A stretch of DNA of 64,000 nt from NCBI RefSeq assembly GCF_002094975.1, contig NZ_CP015284.1, positions 62,001 through 126,000 of the forward strand. The letters are read 5' to 3'. Both the position numbers and the translations under genes were made by a program. Within the stretch, counting starts at the first letter, position 1. Each line of letters begins with the position of its first letter. Shown here one piece after another: positions 1-64,000 of this stretch. Below the pieces are notes generated by a model. The model saw only the letters and a list, made by a program, of their open reading frames with translations, was not told where the DNA came from and did no database searches. The DNA comes from Streptococcus salivarius. Its GTDB lineage: Bacteria > Bacillota > Bacilli > Lactobacillales > Streptococcaceae.

Positions 1-465
1 GATGATGGAATTCTTCATATTGAAGATGAGCAAAGACTACTTCCCTATTTAGCGGGAGGAGGAGTGGGTGTAGCAGTCGCTCTACTTTCTCTTGCTAAGA
101 AAACAAATAAAGAATTTTACTTTAAAAAATTTGAACAGACTCTTCCATTAGCCTCAACTGTTTGTTGTTATAATAGTGGTCTATTTAGAGGATATGCTGG
201 TTTTTTACTTTTTGTTTCCTTTTTAGAACAAGAGTATGGTATAATAAATAGAGAGAAAACGCTGACATTACTGAGTACAATTCAATTGTATGCAGTAACA
301 ACGACAGGGCAGGAAGTAATGTTTCCTGGAGACTATGGCTACAGATTGTCAGGTGATTTATTTTCTGGTTCTTCAGGTGTACTTATTGCTCTAGAAGCAA
401 TGAGAGGGAAGAGTTGGAAAAACTGGATTCCATTGATTTCTGAAACGATGGATGTGTTATTGTGA
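1..465 (+). CDS. Class III lanthipeptide synthetase, C-terminal cyclase part (partial)
   Basis: The reading frame is open from base 1 to the TGA at 463, so only the last 154 residues of a larger protein are present. The Gly-rich pattern (LAGGGVGVAVALLSLA, then LFRGYAGFLLF, then a final LFSGSSGVLIALEA) is that of the LanC-like cyclase domain at the end of LanKC/LanL enzymes. Where class IV and LanC proteins have a Cys-His zinc motif in GLCHG-type sequence, this one reads GLFRGYAG, so a zinc ligand is missing, which fits class III (LanKC). The precursor genes downstream have class III leaders. The lyase and kinase domains would lie before the window. Family assignment is inferred from the domain end plus context. 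Confidence 0.72.
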   Translation, partial: DDGILHIEDEQRLLPYLAGGGVGVAVALLSLAKKTNKEFYFKKFEQTLPLASTVCCYNSGLFRGYAGFLLFVSFLEQEYGIINREKTLTLLSTIQLYAVTTTGQEVMFPGDYGYRLSGDLFSGSSGVLIALEAMRGKSWKNWIPLISETMDVLL

Positions 466-511
466 TTGAGTTTTTATTAAGATATTATATTTTATATAAT
501 CCCAATTTGTA

Positions 512-1536
512 AAATTAAGCTAGACAGAAAAAGCCATCTATGTTAGGCTCAGATAAACACCACATTTGTCTGAAAGGAACTAACATAAATGACCTATACT
601 CATCTTATCACAAACGAGCTTGTAATGATAGAGGCTTACTATCAAGAAGACATAAAAGTTTCAGATATTGTGACTTCACTTGGCAGATCAAAACAGACAA
701 TCTACAATGTCATCAACTATCTGAAAGAGGGGCACTCTGCTTATGATTACTATAACCGATATAAAATCAATAAGAAACGCTGTGGCAGGAATAAAACCAG
801 TCTTACGCAATCAGAAAAAGATTTTATCCAAACTCATTTAGAACAAAATTGGAGCCTTGATGTCATTAAAGGAACTTATCCAGATAGGGTTGCTTGTTCT
901 ATGAGAACTCTCTATCGACTAGCAGACCATGGTATTCTAAAGAAAGAGGATCTCCCTTGGAAAGGCAAAAGAAAACCAAATGGTCATAGCGAAAAACGAG
1001 GAAAACAAGCGTTGCGCAGAGATTTAAGTGAGAGAGCAGACAGTCATCCTAATTTTAAGACGGGATTCGGTCATCTAGAAGGGGATACAATTGTGGGAGA
1101 AAAACACAAAAGTGCAGTCATTACCTTAGTAGAATGCTTCTCAAAAGCCATCATCACACTGAAAATCAATGGATGGAAAGCAAGTGATATTGAGGCCTCC
1201 ATCAATCAATGGTTGTCTCAAGTTCCCAGTCATCTCTTTAAGTCGATAACTTTTGATTGTGGGAAAGAATTTTCTAATTGGAAATCTATTTCGAATGCAC
1301 ATGACATTGATATTTTCTTTGCGGATCCAGGATGTCCTGGTCAAAGAGGTCTCAATGAACATTCTAATGGCTTATTAAGACGAAATGGATTACCGAAACA
1401 GATGGTTTTTACTAATATTTCTCAAAAATATTTATCAGCTATAGCTGATAAAAGAAATAGAATTTCTAGGAAATCATTGAATTATCAATCACCATACCAA
1501 GTTTTTCTGAGTTACTTGAAAAGTCTAACTTAATTT
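512..1536 (+). mobile_element. IS30-family insertion sequence (IS1239-like)
   Basis: An element of about 1,025 bp is bounded by imperfect inverted ends: AAATTAAGCTAGAC at the left, and at the right the reverse complement of AAATTAAGTTAGAC. It contains one intact transposase gene. It landed 46 bp after the stop of the lanthipeptide synthetase gene and just before the precursor genes, splitting what was probably one operon. A target duplication of the short IS30 type cannot be called with certainty. The internal gene is full length, so the copy may still be active. Confidence 0.8.
589..1533 (+). CDS. IS30-family transposase
   Basis: 314 residues, the normal length for IS1239-like IS30 transposases. 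The N-terminal third holds a helix-turn-helix (IVTSLGRSKQTIYNVINYL). The DDE catalytic set is visible as HLEGDTIVG (Asp), TFDCGKEF (Asp) and LNEHSNGLLRR (Glu), the last in the typical IS30 context with NG and RR following. The ATG at 589 follows a GGAAC stretch; the stop is 3 bp inside the right inverted repeat. It moves its own element by cut/copy-and-paste through a circular intermediate in this family. Nothing looks broken. Confidence 0.93.
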   Translation: MTYTHLITNELVMIEAYYQEDIKVSDIVTSLGRSKQTIYNVINYLKEGHSAYDYYNRYKINKKRCGRNKTSLTQSEKDFIQTHLEQNWSLDVIKGTYPDRVACSMRTLYRLADHGILKKEDLPWKGKRKPNGHSEKRGKQALRRDLSERADSHPNFKTGFGHLEGDTIVGEKHKSAVITLVECFSKAIITLKINGWKASDIEASINQWLSQVPSHLFKSITFDCGKEFSNWKSISNAHDIDIFFADPGCPGQRGLNEHSNGLLRRNGLPKQMVFTNISQKYLSAIADKRNRISRKSLNYQSPYQVFLSYLKSLT

Positions 1537-1560
1537 AACAATTTAGGAATATAGGGTATT

Positions 1561-1833
1561 ATTAAGTGAAATCAATTTTTTTACAATAGATTCATACAGA
1601 GTCACTTATTCTTAAATAATGAAGGAGAACAGAAATGAAAAATATCTTATCTTTACAACAACTTAAAGTAAAAGAAAATACTAAATTGATGGCTAAATCA
1701 TCAAAAAGCATAAACTGTAAAAATAGTAGCCATGCTAGCTGGTTTGTTTGCTAGTCTCTAAAATTAAAATTACTTTTCATTTTTTATCTTAGTTTTATAG
1801 GAGGAATCAAATGAAGAAAATACTATCTTTACA
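1561..1833 (+). repeat. Direct repeat A: leader plus first lanthipeptide precursor
   Basis: A block of 273 bp is repeated almost exactly at 10512-10783 (272 bp, one base shorter, few substitutions). It covers the presumed promoter/leader, the whole first precursor gene, the intergene spacer and the first 23 bases of the second precursor. Identity stops abruptly after the shared bases encoding MKKILSLQ, where the two second precursors diverge. The leader carries AAGTGA and TCACTT arms about 40 bp apart, a possible operator. Confidence 0.9.
1635..1754 (+). CDS. Class III lanthipeptide precursor peptide 1 (labionin type)
   Basis: A 39-residue peptide starting at an ATG behind GAAGGAG. The leader begins MKNILSLQQLK, which contains the LxLQ-type motif that class III synthetases recognise. 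The core has two motifs in tandem: S22xxS25xxC28 and S32xxS35xxxC39, the last residue being Cys. SxxSx(2-5)C is the substrate pattern for labionin or lanthionine rings formed by LanKC enzymes; labyrinthopeptin A2 has two such motifs. A nearly identical copy (one Ile to Met change) lies at 10586. Product, ring pattern and activity are inferred; the motifs are read directly. Confidence 0.85.
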   Translation: MKNILSLQQLKVKENTKLMAKSSKSINCKNSSHASWFVC

Positions 1834-1924
1834 GCAATTAAAAAAAACAGAAAGAGCTAAAACGAAATCTAGTATGAGTTTGAACTGTCAAATGAGTAGT
1901 AATAATAGCTGGTTTTTCTGCTAA
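1811..1924 (+). CDS. Class III lanthipeptide precursor peptide 2 (labionin type)
   Basis: A 37-residue peptide with a strong TAGGAGG ribosome site 7 bp before ATG. Its leader starts MKKILSLQQLKK, again with ILSLQ. The core contains S20xxS23xxC26 and S30xxS33xxxC37, ending in SWFFC, so ring spacing is the same as in peptide 1 although the residues between differ. It is 56 bp after peptide 1 and is followed by a hairpin and the exporter gene. The pair could act together as a two-component product or as variants; this cannot be told from sequence. Confidence 0.85.
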   Translation: MKKILSLQQLKKTERAKTKSSMSLNCQMSSNNSWFFC

Positions 1925-1958
1925 AAAAGTATTTTAAATGTTTACCTAATAATACCCT

Positions 1959-1989
1959 AACTAGCCTTGAAAGTTTTTCAAGGCTAGTT
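1959..1989 (+). terminator. Perfect 14-bp hairpin between precursors and exporter gene
   Basis: The arms AACTAGCCTTGAAA (1959-1972) and TTTCAAGGCTAGTT (1976-1989) pair perfectly round a 3-base loop. No T-run follows, so it is more likely a partial terminator or an RNA-stabilising/processing hairpin that lowers exporter expression relative to the small precursor mRNA. Confidence 0.7.
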
Positions 1990-2008
1990 GCATAGTGAGA
2001 GTAATGAT

Positions 2009-3730
2009 ATGAAAAAAAATAATTATTTAGATATAGCTTATTTAAAAAAGTATCTACCAAATAATTTTTATCTTTTCTTTTTGAGCTTACTAATACTAAC
2101 TGGTACGATTGTCTCTTTAAGTATTCCAATTTTTATTATGGGAATAATTAATAATATGAAAAATGGGATTCATATCAGTAGTATATTAGTTGTTATTTCA
2201 CTTTTCCTTATAGAATTATGCTTCACAGCAGTTTCGTATTATTTCATTAATAAAACATCGGAAAGGATTGTAGAGCAGATACGTAACGAAATATGGATGC
2301 ACATTTTAAAGTTGCCAGTCTCATATTTTGATAAAAATCGTTATGGGGCGGTTGTAACAAATATTATTCATGATACTGAAGAAATATTAGAATTTTTCAA
2401 CAGTCAAATAAGCTCTTTTTTTACAAATGTTATATCTATAATTGGCTCTATTGTAATTTTGTTCGTATTGGATTGGAAGTTAGCAATTTTATTAGGTGTG
2501 GCTGTTCCTATAGCTGTTCTGCTTACTAGTTATTTTGGTAATCAAGAATACACGATATCAATGAGATATAGAGAAAGTATTGCGCACTTACAGAATAATC
2601 TTACATCTACTCTTTCAAAAATTAGGTTAGTAAAATCGACGACTTCGGAAGAGACCGAGTTTCAGAAAGAGAGTGAATTATTTAATTCTTTATATAAGAC
2701 TGGTGTAGAAGAAGGAAAAATATTGGGTATTCTTTCACCAATTTCTTCTATGGTAGTTATGCTACTCTTAGTTGTAACCTTTGGTTACGGTACCTACCGG
2801 GTATCAAATGGAACCCTATCGAGTGGAGCATTAGTTGCAAGTATTGTATATTTATTTCAATTAGCTGATCCGTTTTCGCAAATTATTTCGTTTTTCACAA
2901 GCTATCAAAAATTTAGAGCCTCGGTCGTGAAGATAGGAGAATTACTTCAAGAACCGATTGAAGCTGATTTGGTTTTGGAGTTCAAACAGGCTAAATGTAC
3001 AGATAGAGATGGTTTATTATTTAAAAATATCGATTTCTCTTATACAAAAGAAGATGTCATATTTAATAACCTAGACTTTGAATTTCAATTGTACAAAACA
3101 ACGGCCATTATTGGTAGGAGTGGAGTTGGAAAAACAACAATATTTTCATTGATAGAAAGATTTTATGTACCAACTCAAGGTAGTATCTTATTCCGCAATA
3201 AAGATATTGCCAGTATTCCTTTAAAAACTTGGCGGTCTAAAATTGCTTATTTATCGCAGGATATTGATTTGTCATACGGGACACTTTTAGAAAATTTAAC
3301 TTACGGTATACACAATTATACGATGAACAAAGTAGATAACTTAGTTGAGGAATTTGGATTAAAATCATTTTTAGATAGTCTAGAAATGGGATATAATACT
3401 ATCATTGGCGAGAAGGGAGTAACAATTTCGGGTGGTCAAAAGCAGCGAATTGCCCTTATTAGGGCAATATTGAAAGATGCTGATATTTACTTACTTGATG
3501 AGCCAACCTCAGCACTTGATGCACATACAGAAAAACTTGTTCAAATCACCTTAGAAAGATATTTGAAAGGAAAGACTGTCCTAGTTATAGCACATAGATT
3601 GAAAACAATTACCTCTGCAGATGAAATTGTTATTGTAAATAATAAGAAAATTGAATATCACGGTACTCACAATGAATTATTAAATTCTTGTCACTTGTAT
3701 AATCAGTTACTGGAGGATAGTGTACTATAA
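2009..3730 (+). CDS. Lanthipeptide exporter, ABC transporter with fused membrane and ATPase domains
   Basis: 573 residues from the ATG at 2009 (an upstream in-frame TTG at 1988 lies inside the hairpin). The first 300 residues are the six-helix type I exporter domain, starting KKYLPNNFYLFFLSLLIL. The ATPase half shows Walker A (GRSGVGKTT), signature SGGQKQR, Walker B (IYLLDEPTSALD) and a switch His (IAHRLKT). There is no N-terminal C39 peptidase domain, as in class III clusters, so leader removal must occur elsewhere. It probably works as a homodimer exporting the modified precursors encoded just upstream. No separate immunity gene is seen before the decayed region that follows. Confidence 0.88.
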   Translation: MKKNNYLDIAYLKKYLPNNFYLFFLSLLILTGTIVSLSIPIFIMGIINNMKNGIHISSILVVISLFLIELCFTAVSYYFINKTSERIVEQIRNEIWMHILKLPVSYFDKNRYGAVVTNIIHDTEEILEFFNSQISSFFTNVISIIGSIVILFVLDWKLAILLGVAVPIAVLLTSYFGNQEYTISMRYRESIAHLQNNLTSTLSKIRLVKSTTSEETEFQKESELFNSLYKTGVEEGKILGILSPISSMVVMLLLVVTFGYGTYRVSNGTLSSGALVASIVYLFQLADPFSQIISFFTSYQKFRASVVKIGELLQEPIEADLVLEFKQAKCTDRDGLLFKNIDFSYTKEDVIFNNLDFEFQLYKTTAIIGRSGVGKTTIFSLIERFYVPTQGSILFRNKDIASIPLKTWRSKIAYLSQDIDLSYGTLLENLTYGIHNYTMNKVDNLVEEFGLKSFLDSLEMGYNTIIGEKGVTISGGQKQRIALIRAILKDADIYLLDEPTSALDAHTEKLVQITLERYLKGKTVLVIAHRLKTITSADEIVIVNNKKIEYHGTHNELLNSCHLYNQLLEDSVL

Positions 3731-4008
3731 GAGAAAGGAATATATATATTTACTATTATGAACCATATAGTTCATTTAAAAGGATTTATTACTTTCTAAA
3801 TTGGAATTTATATAAGGAATGCTATAAAAAATATGAAATCATTTTGTGAGTTGAGTCTTATTTTTTCAGGCTAGGAAACACCCCAATAACGAGGCGCCAC
3901 AGAATTACCAAAGTCAGCTTGAGACTTGATTACGGATTTTCTCTTTATCCTAGAATAAATGTAAGCGTCCAATAATAAAGTATCTCCCCCTTACCTAAAC
4001 TCCCTACT

Positions 4009-4350
4009 AAACTATTACTATGGAGCATGTAACGACATTACAATAAATAAATCTGGGACAGGTCCATATCTTTTGCGGAAAAACAGGCTTAAGAAAAGGA
4101 ATTGACTCCCTGGTTTTTTTGGTGAAATCACAATACGATTTAGTCCCATTTTCAAAATCTATCTTTATCTTTTGCAGTAGACGAAGTAATCGCTTCAAAG
4201 TACTTTACTGGGATGGTGAGGTGGGGTACTCTACAAGAGGTATGAAAATAGAAAACTACCCGGCTAAGAGATGTTAACGAAGTTCGAGTTCTTACGGAAG
4301 AGGAAGTGGACTGGCTCATGAAGAGGGCTATTCACCGCAAAAAAATAGTA
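4009..4350 (+). pseudogene. IS66-family TnpB (ORF2) remnant
   Basis: Broken + strand frames translate to pieces of IS66 TnpB in the correct order: DLGQVHIFCGKTGLRKGIDS, then PFSKSIFIFCSRRSNRFKVL, then YWDGE, then DVNEVRVLTEEEVDWLMK. Frameshifts separate the pieces. TnpB is the small accessory protein of IS66 elements. The sequence from 3731 to 4008 and from 4351 to about 4560 shows no intact gene and is probably more of the same decayed element plus flanking debris. Confidence 0.7.
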
Positions 4351-4602
4351 CAAGAAGTCGTGTTCTCTATTGAGTCATGGATTTTGAACCAGTATAATAG
4401 AAAAATCAGTGTAACGTGGCTCTTTTCTACCATTTGTCAAGTATAATACGGTTTCTGATTCAACATTATTTATGAAAGTGTATGAAGGGAATTTATTGAG
4501 GAATAGTTCAAGCCGTTTTTTCTGACATTTGAGCATATAAAAACGACACCTTATCTGGTATTTTTTGAAACAAGGTGTTACAATAATACGGCATAGACAG
4601 CC

Positions 4603-5804
4603 TTATCGATTTTGGGTCAAAGAGTAATCGTAAAGTTTGTTATGCGTAATGAGGTAATACATTGTTCGAATGAGACGATGTATAGAGGCAATCGTATGTG
4701 GCTTAGTTGAAGCTATTGTCGATTGTCTTTTTCGTTTCTCATAGAAATCTGCGATATGGCAGGGATTGGTATGGCTAGCTGAAGCGATATTGTGAATACA
4801 TTTGTACAGAATTTTTTTGCATAAGGATTCCCACGCTTAGTAATATGCTCTTGACCTAGGAAATCTCCCGATTCATAGTGTTTGAGATCAATACCGATAA
4901 AAGCGTTGATTTGATTAGCAGACGTAAAGCGACGAATGTCTCCTAATTCACCAATAACGCTTGTAGCCGTTGTCTCTGCGATGCCAGGAATAGAGAGAAG
5001 AATCTCATATTCAGGTAGAGGTTTAGCTAACTCTATCAACTGTTCTAAAACTTGTTCCCGACGGTTTGTCAACCTTATAAGTTCCTGTGCATTATACTTA
5101 ACCTCTTCTATTATAGGAGAGGTTTTTGAAATGGCAGAATAAGATTGCTTTGCCAGTCCAACTAACTTCTCAGCCAAGTTATCTACTCTGTTCTCTGAAA
5201 TGCGTTTAGAGGTTGACTGGCGAATAGTCTCTTTCAACTCAACTTCCGATAATTCCAGCACCCAATGCTTTGTTGGGAAGATGGACACGAGATTCCAATA
5301 CTGCTCACCTGCAGGAGTAGATAGTAGAATCCCGATTTCTGGGAAGGCGACTTGAAGAACTTTGTGCAGCCTATTCTTCGTCCTTACGATATCCTCTGTC
5401 AGATTTTGGTAGAACCGGCTAAGATCATGCAAGTTTTGATAGACTTTTTCTTGAACATAAGTTGGCTTACGGTTTAAAACGAATTGTGACGAAGCTAGTT
5501 TCTCTGCGTCAATTTTATCGGTTTTCCGGACTCGTAAGCTATCAAGTTGCTTTTTAGCTTCCAAAGGATTAAGACGTGTATAGTCATAGCTGTTTTCTTC
5601 TAGAAAAGCCTGAAGTCGGCGAGAGTAGACACCAGTAGCTTCGGAAATAATTTCGGGGTTACTCACGGTCTTTAGGTCCTTCAGTAGACGAGAAAATCCG
5701 ATAATGTCATTAGACATAGTATAACCGTGAACCCTTTCACCATTCACAAAAATAGCAACTTCTGAGCTTGCTTTACTCACATCAATTCCAAATACTGTCC
5801 GCAT
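4603..5804 (-). pseudogene. IS110-family transposase with C-terminal frameshift
   Basis: The frame from ATG at 5804 begins MRTVFGIDVSKASSEVAIF, the RuvC-like DEDD start of IS110 transposases, and runs with LSIPGIAETTATSVIGELGD and HITKRGNPYAKK near the end, the transposase_20 domain. At a run of seven T (4812-4818; A7 on the coding strand) the frame shifts. The uninterrupted frame ends 363 residues in, while the other frame restores a family-like tail (ILYKCIHNIA, then NPCHIADFYEKRKRQS) to a TAA at 4603. Either the gene is inactivated, or A7 is slippery and both products are made, or the base count is wrong. Confidence 0.8.
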
Positions 5805-5990
5805 TATGTTTACCTCTTTGTCTTGAACGATTCCTTATTTTAGTGATTTCATTTTCAATACTCGACGTCTAGCGTCCAACATACTTTGATAAAATTCCAT
5901 CTAAAACAGGTGTCTTGCCAGTTTTTTATACGGCGTCTAGCGCCAAAAGAAGCCACGACTTAACAAGACACCTCTACTTTAACACAAAGA
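5805..5990 (-). ncRNA. Candidate IS110 bridge RNA region upstream of the transposase
   Basis: IS110-group elements encode a structured bridge RNA in the non-coding end before the transposase. Here, reading the - strand, there are two small hairpins with the same CTAGA loop (GGCG-CTAGA-CGCC and GACG-CTAGA-CGTC) and a long-range inverted pair AGGTGTCTTG / CAAGACACCT. The position and structure fit; the guide loops and element ends were not determined. Confidence 0.4.
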
Positions 5991-6049
5991 AAAAGTAGTG
6001 AGTACTCACTCCCGTCGGAGATTTCTTCACTACTAATCTTAGTATGTTT

Positions 6050-7267
6050 TTTATATTCAGAGTGATGAAAACACGCTTCCTAAAGTTAATAAAGTTTCTA
6101 AAACCGAATCCCAGACGTTTGATGTCTTTGATAAGCTTATTGGTGCCCTCCAATTTTGCATTTGAGTAATGTGTTTCTAGTGCGTTTTTGATGTATTGTT
6201 TGTGTCTAAGAAAGGTTCTAAAGACAGTTTGAAAGTAGTGATTGACCTTACTTATATTCTCCTCTATGAGTTCAAAAAACTCATCAATTCTTTTTTCTGA
6301 AAATAAAAAAGCAAAAACTTGTAGAGGTTATAGTCATTAGCGAGCTCTTTTGAAAAGTCCAATATCTTCACGGTGACTTCATTTGACTTAAAGTTTGACA
6401 AAAGGTCTTTGAGTGAAATGAGTTACAAGATAACTTACGGCTATCCTTTTGGAAGAGTCTCCAGTGATTTTTCAAGGCTCGGTAGGGTAGTGACTTCTTA
6501 TCAAACTGATTCATAATGGCAATTCTTGTCTTCAAAAAGGCTCGACCAAGGTGTTGGATGATGTGGAAACGATCAATAATGATTTCGGCATTTGGGAAAA
6601 GTCTACGAGCTAGTGGGATATAGGCTCCTGACATATCCATTGTAATAAACTGCACTTTTTGGCGAACCTTCAATGGATACTTCAAAAAGTGGTTTCGAAT
6701 AGTGGTTTGACGGCGATTATCAAGGATGGTTATGAGTTTGTTGGTCTCATAGTTTTGTGCCACAAAAGCGAGTTCACCTTTCTTGAACCCAAACTCATCC
6801 CAAGACATAACAGCTGGGAGCTTGTCATAATGCTCCTTGAAAGTAAACTAGTCAAGCTTACGATAGACAGTGGACGTTGATACACGAAGTCTTCTGGCAA
6901 TATCTGTTAGTGACACCTTTTCAGTAAGGAGCTGTGCAACTTTTTGCCGGACTAGATTGGAGATTTGGCAGTTTTTCTCAACGATTGATGTCTTAGCTAC
7001 CGTGACTCTCCTACAACTTTTACACTGGAAACGACGCTTTTTAAGACGTAATAGTGTAGGTGTTCCAGCTTGTTCAAGGAGAGAAATTTTAGAAGGCTTT
7101 TGAAAGTCATATGTGATCAACTTTCCTTGGCAGTGAGGACATGATGGTGCAGGGGAATCCAGTTTTGCATGAATTTCGATATGAGTATCAGTTTCAAAAA
7201 CAAGAGAAATAATGATGTTAGGGTCTTTAATTCCGATTAATTCTGTGGTATTCTTAATAAGTCTCAT
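6050..7267 (-). pseudogene. ISL3-family transposase, decayed copy
   Basis: This is a damaged relative of the intact transposase at 21147-22403. The N-terminal 139 residues (MRLIKNTTELIGIKDPN onward, with a CPHC/CKSC zinc-binding region) end at a stop after TVYRKLD. The middle restarts at MSWDEFGFKKGELAF and breaks again near residue 290, and the C-terminal part is present only in shifted frames down to about 6050. The upstream palindromic end is kept (7339-7388), but the opposite end matching 21114 has been lost and replaced by unrelated sequence. Confidence 0.85.
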
Positions 7268-7442
7268 AAGTTCTTCCTAATGATGGTTTGGTTGCTTTTC
7301 ATTATAGTTCTTATGGGACTTTTTGTCTGCATTCAAAAAGCTCTATAATCTCTACAGTGGTTTTACCCACTACAGAAATTATAGAGCCTGTTACACCTTG
7401 TTATTGAATACTTACGAATAAATAGCCAATTTTTTAAAATTA

Positions 7443-7502
7443 TTGACAAAAAAATATTATTGTCTTACAATAATATCGAAGAAAGAATTATTGTAAGGCA
7501 AT
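7443..7502 (+). promoter_or_regulatory. Promoter with 16-bp inverted-repeat operator
   Basis: TTGACA (7443-7448), a 17-bp spacer and TACAAT (7466-7471) form a strong promoter. The -10 box lies in one arm of an inverted repeat, ATTGTCTTACAATAAT (7459-7474) against ATTATTGTAAGGCAAT (7487-7502), with one mismatch. A dimeric repressor bound here would block the promoter; the HTH protein encoded by the second gene of the operon is the obvious candidate. Confidence 0.75.
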
Positions 7503-7518
7503 AATTGAGGTGTTTAAC

Positions 7519-8040
7519 ATGAAAAAAATATTAAAAATAACAAGTCATCTCTTGTCTCTAATGAGGTATCCTGTTTGGGGAATAAATTTCCTGTTATTTT
7601 TAGGAATAGTAGGAGTTTTATTTGGGGGACAGAGAAGTCATTGGATGTTTACATTTGACTATGGTGATTCCATTATTGATGTTCCAATAATTTTTCCATT
7701 AGTTATTCTTATATTGTTGATTATAATTTTTGTTTTTATTATCCAGTTATTAAAAATTTGGAGTAAGTTGTTATTTGGTTTCAGTAAGGGTCAATTTTTT
7801 AGTGGTGAGAATCTTAAAAAATTAAAAAGATCGATGATATTTCTAGTTTTGGTGACTGCTATTCAATTATTGATTAATCTAATATTCAACTATTTAAGTG
7901 TAGAAAATGTTAGTGAAGTATTTGATTTTTCGTTGAAAAATTACGTGGTACATACTGTATTCATATTATTTAACGCTATATTGATTATCGTATTGGAAAA
8001 AGGAAAAAATATTCAAAAAGAAAATGAGGACTTTATTTAA
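7519..8040 (+). CDS. DUF2975-like four-helix membrane protein
   Basis: 173 residues from ATG 7519, chosen over the GTG at 7510 because GAGG sits 8 bp upstream of the ATG. Four hydrophobic segments are visible (near residues 17-35, 55-80, 100-120 and 140-160), with KFSKGQFF-like wording (FSKGQFFSGENLKKLKR) between helices 2 and 3 as in DUF2975 proteins. These proteins are usually encoded next to a YozG-type HTH protein, as here. Its biochemical role is unknown; a membrane partner that senses stress or controls the regulator is the common guess. Confidence 0.7.
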   Translation: MKKILKITSHLLSLMRYPVWGINFLLFLGIVGVLFGGQRSHWMFTFDYGDSIIDVPIIFPLVILILLIIIFVFIIQLLKIWSKLLFGFSKGQFFSGENLKKLKRSMIFLVLVTAIQLLINLIFNYLSVENVSEVFDFSLKNYVVHTVFILFNAILIIVLEKGKNIQKENEDFI

Positions 8041-8044
8041 TGTA

Positions 8045-8269
8045 ATGGATAAGATACAAATAAATTTAGAAAAGTTAATTAAAGAAAAGAAACTTACATC
8101 TAAAGAAGTTGCAAAAAGAATAAATATCACAGAGGCAAATCTATCAATTTTGAAAACGGGAAAAGCAAAAGGCATACGTTTCACTACACTCTTACGAATA
8201 TGTAGAGCACTTGATTGTCAACCTGGTGATATTTTAGAGTATGTTAGGAGTGAAAACCATGAAGATTAA
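8045..8269 (+). CDS. YozG-like Cro/CI-family regulator
   Basis: 74 residues, MDKIQINLEKLIKEKKLTSK onward, a compact helix-turn-helix (SKEVAKRINITEANLSILKTG) with the LLRICRALDCQPGDIL ending typical of YozG/HTH_26 regulators. The ATG at 8045 matches the family start; an in-frame ATG at 8024 would overlap the preceding gene and lacks a ribosome site. Translation is probably coupled to the upstream membrane protein gene. It is the likely ligand of the inverted repeat at 7459-7502. Confidence 0.8.
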   Translation: MDKIQINLEKLIKEKKLTSKEVAKRINITEANLSILKTGKAKGIRFTTLLRICRALDCQPGDILEYVRSENHED

Positions 8270-8711
8270 AAAAGTAATATTATGTATGATCTTTACTCTT
8301 GCAAGCATTATGCTAGTTTCATGTAGTATAAATGAAACAGTAAAAGATGTTACACAAGAAATAGAACAACAAATATCCAAAGATGATACAGATAATTTAG
8401 GTATAACTTATATTACGGAACAAAAAGAAGGGGAGACTCTAAAAGCATCATTTACTGATTTTGATGGGGTTATTTATGTAATTAGTACTAAAGAGAATAT
8501 TGAGTCAATAAAGAATTCAGATTTTAGTTTGGATAATAAAAATTTCGAAGATGTTAAAACTGATTCCTACGATGATTTCAATATTCGTTATAAAAATAAA
8601 ACTTATTTTTCGGTTAAAAAACTTGATATAGAGTCAAATAATATTACTTCATTAAAATTTAATTCAGATTATTCAAAGAGTATTTTATTAGTTTATAGAA
8701 CAAAAAACTAG
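8259..8711 (+). CDS. Small putative lipoprotein
   Basis: 150 residues from ATG 8259, which has TTAGGAG 8 bp upstream and overlaps the HTH gene by 11 bp. The N-terminus (KIKKVILCMIFTLASIMLVS-C) is a lipoprotein signal with the lipobox LVSC. The rest is hydrophilic and acidic with no recognised domain. It completes the three-gene operon started at 7519. It would be anchored on the outer face of the membrane. Confidence 0.72.
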   Translation: MKIKKVILCMIFTLASIMLVSCSINETVKDVTQEIEQQISKDDTDNLGITYITEQKEGETLKASFTDFDGVIYVISTKENIESIKNSDFSLDNKNFEDVKTDSYDDFNIRYKNKTYFSVKKLDIESNNITSLKFNSDYSKSILLVYRTKN

Positions 8712-8772
8712 TTTGTAGTCATAACTAGGGGGGTAGTAGTACTATGGCGAATATTTCGCTTATAGTGCTTTT

Positions 8773-9042
8773 GTGTACGACGTCATGTCGTACATCTGTG
8801 GTGAAATTCCCACGGTTCACTTGTTACGGGCGAAACAAATAACCCAATAGAGACTCCTAAGTTTGACGATTGTGATCTTGAGGAGAGGGGAAGTGATAGC
8901 AAAATTGTGGCTCTACAAACAAAATCAGATATAGGTAGATGAGGAAATCTAAAGTGTTCTTGCCAAAGTTTAGTTGAGCAGTCGTATGCCGAACGACATG
9001 TACGGTGGTAGTAGAGGCGCTACAAGTTGGCCTCTACTCTAT
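8773..9042 (+). mobile_element. ORF-less group II (class C-like) intron remnant
   Basis: The 5' part reads GTGTACGACG, a GTACGAC/GTCGTAC hairpin, then GGTGAAATTCCC and TTCACTTGTTACGGG, wording typical of domain I of bacterial class C introns. At the 3' side, GAGCAGTCG with GTACGGTGG (8986-9019) looks like the domain V catalytic hairpin. AGTAGAGGC / GCCTCTACT (9010-9018 and 9030-9038) is the domain VI stem. Only about 270 bp lies between the ends, so the reverse transcriptase of domain IV is absent. It could be spliced only by a protein supplied in trans. Exact ends are estimated. Confidence 0.65.
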
Positions 9043-9116
9043 TTTAGTGATTTTAGTCCGTTTTATTCCGCAGGAGAAAAAAACACTAGGTGCTAGAGGT
9101 AATTGAAAAAGTCAGT

Positions 9117-9217
9117 CACAGCAAATATTATTCATATAATATTTGCTGTGAAGAAAAGTACAAACATAAAATCGAATGATAGACAATTTCTGAGTTTTAT
9201 AGGAAATATATCATTCG
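9117..9217. terminator. Two strong hairpins
   Basis: CACAGCAAATATTAT (9117-9131) pairs with ATAATATTTGCTGTG (9136-9150) round a 4-base loop. A second pair, CGAATGATA (9173-9181) with TATCATTCG (9209-9217), is followed by GTTTTT and resembles an intrinsic terminator. The stretch 9043-9469 has no gene otherwise. The first hairpin could also be the subterminal hairpin of the decayed IS200 copy that follows. Confidence 0.5.
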
Positions 9218-9469
9218 GTTTTTACTAACTGAAATGCTAATGCTTTTACAATTTTCAGTTGACTAGGCAAGTGCTGACTGGTTTATAGCCTTTTACAAGA
9301 TGCACGATTGATGGGTGGTTGTTATTTTTTTCTGGAAGAGACAGGAAAAATCAAAATCTTACTGATTTTCTCAAATTTTAACAATAAGAAATCATATGAT
9401 ATCAATTGACATCAATGTTTTTTAATAAAAGATTTAAAGCGATTTTGTTAATTATGTTAATATAGATTT

Positions 9470-9888
9470 TTGCCCCAAAATATCATGGCCAAATTATTAA
9501 TGGACGATATAAAGCAAGTATCGGTCATAATAATTTGAGATTTGTGTGAACGAAAAGGTGTTATCATACATGAAGCTAATGCTTGTTCAGATTATATTCG
9601 CATATTAGTCAGTATATCATCCAAATTAAGTGTTTTAGGTTTTATGGGCTACTTAAAAGGTAAAAGTTGATTGATGATTTTTGGCAAATGTGTGAATTTT
9701 AAATACAAATAAGGGAACAGAAAATTTTGGTGTAGTGGTTACTTATTATGGTCGCAATCAAAAAGTGATTGCAGAATATATACAAAATCAATTGCAAGAT
9801 GACAGGGTAGCTGACCAACTGACCTTGCTTGAGACAGTTGATCCGTTTACAAGCGAAGCAAATAAAAAAGTAGGATAGTGGTGCGCAA
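9470..9888 (+). pseudogene. IS200/IS605-family TnpA remnant
   Basis: Shifted + strand frames give pieces of a HUH transposase in order: INGRYKASIG, DLCERKGVIIHEANACSDYI, LSVLGFMGYLKGKS, NRKFWCSGYY, RNQKVIAEYIQNQLQDD and LTLLETVDPFT. The catalytic HIH motif has decayed (DYIRIL), and several stops interrupt the frame. The element is dead in cis. Confidence 0.8.
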
Positions 9889-10511
9889 GGAAGCTACTTT
9901 GGGTGAGGTTGTGTCCTAGGTCGGTAAGAGTGACCTTTCTCGATATCTTTAGAATCTTGTCCATTTCTCAGAAACAGTCTTGGCTAAGAGATGTTTTTTG
10001 GGGTTATTTGGGCGTAATAGAACTTTTTTCAAAAATCATACCAAGGATAACTTTATAGACATGGGGTGCCGGTGCCTTATTGAGTGGGTGACAACCACCT
10101 TATCCTTTAGTAGAATGGGCCTCTTAACGCTCTTTGAAATAGCTGTAGGCGCTTATACTGCCCAATGTTTTTGAAAGTCGTTCTATATGGATATCCACTC
10201 TATCTGAAAGAGTTAAGTGTTTATATTTCATAGCTTCTTCTCTAGCAGAAAAGCTTCAGACTTGATACCACCACAAAACACGATTCATGTTAACTTCCGA
10301 TTTTGAAGATAATGTGGAACTTAATATGAAAAATAACTCGATGAGGTAATTTTTTATTTTACTTTCCAAATTTAAAAAAGATATGATATAATATGTAAGA
10401 AGAAAGCGCTATCACTACCCTGAAATGAGGTGAAATTACTTTCCGATATGAAAATAATATTCAATAATTACAATATTCACTAACATATTGGGTATTCGAT
10501 TTTTCTAATTT
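9889..10511. other. Stretch without recognisable gene
   Basis: Frames are short and broken. An open frame at 9980-10174 has no ribosome site and no family resemblance that I can support. The region ends at the duplicated lanthipeptide leader. It is probably decayed transposon and flanking DNA. Confidence 0.5.
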
Positions 10512-10783
10512 ATTAAGTGAAATTAATTCTTTTACAATAGATTTATACAGAGTCACTTATTCTTAAATAATGAAGGAGAACAGAAATGAAAAATATCTTA
10601 TCTTTACAACAACTTAAAGTAAAAGAAAATACTAAATTGATGGCTAAATCATCAAAAAGTATGAATTGTAAAAATAGTAGCCATGCTAGCTGGTTTGTTT
10701 GCTAGTCTCTAAAATTAAATTACTTTTCATTTTTTATCTTAGTTTTATAGGAGGAATCAAATGAAGAAAATACTATCTTTACA
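10512..10783 (+). repeat. Direct repeat B: second copy of the lanthipeptide leader and precursor 1
   Basis: This 272-bp block matches 1561-1833 with one deletion and a few substitutions (for example Ile26 to Met in the precursor). Its presence 9 kb away, flanked by IS debris, suggests a duplication or recombination between two related bacteriocin loci. Identity ends just inside the next precursor gene. Confidence 0.9.
10586..10705 (+). CDS. Class III lanthipeptide precursor peptide 1, duplicate
   Basis: 39 residues, the same as the peptide at 1635 except SKSMNC in place of SKSINC. The ribosome site and leader are conserved, and both SxxSxxC and SxxSxxxC motifs are intact, so it is under the same constraints or recently copied. 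No synthetase or exporter lies next to this copy; it would depend on the cluster at the start of the window. Confidence 0.83.
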   Translation: MKNILSLQQLKVKENTKLMAKSSKSMNCKNSSHASWFVC

Positions 10784-10898
10784 AACGTTGATTTCTACTG
10801 AAAAAGCAACGTTGTGCAATGCCTCCAATCTTAGTGTGACGTGTAAAAAACAAAGTTCAATTAGCTTGTTTTTATGTGTTAAAACTACGGATAAATAG
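10761..10898 (+). CDS. Class III lanthipeptide precursor peptide 3 (divergent core)
   Basis: 45 residues. The first eight (MKKILSLQ) and the AGGAGG ribosome site are identical to precursor 2, but from residue 9 the sequence is new: TLISTEKATLCNASN onward. Even so the ring motifs recur with the same spacing: S22xxS25xxC28 and S32xxS35xxxC39, the second written SSISLFLC, close to the SLFAC of labyrinthopeptin. It has a free Cys at 19 and a charged VKTTDK tail after the last Cys, which the others lack. The sharp join after the leader suggests leader/core recombination. Confidence 0.8.
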   Translation: MKKILSLQTLISTEKATLCNASNLSVTCKKQSSISLFLCVKTTDK

Positions 10899-10947
10899 CT
10901 GATTGCAATAAGACTTTGATTTATTGTTTAAGGTTGATTTAAAACTT

Positions 10948-10991
10948 AACAACTATAAAAATTGTAAATTAATTTTTATAGTTGTTTTTTT
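10948..10991 (+). terminator. Intrinsic terminator of the second precursor locus
   Basis: AACAACTATAAAAATT (10948-10963) pairs perfectly with AATTTTTATAGTTGTT (10971-10986), followed by a T-run. It closes the two-precursor transcript; no exporter gene follows. Confidence 0.88.
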
Positions 10992-11109
10992 GTATTACCT
11001 CTAACCTTCGTACTAAGCTATTGCCTTCCAAATAAGAAGTGATAAGTACAATAAGAGTCCTTCCATTACTTTGGAGTCTTGGAGTGGTTTATCAACATCC
11101 CTTGAGGAA

Positions 11110-11870
11110 GATGACTTTTTGGAAGACAAACGTCAAGTAACCCTTGTTCAACCTGGAGAAACAAGTGTTAAAGCGTTTGGTATTGATATTTCCCTATCTG
11201 AAGTGAAGGTTTTAAGAGCCTCTTTTGGAAATAGCTTACAAAGTTGTTCGATGGCTGAAAACATGGATTTGGCTGTTCTGTCTGGTATCTTGAAAGCTAG
11301 GTAAAAGTGCGTTTTTCGCTCTAGAAAGGTCGCTAAACAGCCCTTGCTTTTGCCTCTGGAAGACACCACAGTATCGCTCTCCCAGTGACCAAAGGTCTCA
11401 CGATTCCTGACCTCTTTAGGACGTTTGGCAATCGACGTACCAATCCTAAAGGTTCCACGTGTTTCTTTGGGTTGTCGAGTTTTTCCTTTACGACGAAGGA
11501 CGCTTAAATCCAGATCAATCAAACCAGCATAGAGCCAGTTATAGATAGTTTTAAAAGCTACCATTGCCTTTTGTTCAAGCTGATAGCGGCCACAAATCTG
11601 TTCCGGCGATCAGGAGGATTTTAAACCGTCCTCAATTTCCTTTTTCAACTTTGGTGTCAAACGAGACTTCCGACCTTTTTGCTTAGCCCTGTGGTCATAC
11701 TGTTCCTGTGCTAAGGCTGCGGAATAACCATTTTGGTATCGTCTTAACTCTCTTGAAATAGTAGACTTATGGACGCCAAGTTTATTTGTAATTTGGCAAG
11801 GTTTCAAACCTAATTCCAAGTAGGTTTCTATCTTTATTCGGTCGGTTATGGTAAGATGGGAGTAGCTCAT
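11110..11870 (-). pseudogene. Second IS30-family transposase, truncated and frameshifted
   Basis: From ATG 11870 the first 86 residues (SYSHLTITDRIKIETYLELG, with the HTH KLGVHKSTISRELRRYQNGY) stop at 11610. The next frame resumes FKTIYNWLYAGLIDLDLS and carries the first catalytic Asp in FGHWESDTVVS. The protein stops near the second Asp (TFTSDR), and the remainder with the catalytic Glu is missing. It is a different IS30 lineage from the one at 589 and cannot transpose itself. Confidence 0.85.
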
Positions 11871-11962
11871 AGTTTTTCCTCGGGTTCTGTTTGTGTGGTT
11901 ACTTACAGTTTACACCAATGAAACGCTATGAGTTTTTTTGTTGCACTTGACTTGACAATTAG

Positions 11963-12121
11963 GGATTTTTCTTTAAATTCAATACGAAGTATAATAAGAA
12001 CAGTTCAAATATTTATGTAGCTATTTTAAGTGATGGAGGTAAAGAAATTAAAATCAATGAACTTGATTCAAGTGCTAAAGACGATAATTATGTTTATAAT
12101 TTCACTGGTAAAGCCGAATAG
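11963..12121 (+). pseudogene. C-terminal fragment of an unrecognised protein
   Basis: An open frame of about 52 codons ends IYVAILSDGGKEIKINELDS and DDNYVYNFTGKAE before TAG. It has no start codon or ribosome site and begins right where the IS30 remnant ends, so it looks like the surviving tail of a gene cut by that insertion or by a deletion. I do not recognise the family; the beta-rich wording suggests a secreted or surface protein. Confidence 0.45.
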
Positions 12122-12152
12122 AACAGAAACTTTTTACTCTTATAATGCAAAA

Positions 12153-12191
12153 GAAGCCCTTAGAAGAAAAACTTCCGAGAGCTTCTTTTTT
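12153..12191 (+). terminator. Intrinsic terminator
   Basis: GAAGC (12153-12157) pairs with GCTTC (12181-12185), extended by further partial pairing, and a run of six T follows. It probably ended the gene whose tail remains at 11963-12121. Confidence 0.6.
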
Positions 12192-12258
12192 AGTCTGAGA
12201 TTAACCATAGGTTAGTCTTTTTATTGTTCATTGAGCAATAGTTATAATCGCAATAAAA

Positions 12259-12720
12259 CCAATGCTACATAAATACAACCTTACCAAAGATGGTGAAGTC
12301 GTCCTTTTCAGAAAGGGTATTTGGTACCTTGCTAGAATTTAGTGAGTTTAGAAGAATGTCACCATTATCTCTATTTTGACTCACCTTCATTACGTGGTAC
12401 TGACACTTTAGCTGCACGATGCAGATATCGCCTGTTCGAAGGACGGAGTCTTTCATGACAAATATTACTTCATCATCGAAGAAACTAGGTTCCAAGGAAT
12501 CACCAACAACCTTAAACGCAATATCATGTACCGGAATAGGAACAGGATAGTCAAGGCAGTCAACTGGAACCTCTGATAGTTCAAATCCATGTGCGTTGGC
12601 TCTAGCATAAATACTGACTCTTTTGGTTGGTCGTTCATCTTGTCCAACTAGTTGTTTTCTATGGTCTTTTTCTCTGATTTCTTTAGAGATATGCTGATTA
12701 TCTAATCGTTTTTCCAGTAT
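12259..12720 (-). pseudogene. Truncated copy of the S24 LexA-like repressor
   Basis: This stretch is nearly the same as 15056-15510, the C-terminal (S24 peptidase) half of the intact repressor at 15062-15856. It keeps EPSFFDDEVIFVMKDS and HVMKVSQN but has a frameshift near 12480, and the N-terminal DNA-binding half is absent. It is a partial duplication; no functional product is expected. Confidence 0.85.
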
Positions 12721-12780
12721 TTAAAGTGAGTTGGTTTAAGTCTAGTGTACCAGCTTACAGGCAAGATATTTGTTTAGAAC

Positions 12781-12929
12781 AAAATAAAAACTAGGGGGGA
12801 ACCCTAGTTAGCAGTAGACGTTCATACAAGAGTATTATGTAAATAAGAATGTTAGAGTGAAGTCTCTATGATAGAAGCTAATTAGAGACAAAGGGAAGAT
12901 TAATTCATAGTTTGATGTATGTGTCTACT
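12781..12929 (-). ncRNA. Candidate structured small RNA with its own promoter and terminator
   Basis: On the - strand TTGAAA (12959-12964), 17 bp, and an extended -10 TGTTATAAT (TATAAT at 12936-12941) predict a start near 12929. The transcript begins AGTAGACACATACA, which pairs with a later TGTATGAACGTCTACT to close a long stem round an inner hairpin (TGTCTCTAAT / TAGAGAC arms). It ends in AACTAGGG-loop-CCCTAGTT followed by TTTTATTTT. No reading frame of useful length is present. I recognise no named RNA family. The remaining sequence 12930-13560 has no gene. Confidence 0.6.
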
Positions 12930-13279
12930 ACTGAGATTATAACAGTGCGGTTAGAATTTTTCAACAAGTTTTGTTAAAAGTCAAATTCTCAACTTAGGTA
13001 AGATAACATTTCAGATTAAGCTAAAAATTTTTTGAGACAAGTAAAATTGTAATTAGGGATGCCTCAAAGCTGTTCATATTTAGTAATTTAACAGCATTTT
13101 AGATTCTGATGATGAATTGATAATTAAATTTAAGTGGCTAAATAATTACTATGCATATGAGAAAATAATATAATTAGATTGTATGACGATTGTCATTTAG
13201 ATTATATTGTGCTATATTACTTCTTAGATAGTTTATCTATGTATCATCTCCCAAGGTAGATGGGTAAACTGTGGAATAT

Positions 13280-13318
13280 TAATGCAGAAAAACGCAGGAG
13301 TTACTCTTGCGTGCATTA
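13280..13318. repeat. Long imperfect hairpin of unknown role
   Basis: TAATGCA (13280-13286) pairs with TGCATTA (13312-13318), and inside it CGCA with TGCG and GAG with CTC, giving a near-continuous hairpin with no T-run. It lies in a gene-free stretch. It could be a cruciform-forming recombination or nicking site, or an RNA hairpin; nothing decides between these. Confidence 0.4.
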
Positions 13319-13600
13319 GGGAGGGATGTCGATTGTTTCTTGGTGAACAATTTTATTGAGCAAGTTGTGAATAACAACGATACTTAAATATTTAAAATAA
13401 TTTCTTGAAGGATGAAAAATAACCTAATAGAAGAATATTTTGTCATAGTTGAAAGTTTATTTGAAAATAAAAAACAGCTCTTTTCACAATGGAAGGAGCC
13501 AGACTTTTATAGATAGCTTTTATTATATGGATTTGATATACTCTTATATGTAGAAAAGTGATAGACGGTGGCTTTCAATTATTAGAGAGGAGTGATGCCT

Positions 13601-13684
13601 ATGGGCAAACATTCAAAATCTAGTAGAGAGGAGAGCCGTTTTGACAGCGTTCGAGATTGTGCAAACCATTCTAGGCTTTGGTAG
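13601..13684 (+). CDS. Overlapping leader ORF of the toxin gene (mok-like)
   Basis: A 27-codon frame (MGKHSKSSREESRFDS onward) starts at ATG 13601 behind AGAGAGGAG and overlaps the toxin start in another frame, ending at 13684. It reads through the toxin ribosome site, the arrangement that couples translation of mok and hok. The product itself shows no toxin features, so its value is probably regulatory. It may be chance, but the ribosome site is good. Confidence 0.45.
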   Translation: MGKHSKSSREESRFDSVRDCANHSRLW

Positions 13685-13745
13685 TTTTACTATCGCTCTA
13701 ATTGGATTATGCTACAAACTCTTTAAAGACGATGACAAAAAATAA
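13641..13745 (+). CDS. Putative holin-like type I toxin
   Basis: A 34-residue peptide starting at TTG 13641 with GAGGAG 7 bp upstream: TAFEIVQTILGFGSFTIALI, then GLCYKLFKDDDKK. A short N-terminus, one hydrophobic helix and a charged Lys/Asp tail are the hallmarks of TxpA/PepA1-type 'holin-like' toxins. Such peptides insert into the membrane and are held in check by a small RNA. The flanking inverted repeats and two terminators described separately support a type I system. The gene is below usual annotation size. Confidence 0.75.
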   Translation: MTAFEIVQTILGFGSFTIALIGLCYKLFKDDDKK

Positions 13746-13857
13746 TCCGTCCCCACTTTTGGCGAAGTAAGACGGATTATTTTCGTTTAAAACTAGCCAC
13801 CGTCTTTTAAACGGCTCTACATGGAAGTTGAGTGACTGCTCAACTTCTTTTTTTCTA
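13741..13857. promoter_or_regulatory. Type I toxin 3' control region with terminators and fold-back repeats
   Basis: AATAATCCGTC (13741-13751) and GACGGATTATT (13771-13781) form the first terminator-like hairpin, overlapping the toxin stop. Next come AGCCACCGTC (13795-13804), the exact complement of 13564-13573 upstream of the toxin, and AAACGGCTCT (13809-13818), the complement of the toxin ribosome-site/start region 13632-13641. A strong terminator follows (GAAGTTGAG/CTCAACTTC plus T7, to 13854). The 3' part can thus mask the toxin start, either by folding back in the same mRNA or as a separate RNA. Confidence 0.65.
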
Positions 13858-13886
13858 CCACAATTTTATCAGAATAAACAATTTAA

Positions 13887-14051
13887 GTCAATTCGAAATA
13901 TACAGATATTGATAAACTGACAGTACCAATGATAAATGAGTATATAGAAAAAGTAGTAGTCCATGAAGCAACAGGGGGAAGAAAAGGAAAAGATAGAAAA
14001 CAACAAGTCGATGTTTACTTTAATTTTATAGGCAACTGTCAAGTGCTATGA
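13887..14051 (+). pseudogene. C-terminal fragment of a large serine recombinase
   Basis: About 54 codons ending KVVVHEATGGRKGKDRKQQV, then DVYFNFIG, the C-terminal signature of TnpX/TndX-like and other transposon-borne large serine recombinases. The catalytic domain is gone and there is no start codon. It is a scar of a former mobile element in this patch. Confidence 0.75.
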
Positions 14052-14200
14052 AAAGCGAGCATAGAAAAAATGACTTAAAAATGGTAAAATATTATTAGTT
14101 AATTTAGACTAACTTGCAATTAGCTTTCATCTTTAAGGAATAATGTGAAATGCTAAAAGCGGAGAGAGTTTAAAATTTGTTGTTGGGAAGAGTTTTGCTG

Positions 14201-14818
14201 GTGAGTGATAAGAGTAACAAAAAATTTTGGGATAAATTCGCCAAGTTGTATGCTCCTTTTATGAAGAAGGATAAAGGTGTTTATGATAAAGTTTGCGGAT
14301 ACATAAACCCCTATTTGAGTAAGGATATGAATGTACTTGAACTTGCTTGTGGTTCAGGTCAATTATCCTTTAACCTTTCAAAATATACGAAAAGTTGGAT
14401 TGCAACTGATTTTTCTAAACAAATGATTTTTGAAGCAAGAAAACATGGAGAATACGAGAACCTTGTCTTTGAAATAGCTGATGCTACTTCATTGATTTAT
14501 ACAGATGAGAAATTTGATTGTGTAGTAATAGCTAATGCACTTCATATTATGCCCGAGCCTGACAAGGCAATGAAAGAAATATATAGGGTATTAAAACCTA
14601 ATGGTACTTTGTTTGCTCCCACTTTTTTATGGAAAGAGGAAAAACAAAGTAAATTCAAAAAACGGCTGATGTCTATTGTAGGGTTTAAGATGTATAAAGA
14701 ATGGGATAAAAAGCAATTTGAAGAATTTATCCATGAATATGGATTTTCAGTAGCTGAAATGAAATTGGTAAATGGAGGTCTTGCACCAGTTGGTGTAATG
14801 ATTGCATATAAAAAGTAA
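14201..14818 (+). CDS. SAM-dependent methyltransferase
   Basis: 206 residues if started at GTG 14201 (MSDKSNKKFWDKFAKLYAPF), which matches the usual start of this family; a TTG at 14177 with GGAGAG upstream is the alternative. The class I fold is shown by motif I VLELACGSGQL, the acidic ATDFSKQM at strand 2, and VVIANALHIMPEPDKAMKEIYR-type text around motif IV, with a long C-terminal part (KMYKEWDKKQFEEF). It resembles small UbiE/type 11 methyltransferases found on mobile elements. The substrate is unknown; a natural-product or resistance role cannot be excluded. Confidence 0.8.
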   Translation: MSDKSNKKFWDKFAKLYAPFMKKDKGVYDKVCGYINPYLSKDMNVLELACGSGQLSFNLSKYTKSWIATDFSKQMIFEARKHGEYENLVFEIADATSLIYTDEKFDCVVIANALHIMPEPDKAMKEIYRVLKPNGTLFAPTFLWKEEKQSKFKKRLMSIVGFKMYKEWDKKQFEEFIHEYGFSVAEMKLVNGGLAPVGVMIAYKK

Positions 14819-14891
14819 TATTAAATTATTATTTACAAAGTAATATGAATTTAAAAGCGGTAGTGTAAAATAAGTTGTGTACACTCAAAAA

Positions 14892-14940
14892 GCTCTATAA
14901 TCTCTACAGTGGTTTTACCCACTACAGAAATTATAGAGCC
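14892..14940. repeat. Solo palindromic ISL3 end
   Basis: A 48-bp imperfect palindrome, GCTCTATAATCTCTACAGTG to its mirror ending ATTATAGAGC, is the same as the right end of the two ISL3 copies (7339-7388 and 22476-22524). No transposase lies beside it, so it is a deletion scar or a MITE-like derivative. Confidence 0.8.
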
Positions 14941-15061
14941 GTAAAATGAAGGTACTTTCTTTTATTCCTGTAAGTTAGATACTTGCAGTTTATGGCAACT
15001 CCATTGGGGTTGCCTTTTTACTTATTGATTATGTAATCAAAATGAATCATTATGACTAACC

Positions 15062-15856
15062 TTACATAAGTACAATCTTGCCAAAAATGCTGAAATCATC
15101 CTTTTCTGACAAGGTGATAGGTGCCTCGTTAGAATTTAACGAGTTAAGAAGAATGTCACCATTATCTATATTTTGACTTACCTTCATTACGTGGTACTTA
15201 CTCTTTAGCTGCACGATGCAGATATCACCTGTTCGAAGGATGGAGTCTTTCATGACAAACATTACTTCATCATCGAAGAAACTAGGTTCCAAGGAATCAC
15301 CAACAACCTTAAACGCAATATCATGTACCGGAATAGGAACAGGGTAGTCGAGACAGTCAACTGGGACCTCTGATACTTCAAACCCTTGTGCATCTACTTT
15401 AGCATAAATACTAACTCTTTTGGTTGGTCGTTGATCTTGTTTAACTATTTGTTTTCTATGGTCATTTTCTTTGATTTCTTTAGAGATATGCTGATTATCT
15501 AATCGATTTTCTATGAAATCAACAGTCGCGTCTTGGTTTCCTTCATCAAGCTCCTTAAACATTTCCTCTACTTGCTCTTGCTTATTGTCGTTAATTGGTG
15601 GGTAAGCATACTTGCTTGGTGAGTCCGATAATCCTAGTAAGTAGTCTGACGTCACCCCAAATAATCCAACTAACTTCACAAGATCTTTAAATGTAGGGGC
15701 ATTACTTCCATTTTCCCACTTTCCAACAGTTTGTTGTGTTTTCCCTATTTTGGCACTAAATTCCTTTTTAGTCCAACCTCTAGCTTGTCGGAGTTTAATT
15801 AATCGGTCAGTAAACATTTCCCCCATTAAATTATTACTATCCTTACACTCTTTCAT
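15062..15856 (-). CDS. LexA/CI-like repressor with S24 peptidase domain
   Basis: 264 residues. The N-terminal HTH (LRQARGWTKKEFSAKIGKTQ, then QTVGKWENGS) binds DNA. The C-terminal half is an S24 self-cleaving domain with Ser in VVGDSLEPSFFDDEV and the basic partner Lys in the QLKSKYHVMKV strand. Proteins of this build (for example HdiR of lactococci) are cleaved after DNA damage and release SOS-type genes, and a UmuC operon with a palindromic operator lies at 25475-27276 of this window. Start choice is uncertain: ATG 15856 or the MFTDRL Met further in. A truncated copy is at 12259. Confidence 0.82.
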   Translation of the reverse strand: MKECKDSNNLMGEMFTDRLIKLRQARGWTKKEFSAKIGKTQQTVGKWENGSNAPTFKDLVKLVGLFGVTSDYLLGLSDSPSKYAYPPINDNKQEQVEEMFKELDEGNQDATVDFIENRLDNQHISKEIKENDHRKQIVKQDQRPTKRVSIYAKVDAQGFEVSEVPVDCLDYPVPIPVHDIAFKVVGDSLEPSFFDDEVMFVMKDSILRTGDICIVQLKSKYHVMKVSQNIDNGDILLNSLNSNEAPITLSEKDDFSIFGKIVLM

Positions 15857-16207
15857 GTATTATCCCTATAACATCTTCCTAAAAAAATTATAATTTTTTA
15901 TAATCAAAATTATTATAGCAGTTTTAGAAACAATAAACAAATGTAGAAATAACAGTATTCAAAAGACTTTATAGACTGTATAAAATAGCTATATAAGACT
16001 GAGTCACACTGAATGAAAATGAAATAATTACTAATTTAACACTAAGTTATAATTAAAACAAACCCACGTTTTAGTAGAAAATCATAGCTTTTTAGTTAAA
16101 GTAATATGAGTTAGGTGTAATTTAATTATAAAATTTTCTTGATTGTTTGCCATAAAAATAGTAAAATCATTTCAGGACTATATTGATTAGGCAGGTTATA
16201 TATATAC
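15857..16207. promoter_or_regulatory. Divergent intergenic region between two regulator genes
   Basis: About 350 bp of very AT-rich DNA separate the S24 repressor from the Xre gene at 16208. TATAATAATTTTGATTATAA-type text near 15890-15925 offers -10-like boxes for the repressor, and AT-rich inverted stretches could hold operators. I see no clear consensus promoter or coding frame. Confidence 0.4.
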
Positions 16208-16396
16208 ATGGGAAATATTATTTCAGAATTGAGACGACGAAAGAAGCTCTCAAAGAAAGCGTTAGCTCATAATCTTAATGTTGATGCAGGGACTATCGAC
16301 AAATGGGAAAATGGAGCTAATATTCGTATGGAAAACGTTGTAGCCTTAGCTGAATACTTTGGTGTTTCTACTGACGATATTTTAGGAATAAGATAG
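16208..16396 (+). CDS. Small Xre-family regulator
   Basis: 62 residues that are almost all helix-turn-helix: IISELRRRKKLSKKALAHNL, then VDAGTIDKWENG and ALAEYFGVSTDDILG. No effector domain is present. It opens the + strand module that runs to xerS and is divergent from the S24 repressor, a common layout for a maintenance or lysogeny-type switch. Its start has little ribosome-site sequence (AGGTTATATATATAC), so expression may be low. Confidence 0.8.
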   Translation: MGNIISELRRRKKLSKKALAHNLNVDAGTIDKWENGANIRMENVVALAEYFGVSTDDILGIR

Positions 16397-16465
16397 CACT
16401 AATTACTAATCTTTGGCATCTAAAATATTACGCAGCGTTTTATGATGGAAGATAAGGGAGGGACA

Positions 16466-17170
16466 ATGACAACAGCAATCACGAACCCTAAAAAAATCAC
16501 TTTAGAAGACCTAGAAGAAAAGCTAGAATCGTTCATCCAGGTATTTAATGATGACCTATGCCGAACCATTATTGAGTATATGATTGACTCGGAAGGGCCA
16601 TTTGCAATTACTCGATATAAGAAATTTGGATCACCGTGGTTTTATCAGGCAACCAGAGATATTTCTGATAAACTCTGGAGAAAACTAATCGAAGAGGGAA
16701 AATCAGAGACTGAAGCTAAAGCCATAGCTAAAGACGTGATATCAACGTACTATCAATATATGTTATTTGATATGTTACTTGCGGGACAAAATAAGCTAGC
16801 TTCTAAAGAAGTCCAAGTCAGGATCTCCAGTTTGACAAATAACCGGCAACAAAATGAAGTAAAAAAATTAGCCTTCATGAAAGGTTGCAGGGAATACATT
16901 CAGAATTTACCATTGAAGACACTCACTAATTACATTCCTCTAGCCGAATTGTTTAAATATGCTGGTGTCGGAGAAGTTCCAGATTTAGCTAAAATCTTCA
17001 GCTTACTTGATTCCAGTGAAGCGGGATGTTTGAAAAAAGTCGGAGAAGTTATCCATTTTGACGATGCTGCAGTAGATGAAGTGATTGAAAAAAGATTTTT
17101 AAGGAGTTCTCAACTTCGTTTCTCTAGCGGTAAACTATTGTACAACTCAGAAAGTGTTGTGTTTAAGTAG
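16466..17170 (+). CDS. Unrecognised protein of the maintenance module
   Basis: 234 residues from ATG 16466, chosen because AAGGGAGGG sits directly upstream (an in-frame ATG at 16442 lacks one). The protein is mostly helical and soluble, with an early segment FIQVFNDDLCRTIIEYMIDS and an acidic C-terminal part (VIHFDDAAVDEVIEKRF). I see no catalytic motif and do not recognise the family. Position before the winged-helix gene at 17328 suggests a replication or partition helper. Confidence 0.6.
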   Translation: MTTAITNPKKITLEDLEEKLESFIQVFNDDLCRTIIEYMIDSEGPFAITRYKKFGSPWFYQATRDISDKLWRKLIEEGKSETEAKAIAKDVISTYYQYMLFDMLLAGQNKLASKEVQVRISSLTNNRQQNEVKKLAFMKGCREYIQNLPLKTLTNYIPLAELFKYAGVGEVPDLAKIFSLLDSSEAGCLKKVGEVIHFDDAAVDEVIEKRFLRSSQLRFSSGKLLYNSESVVFK

Positions 17171-17252
17171 ATTTTAGAATTAAATATAGAATGAATAAAG
17201 GGGAAAAGGATATAAAAACATATCCTTTTTTTGTGTCTTCATAAACAAGGTG

Positions 17253-17294
17253 GGTGTCACTGGGTTATAGAAGGTATATGAGTTTTAGTATAAT
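17253..17294 (+). promoter_or_regulatory. Regulon promoter with GGTGTCACTGGGTTA element (site 1)
   Basis: GGTGTCACTGGGTTA (17253-17267), 21 bp, then TATAAT (17289-17294). The same arrangement occurs before six other genes in the window. No good -35 hexamer is present at the usual place, so the shared element probably binds an activator or replaces the -35 box. Confidence 0.8.
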
Positions 17295-17327
17295 GGTTCC
17301 AAAAAATTGAAGAGAAGGACTAGACAA

Positions 17328-18758
17328 ATGACAAGAATACCAGGTAATAAAAAATGGTTACAAAATATTGCTAAGAAAATCAATCTTCCACTTTATCCGA
17401 AGAAAAAATTTAATGGGGAAGAAGTCACACTCTTGCCTGATGGGACAGTCCGATTATCTGAAACAGGAGAAAAGCCTTCTGCTGAAGCACTGGAAGCCTA
17501 TCAAGACTTCGTTAAGAAATTCAATGAAAGACTACGCCGTTTTGGGGTAAGAACAATCGATGGAAAAGCAACATTGAATACTGTCTCTCGATTTTCGGAC
17601 GACTATTATAAGAAGTATGCCTCGACACCATTACTGAAACAAGTTTACCCAAACAATGACTTTCCTTTCCATTTGCAACTTCAAGAAGATTACATCATTC
17701 AAATCAACTATAGTCAAGAAACGGATTATGAGTTAATTAGTAAGCAACTAAACCAGTTAGATATGGATATCCTACTATTTATAGCTACTTTCCGAAATGT
17801 TCAACTACTACAAATTTCAAGGGAGTTTGGTTTACCGATTCCTAAAATCAAACCACATCTCAAACGACTCAGAGAGTTTTACTTAGTTCAAGAGTGGGAG
17901 TTCGAACGTGAAGATACTCCAGGGGCTCTTGCGACAAGCTATTCTATTTACAGTCATGGAACAATGTTGCTCTTACTAGCAAATAAGATCACTAGAAACT
18001 TCACTTATAAATGGAAAGATATCCTTCGGGAAGAAGATAACTACTCTCCTATTCGATACTGGAAGGTCGTAGATGCCTATCAGAACTTCAAATTTAATCA
18101 AAACTATGCCTATTTTGTTCCTACGTCAAACCTGGAGAAGTTCACGTATACAGTGACAAAGACACAAGAAAAGAGTGAGGGGACAAGTCCTCTTTCTGGT
18201 ATGGAGAAACGAAAATCAGAATTACAATCCAAAAAGGCGAAGAAGAAAGAGCGTACGTATACAGTCCATGTTCCTAGATATCTTTTTATCGGTCAGTTAG
18301 CTCTCAATAAAAAGGAAGATGACGGTACAAAGAATCTTTTTGATGTGTATCCTTATATTACTAACGTTGGTGATACCAGCGATCTTGATAAATTGCTCAA
18401 TGTCTTTAAACACTTTGGACGTTTCGAGGAGGGTTTAGATGAAGAAGGCAACAAACGTTATCTACTGATTATCGTTGATAATTTTGACGACATTCAAGAA
18501 ATTGAAGACAAGTATATGCTTATTGAAAATGGTGGCTATAAGAACCTTAATAACATTATTTTCCTCAACCTAGAGCTTGCTGCTGAAGAAGGAATTGACA
18601 AGTCTCTTGTTGTTATCAGAAGTCAAAATACAACTGATGGTAGTCGCGTGGCTAAATACATGCCTTTTAGAATGAATGAAGCGTTTAATGAGCGTCCACT
18701 AATCAAAGACTCTGAACTAGAAGAGTTAAATCAAGAAGAAGGTGATACTGATGCTTAA
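17328..18758 (+). CDS. Winged-helix protein, candidate replication or partition factor
   Basis: 476 residues from ATG 17328 (AAGGA 8 bp before it; a TTG at 17307 is in frame). The middle contains a winged-helix-like stretch (LDMDILLFIATFRNVQLLQI, then SREFGLPIPKIKPHLKRLRE) similar in style to replication-relaxation proteins. The C-terminal third (LFIGQLALNKKEDDG to EEGIDKSLVVI) looks like a Rossmann-type or sensor fold. It is controlled by the shared regulon promoter, and the next gene overlaps it by 8 bp. A DNA-binding replication/transfer role is an inference; I recognise no precise family. Confidence 0.5.
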   Translation: MTRIPGNKKWLQNIAKKINLPLYPKKKFNGEEVTLLPDGTVRLSETGEKPSAEALEAYQDFVKKFNERLRRFGVRTIDGKATLNTVSRFSDDYYKKYASTPLLKQVYPNNDFPFHLQLQEDYIIQINYSQETDYELISKQLNQLDMDILLFIATFRNVQLLQISREFGLPIPKIKPHLKRLREFYLVQEWEFEREDTPGALATSYSIYSHGTMLLLLANKITRNFTYKWKDILREEDNYSPIRYWKVVDAYQNFKFNQNYAYFVPTSNLEKFTYTVTKTQEKSEGTSPLSGMEKRKSELQSKKAKKKERTYTVHVPRYLFIGQLALNKKEDDGTKNLFDVYPYITNVGDTSDLDKLLNVFKHFGRFEEGLDEEGNKRYLLIIVDNFDDIQEIEDKYMLIENGGYKNLNNIIFLNLELAAEEGIDKSLVVIRSQNTTDGSRVAKYMPFRMNEAFNERPLIKDSELEELNQEEGDTDA

Positions 18759-19734
18759 TATCTATATTGATCCCTACGTCCTATCTCCTTTTGAAGCCTC
18801 TCCCTTTTTTCATAAGCTGACTAACTTTGCAAAATCTAAAGACCACAGAGTCGCTATTATGGGGTTTAAGTCCCATATCTCTTGGAATGCTCTATCGTAT
18901 TTAGAAGATAAAGCTAAGATTACGATTACCCACAATCAAGCAGACCTAGAGGATGAGAAAAAACATGCCGTTCTGCTAGCGGGCTATTTAAAAAAGGATA
19001 TTGAGTTAGTCACGTCTCCAACAAGCCACATTACAGACATCTTTCTCTTTGATGAGCAGGCTCAGATGGATACGAATACTTTGTCTCAGCTACTCAGCAA
19101 GGTCCCTTACGTACATTACCTATCAACAGAGCATTTTTTCCATTCTCCTCACGTCAATAATTTCCCTAAGAACAGGCCATTTATTTTCAATACCCAACTT
19201 TTCCGAGACATGAGAAATATTTATTTTGCTAACAGTTTAGTAGAGGGACACGATTCTTTATTTGAGTGTTTAGCTAAAAATGATATTACCCAACAATCTT
19301 TTTTTGGTAGCAACAACTATATCTATATACCAGGTCATAATGGAAAAGAAGAAGCACGTGCTAAGGTTATTATGAACGTCACAAAAATTGAAGATTTGAC
19401 GGTTGAAAGCATAAAACCTTTAGAGCCAGTATCAGCCACTGCAGAACCTCAACAAAGTATGAAAGAGCTACGTTTAGACGAAATTGAAGAACGTCTTAAG
19501 CAGAAAATGAAAAGCTCAGATACAATTAAAAACAATGAAAATTCAAGTGAGGTCTTGAAAATTACTTCTGAAACCCTTACAATGATAAGGAAGGTAATGG
19601 ATTGTATTGGGAGGATGGAAAATAGTTTAAATGCTAAGATGACTGAACAAACTGACGACAACAATAAACTTGATTCAGATTTTGATCCATTATACGCCTT
19701 CAGGGCCCAACATGATAAAATAGGGGAAGATTAA
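18751..19734 (+). CDS. Unrecognised protein, partner of the upstream winged-helix protein
   Basis: 327 residues from ATG 18751, with AGAAGG upstream and an 8-bp overlap with the previous gene, so the two are translationally coupled. The first 210 residues form an alpha/beta domain (NIYIDPYVLSPFEASPFFHK onward) without recognisable nucleotide-binding motifs. A Lys/Glu-rich coiled-coil linker follows (ELRLDEIEERLKQKMKSSD), then a short acidic tail. It could be a partition or replisome partner. I do not recognise the family. Confidence 0.6.
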   Translation: MLNIYIDPYVLSPFEASPFFHKLTNFAKSKDHRVAIMGFKSHISWNALSYLEDKAKITITHNQADLEDEKKHAVLLAGYLKKDIELVTSPTSHITDIFLFDEQAQMDTNTLSQLLSKVPYVHYLSTEHFFHSPHVNNFPKNRPFIFNTQLFRDMRNIYFANSLVEGHDSLFECLAKNDITQQSFFGSNNYIYIPGHNGKEEARAKVIMNVTKIEDLTVESIKPLEPVSATAEPQQSMKELRLDEIEERLKQKMKSSDTIKNNENSSEVLKITSETLTMIRKVMDCIGRMENSLNAKMTEQTDDNNKLDSDFDPLYAFRAQHDKIGED

Positions 19735-19763
19735 ACAATATTAAAGGGTTGAAGGAGATAAAA

Positions 19764-19967
19764 ATGGCCGATGAAGTAATGACTAAAAAAAACATTTACT
19801 TAGTGTCAGACGTTGACAAAGCCAGGGAACTTGAGGCATACATCGTAAGTACTAAAGATGGTATGGAAGTCTTCGGACTTATTGGTTGTGATGAGCTTGA
19901 GGAATTAACAGATGCTCAACGAGATTTTGTGCAGAGCGACGAAGCGATGCAATTCAAAAGTAACTAA
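19764..19967 (+). CDS. Small acidic hypothetical protein
   Basis: 67 residues from ATG 19764 behind GAAGGAG. It is acidic and soluble (KNIYLVSDVDKARELEAYIV and LIGCDELEELTDAQRDF). It follows the previous gene by 29 bp and likely shares its transcript. No family is recognised. The 330 bp after it (19968-20298) hold no gene; the extended -10 TGATATAAT near 20270 serves the next one. Confidence 0.6.
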   Translation: MADEVMTKKNIYLVSDVDKARELEAYIVSTKDGMEVFGLIGCDELEELTDAQRDFVQSDEAMQFKSN

Positions 19968-20298
19968 GCAAAGACCTTTATGAAAATAAACTACAAATAG
20001 ATTATTTTTCTGAAGACTATATCTGATTTGAAGAGGATTTTCAACGTTATTCAGCATTGAATATTCCGTTAACATTTCTGATTGATGATATTTTGATAAC
20101 TATGGCCATGAACCAGATAAATTATTTTTACTTTGAGATTTCAGTTATAAAATCAAGGAAGAATATTAGAATGTTTCGGTACAGAGGAGAGACGTTAAAA
20201 ATTTAAAGTTCTACATATTGTGTCTTATAAGTGTTTACCAACACAATATATAGGGGCTTGACAAGTATGATATAATAAAAATAGATATTGGAGGTTGT

Positions 20299-20604
20299 AT
20301 GGAAAAAGTTCCAGAAGTGGTTTGGGAACGATTAACTGATTTTTTTGGTTTTAGTATGCCACTAGGTGTCGTTATTATTCTCTTTATTATGGGGGTAGTT
20401 TTTTACATGAATTCTTCTTCTAGTTTAAGAAAGAGTTCTAAGGCCTTATCGGAACACTATAACGGATTATTTCAAAATATGACCACCAGTAACGAACAGC
20501 TACAGAAACAAAACCAACAGTTGAGTGAACAATTAGAGCAATCTCAAGCTAGAAATGAAAAACTCGAGGATAAGATAGTAGCAATGCTTGAAAGGACAGA
20601 GTAG
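20299..20604 (+). CDS. Small membrane protein with coiled coil
   Basis: 101 residues. One membrane helix (SMPLGVVIILFIMGVVFYMN, residues about 14-36) is followed by a long heptad-rich coiled coil (SNEQLQKQNQQLSEQLEQSQ to the end). GGAGG precedes the ATG, and an extended -10 (TGATATAAT) lies 20 bp further up. The build recalls small phage/plasmid membrane anchors or scaffold proteins. It stands directly before the next membrane protein, with which it may form a complex. Confidence 0.65.
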   Translation: MEKVPEVVWERLTDFFGFSMPLGVVIILFIMGVVFYMNSSSSLRKSSKALSEHYNGLFQNMTTSNEQLQKQNQQLSEQLEQSQARNEKLEDKIVAMLERTE

Positions 20605-20617
20605 GGAGGAAAATATT

Positions 20618-21109
20618 ATGGTTATCGCTATTTTCTTTACAGTGCTATCAATCTTAACGTTTGTTTTTTTGACAGAGAAAAGAAAGAATCAGCAAACGAC
20701 TTTTGAAATTTTGGGACAGCTACATGACTCATATCTAACATATTATTTAATTCAAAATAAGGAATTAGCCGACACCCATCCTACTTTTTATGGGATAGTA
20801 AAATCCTTTAAAAATATTGATTTTAGTAAGACAGAGATCCTTAAAAAATCAATGAGACGTGTCGGAGAAGATGATAGTACGATTTCTGAACTATTGAAAA
20901 ATGAAATGATTGACATTGCAGAAAATGGTGATACATCAGCCAAGGCTTTGCTAGGTTGGTATGTAACAACATGCCGTACCATTGATGAAGTAATCTCTGA
21001 ACCAAGTTTCGAACTTAAATTTAAAGATAATATTGGAGAAATCGTTATTCAACCGCAGAATATAAGTCGCAGTGATGTATCAGCATCTAGTAATCTTTGT
21101 GTAGCATAA
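20618..21109 (+). CDS. Membrane-anchored hypothetical protein
   Basis: 163 residues from ATG 20618, with TAGGGAGGA upstream (the in-frame ATG at 20588 lies inside the previous gene). An N-terminal membrane helix (VIAIFFTVLSILTFVFL) carries a cytoplasmic helical domain. Its stop codon TAA lies inside the 8-bp target duplication of the ISL3 element, which separates the gene from its own terminator (GAGCC/GGCTC plus T-run) now found at about 22537-22562. Function is unknown. Confidence 0.62.
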   Translation: MVIAIFFTVLSILTFVFLTEKRKNQQTTFEILGQLHDSYLTYYLIQNKELADTHPTFYGIVKSFKNIDFSKTEILKKSMRRVGEDDSTISELLKNEMIDIAENGDTSAKALLGWYVTTCRTIDEVISEPSFELKFKDNIGEIVIQPQNISRSDVSASSNLCVA

Positions 21110-21113
21110 TTGT

Positions 21114-22524
21114 GGCTCTTTGTCAACTGTAGTGGGTGACGAAAAGCTAACATCTAGAGAGGACCTGATAGGTCTTCTCTTTTTTTATGTTCAGAGTGAT
21201 TAAGATCCGCTTCCTAAAGTTGATGAAGTTTCTAAAACCAAATCCTAGACGTTTGATGTCTTTGATCAACTTGTTAGTCGCTTCAAGTTTTGCATTTGAA
21301 TAGTCCGTTTCTAGTGCGTTTTTGATGTATTGCTTGTGTCTAAGAAAAGTCCTAAAGACAGTTTGAAAATAATGATTAACCTTGCTCCTATTTTCCTCTA
21401 TCAGCTCAAAGAACTCAGCTACTCTCTTCTCCTGAAAATGAAAAAGTAAGATCTGATAAAGTGTATAGTAGTCGGTAAGCTCTTCTGAAAAGTCTAGTGT
21501 TTTCCCAACAACTTCATGTGGACTTAAGGTTTGGTGGAATGTCTTTGAATAAAAAGAGTTGAGAGATAACTTACGGCTGTCCTTTTGGAAGAGTCGCCAA
21601 TGATTTTTCAAGGCTCGATAGGGTAGTGACTTCTTATCGAACTGGTTCATAATCGCAATTCTTGTCTTTAAAAAGGCACGACCAAGGTGCTGGATAATGT
21701 GGAAACGATCAAGAACGATTTTAGCGTTTGGAAAAAGTCTTTTGGCAAGTGGAATATAAGCTCCAGACATATCCATCGTGATAAACTGCACCTGTTGGCG
21801 AGCTTTTAATGGATACTTTAAAAAGTAGTTTCGTATAGAGGTTTGGCGACGATTATCAAGGATGGTTATGAGTTCGTTTGTCTCATAATTCTGCGCCACA
21901 AAAGCCAATTCCCCTTTCTTGAACCCAAACTCATCCCAGGACATAACAGCTGGAAGTTTGTCATAATGTTCTTTGAAAGTGAACTGGTCAAGCTTACGAT
22001 AGACAGTGGACGTCGACACACGAAGTCTTCTGGCAATATCAGTTAGTGAGACCTTCTCAGTTAGGAGTTGTGCAACCTTTTGTCGGACTAGATTGGAGAT
22101 TTGGCAGTTTTTCTCAACGATTGATGTCTCAGCTACCGTGACTCGTCTACAACTTTTACACTGAAAGCGACGTTTCTTCAGACGTAGTAGTGTTGGAGTT
22201 CCCGTTTGCTCGAGAAGAGGGATTTTAGAAGGCTTTTGAAAGTCATATTTGATCATCTTTCCTTGGCAGTGAGGACATGATGGTGCAGGGTAATCAAGTT
22301 TTGCTTGAATCTCTATATGAGTGTCAGTTTCAAAAACAAGTGAAATCTTGATATTTTGGTCTTTAATTCCGATTAATTCTGTGGTATTCTTAATAAGTCT
22401 CATAAGTTCTTCCTAATGATGGTTTGGTCGCTTTTCATTATAGTTCTTATGGGACTTTTTGTGTACACTTAAAAAGCTCTATAATCTCTACAGTGGTTTT
22501 ACCCACTACAGAAATTATAGAGCC
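21114..22524 (-). mobile_element. Intact ISL3-family insertion sequence
   Basis: A 1,411-bp element with inverted ends (GGCTCTTTGTCAACTGTAGT at the left; GGCTCTATAATTTCTGTAGT read inward from the right) and a perfect 8-bp target duplication, ATAATTGT, at 21106-21113 and 22525-22532. The transposase gene is whole. The clean duplication indicates a recent insertion. The right end forms the palindrome also seen at 7339 and 14892. Confidence 0.93.
21147..22403 (-). CDS. ISL3-family transposase
   Basis: 418 residues, full length for ISL3. The N-terminal zinc-binding region (CPHCQGK and CKSC) precedes an HTH (SLTDIARRLRVSTSTVYRKL). The DDE-type domain starts at VMSWDEFGFKKGELAF (Asp), continues with MDMSGAYIPL and DRFHI (Asp), and ends in SNAKLEATNKLIKDIKRLGF, where the catalytic Glu lies. 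The copy at 6050-7267 is a decayed relative. Confidence 0.93.
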   Translation of the reverse strand: MRLIKNTTELIGIKDQNIKISLVFETDTHIEIQAKLDYPAPSCPHCQGKMIKYDFQKPSKIPLLEQTGTPTLLRLKKRRFQCKSCRRVTVAETSIVEKNCQISNLVRQKVAQLLTEKVSLTDIARRLRVSTSTVYRKLDQFTFKEHYDKLPAVMSWDEFGFKKGELAFVAQNYETNELITILDNRRQTSIRNYFLKYPLKARQQVQFITMDMSGAYIPLAKRLFPNAKIVLDRFHIIQHLGRAFLKTRIAIMNQFDKKSLPYRALKNHWRLFQKDSRKLSLNSFYSKTFHQTLSPHEVVGKTLDFSEELTDYYTLYQILLFHFQEKRVAEFFELIEENRSKVNHYFQTVFRTFLRHKQYIKNALETDYSNAKLEATNKLIKDIKRLGFGFRNFINFRKRILITLNIKKEKTYQVLSRC

Positions 22525-22623
22525 ATAATTGTCTGTTGAGCCTATTTTAACGGCTCTTTTTTTGGCTCTCAGATACATGCCTAGCTCCAGATAAACTTAC
22601 AATTTAAAAAGCTGCTGACGTCT

Positions 22624-22650
22624 ATTCGGAAAACAGTTATTTGTTGAATA
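22624..22650. other. Possible dif-like site before xerS
   Basis: ATTCGGAAAACAGTTATTTG followed by TTGAATA has the half-site/spacer look of the streptococcal dif_SL site. In streptococcal chromosomes that site lies directly upstream of xerS, as here. The match is from memory and partial, so this is only a candidate substrate. Confidence 0.3.
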
Positions 22651-22708
22651 CACATGTTAGCTATGATAAACTACTACTAACAAGAAAATTGTTAGATTTG
22701 AGGCTAAT

Positions 22709-23782
22709 ATGAAACAAGAAACACTAATGAAAAATATAAACGAGTTGCTTGAGATTATGCCTTGGTATGTTAAGGAATATTATCAAGCAAAGCTCGTTAT
22801 TCCATATAGCTATAAGACACTGTATGAGTACTTAAAGGAATATAGACGATTTTTTGAATGGTTGATTAGTGATCATGAGAAATTGGGTGAAACTGTACGA
22901 TATGCAGATTATGATACGATTGCCGATGTTCATATTGATGAGCTGGCCCATTTACCAAAGTCTGTTATCGAAGCCTATTTTGTCTATCTTCGTGAAAATA
23001 CTGAGCGTCGTTCAATCTCTGAAGTCAGCATTGTTCGGACTAAGGATGCTCTCTCAAGTTTGTTTAAGTATCTTACTCAAGAGACTGAGGATGACGAGGG
23101 TGAGCCTTATTTTTACCGAAATGTCATGGTTAAGGTCAAAATCAAGAAACCTAAAGATACCTTGGCAAGTCGTGCTGATAACATGAAAGAAAAACTCTTT
23201 TTAAATGATACACAGTCTTTCTTGGACTATATCGATAATGAGCATGAAAAGAAAATCTCAAAACGTGCCCAGGTATCCTTTGTCAAAAATAAAGAGCGTG
23301 ATCTTGCTGTCATAGCACTTCTACTCTCTACTGGAGTCCGGTTATCTGAATTAGTGAACCTAGATATGCAAGATGTCAATCTAGCCACAAGAACAATTAC
23401 AGTCATTCGAAAAGGTGGGAAAAAGGACGTTGTAAATATCGCTCCATTTGGACTACCTTATATCGAGCGATACTTAGAAATTAGGAAGGGACGCTACTCA
23501 GCAAGTGATTCAGATAAAGCATTCTTCTTAACAACTCAGAATAAAGTGCCTGCAAGGCTTGGAACACGTTCTGTCGAGCTATTGGTGAAGAAGTTATCTA
23601 CCGCCTATGGTAAACCCACTACTCCTCACAAATTGCGACACACACTTGCGACACGTCTATATGAGCAAACAAAAGACAGCCTCCTAGTCTCCCAACAATT
23701 GGGACACAAGGGGACTGCAATGGTAGAGGTATATGCACACGTAGCTGCAGAGACAACTAAGGAAGCTTTGAGTGATTTATAA
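22709..23782 (+). CDS. xerS: XerS-type tyrosine recombinase
   Basis: 357 residues, the XerS length. The N-terminal part (MPWYVKEYYQAKLVIPYSYK) is the SAM-like core-binding domain. The catalytic residues are visible: Arg in LLSTGVRLSELVNL, HxxR in HKLRHTLATRLYEQ, His in QQLGHKGT and the nucleophile Tyr in VEVYAHVA. In streptococci this single protein resolves chromosome dimers at dif_SL. On this element it probably resolves multimers or integrates the element at a dif-like site. The chromosomal copy of this strain, if separate, is not in the window. Confidence 0.85.
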   Translation: MKQETLMKNINELLEIMPWYVKEYYQAKLVIPYSYKTLYEYLKEYRRFFEWLISDHEKLGETVRYADYDTIADVHIDELAHLPKSVIEAYFVYLRENTERRSISEVSIVRTKDALSSLFKYLTQETEDDEGEPYFYRNVMVKVKIKKPKDTLASRADNMKEKLFLNDTQSFLDYIDNEHEKKISKRAQVSFVKNKERDLAVIALLLSTGVRLSELVNLDMQDVNLATRTITVIRKGGKKDVVNIAPFGLPYIERYLEIRKGRYSASDSDKAFFLTTQNKVPARLGTRSVELLVKKLSTAYGKPTTPHKLRHTLATRLYEQTKDSLLVSQQLGHKGTAMVEVYAHVAAETTKEALSDL

Positions 23783-23886
23783 ATCATTTAATGGTTAATA
23801 CATTATACACGATATATAGTTAATAGATAAACTATGTATATGGTAATGAAGACTATAAATTGTTAACACGGTTTATGATAAGTTAG

Positions 23887-23932
23887 AAAAAACGAGGAAT
23901 CTTCTTAAATAAGAGTAGATTCCTCGTTTTTC
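23887..23932. terminator. Bidirectional terminator between xerS and the LPxTG gene
   Basis: AAAAACGAGGAATC pairs with GATTCCTCGTTTTT round an AT-rich loop. The A-run and T-run let it serve both the + strand xerS and the - strand gene ending at 24005. Confidence 0.85.
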
Positions 23933-24004
23933 GTTATTATTTAAAATTTAAAGACGACTGTTTCAATGGTCTCGTTCTTTAAGTTTGCCTCTAGTCATTG
24001 TTTA

Positions 24005-25339
24005 TTATGAACGTCTGTGACGCCCTTTATAAACGAAGCTTGTCAAACCAAGTCCTACCAAAACCATACCTAGCATACCAACTTTAGAGTTTGTATCTCC
24101 TGTTTTTGGTAAATCGTGACTTGTCAATTTTCCATCAGCTTCCGATTTAATTCCTGCATTACGTGTTTGTGTAAATGGAGAAGTGACAGAATTCATGGAA
24201 TGAATGTTTTTTGAAGGCACTAGACTTGTAGCAGGTGTTGTGCTGACCGCAGGTGCTTCACTTGTAGCAGGTGTTGTGCTAACTGCAGGTGCTTCACTTG
24301 TAGCAGGTGTTGTGCTAACTGCAGGTGCTTCACTAGTAGCAGGTGTTGTGCTAACCGCAGGTGCTTCACTTGTAGCAGGTGTTGTGCTGACCGCAGGTGC
24401 TTCACTTGTAGCAGGTGTTGTGCTAACTGCAGGTGCTTCACTTGTAGCAGGTGTTGTGCTAACTGCAGGTGCTTCACTAGTAGCAGGTGTTGTGCTAACT
24501 GCAGGTGCTTCACTAGTAGCAGGCGTTGTGCTGACTGCAGGTGCTTCACTTACTGAATTAGGGTTAGTTCTATAATAACGATAATATAGGGCATCATCCT
24601 CATAGTTGGCATGGCCAAATAACCCTGGTTCTTCCGTTGTGATAATATCTCCAACCGAATACTTCTTACCATTAGATCCAGTAATTGTGTAGTATGGGTA
24701 CCCTTCCAGCTCGTCACCTGGCATTACAGTATATCCTTTAGGGGTAACTACGTTACCAGTGAGCCAGCTGATTGTAGGGTCATCTGATGCTGAATAATTA
24801 AGGTATAACATGCGATTAAGACTAGGATCGTTATCAGATATTGGATTTTCACTAGTAGCCGGCGTTGTGCTAACCGCAGGCGCCTCACTAGTAGCCGGCG
24901 TTGTGCTGTTCGCAGGTGCTTCACTTGTATTATCAGAGTTTAGAGGATAATAGTAGTAATATAGTCTATTATCTTCCTCGTTCTTGTGATTTACTAAAGG
25001 ATCATTGACAGTTATAATATCGCCGACATTGTAATGTTTGCCGGTGTCATCGAATACGTCATAATGACTATATGTTCCAGGGTTACGAAAGTTCTCATCT
25101 ACAACGTATGGTTCGCTAGGTTTAATAACCCGACCTGACATACTACCACTATCAGGTTTATCGGGATAATCTGCCGAATAAACATAGAACATACGCCAAT
25201 CATTATAGTTAGCATCACTAGCTGTTTCTTCAGCATATACCTTTGTAGATGACTGACCGAATTGAGTTTGCACAGCAGTTGCAAGAGTAATTGCTGCAAC
25301 TAAAACAATTCCATATTTAGAAAACTTATTAATAGACAA
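24005..25339 (-). CDS. LPxTG-anchored surface protein with duplicated domain and proline-rich repeats
   Basis: 444 residues from TTG 25339, chosen because CTGGAGG lies 6 bp upstream and a normal signal peptide follows (KYGIVLVAAITLATAVQT, cut near VYAEE). Two copies of a roughly 90-residue domain (starting MFYVYSADYPDKPD and MLYLNYSASDDPTI, each ending in DDALYYRYY-like Tyr runs) flank a short Pro/Thr linker. Nine 12-residue repeats SEAPAVSTTPAT form a stalk, followed by LPKTG, a hydrophobic segment and KGRHRRS. It is a sortase A substrate, probably an adhesin; the ligand is unknown. Confidence 0.85.
   Translation of the reverse strand: MSINKFSKYGIVLVAAITLATAVQTQFGQSSTKVYAEETASDANYNDWRMFYVYSADYPDKPDSGSMSGRVIKPSEPYVVDENFRNPGTYSHYDVFDDTGKHYNVGDIITVNDPLVNHKNEEDNRLYYYYYPLNSDNTSEAPANSTTPATSEAPAVSTTPATSENPISDNDPSLNRMLYLNYSASDDPTISWLTGNVVTPKGYTVMPGDELEGYPYYTITGSNGKKYSVGDIITTEEPGLFGHANYEDDALYYRYYRTNPNSVSEAPAVSTTPATSEAPAVSTTPATSEAPAVSTTPATSEAPAVSTTPATSEAPAVSTTPATSEAPAVSTTPATSEAPAVSTTPATSEAPAVSTTPATSEAPAVSTTPATSLVPSKNIHSMNSVTSPFTQTRNAGIKSEADGKLTSHDLPKTGDTNSKVGMLGMVLVGLGLTSFVYKGRHRRS
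24223..24552. repeat. Nine 36-bp tandem repeats inside the LPxTG gene
   Basis: About nine 36-bp units encode SEAPAVSTTPAT. They differ at only a few synonymous positions, a sign of recent expansion or gene conversion. Repeat number is likely to vary between strains by slippage or recombination and would alter stalk length. Confidence 0.9.
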
Positions 25340-25415
25340 AATAAACCTCCAGGGCAACATTATATAATTTTTAGAAATATAAATTATCACACTTAATATA
25401 TCAGAAAAATAAATA

Positions 25416-25451
25416 AAGTCAATGTTTTTTTAAAAAAACTTTGACTTTTTA
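25416..25451. terminator. Palindromic terminator
   Basis: AAAGTCAATGTTTTTTT pairs with AAAAAAACTTTGACTTT. It follows the polymerase operon on the - strand and separates it from the LPxTG gene. Confidence 0.75.
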
Positions 25452-25474
25452 CTCATTCTCAGTAAATTATTTTT

Positions 25475-25828
25475 CTAACTTCTTAGAGTTGGTGCAATTT
25501 GAAGGATATTATCGAGTTGAACTAATCTATACCCTTCACTAGTCTTTATTGATATTTCCTTACGAGACAGTTCTCTCACTTCACCAAATAAAGTAATTTT
25601 ATTATCACGATGTTTGATAGTGAATTGCCCTTTAAGTTGGTTGGCATAGAGTTGAGAAAGTAATAAGAGTTTTTGAGGTTTACTTAAGTCTGTTGTGAAG
25701 TCAACACGATATTTAGCAGCATGTAATGATGAGGTATGCTCGGACAGAAAGAATCCCATCCACTTTTGCATCCCTGGATCCTGGTATTCTCTTGCTGCTT
25801 GAAATGGTAAATAAGAACGATCAATCAT
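25475..25828 (-). CDS. YolD-like protein of the UmuC operon
   Basis: 117 residues; the ATG overlaps the stop of the polymerase gene by 4 bp (ATGA). The stretch KWMGFFLSEHTSSL resembles the KWxxFxLPEH signature of YolD proteins, which are encoded beside Y-family polymerases in Firmicutes. The C-terminal beta-rich part (KITLFGEVRELSRKEISIKT) fits the rest of that family. It is thought to assist or control the polymerase. Confidence 0.7.
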   Translation of the reverse strand: MIDRSYLPFQAAREYQDPGMQKWMGFFLSEHTSSLHAAKYRVDFTTDLSKPQKLLLLSQLYANQLKGQFTIKHRDNKITLFGEVRELSRKEISIKTSEGYRLVQLDNILQIAPTLRS

Positions 25829-27240
25829 TTTAAACCATCCAATCCTCCAGCAGAATGTCCTCCGATGAGCCTACTTCTGGCAATACTTCTTGATGCCCCG
25901 TCAAGTGCATTAGCTTTTAGCAGAGAGGTAAAGCCAAATTGGTCTCTGATAGAATCTATTGCTGTCTGGAGCCTTTCTTCTTTTTCAATTTGTTCGACAT
26001 CATCGAATAGTGAGATTAATCCAAAAGATTCATCTACAAACCCAGAATAATTAACCGCTACACTTCGGATTGCCCCTGAAGTGTATTTATTATGGAATAA
26101 TTTCAACACATAGTTTGTCAGCATGTCGGTGTTATTCGTTGGTTCAATTTTCATTTGGGTATTGATAGAACGCTTGTTCTCATGCTTAGAGTAGCCAAGG
26201 TGTATTGAAACAACAGTCGCTTTCTTGCCTATCTTTCTCAGTCGGATAGCAACTTGTTCGGCCATCTCTCTAAGGACAATTTCAATATCTCGTTGTCTAA
26301 AATAGTCTCTAGGGAGAACCTGGGAGTTGCCTAGACCTTTTGATTTTGGTTTATAGGGTTTATGAACGTTACTTTCATCAATACCATTAGCATGAAACCA
26401 TAAACGAAGGCCCGCTTCTCCTAGTTCTTTCTTCAAGATATCTGGGTTAGCATTTGCCAAGTCTTTGATTGAGTGGATATCTAACGTGTTGAAGCGTTTC
26501 TCCATTCTTTTACCTATACCCCAGAAATCAGTCATCTTAGGAATAGACCAGACCTTATTCTCCACATCCTCATAGGACCAGTTAGCTCTCATGGTTGAAG
26601 TTTTCTTTGCTTCATTATCAAGTGCTAGTTTAGCTAGTAAAGGGTTAGCATTGGACATACCAACGGTTGAATAGATGCCAGTTTGTCTCCAGATGTCCCT
26701 TTGGATCCTCGCAGAAATAAGGTCGAGCTTTTGCTTTCGAGATAACTGCTTATCTGGAACGAAGTAATTAAGAGAACTAGACAGGTCGATAAAACCCTCG
26801 TCTATAGAATAAGGGTAAATATCATTTGGGCTACCATAGTTTTGAAAAATGCCTTGGATTTCCATATTAACTGAGATATATTCGTCCATTCTAGGAGGAA
26901 CGATGAAAGTCACTTTTGCCCAATCTTCAATGAATCTCACGTATTCTGGATCTGTTCTCAGTCCTTGTCTCTTGGCATTGTAATACGAGAACCTTCTTGT
27001 TTGAACATCAAAAGGGAGATCGTATGCTCTTCCAACATTTGATTTTCCAAACACTTTCTTAAATATCGGTGAAGAAGCAAGGATAAGACCTGCAGAGTTA
27101 TCAGCTCTACTCATAACACATAAAGAAGTCTTTAAAGGATGTAGTCCTCTCTCAACACATTCGACGCTAGCGTAAAACGACTTCATATCGATAAAAGCGA
27201 TATCGCTTCTTGGTTCTCTTGAATAATCAAAATATCCCAT
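25825..27240 (-). CDS. Y-family DNA polymerase (UmuC/ImpB-like)
   Basis: 471 residues. The palm starts IAFIDMKSFYASVECVERGL, with the metal-binding Asp and the steric-gate region, and YSIDEGFIDLSSSLNYF carries the second Asp-Glu pair. A helix-hairpin-helix (FWGIGKRMEKRFNTLDIHSI) and a little-finger domain follow. Such polymerases copy damaged DNA with errors and often ride on Gram-positive mobile elements. Expression starts from TTGAAA-17-TATACT with a palindromic operator on the start site, so it is probably repressed by a LexA/HdiR-type protein. Confidence 0.92.
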   Translation of the reverse strand: MGYFDYSREPRSDIAFIDMKSFYASVECVERGLHPLKTSLCVMSRADNSAGLILASSPIFKKVFGKSNVGRAYDLPFDVQTRRFSYYNAKRQGLRTDPEYVRFIEDWAKVTFIVPPRMDEYISVNMEIQGIFQNYGSPNDIYPYSIDEGFIDLSSSLNYFVPDKQLSRKQKLDLISARIQRDIWRQTGIYSTVGMSNANPLLAKLALDNEAKKTSTMRANWSYEDVENKVWSIPKMTDFWGIGKRMEKRFNTLDIHSIKDLANANPDILKKELGEAGLRLWFHANGIDESNVHKPYKPKSKGLGNSQVLPRDYFRQRDIEIVLREMAEQVAIRLRKIGKKATVVSIHLGYSKHENKRSINTQMKIEPTNNTDMLTNYVLKLFHNKYTSGAIRSVAVNYSGFVDESFGLISLFDDVEQIEKEERLQTAIDSIRDQFGFTSLLKANALDGASRSIARSRLIGGHSAGGLDGLK

Positions 27241-27250
27241 GTGCCACCTC

Positions 27251-27305
27251 TTTTGTTAGTTTATAAGCTAACAAAAAGTATAGACTATTTTGGTGAGGTT
27301 TTCAA
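27251..27305 (-). promoter_or_regulatory. UmuC promoter and 9-bp palindromic operator
   Basis: On the - strand TTGAAA, 17 bp and TATACT are followed at once by TTTTGTTAG-TTTATAAG-CTAACAAAA in + strand reading (arms 27251-27259 and 27268-27276). The perfect arms sit over the transcription start, a repressor position. The S24 repressor at 15062 is the natural candidate. Confidence 0.78.
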
Positions 27306-27419
27306 GTGTTACAACGTTGCCAATAGTCTTTGAGAGTAAAAAAACACCAATAACTATGTAATTGGCGTTTTCAGTGGTCTTCTGATTCTTTTTAAAAAGA
27401 GTATAGTGTTATAAGGAAC

Positions 27420-28604
27420 TTATTCAGAACTTCCTGTTGATGATGATGGCTCGGTAGTAGCATGATAGTTATTTGCCTCGTCAACCATATCTTGCATATA
27501 AACACCCAAGAGTCTGTTATAACCATTTTCATCAAAATTACTATGAAATTCAGGATTTACACTTGTTTCTTTTGATGATTCGGGAACTCCAGCATCTTGT
27601 TGTTGAGCAGGTGTTGTTGGGGCACTTCCGGCTACCGTATTGGTGTTACTCTGAGCTGATTCACTAACTGTTGTTTGAGTAGAGCTTGAACTAGACGATG
27701 ATGATGGTTGCGTAGAGGATGAGGTTTCCGTTTTTGAGGAGTTTTTGCTTGTGCTATCATCTTTAATCTCAATTAACTTCTCATATATCTTTTGCGTCAA
27801 AGCATTTTGTTGAGAGGCCGTTAATGATGCTGCGACACGAATAACAACCGTTCCATAAACATAGTGTGAACCAGGGTTAATGACAGTTGGAAGGCCATCG
27901 AAAGCACTTAAATAGTCATTTCGTTTTTTGGCATCTTCTACCGTTTTATAAACCTCTACGCATCCCCCTGCATCCGTACCTTTTGCTACTAAATCAGCAC
28001 CAGCAACTGGATTAGTCACTTCATTGTCAGAGAAATAAACTGCTGCCGTATAACTTCCTTGTTTGTTTAAGCCTTGGTTTGGATCATTATCTTCTGTAGC
28101 TGACTGAACATCTGAAATCGTATCAATTTCCTTAAGACGACTTTCCACAAATGTATTGGAAGGATTTGTAATTTGTTTTAACTGCTTAACACTTGTTGAA
28201 TACTTCTGGTTTTTATCTTGAAGTTCTTTTATCTCTGTTGTGTAGTTAATTGGTTTTTTTAGTGATTTAACTTGTTTATTGATGTCGCTTGTTTTCTTTT
28301 TAATTTTAGGAATTACTTGTTTCTTCTTTTCAGCAGTTGAGACTTCGTTTTTTAACTCAACCGTCAGCTTTTCGTCTAAGGGTTTATCTTTACTACTAAG
28401 TAGTTTCTTAGATACTTTGATTGTTTCCTCTAAGCTACGGTTTTCTTTTTGAATTTTGGCTGTTACTTCATTAAATGACTGTACCGCTCTTTGATGTGGT
28501 GAAATTGCAAGTACATAGTACCCTATACCGAAACAAAATAGTGCGATAAGAGAAATTATGGCACTTTTCTTTGTACTAATTCTTTTCATAAAATCAAATT
28601 TCAT
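27420..28604 (-). CDS. Membrane-anchored coiled-coil surface protein
   Basis: 394 residues from ATG 28604, with TTGGAG 7 bp upstream. A signal-anchor helix (SAIISLIALFCFGIGYYVLA) is followed by a long Lys/Glu coiled coil to about residue 160. A compact domain then includes CVEVYKTVEDAKKRNDYLSA and a Ser/Thr/Pro-rich tail from about residue 285. The compact domain recalls the EbhA-like region seen in pneumococcal proteins. TTTAAA-17-TATAAT at 28679-28707 is its own promoter. Extracellular, attached at the N-terminus; function unknown. Confidence 0.7.
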   Translation of the reverse strand: MKFDFMKRISTKKSAIISLIALFCFGIGYYVLAISPHQRAVQSFNEVTAKIQKENRSLEETIKVSKKLLSSKDKPLDEKLTVELKNEVSTAEKKKQVIPKIKKKTSDINKQVKSLKKPINYTTEIKELQDKNQKYSTSVKQLKQITNPSNTFVESRLKEIDTISDVQSATEDNDPNQGLNKQGSYTAAVYFSDNEVTNPVAGADLVAKGTDAGGCVEVYKTVEDAKKRNDYLSAFDGLPTVINPGSHYVYGTVVIRVAASLTASQQNALTQKIYEKLIEIKDDSTSKNSSKTETSSSTQPSSSSSSSSTQTTVSESAQSNTNTVAGSAPTTPAQQQDAGVPESSKETSVNPEFHSNFDENGYNRLLGVYMQDMVDEANNYHATTEPSSSTGSSE

Positions 28605-28789
28605 TTTCAATCTCCAAAAATCAAGTCTTCAGTATCCCAGATAGTTAACAGGGACTTCCTATTAAGTATTCTGTTTTTATTATACTTAAATATTCTCATA
28701 TTTTAAAGTAGTCTTTTGATTATTATTCAAGAAAATTACTAGAGTTGTGAAGTGAAGTGTTGCGCGTGGTATATGATTCAATACAAAAA

Positions 28790-28813
28790 GGATAGCATAT
28801 AGTGATGCTATCC
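28790..28813. repeat. Hairpin GGATAGCAT/ATGCTATCC, inverted partner of 32702-32727
   Basis: This hairpin and some 15 bp beyond it (CTCAGAATGA) recur in inverted orientation at 32693-32729. The two copies bracket the SEC10/PgrA-like gene and could mark the ends of an inserted or invertible segment. Confidence 0.6.
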
Positions 28814-28817
28814 TCAG

Positions 28818-28967
28818 AATGATGAATTGTACCGTTTCCATCAACCTGTGGGGAAACAATATACTTATGGTAAAGGGATGAAACAGTTATCCGAAGTAGA
28901 ACAGTTACGTTTGCAGGTAGAATTACTAAAAAAGTATCAGAGCTTGGTAAGAGAATCTAAAAAGTAA
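28818..28967 (+). pseudogene. IS3-family OrfA C-terminal remnant
   Basis: A 49-codon frame without a start ends GMKQLSEVEQLRLQVELLKK, then YQSLVRESKK and TAA. The leucine-zipper ending is that of IS3-group OrfA proteins. The HTH part and OrfB are missing. The rest of 28605-29020 contains the promoter of the gene at 27420 and no other gene. Confidence 0.6.
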
Positions 28968-29020
28968 GTCTTATAATCTCGTCGTTCTACAACCCTTATG
29001 CTTTGACCCTAATCAATTGA

Positions 29021-31765
29021 TTAGTTTTTCTTACGTTTGCGACCAGCAAATCCAAGAAGGCCAAGAAGACCAATACCTGCAACACTTGCAATAATACCGC
29101 CATTATCACCTGTTTCTGGAAGTGTGTGACCATGTCCGGCTTTAACAGCTACTGCGGTAGCTTCTGCTACAGTGTTGACTGTTTGTTCTTGTGTCTTGTT
29201 GAATTTAGATACTGATACTGGTGCTGCTTCGACTTGACTGCTTACCACTTTCGGTGCCACAACATCGTCATATTTAGCTTTTGCACCTTGATTTGGTTTT
29301 ACAACGTCAGTTTCTGGCTTAGTATTGTCAGTTTTACCAGATTCAGGTTTAGTATCAGGTGTCACAATATTACCTTTTTTAGCGTCATCTAACGCTTTTT
29401 GAACTTCATATTTAGTCAACACGGTTTCATATTCTGATTTAGCTGATGCATATTTGCTACGAGCGTCTGTAAGTTTAGCTTGTTCAGCGGCAAGTTTAGC
29501 TTGAGCGTTGACAAGTTTAACTTGAGCGGCTGCAAGTTTAACTTGAGCGGCTGCAAGTTTAGCTTGTGCATTTTCCAACTCAGATTTATGAGCTTTAGCA
29601 GCTTCTACTGCAGATTTTGCGTTGTTAAGAGCTTTTTGAGCAGCAACAACATCATTGTTTGCTTTTTCAGCCGATGATTTAAGATCTGCTAATTTAGCTT
29701 GTTCAGTTGCAAGTGCAACCATTGCATCATCAGCTTTTTCTTTTGCAACTTTAGCATCTTCTTTTGCTTGTGCAAGCGCTTGGGCTTTAGTTGCTTCTTC
29801 AGCTGTTACGGATGCAAGCACAACTTTAGCCACTGCAAGTTTACCTTCAGCTTCTGTTAACTTAGCTTGAGCAGCTCTCAATTCAGCTTCTGCTTTTGGT
29901 GTTTGACGTTCACGTGATTCAAGCTCTGCTACTTTTGCTTTGGCGTCATCGACAGCCTTTTGAGCCGTTGTGACTGCTGTTTTGGCTACGGTAACATCTT
30001 CTTGAGCAGCTTTCAACGCAACACCTGCAGTTGTTTGTTTCAATACTACTTTATTGTATGCATCTACACTTGGCTCAAAGTTTGCTCGACCGGCTGACAA
30101 TACATCATATACATGACCACCCCAAATGTCTTGTGCAAATTTAGCTTCATGCAAGCTTGAAGTTGTAGTTACAACATTGAATTCTGCTGGAACTTCAATA
30201 AACGAATTACTGTTGTCTTGTAGGTACATTGAAATACCTTGTTGGTCGTAGTCCGTCAAACTAGCTGTATGACTATAATAATTTGTCCCATCATCCACTG
30301 TGAATAAAAATACAGCTTCACGAACACCCTCTAGAATTTCGCTTAATGTTGCATAATGAGATCGTTTGTATGCCAAATCACCTGAAAACGGTTTGAAGTG
30401 ACGTTGATTTGTTAAGTTTTCTCTAACATACAAGTGCTCCAATTCGGGTTTTTTTGTTGAAAGCTCAATTGAGTAGTCAGATCCCGTTTCATCAGTGTTA
30501 TCACGTAATGCGTTGTATTTCACCGCACGTGCTTTTGCAAGATCCATCATTAAAGTGTTTACTGTTGCATCTGGTAAACCTAGTGCACGACGAAAGGCAT
30601 TAACTTGGTCTACAAAATATTGGTTTACAATATTGTTCACGTTTTCCGGGAGATTTTCGACATCATATTGAGTATTATCAGCTACTGTGATTGTGTCTGG
30701 ATAAAAGTAATTACAAATCCCATTATCGTTTGCGTCGTAATGGATATCACCATCATAAACATGTACGATTTTATTATATTGGTTAATGATGTTGAAATCT
30801 GTTTTGATTGGAAGCGCGTTATAAATTGCAAGAGCTTCATCAGCTGCTTTCACACGGTCTTCACCTTTAGCATTCACCCATTTCTTCAATGCATTCAAGT
30901 ATTCTTCTGGAATATTGACTTTTGATTCCCATGTCGCTAATGGCTTGACAGCGTCTGCAGCCGCTTTTGCTTGGTCAAAGGCTGTTTGTGCTTGACTTAC
31001 GACAGTTTCTTTAGCTGTTACAGTTTGTTTTGCATCTTTAACACCTTGTTCAGCTGTTGATACGGAACCGTTTGCATCTGAAATTGCTTGGTCAAGTTTT
31101 GAATCTGCCTTTTTAGCTGTTTCAAGGTTTGTTTCAGCTGTTTTCACATCTGATTTAGCTCGTACTACAGTTGCTTCTGCCACTGTTACATTATCTTGAG
31201 CTGTTGATACATCTGTTGATTCTTTTGCAAGAGCATCTACTTTTGCTTGAGCAGCGTCACTTTTAGCTTGTGCCTTATCTGCAGCCGCTTGAGCGTCTGA
31301 TACAACAGCTTTTTGGTTTGTCACAGTCGTTTGAGCGTTTGTAGCGGTAGCTTGTGCGTCAGTTACTGCCTTTTCTGCAACAGGTACGTGACTGTCAGCT
31401 GTTGTGATCGCATTAGTAGCTTGAGCAATGGCTTCAGGTGTCGCTTGTGCTGCTGTTGCTTGTGCGTCAGTCACTTGACTTTGAGCAGCATTCACTTGAT
31501 TTTGAGCGTCATTTACTTGATTTTGAGCCAAACCAGTTGCTGATTCTTGAATAACAGCGGCTGTTTCAGCTTTTTCCATATTTTGTTTCGCATCTGATAC
31601 TTGTTGTTCAGTAACGGTTGATTGAGCTTGTGTTTCAGATACAGCATTTGTGTCTGGTGTAGTTACTGTTACTTCATCAGCATTTACAACACCTGTTGCA
31701 CAAGCCGCAGCTACAATTGCAGCAGTACCAGCGATAAATTTCATTTTGTTGTTTGTTTCTTTCAT
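29021..31765 (-). CDS. SEC10/PgrA-type surface exclusion protein (LPxTG)
   Basis: 914 residues. After a signal peptide (FIAGTAAIVAAACATGVVNA) comes an Ala-rich coiled coil to about residue 290. A CAP/SCP-like globular domain follows (VNQYFVDQVNAFRRALGLPD, then NYYSHTASLTDYDQQG), then a second coiled coil with short KLAAAQVKL-type repeats. The protein ends LPETGDNGG, a helix and RKRKKN. This order is that of the SEC10/PgrA surface exclusion family (PrgA of pCF10), which lowers re-uptake of the same conjugative element by a donor cell. TTGACA-17-TAAAAT at 31897-31925 plus a structured leader precede it. Confidence 0.88.
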   Translation of the reverse strand: MKETNNKMKFIAGTAAIVAAACATGVVNADEVTVTTPDTNAVSETQAQSTVTEQQVSDAKQNMEKAETAAVIQESATGLAQNQVNDAQNQVNAAQSQVTDAQATAAQATPEAIAQATNAITTADSHVPVAEKAVTDAQATATNAQTTVTNQKAVVSDAQAAADKAQAKSDAAQAKVDALAKESTDVSTAQDNVTVAEATVVRAKSDVKTAETNLETAKKADSKLDQAISDANGSVSTAEQGVKDAKQTVTAKETVVSQAQTAFDQAKAAADAVKPLATWESKVNIPEEYLNALKKWVNAKGEDRVKAADEALAIYNALPIKTDFNIINQYNKIVHVYDGDIHYDANDNGICNYFYPDTITVADNTQYDVENLPENVNNIVNQYFVDQVNAFRRALGLPDATVNTLMMDLAKARAVKYNALRDNTDETGSDYSIELSTKKPELEHLYVRENLTNQRHFKPFSGDLAYKRSHYATLSEILEGVREAVFLFTVDDGTNYYSHTASLTDYDQQGISMYLQDNSNSFIEVPAEFNVVTTTSSLHEAKFAQDIWGGHVYDVLSAGRANFEPSVDAYNKVVLKQTTAGVALKAAQEDVTVAKTAVTTAQKAVDDAKAKVAELESRERQTPKAEAELRAAQAKLTEAEGKLAVAKVVLASVTAEEATKAQALAQAKEDAKVAKEKADDAMVALATEQAKLADLKSSAEKANNDVVAAQKALNNAKSAVEAAKAHKSELENAQAKLAAAQVKLAAAQVKLVNAQAKLAAEQAKLTDARSKYASAKSEYETVLTKYEVQKALDDAKKGNIVTPDTKPESGKTDNTKPETDVVKPNQGAKAKYDDVVAPKVVSSQVEAAPVSVSKFNKTQEQTVNTVAEATAVAVKAGHGHTLPETGDNGGIIASVAGIGLLGLLGFAGRKRKKN

Positions 31766-31809
31766 AAGTGTTATCCCTCAATAAAATAATTTGTTTTCAA
31801 AAATAATAA

Positions 31810-31925
31810 GGGGTTCCGAGGTTTAACCCCGTATTCGCGCCCGCATAGGCTGGCGTGAAATTAACCCTGGATGAATAATTATTTACAACTATTAGAATTT
31901 TACTCCCGAAATTTAAGGGTGTCAA
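31810..31925 (-). promoter_or_regulatory. Promoter and attenuator-like leader of the surface exclusion gene
   Basis: TTGACA (31920-31925), 17 bp and TAAAAT (31897-31902) predict a leader of about 125 nt. Within it GGGGTT-loop-AACCCC (31810-31830) is followed on the - strand by TTATTATTTTT, a terminator form. A GC-rich hairpin with CGCC/GGGCG arms (31838-31855) lies just before it. Premature termination in the leader is possible. From 31930 to 32690 I see no gene. Confidence 0.55.
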
Positions 31926-32701
31926 GTATTTTTTGAAAATTTAAACCATTATTTCGAGTTAATAAATTCTTTTAAAATAAGGTTTTTCAATATATTCTAG
32001 AATTATTATTATCATTTAATTATTATTAAGATTAGATTGATAATTAAAAAATTACTGTTTTTACACAATTTAAAAAAAGCGTAAAACCATTACAATTGCA
32101 GTGAAAATGCTAATATATGCTCGTTTTATTTTCCTTTAATTTTTTGAGGATGCAGAAAGCTAAACCTTCACATATTCATCAAGATTTCTAATTTATTTTT
32201 TCTTAAAAGCATCCAAATAATTCTACTCTTTAAAAATAAAATTTTTATAAATAACGGTATATTTTTCCCTAAATATTGAAAAATACTCCCCATAAAAGAA
32301 ATTATCAATACAATTTATTTCACAATACATAAATACGACACACAAACTCAATATCATTTTATAAAGTAACTCCAAACTTTTAGAAAAGAAGCTCATAATA
32401 TTCACACAAAATACTTAAACTCATCAAAAAAAGCCGGACCTCAGTCCAGCTCAGAATGAAGAAAAACATCAAAAACGATGTTTGTCTTTTTTTTATAGTC
32501 ACACTTAATTCTCCCATAATCCAATAATATTGAGGTATTATGTGAAGCCCATCAAGCGTATAGAAACCTAATTGACGACGATTATATTCAAGATTATCTT
32601 TGTGAAACATAGGAGTACCTCATCAAATACTTTTTTTATTATACTCCTTCGAAGCAAGAAAACTCCCCAGATAACTTCTGAGGACTTTATCTTCATTCTG
32701 A

Positions 32702-32727
32702 GGATAGCATCACTATATATGCTATCC
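32702..32727. repeat. Inverted partner of the hairpin at 28790
   Basis: GGATAGCAT (32702-32710) and ATGCTATCC (32719-32727) form a hairpin; with flanking TCATTCTGA it is an inverted copy of 28785-28823. It also follows the gene ending at 32744 on the - strand and may serve as its terminator. Confidence 0.6.
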
Positions 32728-32743
32728 TTAGCTAGTCCTATGA

Positions 32744-33313
32744 TTATTGTGCAGGTCTCAAGGTTGCTGCTACTGTTCTGATAGAACTTTGTGTAAGTTC
32801 ATCATGTCGTTCTTCATCTGTGATTACACGAGGTTTTGGAAAGTTCTCGATAGGCTTTTCATGTTCTTGGGCTTGCTTTTTAGCTTGTTCAAGTCGTTGG
32901 TGTTGAGCTTCTGGTCCCCAGTCTTTTTCTGCAGCAATCTCAGAGACCATAAAGGCACTATATCGATATGCCTCTGGAACAATCTTCTGGATTTGTTCTT
33001 TCGTGAAGCGGTCTCCCTCACTATAATCAACGACATCCCAAATTAGTCCGCCATTGCCATCTTCTTGTGCTGCAAGGAAATGTTCACATCCAATAGGATT
33101 TGATAGGTTGATCATAAAGAGTTCTTCAGACCATTCTCCAGTCATTACAGCATCAATAAATGTTTTATATTCATCGTCCGAGGCAAAATTTAGACGCCCG
33201 TTCTTTTCAGCTTTTTGAGCTTCACATAATACCTCAAAGCGTTCTTGGTATAGAGAGAAATTGTACTGTTTCAAAAAACTTGCTTGTTCCGTTGTTAAAA
33301 TATTTTTCTTCAT
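32744..33313 (-). CDS. Hypothetical soluble protein
   Basis: 189 residues, starting KKNILTTEQASFLKQYNFSL. It is acidic to neutral with no membrane segment. A middle stretch (LIWDVVDYSEGDRFTKEQIQ, then KIVPEAYRYSAFMV) and a Lys/Gln-rich tail are the visible features. I do not recognise the family. It starts 12 bp after the membrane protein gene at 33326 and shares its regulon promoter. Confidence 0.65.
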   Translation of the reverse strand: MKKNILTTEQASFLKQYNFSLYQERFEVLCEAQKAEKNGRLNFASDDEYKTFIDAVMTGEWSEELFMINLSNPIGCEHFLAAQEDGNGGLIWDVVDYSEGDRFTKEQIQKIVPEAYRYSAFMVSEIAAEKDWGPEAQHQRLEQAKKQAQEHEKPIENFPKPRVITDEERHDELTQSSIRTVAATLRPAQ

Positions 33314-33325
33314 CGTGATTACCTC

Positions 33326-33979
33326 TTATTCTAAGTTAAATGTCAGTGTTACTTTAGTTAATGGGATATGTTTAAACCCAAGAAATCCGGATTTTAGCAA
33401 GACCTTGAACATTCCAGCTACATTACCCTTTGTGTCTTGCCTAAATTTTTCATCTCTGATTTCCATAAGTCCTTTAAATTCAGGAGTAATGCTACTAGTT
33501 ATAGATGAACGCATAGAATCCTTTATATTTTCTACAGAATCAAATCGTCCTCTGATATTTGCATTGTGTCTATCGTCAAAAATGATTTTATTGATTTGAC
33601 CTTTGCTGAAGTTTCTTAAGGCAATAGCTACAACATAAGGAAGTGCAATCCCCAGTGTAACTAGAGGGTGTGTTAGAATATCAAACACAATACCTTTTAG
33701 AGTGGTGATCAGGACGATATATGCCAATGCTCCTATCAATTTAAAGTAATTAACTGACATCGTAAATTTATTTTTTCGATTAGCTAATAACAAACCAATA
33801 CATACATAAACTACCAGTAATACCAGGGCGATAATATGAATCGTCTTTGTTGAAACATTGAGAATATTGTTTGCTAATAACAGAACTGAAGTGGCTGTTA
33901 TAAATATGATTTCAAGGAAATAAATACTTTCAGCAAACCATTTCATCAGCAACATGAACATTAATTTATTATTTTTCAA
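33326..33979 (-). CDS. Membrane protein of the regulon
   Basis: 217 residues from TTG 33979, supported by AGAAGG 8 bp upstream. Four to five hydrophobic helices fill residues 10-125 (for example SIYFLEIIFITATSVLLLAN and IIALVLLVVYVCIGLLL). A cytoplasmic C-terminal domain follows (NIKDSMRSSITSSITPEFKG). No family is recognised. It is the first gene after the GGTGTCACTGGGTTA promoter at 34096-34136, so it belongs with the transfer regulon. Confidence 0.68.
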   Translation of the reverse strand: MKNNKLMFMLLMKWFAESIYFLEIIFITATSVLLLANNILNVSTKTIHIIALVLLVVYVCIGLLLANRKNKFTMSVNYFKLIGALAYIVLITTLKGIVFDILTHPLVTLGIALPYVVAIALRNFSKGQINKIIFDDRHNANIRGRFDSVENIKDSMRSSITSSITPEFKGLMEIRDEKFRQDTKGNVAGMFKVLLKSGFLGFKHIPLTKVTLTFNLE

Positions 33980-33994
33980 ATAGATACCTTCTTT

Positions 33995-34051
33995 CTACCT
34001 ATATGGTCTTGATTTCATAAGTCCATAATTATATAAATTATCAGTTCTCAT
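33995..34051 (-). CDS. Possible 18-residue leader peptide
   Basis: In the leader of the gene at 33979 a short frame MRTDNLYNYGLMKSRPYR starts at 34051 behind GGAAGGA (13 bp away) and ends 16 bp before the next start. A similar AAAGGAAATTGCTTAT stretch precedes the ATG at 38171. It may be a regulatory leader or chance. Confidence 0.3.
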   Translation of the reverse strand: MRTDNLYNYGLMKSRPYR

Positions 34052-34095
34052 ATAAGCAACAAATTCCTTCCTAGTTTGTTTTAAAGTACTTCTTT

Positions 34096-34136
34096 ATTAT
34101 AGGAAAACAAATATCTATTTGTAACCCAGTGACACC
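34096..34136 (-). promoter_or_regulatory. Regulon promoter (site 2)
   Basis: On the - strand GGTGTCACTGGGTTA (34122-34136), 20 bp, TATAAT (34096-34101). It drives the genes at 33979 and 33313. A terminator for the adhesin gene on the same strand lies just upstream (hairpin near 34142-34172). Confidence 0.8.
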
Positions 34137-34233
34137 TCTTAAAAAACACAACTCTTGTGAGCTGTGCTTTTAGTGAATTATGAATTTAGAATTTTGAATA
34201 GGGAAAAGGATTTTTTAAGAAGTGGGTGGTATC

Positions 34234-36774
34234 TTAGCATTCTTTACTACGTTTTGAGAAACCAAGCATACCTAGTGCAGTAGTTAGAACAACTGTACCT
34301 ACTGCAGCAATAGCTGAAGTTGATTTTTCACCAGTATTAGGAAGAACCTTAATAGCTTGTTGTTGGACAGGCACTTCTTCTACTGGAGTTACTGGGGTAG
34401 AAGTAGGTCCGCCAGACTCTCCTACTGGTGCTGCTGGTGGTGTATCGAATGAAACAAGATTTGATTTATAGGCATTACCAAAATCAATCTGATAGAAATC
34501 ATTTTCTACAGTAGTACCTGCAGGGACTTTCAATGTAGCAGGGAGATTAACTGTTACATTATTGTTTTTAAGAATGTAGTCTTGGTAATAATCAACTGGA
34601 TTTTTGGCTACCCAAAGATAGAATTCACCAGTTGGGTTAAGACCAGATTTTTCTAGGATCTTGTTGATGGCATCAGTACGTCCTTCATCCGAAAGTACGT
34701 GATACATATCAAATAGGTCTTTGACATCTTTGTTATTGCTATCGCGAATAGTAATAGCATCTTCATCTACTGTATAAGCACCATCTTGCACGTCATCAAG
34801 GAGCGCAAATTCAAGTGCTTTCTTAGATGCAGCCATATCTTTGTATGGACTATAATCAGTTGTCAAATGGAAGGTTACTTTGTCATCGTCAGTAGTTTTT
34901 CCATCGATGTCATTTCCTTTTGAATCAGTAACAGACTTATGTGGTTTAGGAGCTGTTGGCGTCTTGTTAGTGACAGTATCAGAGAAGGTTTCGTAACCGT
35001 TACGATCAGCTTTATAAGTATTATCGTAGAAACCGTTATCGTCCGTTGCTACGAACTTGATTGTAGGTGCTTCGAGAGCTTTACCATCGTATTTGGCAGT
35101 AAATGTGTAGGTCTTAGAAGCCTCATCATAATCAACGTTCCAACCTTTAGCCTCATTTTCAGCCTTGTTGGCTTCGATATTTGGAACTTCACCGAATTCA
35201 AGTGGATCACGAGTTGTCACAGTATCGCCAACCTTTGCATTGGCAAAGATATTTCCGTTATTCAAAACATAGGTATGTTCATCATTTTTAGGAATCATCT
35301 TACCATTAACATTTTCACCGTCGCTGTTGAGGACAGTCTTAGTTACAGTTGGTTGATAATTCATACTGTAGTCATGATAACTTGCTGATGGAATTTCTGG
35401 TTTAACAGGTTCATTAACCTTTTTAACTGTAGCTGATGGAACAGTGTTTGGATTAGTGAAATCGAGACTTAGCTGACCATGAGTATTGATAATCCAATTA
35501 TCATCGATGTTAAGAATTGGGATAATACCAGTAGTTTCGCCTGGTTTCAAGACATAGGACTTGTTAAGTGCAATACTACGATTGATATCTTCCGCAAAGC
35601 TTGAGTTACCATCATGGTTTACTGAGTAAATTTCTTCACCATCAGTATAAACGTGGTAGTTAAGATTTTGGTTAACACCAGTGTTGGGACGGTTACTTGT
35701 GTAGGCATAGTTCCACAAATCGAGACTATTAAGTGTTACGGTTGTCGAACCGTCTCCGTTAGCTGCAGACGTGAAATTAACCTTACCATTAAGGGTACCT
35801 GTACCCAAAACACCCAAGCTATCATTAGCTGAGTCATTCATATCGTGCGTGAATGAGAAGGTCCCATCCGGATTAACGCTACCATTTTGAACCGAGTTTC
35901 CATAAGTCAACTGGTCAACATTTTGTGTTGTTACTCGTCCGTCAACATTAACGTTAGCATTATCCTTCATAGCAGCATAGTCTTTGTTAAATTTGTCGAT
36001 GGTTTCTTTGTTCGAAGCAATCTGCTTATTAACCTGATCAGTATAGGTGTTGTAATCACCTACATTTTTACCATCCCCACTTGAGATTTCAGTAGCTTCA
36101 GCTTTAATAAGTCCATTACTATCTTTAACAGCTTTGTCTACTTGAGTTTCAAGGGTGTCGTGAGCTTTATCAGCTGCATCATAGGCTGATTGACGTCCAG
36201 ATGCATCCTGGGTGGCTTGTTTGATTGAAGCTACTTGTTCATTTTGGTCAGCCTTGATTTCAGCTTGCTTTGTTGCAAGTTCTTCACTCGTAGTTGGTGT
36301 CCCTTTATCTTGGGTAGCATCTTGCGACACTTTAACACCACTGTCTTTGGCAGTAGCAACTGCATCCGTGACAGCTGAGTTGTCGATAGCAACTTTTTCA
36401 GCTTCCGTTGATGTATTAGCTTTTTCTGCGTAAGCATTATTATCATTAGTGCTTACTGGTTGTGTAGTAGCTACTTCTGCTACTTTTTCAGTAGGTTGTG
36501 AATCAGAAGTGTTTGTTGCAGTCGCTGAGGTTGTCGGAGTAGAGACATCTGATGTTGCAACAGCTGTAGCTTGTGACATCAGACTGTCTGCGTTTGCTTG
36601 AGAGGTAGCAACTGGCTCTGAATTTACAGGTGCTTCAGTTACTTCATCTGCGGATGCTTGAGAAGCTCCCCCAACAATTGCTGCAGCACCGAGAGCAAGT
36701 ACACCGACAGCTCCATAGACATTGTTTTTACGAATAGAGCCATGTCCTTTCGTGTTATTTGAGTCTTTAAACAT
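34234..36774 (-). CDS. Aggregation-substance-like adhesin (GbpC/Spa and isopeptide domains, LPxTG)
   Basis: 846 residues. A signal peptide of the serine-rich/KxGK-style (GAVGVLALGAAAIVGGASQA) is followed by a Thr/Ala coiled-coil region to about 230. A GbpC/Spa lectin-like domain runs about 240-430 (GTFSFTHDMNDSANDSLGVL). Antigen I/II-type C domains with putative isopeptide bonds follow (KPHKSVTDSKGNDIDGKTTD onward), then LPNTGEKST and a short tail. PrgB of pCF10 has the same order, and it clumps donor and recipient cells. Position beside the PrgA-like and PrgC-like genes supports this role; oral adhesion is an alternative. Confidence 0.82.
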   Translation of the reverse strand: MFKDSNNTKGHGSIRKNNVYGAVGVLALGAAAIVGGASQASADEVTEAPVNSEPVATSQANADSLMSQATAVATSDVSTPTTSATATNTSDSQPTEKVAEVATTQPVSTNDNNAYAEKANTSTEAEKVAIDNSAVTDAVATAKDSGVKVSQDATQDKGTPTTSEELATKQAEIKADQNEQVASIKQATQDASGRQSAYDAADKAHDTLETQVDKAVKDSNGLIKAEATEISSGDGKNVGDYNTYTDQVNKQIASNKETIDKFNKDYAAMKDNANVNVDGRVTTQNVDQLTYGNSVQNGSVNPDGTFSFTHDMNDSANDSLGVLGTGTLNGKVNFTSAANGDGSTTVTLNSLDLWNYAYTSNRPNTGVNQNLNYHVYTDGEEIYSVNHDGNSSFAEDINRSIALNKSYVLKPGETTGIIPILNIDDNWIINTHGQLSLDFTNPNTVPSATVKKVNEPVKPEIPSASYHDYSMNYQPTVTKTVLNSDGENVNGKMIPKNDEHTYVLNNGNIFANAKVGDTVTTRDPLEFGEVPNIEANKAENEAKGWNVDYDEASKTYTFTAKYDGKALEAPTIKFVATDDNGFYDNTYKADRNGYETFSDTVTNKTPTAPKPHKSVTDSKGNDIDGKTTDDDKVTFHLTTDYSPYKDMAASKKALEFALLDDVQDGAYTVDEDAITIRDSNNKDVKDLFDMYHVLSDEGRTDAINKILEKSGLNPTGEFYLWVAKNPVDYYQDYILKNNNVTVNLPATLKVPAGTTVENDFYQIDFGNAYKSNLVSFDTPPAAPVGESGGPTSTPVTPVEEVPVQQQAIKVLPNTGEKSTSAIAAVGTVVLTTALGMLGFSKRSKEC

Positions 36775-36791
36775 TTAAATAATAACCTTTC

Positions 36792-38171
36792 TTAGTTTGA
36801 ATACCACTTTTCTTGTTTCACAGCTGTACGTTGAAGACCAAGTGCTGCCAAAATCAAGAATCCAAAGGTAACGAGTTTTGTTCCAGTTTCCCCTGTTTCA
36901 GGAAGTGTTACCATTTCTCCTGCCTCGGTCTTAACAGAGACAGTTCCATCCTCATTCACTGCTCCTCCTGCCTGTGAAGCTGGAACTGAGGCTACAGAAC
37001 CATCGAAGTTTTGTACGACAAGATCACTATTGTTTGTTGAGACAACTTTATAACCAGTATTTGTAACGACTGGTTGACTAGGAGTCACATTAAGTACAAC
37101 TTGTTTTGTTGAAGGAGAAACGTCCCCTGGTTTAGGTGTTTCTTGAACATTCGTGTCGCTAACTTTAGGAGCTTCTTCAGTTTTAGGAGACTCAACTACC
37201 TTGTTTGAAGTTGCTGCTGAAGTTGAAGCTACTTCTGTACGACTGTCTGATTTATGTTCAGATGGCGTAGAGACACCAGTTCCATTGGTTCCGTCAAGAA
37301 TATGAGGAGTGTTTGTAGCAGTTTCAGACAGTTCTGGAGAAGTTGATGATTTCTCAGAAGATGTTGTTCCTTCGCTACTTGGCAAACTTACACCTGTTCC
37401 AGAAGTTCCATCAGACACTTTTGGTGTTTCTGAACTTGTTGAAGAAGATTCAGCTGAAGTTGATGAGCCACTAGGTGCTTCAGAACTTGAAGCGTTATTC
37501 CCTTCAGTTGGTGCTGGAGTTGGTGTGGCAACCGTTGACCCTTTATCATTAACAGTATTTGTTGAACTTTCACTGCTACTGCTAGTGTTATTTTCACTAT
37601 TGTGGTTAGCATTAGCAGTATCCGTAGCGTTAGGCTTAGTAGGAGTTTCAGTTACTGTGTGCTCTGAAGGGGTAGGAGTTTCTGATGCAGTTGAAGTTGT
37701 ATCAGAAGTAGAGTTTCCTTCACTTCCTTCAGAGGTAGCTGTAGACGTTTCAGCAGTTGTACTTGCATTTTCAGAAGTCGTAGGTGTAGCCTCAGAATTT
37801 TCTGAAGTCTTCCCTTCGTCATGATTTGGCGTAGTAACGCTTGGTGTTGTAGGTGTAGCTACGCCAGTACTAGTAGAACCGTCAGTTACTTTAGGTGTTT
37901 CAGTTGTTACACCTTCATTTTTAGGAGTATCAACTTTAGGTGCTTCAACAGTTGGGACATCTGTGGTATTGGTACCGGGTGTCGCTGGTGTTGATGAAGC
38001 GGGAGGGAGAAGTGTATCGGAGTGTCCAGTCGCAACAGTAGCATTATCTGTTGGTCCAGTTGGTGTGGCAGTTTCGTCTGCTGATACCCCATTATTAACC
38101 AAACCTGCTGCTACAAGAGCTGTTAAAAAAGCTCCACATTTAAAGATCATTGAACTTTTGTTTTTGTCCAT
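36792..38171 (-). CDS. Ser/Thr-rich wall-anchored protein (PrgC-like)
   Basis: 459 residues. The signal peptide (IFKCGAFLTALVAAGLVNNG) leads into a low-complexity Thr/Ser/Pro/Glu stalk with loosely repeated PKVSDGTSGTGV-like units. A short C-terminal domain (QVVLNVTPSQPVVTNTGYKV) precedes LPETGETGTK and the membrane tail. The stop is 17 bp from the start of the PrgB-like gene, so the two are one operon under the regulon promoter at 38209-38249. Its length and place match PrgC-type proteins of sex pheromone plasmids. Confidence 0.75.
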   Translation of the reverse strand: MDKNKSSMIFKCGAFLTALVAAGLVNNGVSADETATPTGPTDNATVATGHSDTLLPPASSTPATPGTNTTDVPTVEAPKVDTPKNEGVTTETPKVTDGSTSTGVATPTTPSVTTPNHDEGKTSENSEATPTTSENASTTAETSTATSEGSEGNSTSDTTSTASETPTPSEHTVTETPTKPNATDTANANHNSENNTSSSSESSTNTVNDKGSTVATPTPAPTEGNNASSSEAPSGSSTSAESSSTSSETPKVSDGTSGTGVSLPSSEGTTSSEKSSTSPELSETATNTPHILDGTNGTGVSTPSEHKSDSRTEVASTSAATSNKVVESPKTEEAPKVSDTNVQETPKPGDVSPSTKQVVLNVTPSQPVVTNTGYKVVSTNNSDLVVQNFDGSVASVPASQAGGAVNEDGTVSVKTEAGEMVTLPETGETGTKLVTFGFLILAALGLQRTAVKQEKWYSN

Positions 38172-38208
38172 AAATAAGCAATTTCCTTTCTTAAAAAATT
38201 ACAATTAG

Positions 38209-38249
38209 ATGATAGCAAAAGTCATCCCTGACTCAAACCCAGTGACACC
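38209..38249 (-). promoter_or_regulatory. Regulon promoter (site 3)
   Basis: On the - strand GGTGTCACTGGGTTT (38235-38249), 20 bp, TATCAT (38209-38214). It precedes the PrgC-like/PrgB-like operon. Confidence 0.78.
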
Positions 38250-38318
38250 CTTTAAATACACAAAAAAAAGAGCGTACTGCTCTTTTATAATCTATTATGC
38301 AAGTCCTTGAAAAGCATA

Positions 38319-38849
38319 TTAATTGAATGCCCGTCTACGCATTGAAATGCCAACTTCTTGCCAAGATATCTCCATATCATCAGAGGGCGTGTTTCCTAAT
38401 AGAAAAACAGACTTATTATGGAATAGAGTATCAAATCCAATGTCTTCATAAAAGAGTTCTTCGTCATCATATTGATAGCCAGAATCAATATCGAATTCAT
38501 TCTCAAATATAGCACGGCAGATAAAGTAAGCCCCTAGACCATAGTAAGTAATAGGTTCGTTGGAACCTTTAGGTGTGGCTTCAAATCGATAGTACTTTTC
38601 TACTTCAATGGAGTCTTGAGCATTGACTTCAATAGGCTTAAGGTAACAGAACCCACGACTAGCGAGAGCTTCATCTAATTGCTGACGTAGAGGACTTTTT
38701 TTATGAGCAATAAGACCAGGGATGGAATCTGCATTACTTTCGATAAAGTCACACGCATTCAGAAGAATCAAACCTTTTTGAAAAAAGTTTGGGCTAGTCT
38801 GTCTGTCTAGCCATTCACCTAAAAATCGGTTAATACGAGGTGTATTCAT
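38319..38849 (-). CDS. Hypothetical acidic protein
   Basis: 176 residues. No signal or membrane segment; an acidic Tyr-rich stretch (YQYDDEELFYEDIGF) lies in the C-terminal half. It follows the topoisomerase gene by 121 bp on the same strand and ends in an intrinsic terminator (GAGC-AGTAC-GCTC plus T-run near 38264-38285). I do not recognise the family. It may belong to the regulon transcript from 41374. Confidence 0.62.
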   Translation of the reverse strand: MNTPRINRFLGEWLDRQTSPNFFQKGLILLNACDFIESNADSIPGLIAHKKSPLRQQLDEALASRGFCYLKPIEVNAQDSIEVEKYYRFEATPKGSNEPITYYGLGAYFICRAIFENEFDIDSGYQYDDEELFYEDIGFDTLFHNKSVFLLGNTPSDDMEISWQEVGISMRRRAFN

Positions 38850-38970
38850 ATTTTTCTCCTTTCTTAGATATTTGTATCGTCTCTTCTTAAACTAAGATTA
38901 GTGTAGCACAGAGGAAATTACAAGAGCAAGCGCAGAGAGCACAAAATTTTTAAAAGACATTTAAAATGAA

Positions 38971-41367
38971 CTATTTTTTAGATGTTGCTTTATCAACTTC
39001 AAGGTTTACTTGATAAATTCCTTTTTCTTCGTTGAAAGAAAGATAAACGTAAGCATCGAATGGGCCATATTTGCCTTCGATGTTCTTGATAAGGTTTGTT
39101 CGTCCTTTATCAGATAAAAGGTCACTGATTTGTTTCTTGGTGAGTGTTTTTTTCTTGTCTTTAATAAAACCTACAGTGATCCAGAAGTTAAAGCTACAAA
39201 CAGGTGTTGCACCTGTTTCTCTTTCTTCTTTTGATAAGATATTATCTTCGCACTGAGCTACTTTTGATTTTCCTAAGACTTTGACGGCCTTTCCACATAA
39301 AGGACAGTTACCAAGCTTGCCATCAGCTTTTGCTACTGCTTGCTCGATAAAGTCTTGGAAAGGGACATAATCAGTTCTATCTACAGCTTTAATCAGATTT
39401 TCGATGAGGTTGTTGTGAGGATTCTCGATACCGAGATACCTATAGATGTTTTTTAGGAACTTTTCTTGTGTATTTGTCCCTTCAGCAATTTTACTGAGCG
39501 ATTGCTCCCATATTGCTGTTGTTTCTGGTTGAGATAAGACACGTTCATCTTTAAGTGTCTCACAGATCAACCAACCAAGTTCAGATAAATAGATTTTTCC
39601 TTGCTTGACTATCACCCACTTATTAACGACGATTTCATCCAGTATTGCTCCTCTAGTTGCTGCAGTACCTAAACCTTTGATTTGTTTCATGATAGCGATA
39701 AGCTCTTCATCATCTAGGTCCCGGCCAGCAGTTCTCATTGCTCGAAGCCAGGTACTATTCGTGTGGCGAGGCGGTTTTTTAACATGTCTTTCCACTGGCA
39801 CTAGGTGAGAAGTGACAGTATCGTTGGTTTGGACTTTAATAAGCTCCCTCGCCTCACTTTCTTCTATCACTCTATCAAGCAGGCTCGCACTATCTTGGAA
39901 TAAAACTTGCCAACCAGGGTTTTTAGGGACTTGTCCTGCCGTTCTAAACCTTCCAGCTCCTACCTGAGTAATGATTGTCGTCTGTTCATACTGGTATTTC
40001 GGGAAAAACATAGTTAGTGTTCTTCTGATAACTGCTTTGTAGACAATCTTCAGTGCATCAGGAAGGGATTCTACTTCTTCTTCAGTGGGTATTAAGGTAG
40101 TTGGAACTACTGCTGAGTGGTTTGCAGCTTTCTTGTCATTTACAAAAAAGCCATCTGGACGCTCTGGGAATACCAAATCCTCTTCACTGAAACCAACTAA
40201 TCGAGCTAACGCTGGTGCTTGTTGCTTTAAAGTCTCATAACGTTCCCTAGAAATATAAAAAGACAAAGATCTTGGGTACGTGATTAGTTTTCTCACCTCA
40301 TATAATTCTTGGCAAGGGCCTTCTAGAACTTCTTTTGCTGTCAATCCTAAGAGTTTCCCTAATTCTTCTTGTATCGAGTCAAGGCAATAAAGCCTTGGTG
40401 GTCGTTTTTCTTTTAGTTCAACTTCATGTTCAACGATAACACCTTTGTTACTATCTCCAATAATTTTTGGATTCTGAATAAGCTTTTCCCAATCTTCTCT
40501 AGTAGGACAGTCGCCTTCCCAAGGTTCACCCTTCTTGTCACCTTTAGAGTACGGAATATCAAGAGGAACATAATTACCCTTGTAGATGCCATTAGGATGT
40601 TCAAAGGTGGCTTCTAATTCCCAATAAGTTGTTGGAACAAAATCTCGGATGGCTAATTCTCTTAAATAGATCAAAAATAGAGCTACGGTTTTGATTCTAC
40701 CAACTGCAATCTTACCGTCCTTACCAGACCTATCCAGTTTCAATCCTATCTTATCTTCTAATAGGAGACTTAAAGCACGGGAAGCATTCATTCCAAGAAG
40801 CCAGTCAGCAATAGCTCGCGTTTGGGCTTCAATCGCTTGTAAGACACGATAGTCTATCTCACGTAGTTTTTTCACTCCTTCTTGAATCTTTGTTGGTGTT
40901 AATTCATCAACCCAAAGGGACTTGATCATTTTCTTTGGACCTTTCTGGTCTAAAATACCAGTCATAAGGCTAATACTATAGGCAATATGACTACCTTCAC
41001 GGTCTATATCAGTGGCCCAAACAATCATCCTAGATTTCTCAAAGAAATCCTTAACCTTCTTGAACTGCCATTCCTTCTGTGTCATAACCTTATATTCAAA
41101 TTTTTCAGGAATAATAGGTAAGGTGTCCAAACGCCACTCTTTCCAATCAGCTTTATAGTCTTCTGGTTCTTTTAACTCTAGCATATGTCCTTGAGCCCAG
41201 ATAATCGTGATCAATTCTCCATTGTGGTAAGCAGCATTTTTAAATTGAATATAACCTTGTTTTTTATATTTTTCATCTAGTTGAGTTGCAGAAAGTGTAT
41301 TATCTGCAGCAAGGGCCATATAGTAGGCTATTCCTTGGTCTCTTTTTTCTGCTAAATATGTAATCAT
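38971..41367 (-). CDS. Type IA DNA topoisomerase (TopB/TraE-like)
   Basis: 798 residues. The Toprim fold begins ITYLAEKRDQGIAYYMALAA and has the acidic triad in VWATDIDREGSH (residues about 118-128). The active-site Tyr is in RKLITYPRSLSFYI (about 360). A C-terminal zinc-type module reads NCPLCGKAVKVLGKSKVAQC. Such enzymes on Gram-positive conjugative plasmids relax or decatenate DNA during replication or transfer. Met 1 aligns with the family start, yet a -10 box ends only 6 bp before it, so the mRNA is probably leaderless. Confidence 0.9.
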   Translation of the reverse strand: MITYLAEKRDQGIAYYMALAADNTLSATQLDEKYKKQGYIQFKNAAYHNGELITIIWAQGHMLELKEPEDYKADWKEWRLDTLPIIPEKFEYKVMTQKEWQFKKVKDFFEKSRMIVWATDIDREGSHIAYSISLMTGILDQKGPKKMIKSLWVDELTPTKIQEGVKKLREIDYRVLQAIEAQTRAIADWLLGMNASRALSLLLEDKIGLKLDRSGKDGKIAVGRIKTVALFLIYLRELAIRDFVPTTYWELEATFEHPNGIYKGNYVPLDIPYSKGDKKGEPWEGDCPTREDWEKLIQNPKIIGDSNKGVIVEHEVELKEKRPPRLYCLDSIQEELGKLLGLTAKEVLEGPCQELYEVRKLITYPRSLSFYISRERYETLKQQAPALARLVGFSEEDLVFPERPDGFFVNDKKAANHSAVVPTTLIPTEEEVESLPDALKIVYKAVIRRTLTMFFPKYQYEQTTIITQVGAGRFRTAGQVPKNPGWQVLFQDSASLLDRVIEESEARELIKVQTNDTVTSHLVPVERHVKKPPRHTNSTWLRAMRTAGRDLDDEELIAIMKQIKGLGTAATRGAILDEIVVNKWVIVKQGKIYLSELGWLICETLKDERVLSQPETTAIWEQSLSKIAEGTNTQEKFLKNIYRYLGIENPHNNLIENLIKAVDRTDYVPFQDFIEQAVAKADGKLGNCPLCGKAVKVLGKSKVAQCEDNILSKEERETGATPVCSFNFWITVGFIKDKKKTLTKKQISDLLSDKGRTNLIKNIEGKYGPFDAYVYLSFNEEKGIYQVNLEVDKATSKK

Positions 41368-41373
41368 AAGCGA

Positions 41374-41415
41374 ATTCTAACATAAAGAAATTCCCTTTTA
41401 TAACCCAGTGACATG
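41374..41415 (-). promoter_or_regulatory. Regulon promoter (site 4), apparently leaderless
   Basis: On the - strand ATGTCACTGGGTTA (element 41401-41415), 21 bp, TAGAAT (41374-41379), six bases, then the ATG of the topoisomerase at 41367. The expected start point is the A of ATG, and no ribosome site exists. Confidence 0.75.
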
Positions 41416-41467
41416 GGGTGATTTCGTGAAAAGACATTAAAAAAAGCCAAAGCTTAAGCTTCAGCTT

Positions 41468-42040
41468 TTATAGTCTCAAATCATCTGTTAACACGACACT
41501 GATAGGATCTTCAGTATATTTACGATATCTCTTCAGACATACTAGTGAAACAACTACCGAAAGTAATATCAAAAAGACACCACAGACAACCATTGCAAAG
41601 ACCTGTTCAGGACGAGTGCCATAGTTCTCAGTATAGTTCAATAGTGATGCACTACTTTCCATTTTTTGGATAACATTGGGAACAAAGTTCCAGGAGACAA
41701 TTGTAAAGACTGCTAAAAAGAGCAACATTCCAAACGCCCAACTTAGAACGTAACGTTGCTGACGAGTCATAAAGTCACGCTGGTTGTATTCTTCAACACA
41801 TAGTCCCTTATATTGTCCATCCTTAGAAAAGAAACGTGGTTCTTCTCCATTTTTGATACGTTGAATATCACTTAAAATTTCAGCACTTAAGTGTCTAGCC
41901 GGTAACTCTTGAGCTAATTTATTTTGTTCTTCAATATTTAGTCCAGAAACCTCATCAGTATATTTTAAAAGATGTTCTTTAGTCTGACCGTCAAACAACC
42001 TAACTAATTTTCTTAAAAGACGCTTTGTTTCTTTTTCCAT
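41468..42040 (-). CDS. Hypothetical protein with two membrane helices
   Basis: 190 residues. The N-terminal 95 are soluble and helical (LRKLVRLFDGQTKEHLLKYT). Two membrane helices follow (VLSWAFGMLLFLAVFTIVSW and VFAMVVCGVFLILLSVVVSL), with a short cytoplasmic tail. A ribosome site GAGG lies before ATG 42040. A terminator (AAGCTTAAGCTTTGGCTTTTTTT on the - strand, shortened here to its arms AAGCT/AGCTT) follows. Family not recognised. Confidence 0.65.
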   Translation of the reverse strand: MEKETKRLLRKLVRLFDGQTKEHLLKYTDEVSGLNIEEQNKLAQELPARHLSAEILSDIQRIKNGEEPRFFSKDGQYKGLCVEEYNQRDFMTRQQRYVLSWAFGMLLFLAVFTIVSWNFVPNVIQKMESSASLLNYTENYGTRPEQVFAMVVCGVFLILLSVVVSLVCLKRYRKYTEDPISVVLTDDLRL

Positions 42041-42243
42041 GATCCCTCATCTCCAATCGTTCTTTAATCATATTCTCTTATTATCACTAATTCTTTAATC
42101 CTTGTGCTATGGCACTATTATATCAAGGATTAAGAAGATATGCACTTACACAGGGACAAAAATTCTATTTGAGTTAAATATATAAAGAAAAGCTCCATCT
42201 CATGATGAAGCTAAACAAGATATGTAAGACGCATTGACTACTT

Positions 42244-42834
42244 CTAGTCATGGCCATGTTCAGCATGGTCAGCTTCAGCTACTCCATGAACTGATGTTAC
42301 TTCTATTTGAGTTGTTCCCATAACGTAATTCCCACAGAAATAAAGTTTTGCTCCGTCTGGGTTAGCAACCTCAAGGACAAACTGACGAACATTGTCCGCT
42401 TTAGCTTTAAATACTTGCGTTTTAGCATCAGAGTACTTATAACCTAGCATAAATTTCGCTACAAGCTCATACTGCATCTTGGTTCCAGTAATCGTTAAGT
42501 GATTTTGATAATCTGGCTTAACATCGGTTACGTTCTGAACAGTCTCAACATAAGAACACATTTCTTTCAGTGCATTCTTTACAGTTTGCGTATCAGCATC
42601 ATCTGCAGGTGTTTGTGTTTCTAAGGTCGCAAGTGCCTCTTTACGCCATCTCTCATACTTATCTTCTTTTGGAATGTCTTCCGAGGATGAATCTTCAATC
42701 ACCTGTTCGGTGCTAGGCGGTGTTGCTTTTTTCTTAGGTTCATTCTTCTTCATTAACGCAGAGACCAAAAACATGACTCCAAGAGCGAGGAAAATGACCA
42801 CCAAAATAATAATGTATTTATAATCTTTTTTCAT
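42244..42834 (-). CDS. Membrane-anchored extracytoplasmic protein
   Basis: 196 residues: an N-terminal helix (YIIILVVIFLALGVMFLVSA), a charged linker, then a globular domain (TQTVKNALKEMCSYVETVQN to the end) of roughly 120 residues with a His-rich tail (ADHAEHGHD). This looks like a VirB8/TcpC-style or lipoprotein-like T4SS accessory, but no family is certain. TATACT stands 6 bp before the ATG, so this gene may also be leaderless. Confidence 0.62.
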   Translation of the reverse strand: MKKDYKYIIILVVIFLALGVMFLVSALMKKNEPKKKATPPSTEQVIEDSSSEDIPKEDKYERWRKEALATLETQTPADDADTQTVKNALKEMCSYVETVQNVTDVKPDYQNHLTITGTKMQYELVAKFMLGYKYSDAKTQVFKAKADNVRQFVLEVANPDGAKLYFCGNYVMGTTQIEVTSVHGVAEADHAEHGHD

Positions 42835-42884
42835 GGATTTAGTATAGCACCTTTCTATGTATTAAAAAAGAGACTTAGGGGGTG

Positions 42885-42972
42885 TCACATCCCCCAAGTT
42901 ATATCTAGTCACTTGACAGTTGGTTAATAGAGTTAATACCCACTAAAATACAGTAGAAATATATGGTATAAT
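42885..42972. promoter_or_regulatory. Divergent promoter region with GGGGGTGTCACATCCCCC palindrome
   Basis: Between the genes at 42834 (-) and 43006 (+) lies GGGGGTGTCACATCCCCC, a near-perfect palindrome round GTGTCAC, the core of the regulon element. An extended -10 (TGGTATAAT, 42964-42972) serves the + strand gene. The palindrome may be a second kind of site for the same regulator. Confidence 0.5.
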
Positions 42973-43005
42973 GACACCGAGTCTATTTAGAAAGAATTAG
43001 TAGTA

Positions 43006-45786
43006 ATGAACACTAGAGAACAGAAAAAGCAAGCCAAGGCTTTTATTAAGCGTTGGGAAAACCGTGGTAGCGAAAGACAAGATAGCCAATCTTTCTGGCT
43101 AGACCTACTGCAATCTGTTTATGGGATTGAAAACCCAACAGAATATATTAGTTTTGAAAATAAAGTAGCGTTGGATCACACTAGCTTCATTGATGGTTTC
43201 ATCGACAAAACAAAGGTTATGATTGAACAAAAAGGGGCAAACAAAGACCTCAATAAAGCTATTAGACAGTCTGATGGTACTTATCTTACACCTTTCCAAC
43301 AAGCGAAACGTTATTCAGCTAACGTCCCCTACTCTAGACGTCCTAGATGGATTATTACTTGTAATTTCAAAGAGTTCTATATCTATGATATGGAGCAGCC
43401 TAATGGCGAACCTAAAGTTGTTCAATTAGCAGACCTTGATAAAGAAGCCTATCGACTAGAATTTCTCGTAGATAAGACCAACGAACACCTAGAACGTGAA
43501 ATGAAAGTCTCAATGGAGGCTGGGGAAATCGTAGGCGAAATCTATGACGGATTGCTAAAACAATATGTCAATCCAGACAATCCAGATAGTCTACATGCGA
43601 TTAACCAACTTGTCGTACGCCTTGTATTTTGTTTGTATGCAGAGGATGCTGGTATCTTTGGACACAAAATGATGTTCCATGACTACCTAGCTCGTTTTGG
43701 AAGTCGTGACTTTCGTCGTGGGTTAATGGACCTTTTCTCTGTCCTTGACACACCAATCGACACGCGCGACCCCTACCTTGATAGCGAACTAAACGCCTTC
43801 CCTTATGTAAACGGTGGGATGTTTGCAGAGAATAATCTAGAAATACCTAATTTCACCGATGAACTCCGAGAGCTTATACTTGAACACGCTTCTTCTGGCT
43901 TTGACTGGTCAGAAATCAGTCCAACTATCTTTGGTGCAGTGTTTGAATCAACTCTTAACCCAGAAACACGTCGAAGTGGTGGGATGCATTATACTTCGAT
44001 TGAAAACATCCATAAAGTTATTGATCCGTTATTCTTGGACGAGCTAAAAGAAGAGTTAAATGAAATACGTCAATTTAAGCAACCTAAAACGGTTGAACAA
44101 AAAGCAAAACAGTTTCAATCAAAACTAGCGAGTCTTCTTTTCTTCGACCCAGCTTGTGGTTCTGGAAATTTCTTAACTGAAACATACGTCTCTCTTAGAC
44201 GCTTAGAAAATGAAGCTATTAAGCTATATATGGGTGATACCGTTGCTTTGGATCTCGGTCAAGATTTAGTCAAAGTAAAGCTGAAGCAATTCTATGGTAT
44301 TGAGATTAATGACTTTGCAGTTTCTGTAGCCAAAACAGCTCTCTGGATTGCAGAAAGCCAAATGCTTGAAGAGACTAAAGATATTGTATTTGCAAATATC
44401 GACTTCCTTCCACTTAAGTCATATACCAATATCGTTGAAGGAAATGCTTTAGAGCTGGATTGGGAAAGTGTAGTTCCCAAAGAAAAGCTAAACTATATCA
44501 TTGGGAATCCACCGTTTGTCGGAGCTAATGGTGTCAGTAAATCCCAGAAACAAGAATTAATAAACTTGTTTGGCGAAAAGAGTAATGCAGGAATTTTAGA
44601 TTACGTAGGAGGATGGTATGCTAAATCCGCAATATTAATTAACGATACAAATATTAGGTGTGCATTTGTATCAACTAATTCCATTTCTCAAGGTGAGCAA
44701 GTTTCTGTTTTATGGGACTTCCTATTAAAGAAAAATATTTCTATAGATTTTGCGTATAAAACTTTTGTATGGAATAGTGAGGCAAAAGAGAAAGCAAAAG
44801 TCCACTGTATTATTATTGGATTTAGCTCAGTGAAACAGAGTAAGTTAATCCTTTTTGATAAGGACAACAAAGAAATTGTCGAAGCAATTAGTCCATATCT
44901 AATTGAAGGAAAAATGATCTATGTAAGGAGAAGAAACAAGCCTATATCCCAAAAGTTACAAATGTCTAGAGGTAATCAACCAACTGATGGCGGGAATTTA
45001 ATAATTAAAGCTGAAGAGTATGATAGTTTTATCAAATCTGAACCAACAGCAAAAAAATATATAAAAAAATTAATCGGTTCTAGGGAGTTCATTAACAGTT
45101 TAGATAGATATTGTTTATGGCTTGTAGGAGTTTCCCCAAAAGAGTTACGTTCTATGCCTAAAGTCTTAGAACGTGTAAATTTGGTTAAAGAAATGAGACT
45201 AAACAGTTCGGCTTTGGGGACTAGAAAATTAGCGGAGAGGTCTCATGAATTTAGAGAAACTAAAAATCCAAATACATATCTAATTATTCCAAGAGTTTCA
45301 TCAGAGAGTAGACGGTACATTCCAATTGGTTTTTTAGACTCTGATACTATTCCTACAGATTCAGTAACAATTATTGAAGATGCTTCTCTTTACGACTTCG
45401 GTATTTTAACTTCAAATGTACATATGGCATGGATGCGTACAGTTGCTGGACGCCTTAAATCAGATTATCGCTACTCTGCCAAAATCGTATACAATAACTT
45501 CCCTTGGCCTGAAGTAACAGATGCCCAAAAAGAGAAAATATCAAAAACTGCTCAAGCAATTCTTGATGCGCGTGCACTTTATCCAGACAGTTCATTAGCT
45601 GATCTCTATGATGAGCTAACCATGCCTAAAGAACTTCGTCGAGCCCACCAAGCTAATGATAAAGCAGTTATGGAAGCATATGGATTAACCAAAATAGTCG
45701 ATGGCAAAAAAACTTGGCTAACTGAGAGTGAGACAGTCGCAAGACTATTTGAGTTATATGAGCAGATTACAAACAGCAAATCATAG
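43006..45786 (+). CDS. MmeI-like type IIL restriction-modification enzyme
   Basis: 926 residues, the size of single-chain MmeI-family enzymes. Near the N-terminus a PD-ExK-like set is visible (D63 with E74-Q-K76 in DKTKVMIEQKG). A helical spacer follows (LVFCLYAEDAGIFGHKM). Methyltransferase motif I is FDPACGSGNFLTE (about 378) and motif IV is NPPF in YIIGNPPFVG (about 498). A target-recognition region and a C-terminal segment (YDELTMPKELRRAHQANDKA) complete the order. It would cut unmodified DNA and methylate one adenine per site. On an element it protects against invaders or stabilises inheritance. Substrate site unknown. Confidence 0.85.
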   Translation: MNTREQKKQAKAFIKRWENRGSERQDSQSFWLDLLQSVYGIENPTEYISFENKVALDHTSFIDGFIDKTKVMIEQKGANKDLNKAIRQSDGTYLTPFQQAKRYSANVPYSRRPRWIITCNFKEFYIYDMEQPNGEPKVVQLADLDKEAYRLEFLVDKTNEHLEREMKVSMEAGEIVGEIYDGLLKQYVNPDNPDSLHAINQLVVRLVFCLYAEDAGIFGHKMMFHDYLARFGSRDFRRGLMDLFSVLDTPIDTRDPYLDSELNAFPYVNGGMFAENNLEIPNFTDELRELILEHASSGFDWSEISPTIFGAVFESTLNPETRRSGGMHYTSIENIHKVIDPLFLDELKEELNEIRQFKQPKTVEQKAKQFQSKLASLLFFDPACGSGNFLTETYVSLRRLENEAIKLYMGDTVALDLGQDLVKVKLKQFYGIEINDFAVSVAKTALWIAESQMLEETKDIVFANIDFLPLKSYTNIVEGNALELDWESVVPKEKLNYIIGNPPFVGANGVSKSQKQELINLFGEKSNAGILDYVGGWYAKSAILINDTNIRCAFVSTNSISQGEQVSVLWDFLLKKNISIDFAYKTFVWNSEAKEKAKVHCIIIGFSSVKQSKLILFDKDNKEIVEAISPYLIEGKMIYVRRRNKPISQKLQMSRGNQPTDGGNLIIKAEEYDSFIKSEPTAKKYIKKLIGSREFINSLDRYCLWLVGVSPKELRSMPKVLERVNLVKEMRLNSSALGTRKLAERSHEFRETKNPNTYLIIPRVSSESRRYIPIGFLDSDTIPTDSVTIIEDASLYDFGILTSNVHMAWMRTVAGRLKSDYRYSAKIVYNNFPWPEVTDAQKEKISKTAQAILDARALYPDSSLADLYDELTMPKELRRAHQANDKAVMEAYGLTKIVDGKKTWLTESETVARLFELYEQITNSKS

Positions 45787-45805
45787 AGTAAGAGACATCT
45801 CGTTA

Positions 45806-45841
45806 TAAAATAAAAAAGACTGCTAGTCTTTTTTATTTTAT
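45806..45841. terminator. Bidirectional terminator
   Basis: AAATAAAAAAGACT and AGTCTTTTTTATTT pair round GCT. It sits between the convergent restriction-modification gene and the gene ending at 45838, whose stop it overlaps. Confidence 0.88.
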
Positions 45842-46593
45842 ATCTTTGACTCTCTGTACAAAATGGCAGCAAATGATTCTGTGACAATTTGTGGGAAATT
45901 TTTGTAAAATTCAAGATGCCCCAGGACAGCAAGGTCATAGGTTGTATGCTCATCAATAACATCTTGAGCCATGCCTCTAAAAATACTGGTCTTTCTGATC
46001 CACTCCTCGCCTCTCTTGGTCTTCACAATTAATATATACCGTTTCCCCTTCTTGGTTTCTCGCTCTTCAACTGATAACCTTACCTTACCATAAAAAAGGA
46101 ACATATTGTCTTCATCTGCTTTATCAAACCACCCATTCATAGATTTTCTTCGGATTGCTCTTCGGTTAGGCTGATGGTTTCTTGCTCCTATATCTATTAC
46201 GAATGGAGTCTGTTGTTCAGCATTTACTGCATTTTCATCGTCTCCTATATCCCTAGGCAACAAGCTATTTAACATTGCTTCAAGTCTATCACGTACTTGT
46301 TCATCTGTTAATGTTGCTACAAATTGCTTAACTGCCCTATTTGAAGCTAGGTCATAATTATATGAACAACCTTCTTCATGGTTTGAAGTTGGAAGGGTTG
46401 ACAAAAATGCCCTTCTTTCTGATGTTTTATGTGTAAAACGTAAATTTGCTATCTGACATTCTGGACACAACATTTTATCTCGGTATTTTGAAATATCTCC
46501 CTTTTTCTGTTCATATTCTTTTTGAACTTCATATACACTATGGAGCTGTTGATCCTCAACATAAAAAAAATCTTCGTAACTATGATTTGGCAT
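45838..46593 (-). CDS. Hypothetical protein with zinc-finger-like N-terminus
   Basis: 251 residues from ATG 46593 (AAGGAGG 8 bp upstream; the TTG at 46620 is in frame but precedes that site). The N-terminal region has MLCPECQIANLRFTH and NHEEGCSYNY, a Cys/His set that could bind zinc. The C-terminal half is beta-rich (KVRLSVEERETKKGKRYILI). Its wording recalls proteins that handle nucleic acid ends, but no family is certain. It ends the - strand transfer cluster. Confidence 0.62.
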   Translation of the reverse strand: MPNHSYEDFFYVEDQQLHSVYEVQKEYEQKKGDISKYRDKMLCPECQIANLRFTHKTSERRAFLSTLPTSNHEEGCSYNYDLASNRAVKQFVATLTDEQVRDRLEAMLNSLLPRDIGDDENAVNAEQQTPFVIDIGARNHQPNRRAIRRKSMNGWFDKADEDNMFLFYGKVRLSVEERETKKGKRYILIVKTKRGEEWIRKTSIFRGMAQDVIDEHTTYDLAVLGHLEFYKNFPQIVTESFAAILYRESKI

Positions 46594-46784
46594 ATCTAAG
46601 TTCCTCCTTATTGAAATCAATTATGCACTTTTTCAAATTCTATTATAACTTTTCTCATAGAAATTAACAAAGAGACCTAGTTTTAGTAAAACTTTTTCTC
46701 GTGACCGAAATTTAAAAAATCAAGCAAATAAAAAGGAGTCAAAAGATGACTCCTTTTTTGTATTTACATAATTATGTTTATGTA

Positions 46785-47585
46785 TTATTTTGCCTTATTT
46801 TCACTAACAGTTAGGTCAATTAGGGGTAGATAGCTTGGAGAAAACCTACCATTGATTCCAAATGGATGGAAGTTAAAATGAAGATGGTATAGCGTATCTT
46901 TCGTTTCAAACGTATGTTTGATATTCCCTGGAGCAGTTCCCTCTCTATAATAACGAGGAGAAATTACTTTCTCACATTCCATATTAGTAACCTCAACAAT
47001 CGACCTATACTCCGGCTTAATAGCATTCTTATTGATTATTGTCATTTGAGCATTAGTGTCATAGCCTGTCAATTCAATATCATTAATAAGTGAATGTTCA
47101 TTATATAAGCTGGTTTCAGTAGATTTCTTCAAACCAAGATAATCCACATCCATAACATTCTTGAATAGATAACGTTTAAATAAGCTAGAACTTAGTTTCG
47201 TTCCCAAATAATAAAGGGCAAGACTAACTAACAATAGCTCAAAAATCAATGTCATGCTTGCATCCGTAACCCGGATTGGTTTCATCAAAAGAATACATAA
47301 ACCAAACATTTCCATTATACTTACAAGGGAGGTAAATACCCACCAGTCACTACCACTCTTATATTTAAAAACAGCCCTTAGCGTAAAGAGACCGAGGTAA
47401 ACTCCTTGAAAGATATAAAGGAAGACCGTTACTTGATTTATAGGCAGTGTATTAATAAAAACATTAAGGAAAATCGTTACCATAATTATAACGAACCATA
47501 AGAAAGCTTTTCTCAAACACCAGTCTAGGCCTTGCACAGCCAATAATGACATGCTTTTCGGATTAATTTTTGATTGTTTACTCAT
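46785..47585 (-). CDS. Polytopic membrane protein of the transfer cluster
   Basis: 266 residues with four or five membrane helices in the first 150 (for example FLWFVIIMVTIFLNVFINTL and TLIFELLLVSLALYYLG). A non-membrane C-terminal domain follows (LIDLTVSENKAK at the end). Start ATG 47585 has AAGGAG upstream; the stop is followed by a terminator (GGAGTCA/TGACTCC, 46733-46757). The gene comes 25 bp after the hydrolase gene. Family not recognised; a T4SS channel accessory is plausible. Confidence 0.62.
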   Translation of the reverse strand: MSKQSKINPKSMSLLAVQGLDWCLRKAFLWFVIIMVTIFLNVFINTLPINQVTVFLYIFQGVYLGLFTLRAVFKYKSGSDWWVFTSLVSIMEMFGLCILLMKPIRVTDASMTLIFELLLVSLALYYLGTKLSSSLFKRYLFKNVMDVDYLGLKKSTETSLYNEHSLINDIELTGYDTNAQMTIINKNAIKPEYRSIVEVTNMECEKVISPRYYREGTAPGNIKHTFETKDTLYHLHFNFHPFGINGRFSPSYLPLIDLTVSENKAK

Positions 47586-47610
47586 TTATTCTCTTTTTCT
47601 CCTTTTTGAT

Positions 47611-49662
47611 TTATTCTTTAGATGGTGCTCCACCTTTTTGTGTCTTAGGATCAATCACCATACCAACTTGTGGTTGGGTATCTCCTAAAATAATTGATGC
47701 TGGACTCAAGAAATCACCATACTGGAAGACTTTCGTTTTCCGACGTTCAAAGTGAATGTGTGGTCCAGTAGCTGCACCTGTTTGTCCAACATATCCGATA
47801 AGTTGGCCTTTTTTGACCTTATCCCCTTTCTTAACAAGAGGAACATCACGCATATGTCCATAATAAATAATAGTGCCATCTGGAAGAGTGTGCATCACGT
47901 GGTTACCGTCGATATTCATCGCCTCTTCATTGACCTCTACTACTTCACCGTCTGTTACGGCATAAATTGGAGAGCCTTCTGGTGCTGCAAGGTCCATTCC
48001 TGTGTGTCCTGAACCCGCATTTGGTCCACCTGCATTAGCTGCTGCACCGAAAAGTTGGGTAATGGTATAAGGAACATCGAGTGGCTGACCAGTATCAGTG
48101 CTGAGATTACTACTATCGCTGTCGCCACACGTATCTGCATCTACTTCCTCCTTGTCATCATCCTTATCCTTCTTGTCTTTCGGACGATAGACATAGACTT
48201 TTCCGTAGTCCATAGTAATACGGTCTCGATATTGGCCATAATTATTCTCAGCAATCCCGTCGGTTGATGGAGAACATTGGATAATATTCTCCTTATCCTC
48301 AACTAGCATGGTCTGTCCTTTATCGCCAGAGCTACTACCTTTCGTACCCCAGATAATGACATCTCCTTTTTCACGGTTTTGAACATCATCTTTAGATGAC
48401 CAGGCACCCTCATACACCAATTCATAACCATTGTCTTTCAACCAGTCGTGTTCTGAATCGGTATCTACTGGAGATCCAGATTCTTTAGCACCACCGTCAA
48501 CAAGGGCATAATAGAGAGCAGATGAATGGTCATAGCTATCTGGCCCAGTACGAGCATCACGAGAATACTTGACCTTCCCTAGCTTATCCTTATACCACTT
48601 GATAGCTTTGTCAGTATCAATAGTCTTTTTATCCTTATCGCTGTCTTTTTTGCTAGCCTTGTTGCTAGAGTCACTTGATGAACTGCTTGAACTGCTATCA
48701 TTATCATCGTCTTCGTTGTCGCTATCTTCTTCATCGTCGTCACCGTCATCATCATCTGAACTTTGACTACTTGACGAGGAGTTATTGGAAGAAGCACCGC
48801 CACCACCAAACGCCTTTTGGAACTTGGCATCATCGTACTTATATTTACTTGCTTCGAAGACTTCCGCAAACTTCCTTGCATCCGCCTTCTTCTGGTCTGG
48901 TTTGACATAAGCCATATTACCTCGTTCGTAGGCATTCCATGACATAGCAGTTTCATCGATATTGGTTTGTTTCGCAAACTCCTGGAATGACCAGTTATGG
49001 CCAGATTCGTCATAAGCTGGGTTCCAGTCACCTTTTGAGATGGCATCGATAACAAAGGCAACCATCTTATCAGCATCTTCCCAATCAGGACTATTAAGAG
49101 GTGCATATTTCGTGTAGGGGTCAAACTGGAAGATTCCACCACCACCAAGTGTGTTAGATGTCCCACCTGTCGTTGGAACAGCTCCCTTAGAAATGGAGTC
49201 ATTGATACCACCACCATAATGCCCTTGGGCACGTCCAATGATGTCATAGCTCCCTTCAGAGTTTGCCCAACCAACAGCACCTGCAGCAGATTCCCCAGAC
49301 AATCCAGCATTCACAAAAGCCATAAAGACTTTGTGGGCATTTTCATAGGCTTTTGTCCCCTTCGTAAAGGGATCAGAGTCGCCAGCAGATGCTGAGTCAG
49401 TTTTAGTAGAAGTCGATTGAGGCTTAGAGCCATCATCGTCTTCTTCATCATCGTCTTCTTCATCGCCATCTTTTTGGTAGGTTACACATTGGGCGTTAGT
49501 CTTGCTACCTTTCCCACCGGAAGTACTAATTGTCCCCATTAAACCAGTGATAATTGCAATTAAGATAACCGCAAAAGTTAAAATAGTTCCTATAATAATG
49601 GTTGTCTTCACTCCAAAAATCGTTAGAAGAACACGAGCAGCCTTATCACCTATTCGTTTCAA
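47611..49662 (-). CDS. Three-domain peptidoglycan hydrolase (VirB1-like) with a dead amidase domain
   Basis: 683 residues (TTG start). A membrane anchor (IIIGTILTFAVILIAIITGL) is followed by a phage-tail-lysozyme-like domain (about 105-270; SGESAAGAVGWANSEGSYDI), an Asp/Ser linker, an NlpC/P60-type Amidase_5 domain (about 355-500), and an M23 endopeptidase (about 535-650) with HTGMDL and GPHIHFE zinc ligands. In the amidase domain the usual SYDCSS nucleophile reads SYDHSS, and the GHTG and IIHC histidines read GQTM and IIQC. That domain is therefore probably inactive and perhaps a wall-binding module. It would open the wall for the secretion channel. Confidence 0.85.
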   Translation of the reverse strand: MKRIGDKAARVLLTIFGVKTTIIIGTILTFAVILIAIITGLMGTISTSGGKGSKTNAQCVTYQKDGDEEDDDEEDDDGSKPQSTSTKTDSASAGDSDPFTKGTKAYENAHKVFMAFVNAGLSGESAAGAVGWANSEGSYDIIGRAQGHYGGGINDSISKGAVPTTGGTSNTLGGGGIFQFDPYTKYAPLNSPDWEDADKMVAFVIDAISKGDWNPAYDESGHNWSFQEFAKQTNIDETAMSWNAYERGNMAYVKPDQKKADARKFAEVFEASKYKYDDAKFQKAFGGGGASSNNSSSSSQSSDDDDGDDDEEDSDNEDDDNDSSSSSSSSDSSNKASKKDSDKDKKTIDTDKAIKWYKDKLGKVKYSRDARTGPDSYDHSSALYYALVDGGAKESGSPVDTDSEHDWLKDNGYELVYEGAWSSKDDVQNREKGDVIIWGTKGSSSGDKGQTMLVEDKENIIQCSPSTDGIAENNYGQYRDRITMDYGKVYVYRPKDKKDKDDDKEEVDADTCGDSDSSNLSTDTGQPLDVPYTITQLFGAAANAGGPNAGSGHTGMDLAAPEGSPIYAVTDGEVVEVNEEAMNIDGNHVMHTLPDGTIIYYGHMRDVPLVKKGDKVKKGQLIGYVGQTGAATGPHIHFERRKTKVFQYGDFLSPASIILGDTQPQVGMVIDPKTQKGGAPSKE

Positions 49663-49679
49663 ATATCTTAGTCACCCCC

Positions 49680-50102
49680 TTAATGAAGTAGTGCGGTTAG
49701 CCAATACCAACCAAATACAAGTAAAAGTCCTAGGGCAAGAAAGATACTTTGTTTAATGAATTTTCGATTTCGTTTTTGTTGTTGCTTTCGCATCCAAAAT
49801 GAATCTTCATCTGAGTAATAGTCTTTGTGACGTTCCACTTGCAAATTATAATAGTCTGTCACATCCTCCTTGACACTGGATAACCTTTCTTTCCCACGCG
49901 CAATGAGACCTTGTTTTTTCTCTTGTTCACGTGCGATACTATCCTCACCAAAACCGTCATAGTAGGTATCGTAAAACGCTGAATAATCTACTTGCTCTTC
50001 GAGGCTTTCCGGATAGACTTGGTCTTGATGCTCATCAAGAGGATCTAGCTCTAGTTCACGCTGAATATACTGACCATCTCGTTTAAAACGATAAGATACC
50101 AT
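49680..50102 (-). CDS. Small C-terminally anchored T4SS cluster protein
   Basis: 140 residues, hydrophilic and acidic, rich in Tyr/Asp (YSAFYDTYYDGFGEDSIARE). A single C-terminal membrane helix (QSIFLALGLLLVFGWYWLTA) ends the protein. It starts 3 bp after the stop of the next-upstream gene, so they are coupled. No family recognised; probably a membrane partner of the channel. Confidence 0.62.
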   Translation of the reverse strand: MVSYRFKRDGQYIQRELELDPLDEHQDQVYPESLEEQVDYSAFYDTYYDGFGEDSIAREQEKKQGLIARGKERLSSVKEDVTDYYNLQVERHKDYYSDEDSFWMRKQQQKRNRKFIKQSIFLALGLLLVFGWYWLTALLH

Positions 50103-50105
50103 ATA

Positions 50106-50804
50106 TTAAAACCTCCTTAAGCCAATAATAGGCATTTTTTGTGGAGCAATATAGAGTTTATCTGTTACTGTTACCTTAGAAAAAGGTACACCTTTGATTT
50201 TGAAAGTACGGTGTAACTCCTTAACAACGAGACCAACTTTATAATCTTTTTCCGTCACTTCTTCCTTAAAGAGTTCTTCATAAGCTGACACCTGAATCAA
50301 GTCTAGGAGACGATAAGCAGATTGATAAGCATAATAGTTACTTCGATTGGCTAATCTCTTTTCAAAAAGAGGTGAATATTCCTTTGAGAAGAATGATACG
50401 ATCTTAACAGCTCGTTTTCTATGGTTATATTCTAGTTTAGCCATAACCCATGCAAGCCCCCAAGTCACTAACGTGATAAAGCCCCAGGTGTTCATCAAAC
50501 AAATAGGAAGAAGACTAAACATAAGGATACGCTTTGCTTTCTTGATACGTTCACGTCTCTTACCAGCAAGTAGCTGATAAAGGGCTACAATCAAGGCACA
50601 AAACACATATGATGTATAGGCAATAGCCATAAAATGAACACCGTAGGCGAATAAAAGTGTCTGATAGAGCATGAGATAGCTATAGAAACCAACCAAACCA
50701 AGAACTAAACTGATAATAAAGGAGACTATCCTAAAAAAACGTAGTGTCTTAATGTCATAAGCAATATTGTTAACCCATAGTGACATTTGCATTAGTGTGG
50801 TCAT
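50106..50804 (-). CDS. Polytopic membrane protein of the T4SS cluster
   Basis: 232 residues with about four helices in two groups (FFRIVSFIISLVLGLVGFYS, then FMAIAYTSYVFCALIVALYQ, and LMNTWGFITLVTWGLAWVMA). A C-terminal cytoplasmic domain follows (EEVTEKDYKVGLVVKELHR). It lies directly between the small genes at 50808 and 49680. Family not recognised. Confidence 0.62.
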   Translation of the reverse strand: MTTLMQMSLWVNNIAYDIKTLRFFRIVSFIISLVLGLVGFYSYLMLYQTLLFAYGVHFMAIAYTSYVFCALIVALYQLLAGKRRERIKKAKRILMFSLLPICLMNTWGFITLVTWGLAWVMAKLEYNHRKRAVKIVSFFSKEYSPLFEKRLANRSNYYAYQSAYRLLDLIQVSAYEELFKEEVTEKDYKVGLVVKELHRTFKIKGVPFSKVTVTDKLYIAPQKMPIIGLRRF

Positions 50805-50807
50805 TAT

Positions 50808-51113
50808 TTAATTTTCCTCCTCTGGTTCTTCTTCTGATTCAAATATTCTCGACTCAAATCGAGCAGGTTCTTGGTAGATAATCATGGCTGAGTACTCATC
50901 CACTTGCTGACTTCCAAATAAGCCACATAAACTACTTAAAAGATGTGTTTTTCGCATCTGATAAGTAATATCAACAACACGACAGGTCTTTTTGTAAGCC
51001 AAGATCTCTAAGTAATCATTTACAATTCTTTCCAAATCATGCGGATTATCCTTTGTCAGAATTTTAGTTTGCAGTTGGAATGCCTCACCAGAATATGGTT
51101 GTTGTAGGTTCAT
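50808..51113 (-). CDS. Small soluble T4SS cluster protein
   Basis: 101 residues from ATG 51113, with AAAGGGGG upstream (an earlier in-frame GTG lacks spacing). It is acidic at the end (FESRIFESEEEPEEEN) and helical in the middle (DLERIVNDYLEILAYKK). It follows the VirB4-like gene by 23 bp. No family recognised. Confidence 0.58.
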   Translation of the reverse strand: MNLQQPYSGEAFQLQTKILTKDNPHDLERIVNDYLEILAYKKTCRVVDITYQMRKTHLLSSLCGLFGSQQVDEYSAMIIYQEPARFESRIFESEEEPEEEN

Positions 51114-51136
51114 TGTATTTCCCCCTTTCACCATTT

Positions 51137-53098
51137 CTAAGGTAAGAATGCATAGCGAACATGTTCATCATACGGATACTTACCATAAGACCTATTATCC
51201 GCTAGTTGATGGTTGAAGACTAAGTTCTTGACAGAAGCAATATTTAGGAAGAAATCACCATCTCTTAAATATTTAAGTGAGGAAAGCTCACTCTCGGTCA
51301 TTTCCCCTTGTAAAGCATCCGCTAGACGAGGGATAGTCAAATCACCTAATTGAGAAAAGACACGATACGTCATCATAGAGAAAATCGCACGTGTCGCTAA
51401 AACGTAGTCCACTGCGTCCGTAGAGTTTGCATTCAAGAGGATGTTATCTAACGAACTCATTTCCATAATAAATGCGGAATAGTTACTACTTACATTCTCA
51501 ATCAAATCCTTTAGAAAGTTAAGAGACTCTGAATAACGATAATTGAAGAGCTTATGTGCTCCGTTAATGGTAATAATGCTATGAGGTCGCTGGCTCTTAT
51601 CTCCCCCGATAATCCCTCTACGGAAATACTCAGATACCCTTCTACCATTTGCTACAGCGTATGATGAAATGATAGATAACACTTGGTAAAGCTGAATATT
51701 AAGAAGTTCAGTATCTTGAATCCCAGAGAGGTCAAAGGTTACAACTTGTTCATTTGAGAAATCTTCAAACTGTGAGGTCGCATTTAAGAAGCGATAATCC
51801 CCCAAGAGACCAGAGAAAGCATTATAGAGACGGTCATAACTTGCAGCATCAATTTCATTCCCCTCTGCGATTTTGTCCTCTTTAAGCTTGTTTAAGCGTT
51901 CTACCCAATGAGATAGAGTCGGATAATCTTCTGGAATAACATTCGTAATCGTTAAGTCTTCTTGGTCCATGACTTCTGCATTACGGTTCCACAGACTACG
52001 GTCTTCATAAAAGTCGTTTAAAGCAGACGACAAATTATTGAGGTCAGAATTCTTTAACCCTGGATCAAGAATTTGAGCCAAAGCACGTAGTTTATTACGG
52101 TGGGCATAGAAAGATTGAACCTGGTCCGTTGTTTCTCCATCTGCAGAGGAAGCCGTCGCAATAATTTGCATGAGGTTAATATGATTTCGATTATTAGTAC
52201 CAGACATCTTAACATATCGACCACCTTGAAGTTCCGTAAGTTCTTTTAAGTTACCAGTAAGGTCAATGTTAAAAATGGTATGGCCTTTAGCAAAATAGGT
52301 ATCAATCAAATTACCTAACAGTTTCATTTTCCCGTTTCCTGCTCCGGCAATCAGCATTGATGGAATTTTACGTTCCCTATCTTCATGCAAAAGGTCAAAG
52401 TTAACCACACCACCAGTACGTGTTTCTCCCAAGTAAACACCATAGGTATCCATTAAGTTCGTATGATTAAAAGGATAGCCAGCACCTAAATCCCAGACGG
52501 ATGCTGCTTGCCCTTTTCGACGTAGTGGGGTGTCTTCCAAACGAGAAGCGGGGATAAAGGCTGTATGATATTCGACATCTTGCATGCCATCTGAAGAAGA
52601 GATAGAATACTGATTCAACTGTTGCTTGAGGTCAGCTTCTCGTTCTACCAGTTGCTCCAATGTGTTTGCAGCTAATAAAAAGCGGGTGTGAATTTTTTTA
52701 GAAGGAACATTATTACCAAGTTTTTCGCGATAGTCTAACAAAGAACTAATACGCATCTTATCATCTGCATCTTGTGCAGCCTTTGTGTTTTGCGTTGCTA
52801 ACATATTAGAGATAGCTTTTGAGGCTAATTCTGACATTTCGCTATTTGAAGCATGTTCTAAAGACATAAAGCTGATAACATTATCAACAAGCATTAAATC
52901 GCTCATCCAGAAGTCAGGTAAACCGTGTTCTGGGTATCGGTCATATGGAACATGAGCAATCTTATAATAACCGTTTGCTTGTCTCCAATATCTATCATCA
53001 TATTTAAAATCTGGAATATCACTTTGAATCCTACTAATAAGATTGAGGTCATAACCCTCTCGAATATATTTCTTGATTTTTCGTGAACTTAAATCCAT
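51137..53098 (-). CDS. VirB4-like protein, C-terminal part, with degenerate ATPase motifs
   Basis: 653 residues. The layout is that of VirB4/TraE motor domains, with a conserved post-Walker strand (IFNIDLTGNLKELTELQGGR, then SGTNNRNHINLMQI) like the DPENE...INP text of active enzymes. However, the Walker A site reads AGAGNGKMKLL (no Gly in the first position and Met for Ser/Thr), and the Walker B acid pair DE is NG in IITINGAHKLF. The later T-Q sensor is also changed (MEMSSLDNILL). ATP hydrolysis is unlikely. It may be a structural remnant of the motor at the channel base. The N-terminal half is a separate gene upstream. Confidence 0.78.
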   Translation of the reverse strand: MDLSSRKIKKYIREGYDLNLISRIQSDIPDFKYDDRYWRQANGYYKIAHVPYDRYPEHGLPDFWMSDLMLVDNVISFMSLEHASNSEMSELASKAISNMLATQNTKAAQDADDKMRISSLLDYREKLGNNVPSKKIHTRFLLAANTLEQLVEREADLKQQLNQYSISSSDGMQDVEYHTAFIPASRLEDTPLRRKGQAASVWDLGAGYPFNHTNLMDTYGVYLGETRTGGVVNFDLLHEDRERKIPSMLIAGAGNGKMKLLGNLIDTYFAKGHTIFNIDLTGNLKELTELQGGRYVKMSGTNNRNHINLMQIIATASSADGETTDQVQSFYAHRNKLRALAQILDPGLKNSDLNNLSSALNDFYEDRSLWNRNAEVMDQEDLTITNVIPEDYPTLSHWVERLNKLKEDKIAEGNEIDAASYDRLYNAFSGLLGDYRFLNATSQFEDFSNEQVVTFDLSGIQDTELLNIQLYQVLSIISSYAVANGRRVSEYFRRGIIGGDKSQRPHSIITINGAHKLFNYRYSESLNFLKDLIENVSSNYSAFIMEMSSLDNILLNANSTDAVDYVLATRAIFSMMTYRVFSQLGDLTIPRLADALQGEMTESELSSLKYLRDGDFFLNIASVKNLVFNHQLADNRSYGKYPYDEHVRYAFLP

Positions 53099-53109
53099 GT
53101 AAACTCCTT

Positions 53110-53946
53110 CTAATACTGGTTAGGCGAAACATTCAGTGAATCATTAAAGTTGTAATATTGAGTCAACAACTCTTCCTTCTTTTCGACAGATACAACTTTA
53201 GGGGCAAATCCGTGGCTCGAAGCAATCGTTAGTGTGGTACGTGTATTGGAATCAATTTCAGCCAAAGTATCTCCAAACACCCAAATAAAGAACTCGATAT
53301 TTTGTTGATTGATTGCAATGACTTGTTGGACGAGATATTTTGTTTTCAAAATATCTTCTCTTTGTCTAAGTTGATAAACAAGTCTCTCTTTACGTGAAAT
53401 GGTATCAATGTCATCACCATCATTGATGATCAATTCTGGAGCGTTCTGTTCTTGTTTGACTTCATCTAGCAGACGTAGCAATTCGTTCGATTGACTTGAG
53501 ACATCTGTTGGCAATTTTGTTGTCTGGATCATCATGTCAAAGGCAGTCCCAGACAGAAAAAGAGTGAATCCTACTTTAATTGCTGCCTGTTCTTCGTTAG
53601 ACATCGCTTGAATATCTTGCCCAAACACCTCAAAAATCTGCACATATCCTGAATAGCCATTAGCTAATCGTATCGGTTGATTAGGATAGCCATATAGGAT
53701 AGACTTCACATCAGTTATCGCAACAGTGTCTAAAAATTCTTTACGTTTCTTCTTATTAAGTGGAACATACACAAATTCCTCTCCGGCACGTTCACCAAGG
53801 TCTATACTTTCATATTGTGTTTGTTTTTCCTTCTTCTTAGCTTGTTTACTTTTACGTGCCTCTTCTTTTTTTTGTTTCTTAAGTTCTTTATTTCGTTTTC
53901 TAAGTTCTTTTTTTGTCAATACTGGTTCTTCAATTAAACCTGGCAT
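53110..53946 (-). CDS. VirB4 N-terminal-like protein (split VirB4)
   Basis: 278 residues from ATG 53946, with GGAGGAA upstream; the 24 earlier in-frame codons precede that site. A Lys-rich charged N-terminus (KKELRKRNKELKKQKKEEAR) is followed by an alpha/beta domain (KSILYGYPNQPIRLANGYSG onward, then QEQNAPELIINDGDDIDTIS) resembling the N-terminal CagE/TrbE-like domain of VirB4. The stop is 11 bp before the ATG of the C-terminal part, so one ancestral gene has been split or two chains form one motor. It is the first gene after a regulon promoter. Confidence 0.6.
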   Translation of the reverse strand: MPGLIEEPVLTKKELRKRNKELKKQKKEEARKSKQAKKKEKQTQYESIDLGERAGEEFVYVPLNKKKRKEFLDTVAITDVKSILYGYPNQPIRLANGYSGYVQIFEVFGQDIQAMSNEEQAAIKVGFTLFLSGTAFDMMIQTTKLPTDVSSQSNELLRLLDEVKQEQNAPELIINDGDDIDTISRKERLVYQLRQREDILKTKYLVQQVIAINQQNIEFFIWVFGDTLAEIDSNTRTTLTIASSHGFAPKVVSVEKKEELLTQYYNFNDSLNVSPNQY

Positions 53947-53977
53947 ATCATTTCCTCCATAAACATTATTCTTCCCT

Positions 53978-54019
53978 ATTCTACAAAACACTATAGGGTG
54001 TTCGTAACCCAGTGACACC
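53978..54019 (-). promoter_or_regulatory. Regulon promoter (site 5)
   Basis: On the - strand GGTGTCACTGGGTTA (54005-54019), 21 bp, TAGAAT (53978-53983), then a normal leader with GGAGG before the ATG at 53946. It starts the transcript for the VirB4-like pair and genes beyond. Confidence 0.8.
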
Positions 54020-54154
54020 TATTAGCTACTCATACTTCTCCATGATTTTGACTATTTACTTCTATTTAGGGCTCTCTGTCCTTGTCTAGCTACTTAAAAA
54101 CTGTTACAATCAAATAAATACAAACGCAATAATCTTTTTTAGGAGGGTTTTAGG

Positions 54155-54517
54155 ATGCTAGACTTTTTACAAGATTTTTATTTTTCACTTTATATAAGCA
54201 CTTGGACCTCGTTTAAATGGTTACTTTTTTCAGTACTGATTGGTATCGCTTGCTTCTTGCTTACGCTTCTTTTTTCTACGATAAGTGAGGCGGCAGAAAC
54301 GATTTGGTTTAAATTTTCTTTGTCTCTAACTGGAATATTTGCTCTGTTTTGTTTATTCATGACACTTCATGGCATCATCCACTCAATAGGAATCCTAGTA
54401 GGTGCTGTTTCTAGTTTCTTTTTCCCAGTATTTGGCTTAATCATTATCTGTGGAATTATCCTATTCATCATCAGTCTTTTTAATCCATTCTTCCTCTTCT
54501 TCTTAGTTAAGAAATAA
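54155..54517 (+). CDS. Small polytopic membrane protein
   Basis: 120 residues, almost all hydrophobic, with four predicted helices (WLLFSVLIGIACFLLTLLFS, FALFCLFMTLHGIIHSIGIL and others). It is the only + strand gene inside the T4SS cluster, with its own promoter (TTGTCT-17-TACAAT ending near 54110) and AGGAGGG before the ATG. Being separately expressed and facing the cluster, it could be an exclusion or immunity-type membrane protein; this is a guess. Family not recognised. Confidence 0.65.
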   Translation: MLDFLQDFYFSLYISTWTSFKWLLFSVLIGIACFLLTLLFSTISEAAETIWFKFSLSLTGIFALFCLFMTLHGIIHSIGILVGAVSSFFFPVFGLIIICGIILFIISLFNPFFLFFLVKK

Positions 54518-54550
54518 AAAACAAGCCTTTAATATGGCTTGTTTTTTTTA
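54518..54550. terminator. Bidirectional terminator
   Basis: AAAACAAGCC-TTTAATAT-GGCTTGTTTT forms a strong hairpin with A- and T-runs, between the convergent genes ending at 54517 and 54559. Confidence 0.9.
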
Positions 54551-54558
54551 GACTATTA

Positions 54559-56790
54559 TCACAACTCTCCGTCTTCTCCAGCATCAAATTTCTGGAATCG
54601 ACTATCACTATCTAAGCTATTTTTCTTTGGTAAGCTTTGAGTCGGAGGAGTAATGTTTGAAGTATCCCCCTTTGGAGTAATTCTTCCTGCTCCACCAGTA
54701 CTATTTAAGATTTTATCTCTAACATTATCTCTAGAGCTTGTGTAGCCTTTTCCGAAACTGCTTGAGAAGTCTTTCTTAACGGATTGACCAGCATTCCTGA
54801 ATTCATTTCCAACAACTTCTTTACCAGATTTAACAGTCTCTTTGAATCTTCTAGACACATTGCGTCCAGTTGCACTCACTGACTGACCAACAATCTCTCT
54901 ATACTTAAGACCATGAGCTCTTCTATCTGCCATTGCATTCCAAGTACCTGCTACAGTACCAGCAGTAGCACCAGCAGCAGTTAAGGCACCTCGTCTGATA
55001 TTGTTTGCAGTTGCTCCTACTGCACCTCCAGCATCCCTAAGACCGTTGATACCACTACCAACGCTATTCTTGAGGTGATTAAAGCCACTTTGATTTCGTC
55101 TGCCAGTAGTTGGATTATACCTACCTACAGCGAAGTTTCTAGCACCACCACCCATTTTTCTAGCAGCCACTGCACCAACAGCCATTGTAGCGACTCCAGC
55201 CTTAGTTCCACTTGAAAGATTAGTATCAATACCTAGCCAGCGTTCCAAAACTTTTGAGCCTTGAGAAACCGCAAGATAAACACCAAGGTAAACCGCAATC
55301 GTCGCAATGGCATGTTGGAATGGATCCAATCCGTCATAGAAACTTCCCCCTAGAGTTTTCTTAGCAGCAGCAGACGCTCCTGAACCTAGATTGAGTTTCA
55401 CTTCGCTATAAGTAATTAAGAACCATTGAGCTACTTTGACGAATAATAGTTGGAACCAGATGGCAGCAATTCCTGTCATAACTTCCTGCCAAACTTCCAA
55501 GATTCTCATACTATTTCCAACTGCTGCATAAGAAACAAGTGGTGAGATAATTACTGTTATAAGCGTTTTGAAAATCACTCGTACAGTAGTCACTAGTAAT
55601 CCAATGAGTAGAAGTAAAATGATGATTTGCTGAGTTATCAGTGCTATCCAGTCAACCTTATAGCGAGCGTAAGTCGGCAAAAAGGCTGTATTATCAAAAC
55701 CAAGGAAATAACCTGATTTTGACGTAGTGACTCGTGCATAAGCTATCTTACCATCTGCATAACGAATGGTGTTGAGCGTAGATCTCATTACATCAGAGAA
55801 TCCATTGTAGGGTGAATTTGCCTGGTCCTCCTTCAAGTCTTTTTCCTCTTTCCAACCAGTAAAGAACAGTTTACTGGTTTGAAGAAGGGCTGTTACTGGG
55901 TTAGACATCGCAACACCATTTTTAACCTGTTGCCCCCAATCAACCGAACCGTCTTCTCGTATTCCTAACATCTTAGGTAGCGACGATACTCGTCCTTCAC
56001 GTCCAGAGTAATACTGCAACATGGCTTTATTGGTTGGGCCATAAGTTTCAGTAAAATTGGTGAACCAAATATTACCATCTGAAATGGTATTCCAGTTTTT
56101 ATCACCCGCTATAAAATGAGTATCTTCATTATAGCCTAACTTATCTGTATCAAAATCCATTGCATACAGCATTTCGAGGTCAACCGTATTGTTCCGAAAT
56201 GGGGTTACAGAAAGCGAAACACTCTGACCACTGCCAGTTATGTCATAATAGGCTAGTCCTACGGTATCCTTCGCTATGGCACTACCAAATTTTGAAGCAA
56301 ACACTGGAAGTGAAGCAACAGAGAAAGTTACCAGAATAATGTGATTGAAGAATTCTCGATACCTGAAAGGTGCTCCTGCAATTGCCATTATAAGTCGAAT
56401 GAGCGTTACCAGAACAAATAATGAAATCCCAACGATTTGAAGCCACTTATAAACTTGACCAACAAAGCTATCGGATTGACTAATATAGTCAAACATCCCG
56501 AATAACTTAAACATGTTGAGGTAGGCTTTCTCAATCGCATAACTAAAACTATAGATACCTTTTGAAAGCATCTCGGGAATAAAGCCAAAAGCTATAAATA
56601 CCCCAGTTGTTGGGTGGAGGTATTGGTCCCACTGTGCATAAAAGGATGCCAATAAGAGCTCTTTATCTTTGTCACCTCCCCAACCTTTAGAACCAACTTC
56701 ATTAGGCCAATCTTTCGATTGAGAGATCATATCTGATAGGGATGGCCAGACCTTCCCTTGTTCAATCTCAATTGTTGCTTCTGCACCCAT
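54559..56790 (-). CDS. VirB6/TrbL-like polytopic channel protein
   Basis: 743 residues, ATG behind GGAGG. After a soluble N-terminus come several helices (GISLFVLVTLIRLIMAIAGA; FFNHIILVTFSVASLPVF). A large extracytoplasmic loop (about 190-360) and a second group of helices follow (IIILLLLIGLLVTTVRVIFK; AIATIAVYLGVYLAVS). The cytoplasmic tail from about 520 is Gly/Arg/Ser-rich with low complexity. This build matches VirB6/TrsL-type inner-membrane proteins of Gram-positive T4SS. Start and stop are 3 bp from neighbours, showing operon coupling. Confidence 0.75.
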   Translation of the reverse strand: MGAEATIEIEQGKVWPSLSDMISQSKDWPNEVGSKGWGGDKDKELLLASFYAQWDQYLHPTTGVFIAFGFIPEMLSKGIYSFSYAIEKAYLNMFKLFGMFDYISQSDSFVGQVYKWLQIVGISLFVLVTLIRLIMAIAGAPFRYREFFNHIILVTFSVASLPVFASKFGSAIAKDTVGLAYYDITGSGQSVSLSVTPFRNNTVDLEMLYAMDFDTDKLGYNEDTHFIAGDKNWNTISDGNIWFTNFTETYGPTNKAMLQYYSGREGRVSSLPKMLGIREDGSVDWGQQVKNGVAMSNPVTALLQTSKLFFTGWKEEKDLKEDQANSPYNGFSDVMRSTLNTIRYADGKIAYARVTTSKSGYFLGFDNTAFLPTYARYKVDWIALITQQIIILLLLIGLLVTTVRVIFKTLITVIISPLVSYAAVGNSMRILEVWQEVMTGIAAIWFQLLFVKVAQWFLITYSEVKLNLGSGASAAAKKTLGGSFYDGLDPFQHAIATIAVYLGVYLAVSQGSKVLERWLGIDTNLSSGTKAGVATMAVGAVAARKMGGGARNFAVGRYNPTTGRRNQSGFNHLKNSVGSGINGLRDAGGAVGATANNIRRGALTAAGATAGTVAGTWNAMADRRAHGLKYREIVGQSVSATGRNVSRRFKETVKSGKEVVGNEFRNAGQSVKKDFSSSFGKGYTSSRDNVRDKILNSTGGAGRITPKGDTSNITPPTQSLPKKNSLDSDSRFQKFDAGEDGEL

Positions 56791-56793
56791 AGG

Positions 56794-58008
56794 TTATCCC
56801 TCCTTGTTTTCAGTTTTTTCAGCTGAAGTTTCAGTAGAAGGAGATGTTGGAGTTGCAAATGCTGTTGTTGTCGGTTCAGATGTAACTACCCAACCTTGAG
56901 TAGCTGATGGTTTTTTCTTAACATTGAAAGTAACACGACGAACTGTCGTTTTTTGAGCCTCATCCGTTGTACCAACAACGTATGTAACCTCATAGGTATC
57001 TTTCTCATTCTTAACGAGTTCAACTTTCTCCAACATTGTGCTAGAAACAGTCGCTACCTCTGGGTTAGTAAATTTAGCGTCGTTATTATCCAAGTAAGCT
57101 TTAAGCTTATCCTTGTCTCCTGAATAATAGTATGACAAGAAATAACGAGCCATGACATCAATCTCATGTTCATGATCTTGTATCATTGTAAGACGCTCAA
57201 CTTTATCTGTTGTGGCCACAAGTTCTTTCTTCACGCGCGTGAAATTACTATTATAGACCATTAGCATCAACAATAAGAACACCGACAAGGTACAAGAGCC
57301 AATAGCCAAAATCAATGGCAACTTACTTGGTGGTCCTACTTCTTCATCTTCATACACTCTGCCTGTCTTCTCCTTCCGTTTCTTGGCTCCAGCAACTGAT
57401 TGTTTATGCTTATCCTTATTCGACATAAGACGATTTGGAAGTTCTCCTTCAATCGTTCCAGGTTTTGGATAAGGTGGCATATCAACAAGAGACAAGCCTA
57501 GACTTTCAGCATAACATGGAAGTAACCCCATAGGCCCACTGAAAAAGTTCGAGATGCCTTCATATGTTGTTTTCTCAAACCGTTTATCACGGTGTGCTTC
57601 TTCGATAAGTGGGGTAACGAGTTCCTTATAATCTTTCGTAATAACAAAAGGGGTAATCTGAGGTTGTCCTTCAATACTAGGGACTCCCGTAGTTGGTCGT
57701 GTCACACGACCATTTTGTTCCATCGGTTGACTAGCAAGAGCAATTCCTTTTAAGGTAAATTCAGAATAACGCTTTTTGATTTCTCGAAAAAGTAATTCTG
57801 CTTGTTTAAAAGTTAGGAATGGTAGACTTTGAGCAATACTTTCCTTTTTATTACTAGGGAAATATTCAGTATCTAAGTCATCAATGATATCTGCTAACTC
57901 TTCATCCTTTTTAGGATTTGCATTTCCTTTCCACTCGATATAAAGAAACAAGGCATCGGGAAACAATACCTTGCGATTCCCCTTTATGGTAAGTAATTCT
58001 TTTTCCAT
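56794..58008 (-). CDS. VirB8-like bitopic protein with extra N-terminal domain
   Basis: 404 residues. Residues 1-200 are a cytoplasmic domain (YFPSNKKESIAQSLPFLTFK; LPCYAESLGLSLVDMPPYPK). One membrane helix (KLPLILAIGSCTLSVFLLLM, about 232-256) is followed by an extracytoplasmic domain of VirB8/NTF2-like size (DVMARYFLSYYYSGDKDKLK onward) and a Thr/Ser tail. VirB8 proteins organise the channel scaffold. The cytoplasmic domain is larger than usual and I do not recognise it. Confidence 0.68.
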   Translation of the reverse strand: MEKELLTIKGNRKVLFPDALFLYIEWKGNANPKKDEELADIIDDLDTEYFPSNKKESIAQSLPFLTFKQAELLFREIKKRYSEFTLKGIALASQPMEQNGRVTRPTTGVPSIEGQPQITPFVITKDYKELVTPLIEEAHRDKRFEKTTYEGISNFFSGPMGLLPCYAESLGLSLVDMPPYPKPGTIEGELPNRLMSNKDKHKQSVAGAKKRKEKTGRVYEDEEVGPPSKLPLILAIGSCTLSVFLLLMLMVYNSNFTRVKKELVATTDKVERLTMIQDHEHEIDVMARYFLSYYYSGDKDKLKAYLDNNDAKFTNPEVATVSSTMLEKVELVKNEKDTYEVTYVVGTTDEAQKTTVRRVTFNVKKKPSATQGWVVTSEPTTTAFATPTSPSTETSAEKTENKEG

Positions 58009-58028
58009 AAAGTAAACCTCTTAACTAC

Positions 58029-58376
58029 TTATTTGGGTTGCCATAGATAAGTGACGATTGTAGTTATCGCTGAACCAACACATAGTGCGATTGCAATCCA
58101 CATTAGCCAATCAAGTGCTACTGTTCGTTTCTTATCTCCCATCATTAACAAAGCTGAAGCAACTAAACCGAATACTACTGCAGCTCCTGGGAATATAATA
58201 CGCAACATACCTGCAACGTCATTAAGCGTATTTGTTGCTTCATTAGCTGGATTAGCAGCATTTCCTCCAGTTTGCTCCGCAAAAGCAAGGGATACAGAGT
58301 TTAACGTCAACAAAGCAGTCATTCCTAGTGTTGATGCCTTTGTCTTCACGTTGTTCAAAAATGTGTTTTCTTTCAA
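58029..58376 (-). CDS. VirB2-like pilin/channel subunit
   Basis: 115 residues from TTG 58376 (AAGGAGG 6 bp upstream). A signal peptide (LGMTALLTLNSVSLAFA) is followed by a short polar stretch and two membrane helices (LRIIFPGAAVVFGLVASALL and LMWIAIALCVGSAITTIVTY) separated by DKKRT. Size and two-helix layout are those of VirB2/TrbC pilins. It is the first gene after regulon promoter site 6 and the next gene follows by 20 bp. Confidence 0.75.
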   Translation of the reverse strand: MKENTFLNNVKTKASTLGMTALLTLNSVSLAFAEQTGGNAANPANEATNTLNDVAGMLRIIFPGAAVVFGLVASALLMMGDKKRTVALDWLMWIAIALCVGSAITTIVTYLWQPK

Positions 58377-58405
58377 AACAGCCTCCTTAAAAATTTAATA
58401 TCTGT

Positions 58406-58447
58406 AGTCTACAATATTCCATCTACGAGTCACAACCTAGTGACACC
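58406..58447 (-). promoter_or_regulatory. Regulon promoter (site 6)
   Basis: On the - strand GGTGTCACTAGGTTG (58433-58447), 21 bp, TAGACT (58406-58411). The element overlaps the last 2 bp before the stop of the upstream AAA+ gene, so the pilin operon has its own promoter inside the cluster. Confidence 0.75.
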
Positions 58448-58449
58448 CC

Positions 58450-60393
58450 TTAAGAAGTAAGCAAATAGTTACCATACTCCTCTGGAGGTATCCGTTTGAC
58501 ACTAATATGCGTCTGACGCCTATCTTGAACTGTCTTTCTACCTGAGTTACCATACGCAAACGTTCCTGGTGCATGTCCAGATAAAGACACATCAACCATA
58601 AAGTAATCTTGTGGCTTTCGCCCAAGGAAATACAATTGCTCAAAGATTTCATCAGTTAACACTTCATCAATAGTTCTCTCTAAAGGCCTTGCTCCATCTT
58701 CTGGACTAACACCGACACTACTAAGATATTCATAGAAGTATTTTTTGCCATCGATAGTTTGGTCACCATCCATAACATCCTCATAATTAATAAGGATATG
58801 ATGCTCTTTAAACCAACTGCTCTCATGTACAGCCATTTTTGAATAGACAATCTTATCAATGGTTTGTTTCGTCAAGATATTAGTCACTTCAATTTTCCAA
58901 CGGTTGATAAATTCAGGACGTTTAAAGATCTTGATTAACTCGTCTCTCATGTCCTTCATGAACTCTTTATAGTCAGTCTTGTTCATTTCTGTAAAGGTCT
59001 GACCAGAGGTGATATATTTATCTTTGATTCGCTTATGCCCCACGTTTGATGTTGCAATGATAAACGTATTCTTAAAATTGATTTTTCGTCCACGTCCGTC
59101 AGTTAAATGCCCGTCATCAAGCATTTGCAAATATAAAGCCCATACATCTGGATGAGCCTTTTCTAACTCGTCCAATAGTACTAACGAGTAGGGATTCTTC
59201 TTAATTTTTTCCGTTAAGTCACCTTTTCGCTCGTCATTTCCTATAAGACGAACAACAGCATTATCAGTCATGTATTCTGACATATCCAGCCGAATCATCG
59301 CTTCTTCACTACCAAACAGTTGTTTTGCTGCTTGTTTCGCCAATTCAGTTTTACCTGTACCTGTTGTTCCAAGTAGAAGAAGAGTTCCTAGAGGTCTTCG
59401 CTTGTTCTGCCCACCCTGGATACCTTTATACATAAGGCGTGCTATAGTTCGAATCACATGGTCTTGCCCCTTAACAACAGCACGCATACCTTCTGCAAAA
59501 TCCACTGGTGTTGAGGACGTGCGTAGAAGACTTTCCATAGGAATACCTTTTTTACGGTGAATGACACTCGCAATATCTTTTAAGGTAATCTCTGATTTCC
59601 CATCGATATTTGCAGTCGCTGAAGCTTCATCAATAATATCAATAGCTTTATCCGGAAGCATTTTATCCGTGACATAACGAATAGATAATTCTACTGCTGC
59701 CTTAATGGCATCAGTAGGAATCTCAATATCAAGTTCTCGTTTATACTTGGGACGACGTTTTTTCAAGACCAAAATAGATGCCTCTTTGTCCAGTTCATCA
59801 ACGTAAACTGGTTGCAGACGTCGTTCCATCGCTGGGTCTCGTTCGATAATCATAAACTCATCAGCTGTAGTGGCTGAAATAAGATAGATTTCCCCACGAG
59901 ATAAGGCTGGTTTCAAGCTATTAGCGACGTCAAGAGCACTTCCCTCAACACCTGTTCCCATAATGGTATGCACTTCATCAATAAAGAGGATAAACTCATC
60001 TTTGTGAGCCATAAACTCTTTAATCAATCCGTCCATTTTGGCAATGATGTTCACCTCTTTACCTGTATGGTCAAATTCTTTCCCTTGGATAGCAGATAAT
60101 TCTAGTTGCTTAACCTGCTTACCTTGGAAACGTGTTGGGACGTGGGCTTTCTTGTTAAGAATATCCGCACAAATTCCTTCTACAATAGCTGTTTTACCTA
60201 CACCAGCTTCACCAATTAGTACAGGAGAGTTTTTTTCTAATCGATTCAGTGAGATAAAGACTTGTCTGATTTCATCTTGTCTACCCCAAGCCACAAAATC
60301 TTGACGCTTGGGTCTGATTTTCTCAGTAAGGTCTGTTGTGTATTTGTCAATATAAGGAGTCTTACTAAGATTATGGTTAGTCCTCTCCTTCAT
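58450..60393 (-). CDS. Clp-type AAA+ ATPase with two ATPase domains, in the T4SS cluster
   Basis: 647 residues. Domain 1 has Walker A GEAGVGKT (61-68) and Walker B ILFIDEVHTIMG. Domain 2 has GTTGTGKTELAKQA (about 340) and LVLLDELEKAHPDVW, with sensor text ATSNVGHKRI. This is the ClpB/ClpC pattern, but the N-terminal substrate domain and the ClpB middle coil are missing and no ClpP-binding loop is obvious. It starts exactly at the stop of the VirB3-like gene and precedes the pilin gene. As the VirB4-like protein here has no usable ATP site, this protein may drive substrate unfolding, pilin handling or transport. Confidence 0.88.
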   Translation of the reverse strand: MKERTNHNLSKTPYIDKYTTDLTEKIRPKRQDFVAWGRQDEIRQVFISLNRLEKNSPVLIGEAGVGKTAIVEGICADILNKKAHVPTRFQGKQVKQLELSAIQGKEFDHTGKEVNIIAKMDGLIKEFMAHKDEFILFIDEVHTIMGTGVEGSALDVANSLKPALSRGEIYLISATTADEFMIIERDPAMERRLQPVYVDELDKEASILVLKKRRPKYKRELDIEIPTDAIKAAVELSIRYVTDKMLPDKAIDIIDEASATANIDGKSEITLKDIASVIHRKKGIPMESLLRTSSTPVDFAEGMRAVVKGQDHVIRTIARLMYKGIQGGQNKRRPLGTLLLLGTTGTGKTELAKQAAKQLFGSEEAMIRLDMSEYMTDNAVVRLIGNDERKGDLTEKIKKNPYSLVLLDELEKAHPDVWALYLQMLDDGHLTDGRGRKINFKNTFIIATSNVGHKRIKDKYITSGQTFTEMNKTDYKEFMKDMRDELIKIFKRPEFINRWKIEVTNILTKQTIDKIVYSKMAVHESSWFKEHHILINYEDVMDGDQTIDGKKYFYEYLSSVGVSPEDGARPLERTIDEVLTDEIFEQLYFLGRKPQDYFMVDVSLSGHAPGTFAYGNSGRKTVQDRRQTHISVKRIPPEEYGNYLLTS

Positions 60394-60795
60394 CTATTTA
60401 TACTTCCTTCCTAAACGTTCTGCAGCCTTATCCATTAAGTAGCGACGGTTTTTCGAGCCATCATCTCTCAACTCTGGGTAACAGTTCTTATCAATTGGAT
60501 AATAACGTTTCTTTGTCCGACGGTGTGCATGAATAAATTCCCAGAACTTATTTCCACCAGACGAAGAAGGGATCATCCAATAAATCGTTAAAGTCATTGT
60601 ACAGAGTAAATTGATTAGGAACTTCAACTCTTGCCCTCTAGGGAAAAATATATCCCTGAATTGTAGTGGAAAAACAAAACTCCCTACTATAATGAAGGCT
60701 TTCATTACCGGAACACCGTAGTACTTTACCTGCGTGTAAAGACCACGAGGCAGTCCCCAGTTCCCCTCTTGTTGTTGATTTTCTTCTTGATTCAT
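60394..60795 (-). CDS. VirB3-like small membrane protein (DUF5592-like)
   Basis: 133 residues from ATG 60795, with AGGAGG 6 bp upstream (eight earlier in-frame codons precede the site). Two close helices (VKYYGVPVMKAFIIVGSFVF and FLINLLCTMTLTIYWMI) lie in the first 80 residues. A basic C-terminal part follows (HAHRRTKKRYYPIDKNCYPE). VirB3/TcpE-type proteins have this form and pair with VirB4. The stop touches the next ATG. Confidence 0.68.
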   Translation of the reverse strand: MNQEENQQQEGNWGLPRGLYTQVKYYGVPVMKAFIIVGSFVFPLQFRDIFFPRGQELKFLINLLCTMTLTIYWMIPSSSGGNKFWEFIHAHRRTKKRYYPIDKNCYPELRDDGSKNRRYLMDKAAERLGRKYK

Positions 60796-60805
60796 CCAGT
60801 ACCTC

Positions 60806-61204
60806 CTAGAAGTCAATATCCATCATTGGTTGAATATTACTTTCAAAATAAAGGAAATAACGGAATTTCTCAGTCAAAAGCTCCACTTGATCCCTCTGAA
60901 TACAAATAGAACCTTTCTCTCCAAAATCAATATCCAAAAGGTCCGTACATTCAATACGGCATTGGTTTAAGTGTGTCTTAACTACCTCAATGGATGTTTC
61001 AGAGTCATGATGTACGTTACTTGAGACAAAACTACGAAAGTTCTTCCAACCAACTTCTTTATCAATGATTTGATGTAGGCGTTCTAAACCGTCTGCCCAT
61101 TTCCCTCTAAAAATTTGAAGGGGTTCATTCATAGCGTTACCTCGCTGATATTTCATCAATAGGCAGTCCTGGTTAAGTAAATAGCGTTGTTCGTCAATTG
61201 TCAT
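60806..61204 (-). CDS. Hypothetical soluble T4SS cluster protein
   Basis: 132 residues, no membrane segment. Aromatic and acidic text near the end (RYFLYFESNIQPMMDIDF) and a helical middle (DSETSIEVVKTHLNQCRIEC) are visible. It lies between the bitopic protein at 61240 and the VirB3-like gene, with short spacings. Family not recognised. Confidence 0.6.
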   Translation of the reverse strand: MTIDEQRYLLNQDCLLMKYQRGNAMNEPLQIFRGKWADGLERLHQIIDKEVGWKNFRSFVSSNVHHDSETSIEVVKTHLNQCRIECTDLLDIDFGEKGSICIQRDQVELLTEKFRYFLYFESNIQPMMDIDF

Positions 61205-61239
61205 AATCGTTAATAAAGTCCTTTCTTTCCTTTTTATAT

Positions 61240-62337
61240 TTATTCCCCAATATCTTGTTTTACTGAGCGCACTGGTGAATTAAACTTGTAGGTACCATTC
61301 TTAACTGCTTTGATATTCTTTTCAATCTGTTCAATGATTGTCTGAACATAAGCAGCATTTTCACGCGCTTTCGCTCCGTCCTTCTCTTTAGAGTCCATAC
61401 TTTTCTCGATAGCTTCCATATCACTCTGCTTATCGGTTAACTCGTTACCGACCAAGTATTCTGACTCACGCTTCAACTGCTCCAATGTCTTAGTATCTTC
61501 CTTGACACTGTCATCAAGTGTTTTTGCAGAAGCCAAGAGTTCTTTTCGTTGACCTTTTTGATATTTCAACTCCTCTTCAAAAATATTGAGGGCAAACTTC
61601 TCACGAGACAAATTCTTGACATATTTGTTTTTGAGAAGTTCATTTTGAGGAGTTACAAAGAAATCAACGTAGTTCTTATTCCCTTCCTTATCTTTTTGTT
61701 TATTCTGCTTAGAAACTGAAGCGTCATTAGAACTTGATGATAAGTAGTCATTGTATTCTTGAACGTCAATCTTGAGACTGTTTGAGTTCGGTGTCTTATT
61801 TGTCGCACGAATAACCATGAGCGTATAATCTGAAGGCACATTACGCATGACCAGATACACCTTATCTCCGGTTAACGGAATGACTTCTAAGGTCACTGCT
61901 TCAGGATTCTTAACACTACTTGGCAAGAAAACCTGCCAATCAAGATTTTCAGTATTAATCCCTTTTTTAATAGCACTAGTAGCATCTGATGTTGTTAACT
62001 CCATAACGACCAACCCATTTGAAGAAGAGTAAGTCATAGAGGTTGCTGTGATGCTTCCAAGGCCATTACCAAATGATTGTGCTGCCTGCAGTTGTGACTC
62101 TAAGTAAGTAACTCGGGTTGGAGAGAAATAAGCAGTTGTAGCTGTCCAGACCATAGTTCCCAGTAATGCATAGCTAATGATTAACGTTCGTTTTAACCGA
62201 TGTCGCCTCAAGTAAGAAAGAACTCTGTTACTCTCCCAGAAGGACTTGATCCTATTTGCTGCTCTAATCGGAAAATACCGCCAACCTTCCAGCTCTTCGA
62301 GCCCCTGTGTATTTTCATAATCTTTAAATTCTACCAT
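61240..62337 (-). CDS. Bitopic membrane protein, first gene of the T4SS operon
   Basis: 365 residues from ATG 62337; twelve earlier in-frame codons overlap the promoter and are not used. A basic cytoplasmic start is followed by one helix (RTLIISYALLGTMVWTATTA, about 50-72). A beta-rich extracytoplasmic domain runs about 80-200 (SATSAIKKGINTENLDWQVF), then a long coiled coil (KTLEQLKRESEYLVGNELTD). Role unknown; a scaffold of the outer face of the channel is likely. A -10 box ends 6 bp before the ATG, so translation is probably leaderless. Confidence 0.65.
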   Translation of the reverse strand: MVEFKDYENTQGLEELEGWRYFPIRAANRIKSFWESNRVLSYLRRHRLKRTLIISYALLGTMVWTATTAYFSPTRVTYLESQLQAAQSFGNGLGSITATSMTYSSSNGLVVMELTTSDATSAIKKGINTENLDWQVFLPSSVKNPEAVTLEVIPLTGDKVYLVMRNVPSDYTLMVIRATNKTPNSNSLKIDVQEYNDYLSSSSNDASVSKQNKQKDKEGNKNYVDFFVTPQNELLKNKYVKNLSREKFALNIFEEELKYQKGQRKELLASAKTLDDSVKEDTKTLEQLKRESEYLVGNELTDKQSDMEAIEKSMDSKEKDGAKARENAAYVQTIIEQIEKNIKAVKNGTYKFNSPVRSVKQDIGE

Positions 62338-62343
62338 GAAGCC

Positions 62344-62385
62344 ATGATAGGCTATTTTATATAGGTGTCGCAACCTAGTGACATA
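62344..62385 (-). promoter_or_regulatory. Regulon promoter (site 7), apparently leaderless
   Basis: On the - strand ATGTCACTAGGTTG (element 62371-62385), 21 bp, TATCAT (62344-62349), six bases, ATG at 62337. The spacing to the ATG is the same as at site 4. Confidence 0.72.
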
Positions 62386-62419
62386 GGTTGACTTTCGAGC
62401 TTATTCTGGTTTCCTAGCA

Positions 62420-62625
62420 TTGAAATAACCCCTTTAATAAGCTATACTAAAAATGTGTTTAGGAGTATTCCTAAACACAGTCATTGTTTTCCCCTTCGGG
62501 GAATTTTATGGAGAGGTTGCTTTTCTCCTTCTTCTCCATTTCTTCTTTTTCATAAAACGTCATTGTTTTTTGAAAATATTGTTGTTGTGACCATTGGAAC
62601 TTCCTGTTGTTCCGATGGTTTTTTC
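62420..62625 (+). ncRNA. Candidate small RNA 1 with anti-Shine-Dalgarno loop
   Basis: TTGAAA (62420-62425), 17 bp and TATACT (62443-62448) predict a start near 62455. The RNA begins with a perfect hairpin (GTGTTTAGGA/TCCTAAACAC), then a UUCG-type hairpin (TTCCCC/GGGGAA). A third stem, ATGGAGA/TCTCCAT, has a loop containing CTTTTCTCCTTCT. It ends in a terminator (ACCATTGGAAC/GTTCCGATGGT, T6). No frame with a ribosome site is present. The CU-rich loop resembles the unpaired CUCC of streptococcal csRNAs, which block ribosome sites. The motif GTCATTGTTTT occurs twice. Confidence 0.65.
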
Positions 62626-62651
62626 TTGTCTAAATGAGGTCCTTTGACAAC

Positions 62652-62930
62652 AAAAAAGAGGCAGCCCTCAATGGACTACCTCTCTTCCCAAGAGAAATTT
62701 CTCTGGAGAAGAAAAACAATGACTATTTTTAGTTTAACAGCGAGGGGAGAAACCTCATAACACTAAAAACAGAAAGGATAGTTATGCTTTGGGGGAGGTC
62801 CCTGATTCATAACTAATAGAAGTTAATAGATTATGTTAGATACGAGAGGAGAAATCTCGTCTAACCTTACAACAATGGTTGGGTTAAGGAGAGGGGAGAA
62901 ACCTCATTCCTGAACCTTGATATAAGTATA
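62652..62930 (-). ncRNA. Candidate small RNA 2, multi-hairpin, convergent with RNA 1
   Basis: An extended -10 (TGATATACT, 62925-62933) on the - strand suggests a start near 62918. Three hairpins show the same heptamer loop: stems GAGG/CCTC (62891-62905 and 62742-62756) and GAGA/TCTC (62844-62858), each with TTTCTCC in the - strand loop. A fourth stem (TAGTTATG arms, 62779-62815) exposes CCTCCCCC. GTCATTGTTTTTCTTCTCC follows, then a terminator (AGAGGTAG/CTGCCTCT plus T6, 62652-62683). The repeated pyrimidine loops are complementary to GGAGAAA-type ribosome sites. No -35 box is clear. Confidence 0.6.
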
Positions 62931-63048
62931 TCATAATAGGTCTTGTATTCGAAGCTCAGAGGACCCTTTATTTCACTTTTTTATATTTTTTTAACCTCCT
63001 ATAATCACGCTATTATTAACTGACATCATTCTAAAAAAATAATTCAGG

Positions 63049-63231
63049 CTATTCTCCAGATGCTGATGAAACTAGTAGGTTTTGTCTTTCATTACATGGG
63101 ATATTTACTTTCACCCCTAAAGCTTCAACTTGTCCACCTTTATAAATAAAGCAATATCCTAATCCTGCAAACAGAAAGATACATAGTCTTCCACTAGATG
63201 TATTTAAAAAATTATAAAAGTCTTTATCCAT
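63049..63231 (-). CDS. Small single-helix membrane protein
   Basis: 60 residues, ATG behind AAGGAG with 6-bp spacing. One membrane helix (LCIFLFAGLGYCFIYKG, about 16-33) is followed by a short polar tail (VEALGVKVNIPCNERQNLLV). It starts 14 bp after the stop of the PIN-domain gene and is cotranscribed with it. Function unknown; a partner of the anchored PIN protein is possible. Confidence 0.6.
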   Translation of the reverse strand: MDKDFYNFLNTSSGRLCIFLFAGLGYCFIYKGGQVEALGVKVNIPCNERQNLLVSSASGE

Positions 63232-63245
63232 ATTAATCTCCTTAT

Positions 63246-63911
63246 CTATGTTAGTTTATTACTAATTTTACCTATTACAAATCCTACTGATAGAAGACAA
63301 CCTCCCCAAATAATCTTTTGAAAGATTTTTGATTCCTCTTGATTATTGTTCTGCTCTTCAACCTGCTCCTCTGGCGTTTTTTGTTCTATAACTAATGTGT
63401 TTAGATTGGTTTCAAAACCTGTCTTTCCTTTATTGAGTTGTCCCAAATTATCAATAAAACAAACCATGATTTTCTTTCCTTTACAGGAATATAATTTGTT
63501 CAATTTATAAGCATCGACACTCAAATTTTTATCATTCGTTATTAGTAACTGTGAATGCTTTGACTTATCTTTGGTAATTCTAGATAACAATTCTGAGTCA
63601 GCAAAAGCCGAACTAACCTCTGACTGTTTTAAATCCTTATCTTCAAATATAAATAAATTACTGTAGTTCTTGAAAAGCAGAATCACAGATTTCGCTTTCT
63701 CTTGTTTTTCAATATTCTTTGAACTCAAATGCCTAACAATTTCTAAACATACTTCTCGGGTAACAATTATTTTCTTATTTAGAGCCTCAAAAATATCTTG
63801 ATATTGCACTAAAAACCTGCCCAATTCTGTATCATTCATTAGCGATGAGGTATCAATATATATCTTCTCATTAAGAGCCAACAAATCTTCTACATATTCT
63901 CTATTTGTCAT
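63246..63911 (-). CDS. PIN-domain protein with C-terminal membrane anchor
   Basis: 221 residues. The first 155 have PIN-nuclease features: Asp in KIYIDTSSLM, Glu in TREVCLEIVRH, Asp in FADSELLSRI and Asp in LLITNDKNLSVDAYKL, the usual set of four acids. After a Gln/Glu/Asn linker a C-terminal helix (IIWGGCLLSVGFVIGKI) would anchor it in the membrane. PIN proteins are Mg-dependent RNases, often toxins or RNA-processing enzymes; an anchored form is uncommon. It is next to the two candidate small RNAs. ATG 63911 is preceded by AGGAGG. Confidence 0.75.
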   Translation of the reverse strand: MTNREYVEDLLALNEKIYIDTSSLMNDTELGRFLVQYQDIFEALNKKIIVTREVCLEIVRHLSSKNIEKQEKAKSVILLFKNYSNLFIFEDKDLKQSEVSSAFADSELLSRITKDKSKHSQLLITNDKNLSVDAYKLNKLYSCKGKKIMVCFIDNLGQLNKGKTGFETNLNTLVIEQKTPEEQVEEQNNNQEESKIFQKIIWGGCLLSVGFVIGKISNKLT

Positions 63912-63973
63912 TTAGAAAACCTCCTATTACTTATATCTAAATTCTAAACTAAGCGGAATGTTATTGAAAATAA

Positions 63974-63999
63974 AAACGGGACTTTTTAGTCCCGTTTTA
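63974..63999. terminator. Intrinsic terminator at the window end
   Basis: AAACGGGACT-TTTT-AGTCCCGTTTT is a strong hairpin with a T-run in either direction. It probably closes a gene beyond the right edge, read leftwards. Confidence 0.85.
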
Positions 64000-64000
64000 T

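Follow-up and report, generated by a model that had tools for sequence, protein, structure and literature searches.

The window is a 64,000-nucleotide stretch of Streptococcus salivarius DNA (contig NZ_CP015284.1, positions 62,001 to 126,000) and carries a type IV secretion system (T4SS) gene cluster of a plasmid. Coordinates below are those of the window, and features lie on the minus strand unless stated. Relatives of the cluster are grouped into a plasmid branch and a chromosomal branch. At the cluster head is a 377-aa protein (61240..62373) kept in part of the plasmid branch (BLAST 4e-76 to L075 and 7e-75 to L077), followed by an open reading frame for a 132-aa protein of unassigned role (60806..61204), which lies upstream of a VirB3-like gene (60394..60816). 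The VirB3-like protein gave no Pfam match of its own in a Pfam scan; it was assigned as DUF5592 kin by BLAST to the gene that precedes the VirB4 N-part in three chromosomal-branch elements (2.4e-9 to 2e-11). Immediately downstream, a Clp-derived double AAA+ ATPase of 647 aa is encoded at 58450..60393. There follow a VirB2-like pilin (58029..58376; PF18895 at 4e-8, above cut-off), a VirB8/TcpC-like protein (56794..58008; PF21497 at 5.7e-4, under cut-off, kept in relatives) and a VirB6-like protein close to the pLS20_p028 family (54559..56790; NF045890 at 147.1 bits against a cut-off of 150).

One open reading frame within the cluster runs in reverse orientation and encodes a small, likely membrane, protein (54155..54517, plus strand); opposite-strand reading frames are found near the same place in L002, L003, L075 and L076. 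Next come the two VirB4 genes and, 3' of them, a small protein annotated in S. salivarius plasmids (50808..51134) and two likely membrane proteins conserved in the plasmid branch, at 50106..50804 (BLAST 4e-27 to 1e-46) and 49680..50102 (1e-7 to 1e-17), both matched in L002, L075, L076 and L077. A VirB1-like wall hydrolase with Amidase_5, M23 and phage tail lysozyme domains (47611..49662) and a type IA topoisomerase (38971..41367; PF01131 at 3.3e-69) complete the features considered here.

VirB4 is encoded as two chains. The reading frame at 51137..53098 gives the C-part (653 aa), which has the fold of the VirB4 C-terminal domain, and that at 53110..54018 gives the N-part as a separate chain (302 aa from a GTG codon), identified by NF045975 (E 1.3e-5, model positions 126-280) and by alignment with the N-parts of 10 relatives. 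Annotated relatives of the N-part begin further in, at about 53946. Among known VirB4 proteins, those of Thermoanaerobacter (4ag5) and R388 (TrwK) are near comparisons; TrwK holds its N-domain and ATP site in a single chain, unlike the two-chain VirB4 of the plasmid. The split is not a new event, since lactobacilli with an intact VirB4 already have it. Alignment with intact relatives places AGAGNGKM (residues 251-258, 52325..52348) against the Walker A motif GNAGMGKST and INGAHKLF (residues 511-518, 51545..51568) against the Walker B motif NIDE, neither of them usable. A search of the rest of the genome found no intact VirB4, and intact Walker motifs were found in none of the streptococcal relatives (34–97% identity), while they are present in lactobacilli (28–30% identity). 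Since the lactobacillar VirB4 is intact and the streptococcal one dead, the loss is the derived state of one branch.

The motifs are lost in all 44 streptococcal matches that reach the motif region, chromosomal branch included, and two further dead proteins lie outside Streptococcus (G551 and G492:C21), giving 46 dead matches in two genome surveys. The Walker A Ser/Thr position is occupied by S or T in intact VirB4 (23 thinned rows, 3rd percentile of variability) and by D, E, G, H, K, M or R in dead VirB4 (13 thinned rows, 93rd percentile). Outside the thinned set, the dead proteins of G199 and G492:C21 have T at this position and Gln replacing Lys. Separately, two VirB4 proteins from outside Streptococcus (G392 and G596) have GKT together with an altered Walker B (MAEA). 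The chain might still bind or hydrolyze ATP through an altered site, as retention of the Walker A Lys in the plasmid branch would allow; we consider this improbable, given the change of that Lys to Gln in the chromosomal branch, the loss of the Walker B Asp in 46/46 dead matches and a Ser/Thr position that ranks among the most variable in the dead rows.

After removal of near-identical rows (83 to 58), a VirB4 tree calculated without the motif columns unites the 31 dead rows in one clade, set off by a single branch (100/100, one change), indicating that the ATP-site loss arose once. The intact lactobacillar VirB4 is placed as sister of the dead clade in the same tree with weak support (88/67). 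The loss of catalytic residues could also be read as decay of a non-working T4SS. By a simple counting estimate, dN/dS of the dead C-part is 0.031–0.066 against five S. salivarius plasmids (5 pairs), and the Clp-type gene (0.041–0.135, 4 pairs) and VirB8 (0.028–0.063, 4 pairs) were estimated in the same way. These values indicate that the dead VirB4 chain is under purifying selection, and on this ground we reject decay, which is very improbable; the frames are open, and the arrangement occurs in 40 species-level genomes, always with the same Clp partner.

We compared the Clp-type protein to the Hsp100 proteins ClpB, ClpC and ClpE. It has the two AAA+ rings with their Walker motifs and arginine fingers, and the sequence-only reading was right that both ATP sites are kept, all four ATP motifs being present, and that the N-terminal substrate domain is missing, the first AAA+ match starting at residue 37 of 647. 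The T4SS-type proteins are shorter (604–691 aa, with one outlier of 880) than the canonical Clps (740–842 aa in 25 rows) and, in a tree from which near-identical rows had been removed (59 to 50), form one clade separate from 20 canonical Clps (100/100). The aromatic pore loops of both D1 and D2 are missing from the alignment in 34/34 rows of the T4SS-type clade, whereas 25/25 canonical Clps have both; 12 of these 34 rows come from database proteins read without gene neighborhood, as do the P-numbered VirB4 rows. The protein had been proposed to act as an unfoldase. Because both aromatic pore loops are lost, a threading unfoldase is unlikely.

The association of this ATPase with the T4SS is close. 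Across 284 Streptococcus genomes, the Clp-type gene is found in 40/40 of those with a motif-covering VirB4 and in 0/244 others, with equal copy numbers (44 of each). Plasmid matches identify the genus as Streptococcus, as do G195 and G612, whose contigs also hold the S. sanguinis loci L015 and L017. The two genes share a contig in 34/44 cases, 4.6–24 kb apart, and lie on separate draft contigs in the remaining 10. An apparent lack of the Clp-type gene beside dead VirB4 in the chromosomal branch was an artefact of 10-kb flanks, and whole-genome search located it 9–24 kb away or on another contig. Fragment rows were left out of these counts: G262 and G278, which are VirB4 N-terminal fragments lacking the motifs and are both without a Clp-type gene, two rows of G491 and one of G363. 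Stops occur inside 4/44 VirB4 matches (G195:C10, G239:C17, G277, G199) and 5/44 Clp matches (G195:C16, G198, G164, G276, G069), where an open frame still covers nearly the full length except in G069, which is partial with two stops. With its limit of E ≤ 1e-170, the genus count would overlook copies with the divergence of those in G438, G462 and G595 (487–507 bits). The order sample was counted at 1e-90; of its other matches 25 were aligned, and these are all canonical.

Counting both surveys, dead VirB4 lies in a genome with the Clp-type gene in 46/46 cases, while intact VirB4 lacks it in 32/36 matches of the order sample. The four exceptions (G492:C4, G438, G462, G595) and two lactobacillar plasmids, pMP118 and one of L. 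argentoratensis, have the Clp-type gene together with intact VirB4, and a simple swap in which Clp replaced VirB4 as motor is not supported on this account. Since the Clp-type gene is found beside intact VirB4 in lactobacilli, it likely joined the system before VirB4 lost its ATP site. Thus, of the original interpretation, the tie between Clp-type gene and T4SS stands, the gene being present in related clusters, while the unfoldase, the protein cargo (see below) and the simple motor swap are not supported. Co-occurrence within a linked cluster would equally be expected of an accessory gene.

The sequence-only reading saw no other VirB4 or VirD4; the observation holds for the two-chain dead VirB4 with its in-cluster Clp-type ATPase, and probably not for VirD4. 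A plasmid-wide search located a VirD4-like ATPase of 1012 aa outside the window and the cluster (C2:18749-21787). It keeps the Walker A motif G[LP]IGxGKS and the residues DE in 8/8 sequences. PF12696 matches at 16.4 bits, under cut-off here and above it in the S. equinus and DTU relatives, and the copy of the closely related pIKMIN-B501 gave no Pfam match at E 0.1. Profile comparison with the VirD4 of relatives (A3-A6) was weak (probability 10), and the structure model was too poor for use (mean pLDDT 52.9). A separate comparison of A8 with PDB sequences gave one uninformative match (KLLA0C15939p, E 0.065). The rest of the replicon also holds a relaxase candidate outside the window, with one marginal match (PF13814, 25.6 bits against a cut-off of 25.3); no further relaxase appeared when 23 of the 48 reading frames listed outside the window were scanned with Pfam.

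The VirD4-like ATPase and the marginal relaxase candidate make transport of DNA more probable than secretion of proteins, judged from sequence. We find it hard to credit the proposal of a protein-secretion machine fed with unfolded proteins by the Clp-type ATPase. The absence of a VirD4 gene from the cluster on this plasmid and the MOB-suite classification of such plasmids as non-mobilizable would suit it, but the pore loops are lost, and a MobL relaxase as well as a VirD4 of normal type are encoded in the chromosomal branch. In addition, the S. salivarius megaplasmids of K12 and M18, which may or may not carry this cluster, move between strains (PMC3681767).

The plasmid also encodes a GspE/ComGA-family ring ATPase of 260 aa, a VirB11 relative (C2:44030-44812, plus strand; PF00437 at 3.1e-35), which could serve the T4SS on this plasmid and supply the missing energy. 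It keeps the Walker A motif GPVGVGKTT, and kin with 73–90% identity are found in 6/8 plasmid records that carry the T4SS of the window at 97% or more. Against this, three relatives that were read whole, pIKMIN-B501, p1_CNU_G6 and the DTU plasmid, gave no match at E < 0.02; all three have dead VirB4 together with the Clp-type gene. There was no match in pSsal-YU10 either. The gene lies outside the T4SS cluster and may belong to DNA uptake, its kin being labeled ComGA in one plasmid record, and we see only a slim chance that it is the motor.

Comparison with known systems indicates kinship to the ConjTnGBS1 superfamily (PMC4701971), judged by features. The plasmid VirB4 falls in one clade (100/100) with that of the chromosomal branch, the group against which it was tested rather than TnGBS1's own sequence, and both branches have the same Clp-type gene. 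Two chromosomal-branch elements (G017 and G122) each have a DDE transposase (PF06782), a MobL relaxase (PF18555) and a coupling protein, of 1048 aa (PF02534 at 1.1e-42) and 1042 aa, respectively. By transposase and coupling protein the chromosomal branch fits the TnGBS1 family, which is described as having a coupling protein of the CP-IIb type (about 1045 aa, with both PF02534 and PF12696), a Rel-III relaxase with no identified domain that CONJscan assigns to MOBP, and a VirB4 whose catalytic domain is AAA_10. The main text of that report (PMC4701971) does not use the word Clp. The plasmid branch differs in its divergent VirD4-like protein, which is encoded away from the cluster and, at 1012 aa with PF12696 under cut-off, departs from CP-IIb; no MobL was found among the 23 frames scanned outside the window. 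The pMP118-type T4SS of Ligilactobacillus salivarius shares the split VirB4, the Clp-type ATPase without pore loops, the pLS20_p028-family VirB6 and the VirB1-like hydrolase, but its VirB4 keeps GNAGMGKST and NIDE and a CD1115-family VirD4 lies inside the cluster.

In Gram-negative systems, VirB11 is a cytoplasmic ring ATPase that partners VirB4 (PMC12624023), and the likeness to the Clp-type protein concerns the proposed role only. Among the 25 listed of its 45 Pfam matches, the Clp-type protein has none to the T2SSE/VirB11 family; the T2SSE-family member of the plasmid is the one encoded elsewhere and missing from some relatives. VirB11 is left blank for two Gram-positive reference systems in a table of PMC12624023. 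The same source names VirD4 as the main translocase, and VirD4 might alone supply all the energy, with VirB4 an ATP-free scaffold and the Clp-derived ATPase an accessory, for example for relaxosome, pilin or topoisomerase; the Clp-type motor could serve some other step. The Walker motifs kept in VirD4 agree with this, as does the position of the Clp-type gene in lactobacilli and the chromosomal branch, directly next to kin of the type IA topoisomerase or at a distance of one to two genes. It does not sit well with a dead VirB4 that, in the two surveys, is always accompanied by the Clp-type gene and an intact one mostly without it, and we regard it as unlikely, although a serious contender.

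We tentatively favor, at a little short of even chances, a likely conjugative T4SS in which VirB4, apparently a two-chain protein, would act only as a scaffold without use of ATP, and in which the building and working of the channel would be powered by the Clp-derived double AAA+ ATPase. The dead VirB4 would still form the membrane platform, on which a Clp-type hexamer may dock from the cytoplasm, as the neighboring VirB3-like gene hints. By analogy to VirB11 with VirB4 in Gram-negative systems, the hexamer would act through ATP-driven rearrangement and not by polypeptide threading, while the VirD4-like ATPase is predicted to pump the relaxase-prepared DNA. Probably the Clp-type ATPase first entered a system whose VirB4 still worked, the state seen in lactobacilli, and rendered the VirB4 ATPase dispensable in the streptococcal branch. 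It is possible, and we hold this with rather more reserve, that the system represents a T4SS class without a VirB4 ATPase, with the two-chain scaffold and the pore-loop-less Clp-derived ring as assembly motor forming a Gram-positive counterpart of VirB11 drawn from another ATPase family. Both proposals are given lower odds because of the GspE-family ATPase on the plasmid.

VirB4 is regarded as the conserved energy-providing ATPase of T4SS and a signature of conjugative elements (PMC7563491). The branch described here occurs in 40 of the 284 Streptococcus genomes, and its VirB4 is strongly selected even though the normal mode of ATP use is closed to it. The branch thus allows a direct test of the purpose of the VirB4 ATPase and of its replaceability by a different ring ATPase, and it makes the Clp-type gene a candidate core part of transfer in streptococcal bacteriocin megaplasmids and TnGBS1-like elements.

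The window covers bases 62001–126000 of a 126,555-base contig, C2, in a genome of two contigs and 2.33 Mb, and its VirB4 and Clp-type proteins share 97–99% identity with copies on megaplasmids of 138–237 kb, mostly from S. salivarius. The T4SS cluster spans ~62.4 to 47.6 kb on the minus strand. At its head are proteins of 377 and 132 aa and a VirB3-like protein, followed by the Clp-type ATPase (58450–60393), VirB2, VirB8-like and VirB6-like proteins and the two VirB4 chains (VirB4N, then VirB4C); three small proteins come next, and a VirB1-like wall hydrolase closes the cluster. Between VirB6 and VirB4N, a small, likely membrane protein is encoded on the opposite strand (54155–54517, +); opposite-strand ORFs occur at about the same place in loci L002, L003, L075 and L076, and the product may act in entry exclusion or in regulation. 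Three LPXTG-type surface proteins lie near the transfer genes (24005–25390, 29021–31765 and 34234–36774, all minus strand), one being an antigen I/II-type adhesin; the match for 24005–25390 is below the Pfam cut-off. The chromosomal branch, streptococcal elements that fit the TnGBS1 family, has large secreted-looking proteins within the T4SS cluster itself. The window also carries a single-chain, MmeI-type restriction-modification protein (43006–45786, +) and transposase genes of IS110 (4713–5804), ISL3 (21147–22403) and rve (589–1533) type.

A VirB4 profile gave 46 matches in 42 of 284 Streptococcus genomes. Two are N-terminal fragments, and the Walker motifs are degenerate in all 44 that can be read. 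VirB4 of the plasmid branch, comprising the window and related megaplasmids, keeps the Walker A lysine followed by M, D, E, G or H, and its Walker B is TGA-like. Another group of dead VirB4 proteins, those with both motifs lost, has AGAPKMYQK and NISSAQ at these sites; in the chromosomal branch they read GNP.MGQ(R/K/T) with NIS(E/G/D)AQ or TISDAQ. A Lactobacillales sample yielded 49 matches in 45 of 395 genomes. Among the 43 from outside Streptococcus, 36 are intact in both motifs, two are dead (G551 and contig C21 of G492), three are fragments and two combine GKT with an altered Walker B. In the last two, at loci L104 (G392) and L180 (G596), Walker B has become MAEA. The two-chain VirB4 singled out by the sequence-only reading is present, but such a split is ordinary for the VirB4 family here.

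In a VirB4 tree calculated with the motif columns excluded, all 31 dead rows used fall on the same side of one branch (100/100), with one change. ATP-site loss is a property of a whole branch of VirB4. The Walker A Ser/Thr position lies at the 93rd percentile of variability in the protein among 13 thinned dead rows, with seven residue types, and at the 3rd percentile among 23 thinned intact rows; two dead copies beyond the 13 have T there. The dead VirB4C has a dN/dS of 0.031–0.066 (window against five S. salivarius plasmids), similar to the Clp-type ATPase (0.041–0.135, four pairs) and VirB8 (0.028–0.063, four pairs), which indicates that the dead chain has been retained.

At a limit of E ≤ 1e-170, the Clp-type profile matches 40 of the 284 Streptococcus genomes, exactly those 40 with a motif-covering VirB4. 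Copies number 44 to 44 and are equal within each genome; 34 of the 44 pairs share a contig, 4.6–24 kb apart, and ten are on separate contigs of drafts. Among the 39 non-Streptococcus genomes with VirB4, the Clp-type gene turned up in G492, in two copies, and in G551, G438, G462 and G595; 25 of the other profile matches were aligned, all canonical Clps with both pore loops. An intact VirB4 accompanies the Clp-type gene in 4 of 36 matches, and also on pMP118 of Ligilactobacillus salivarius and an L. argentoratensis plasmid; it stands without it at the limit used in 32 of 36, and also in the genomes of loci L021 and L022. No dead VirB4 lacking the Clp-type gene was found in the two genome surveys (46 of 46 accompanied at genome level). 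Dead VirB4 thus has a constant companion in the Clp-type ATPase, with no exception in these surveys. The simplest order is likely that the Clp-type ATPase was gained first and the VirB4 ATPase lost afterwards; the exact sister group of the dead clade is weakly supported (88/67).

The T4SS-type Clp sequences, 30 rows in the tree, group together apart from 20 canonical Clps (100/100). The longest member seen, P0016 from S. dentiloxodontae, has 880 aa. The first-ring KYRGE-type loop and second-ring GYVG loop are absent from 34/34 rows of this clade, which retain both Walker A motifs, both Walker B motifs and the arginine-finger positions; pore loops are present in 25/25 canonical Clps from the surveyed genomes. 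The ATPase was first taken for a Clp-type unfoldase, but with the loops missing and no N-domain, a threading unfoldase is unlikely. The missing loops and N-domain, together with the kept ATP motifs, point to mechanical or assembly work driven by ATP. The unusual ATP-dead VirB4 noted earlier is real, and the case is stronger than first claimed: the loss is branch-wide, the chain is under selection, and in the surveys a Clp-derived ATPase without its threading loops always accompanies it.

A second candidate motor is a 260-aa GspE/ComGA-family ring ATPase encoded outside the window (C2:44030–44812, +; PF00437, 3.1e-35), which could contribute on this plasmid. Among eight plasmid records with the window's T4SS at 97% or above, six have kin of it at 73–90% identity. 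However, the complete sequences of pIKMIN-B501, p1_CNU_G6 and the DTU plasmid, all of which have the dead VirB4 and the Clp-type gene, gave no GspE-family match with E < 0.02, and the search of pSsal-YU10 was also without a match. Since it is missing from those relatives, the GspE-family ATPase cannot stand in as the motor throughout the branch.

No VirD4 was visible in the window, but the plasmid encodes a VirD4-like protein of 1012 aa outside it (C2:18749–21787). Its Walker A, G[LP]IGxGKS, and DE pair are retained in 8/8 relatives. The protein is divergent: PF12696 exceeds the cut-off in two relatives and reaches 16.4 bits in the window's plasmid, and the structure model was unusable. A 422-aa protein encoded nearby has a marginal Replic_Relax match; with the VirD4-like protein, this leaves the idea of protein secretion unsupported. 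PcfJ-, SNF2- and LPD1-type proteins are also encoded outside the window. Also outside the window, upstream of the VirD4-like gene, is a reading frame for a protein of 2834 aa whose start resembles a signal peptide (C2:24210–32714, −). The strain's own chromosome has a C-terminal piece of a normal VirD4 (C1:2054104–2054460, −; PF12696 128 bits, in a frame of 261 aa), which an integrated element probably left behind.

Five aligned members of the chromosomal branch have a normal VirD4, and MobL is the relaxase of both elements examined, which also have a PF06782 transposase. This fits the ConjTnGBS1 superfamily, described in excerpts of PMC4701971 as having a coupling protein of ~1045 aa, a DDE transposase and no matched MPF class; the same excerpts mention TnGBS1 in transconjugants, citing Guerillot 2013. 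One element with the same T4SS, in G017 (C1; L148/L079/L080), lies by eye between pyrD-like and pyrF-like genes. According to an excerpt of PMC3681767, the S. salivarius megaplasmids of K12 and M18 were moved between strains in vitro, a parallel at the level of the species. The T4SS cluster is likely used for DNA transfer. A Clp-derived ring on a VirB4 platform would take a place like that of VirB11, the ring ATPase that works with VirB4 in Gram-negative T4SS.
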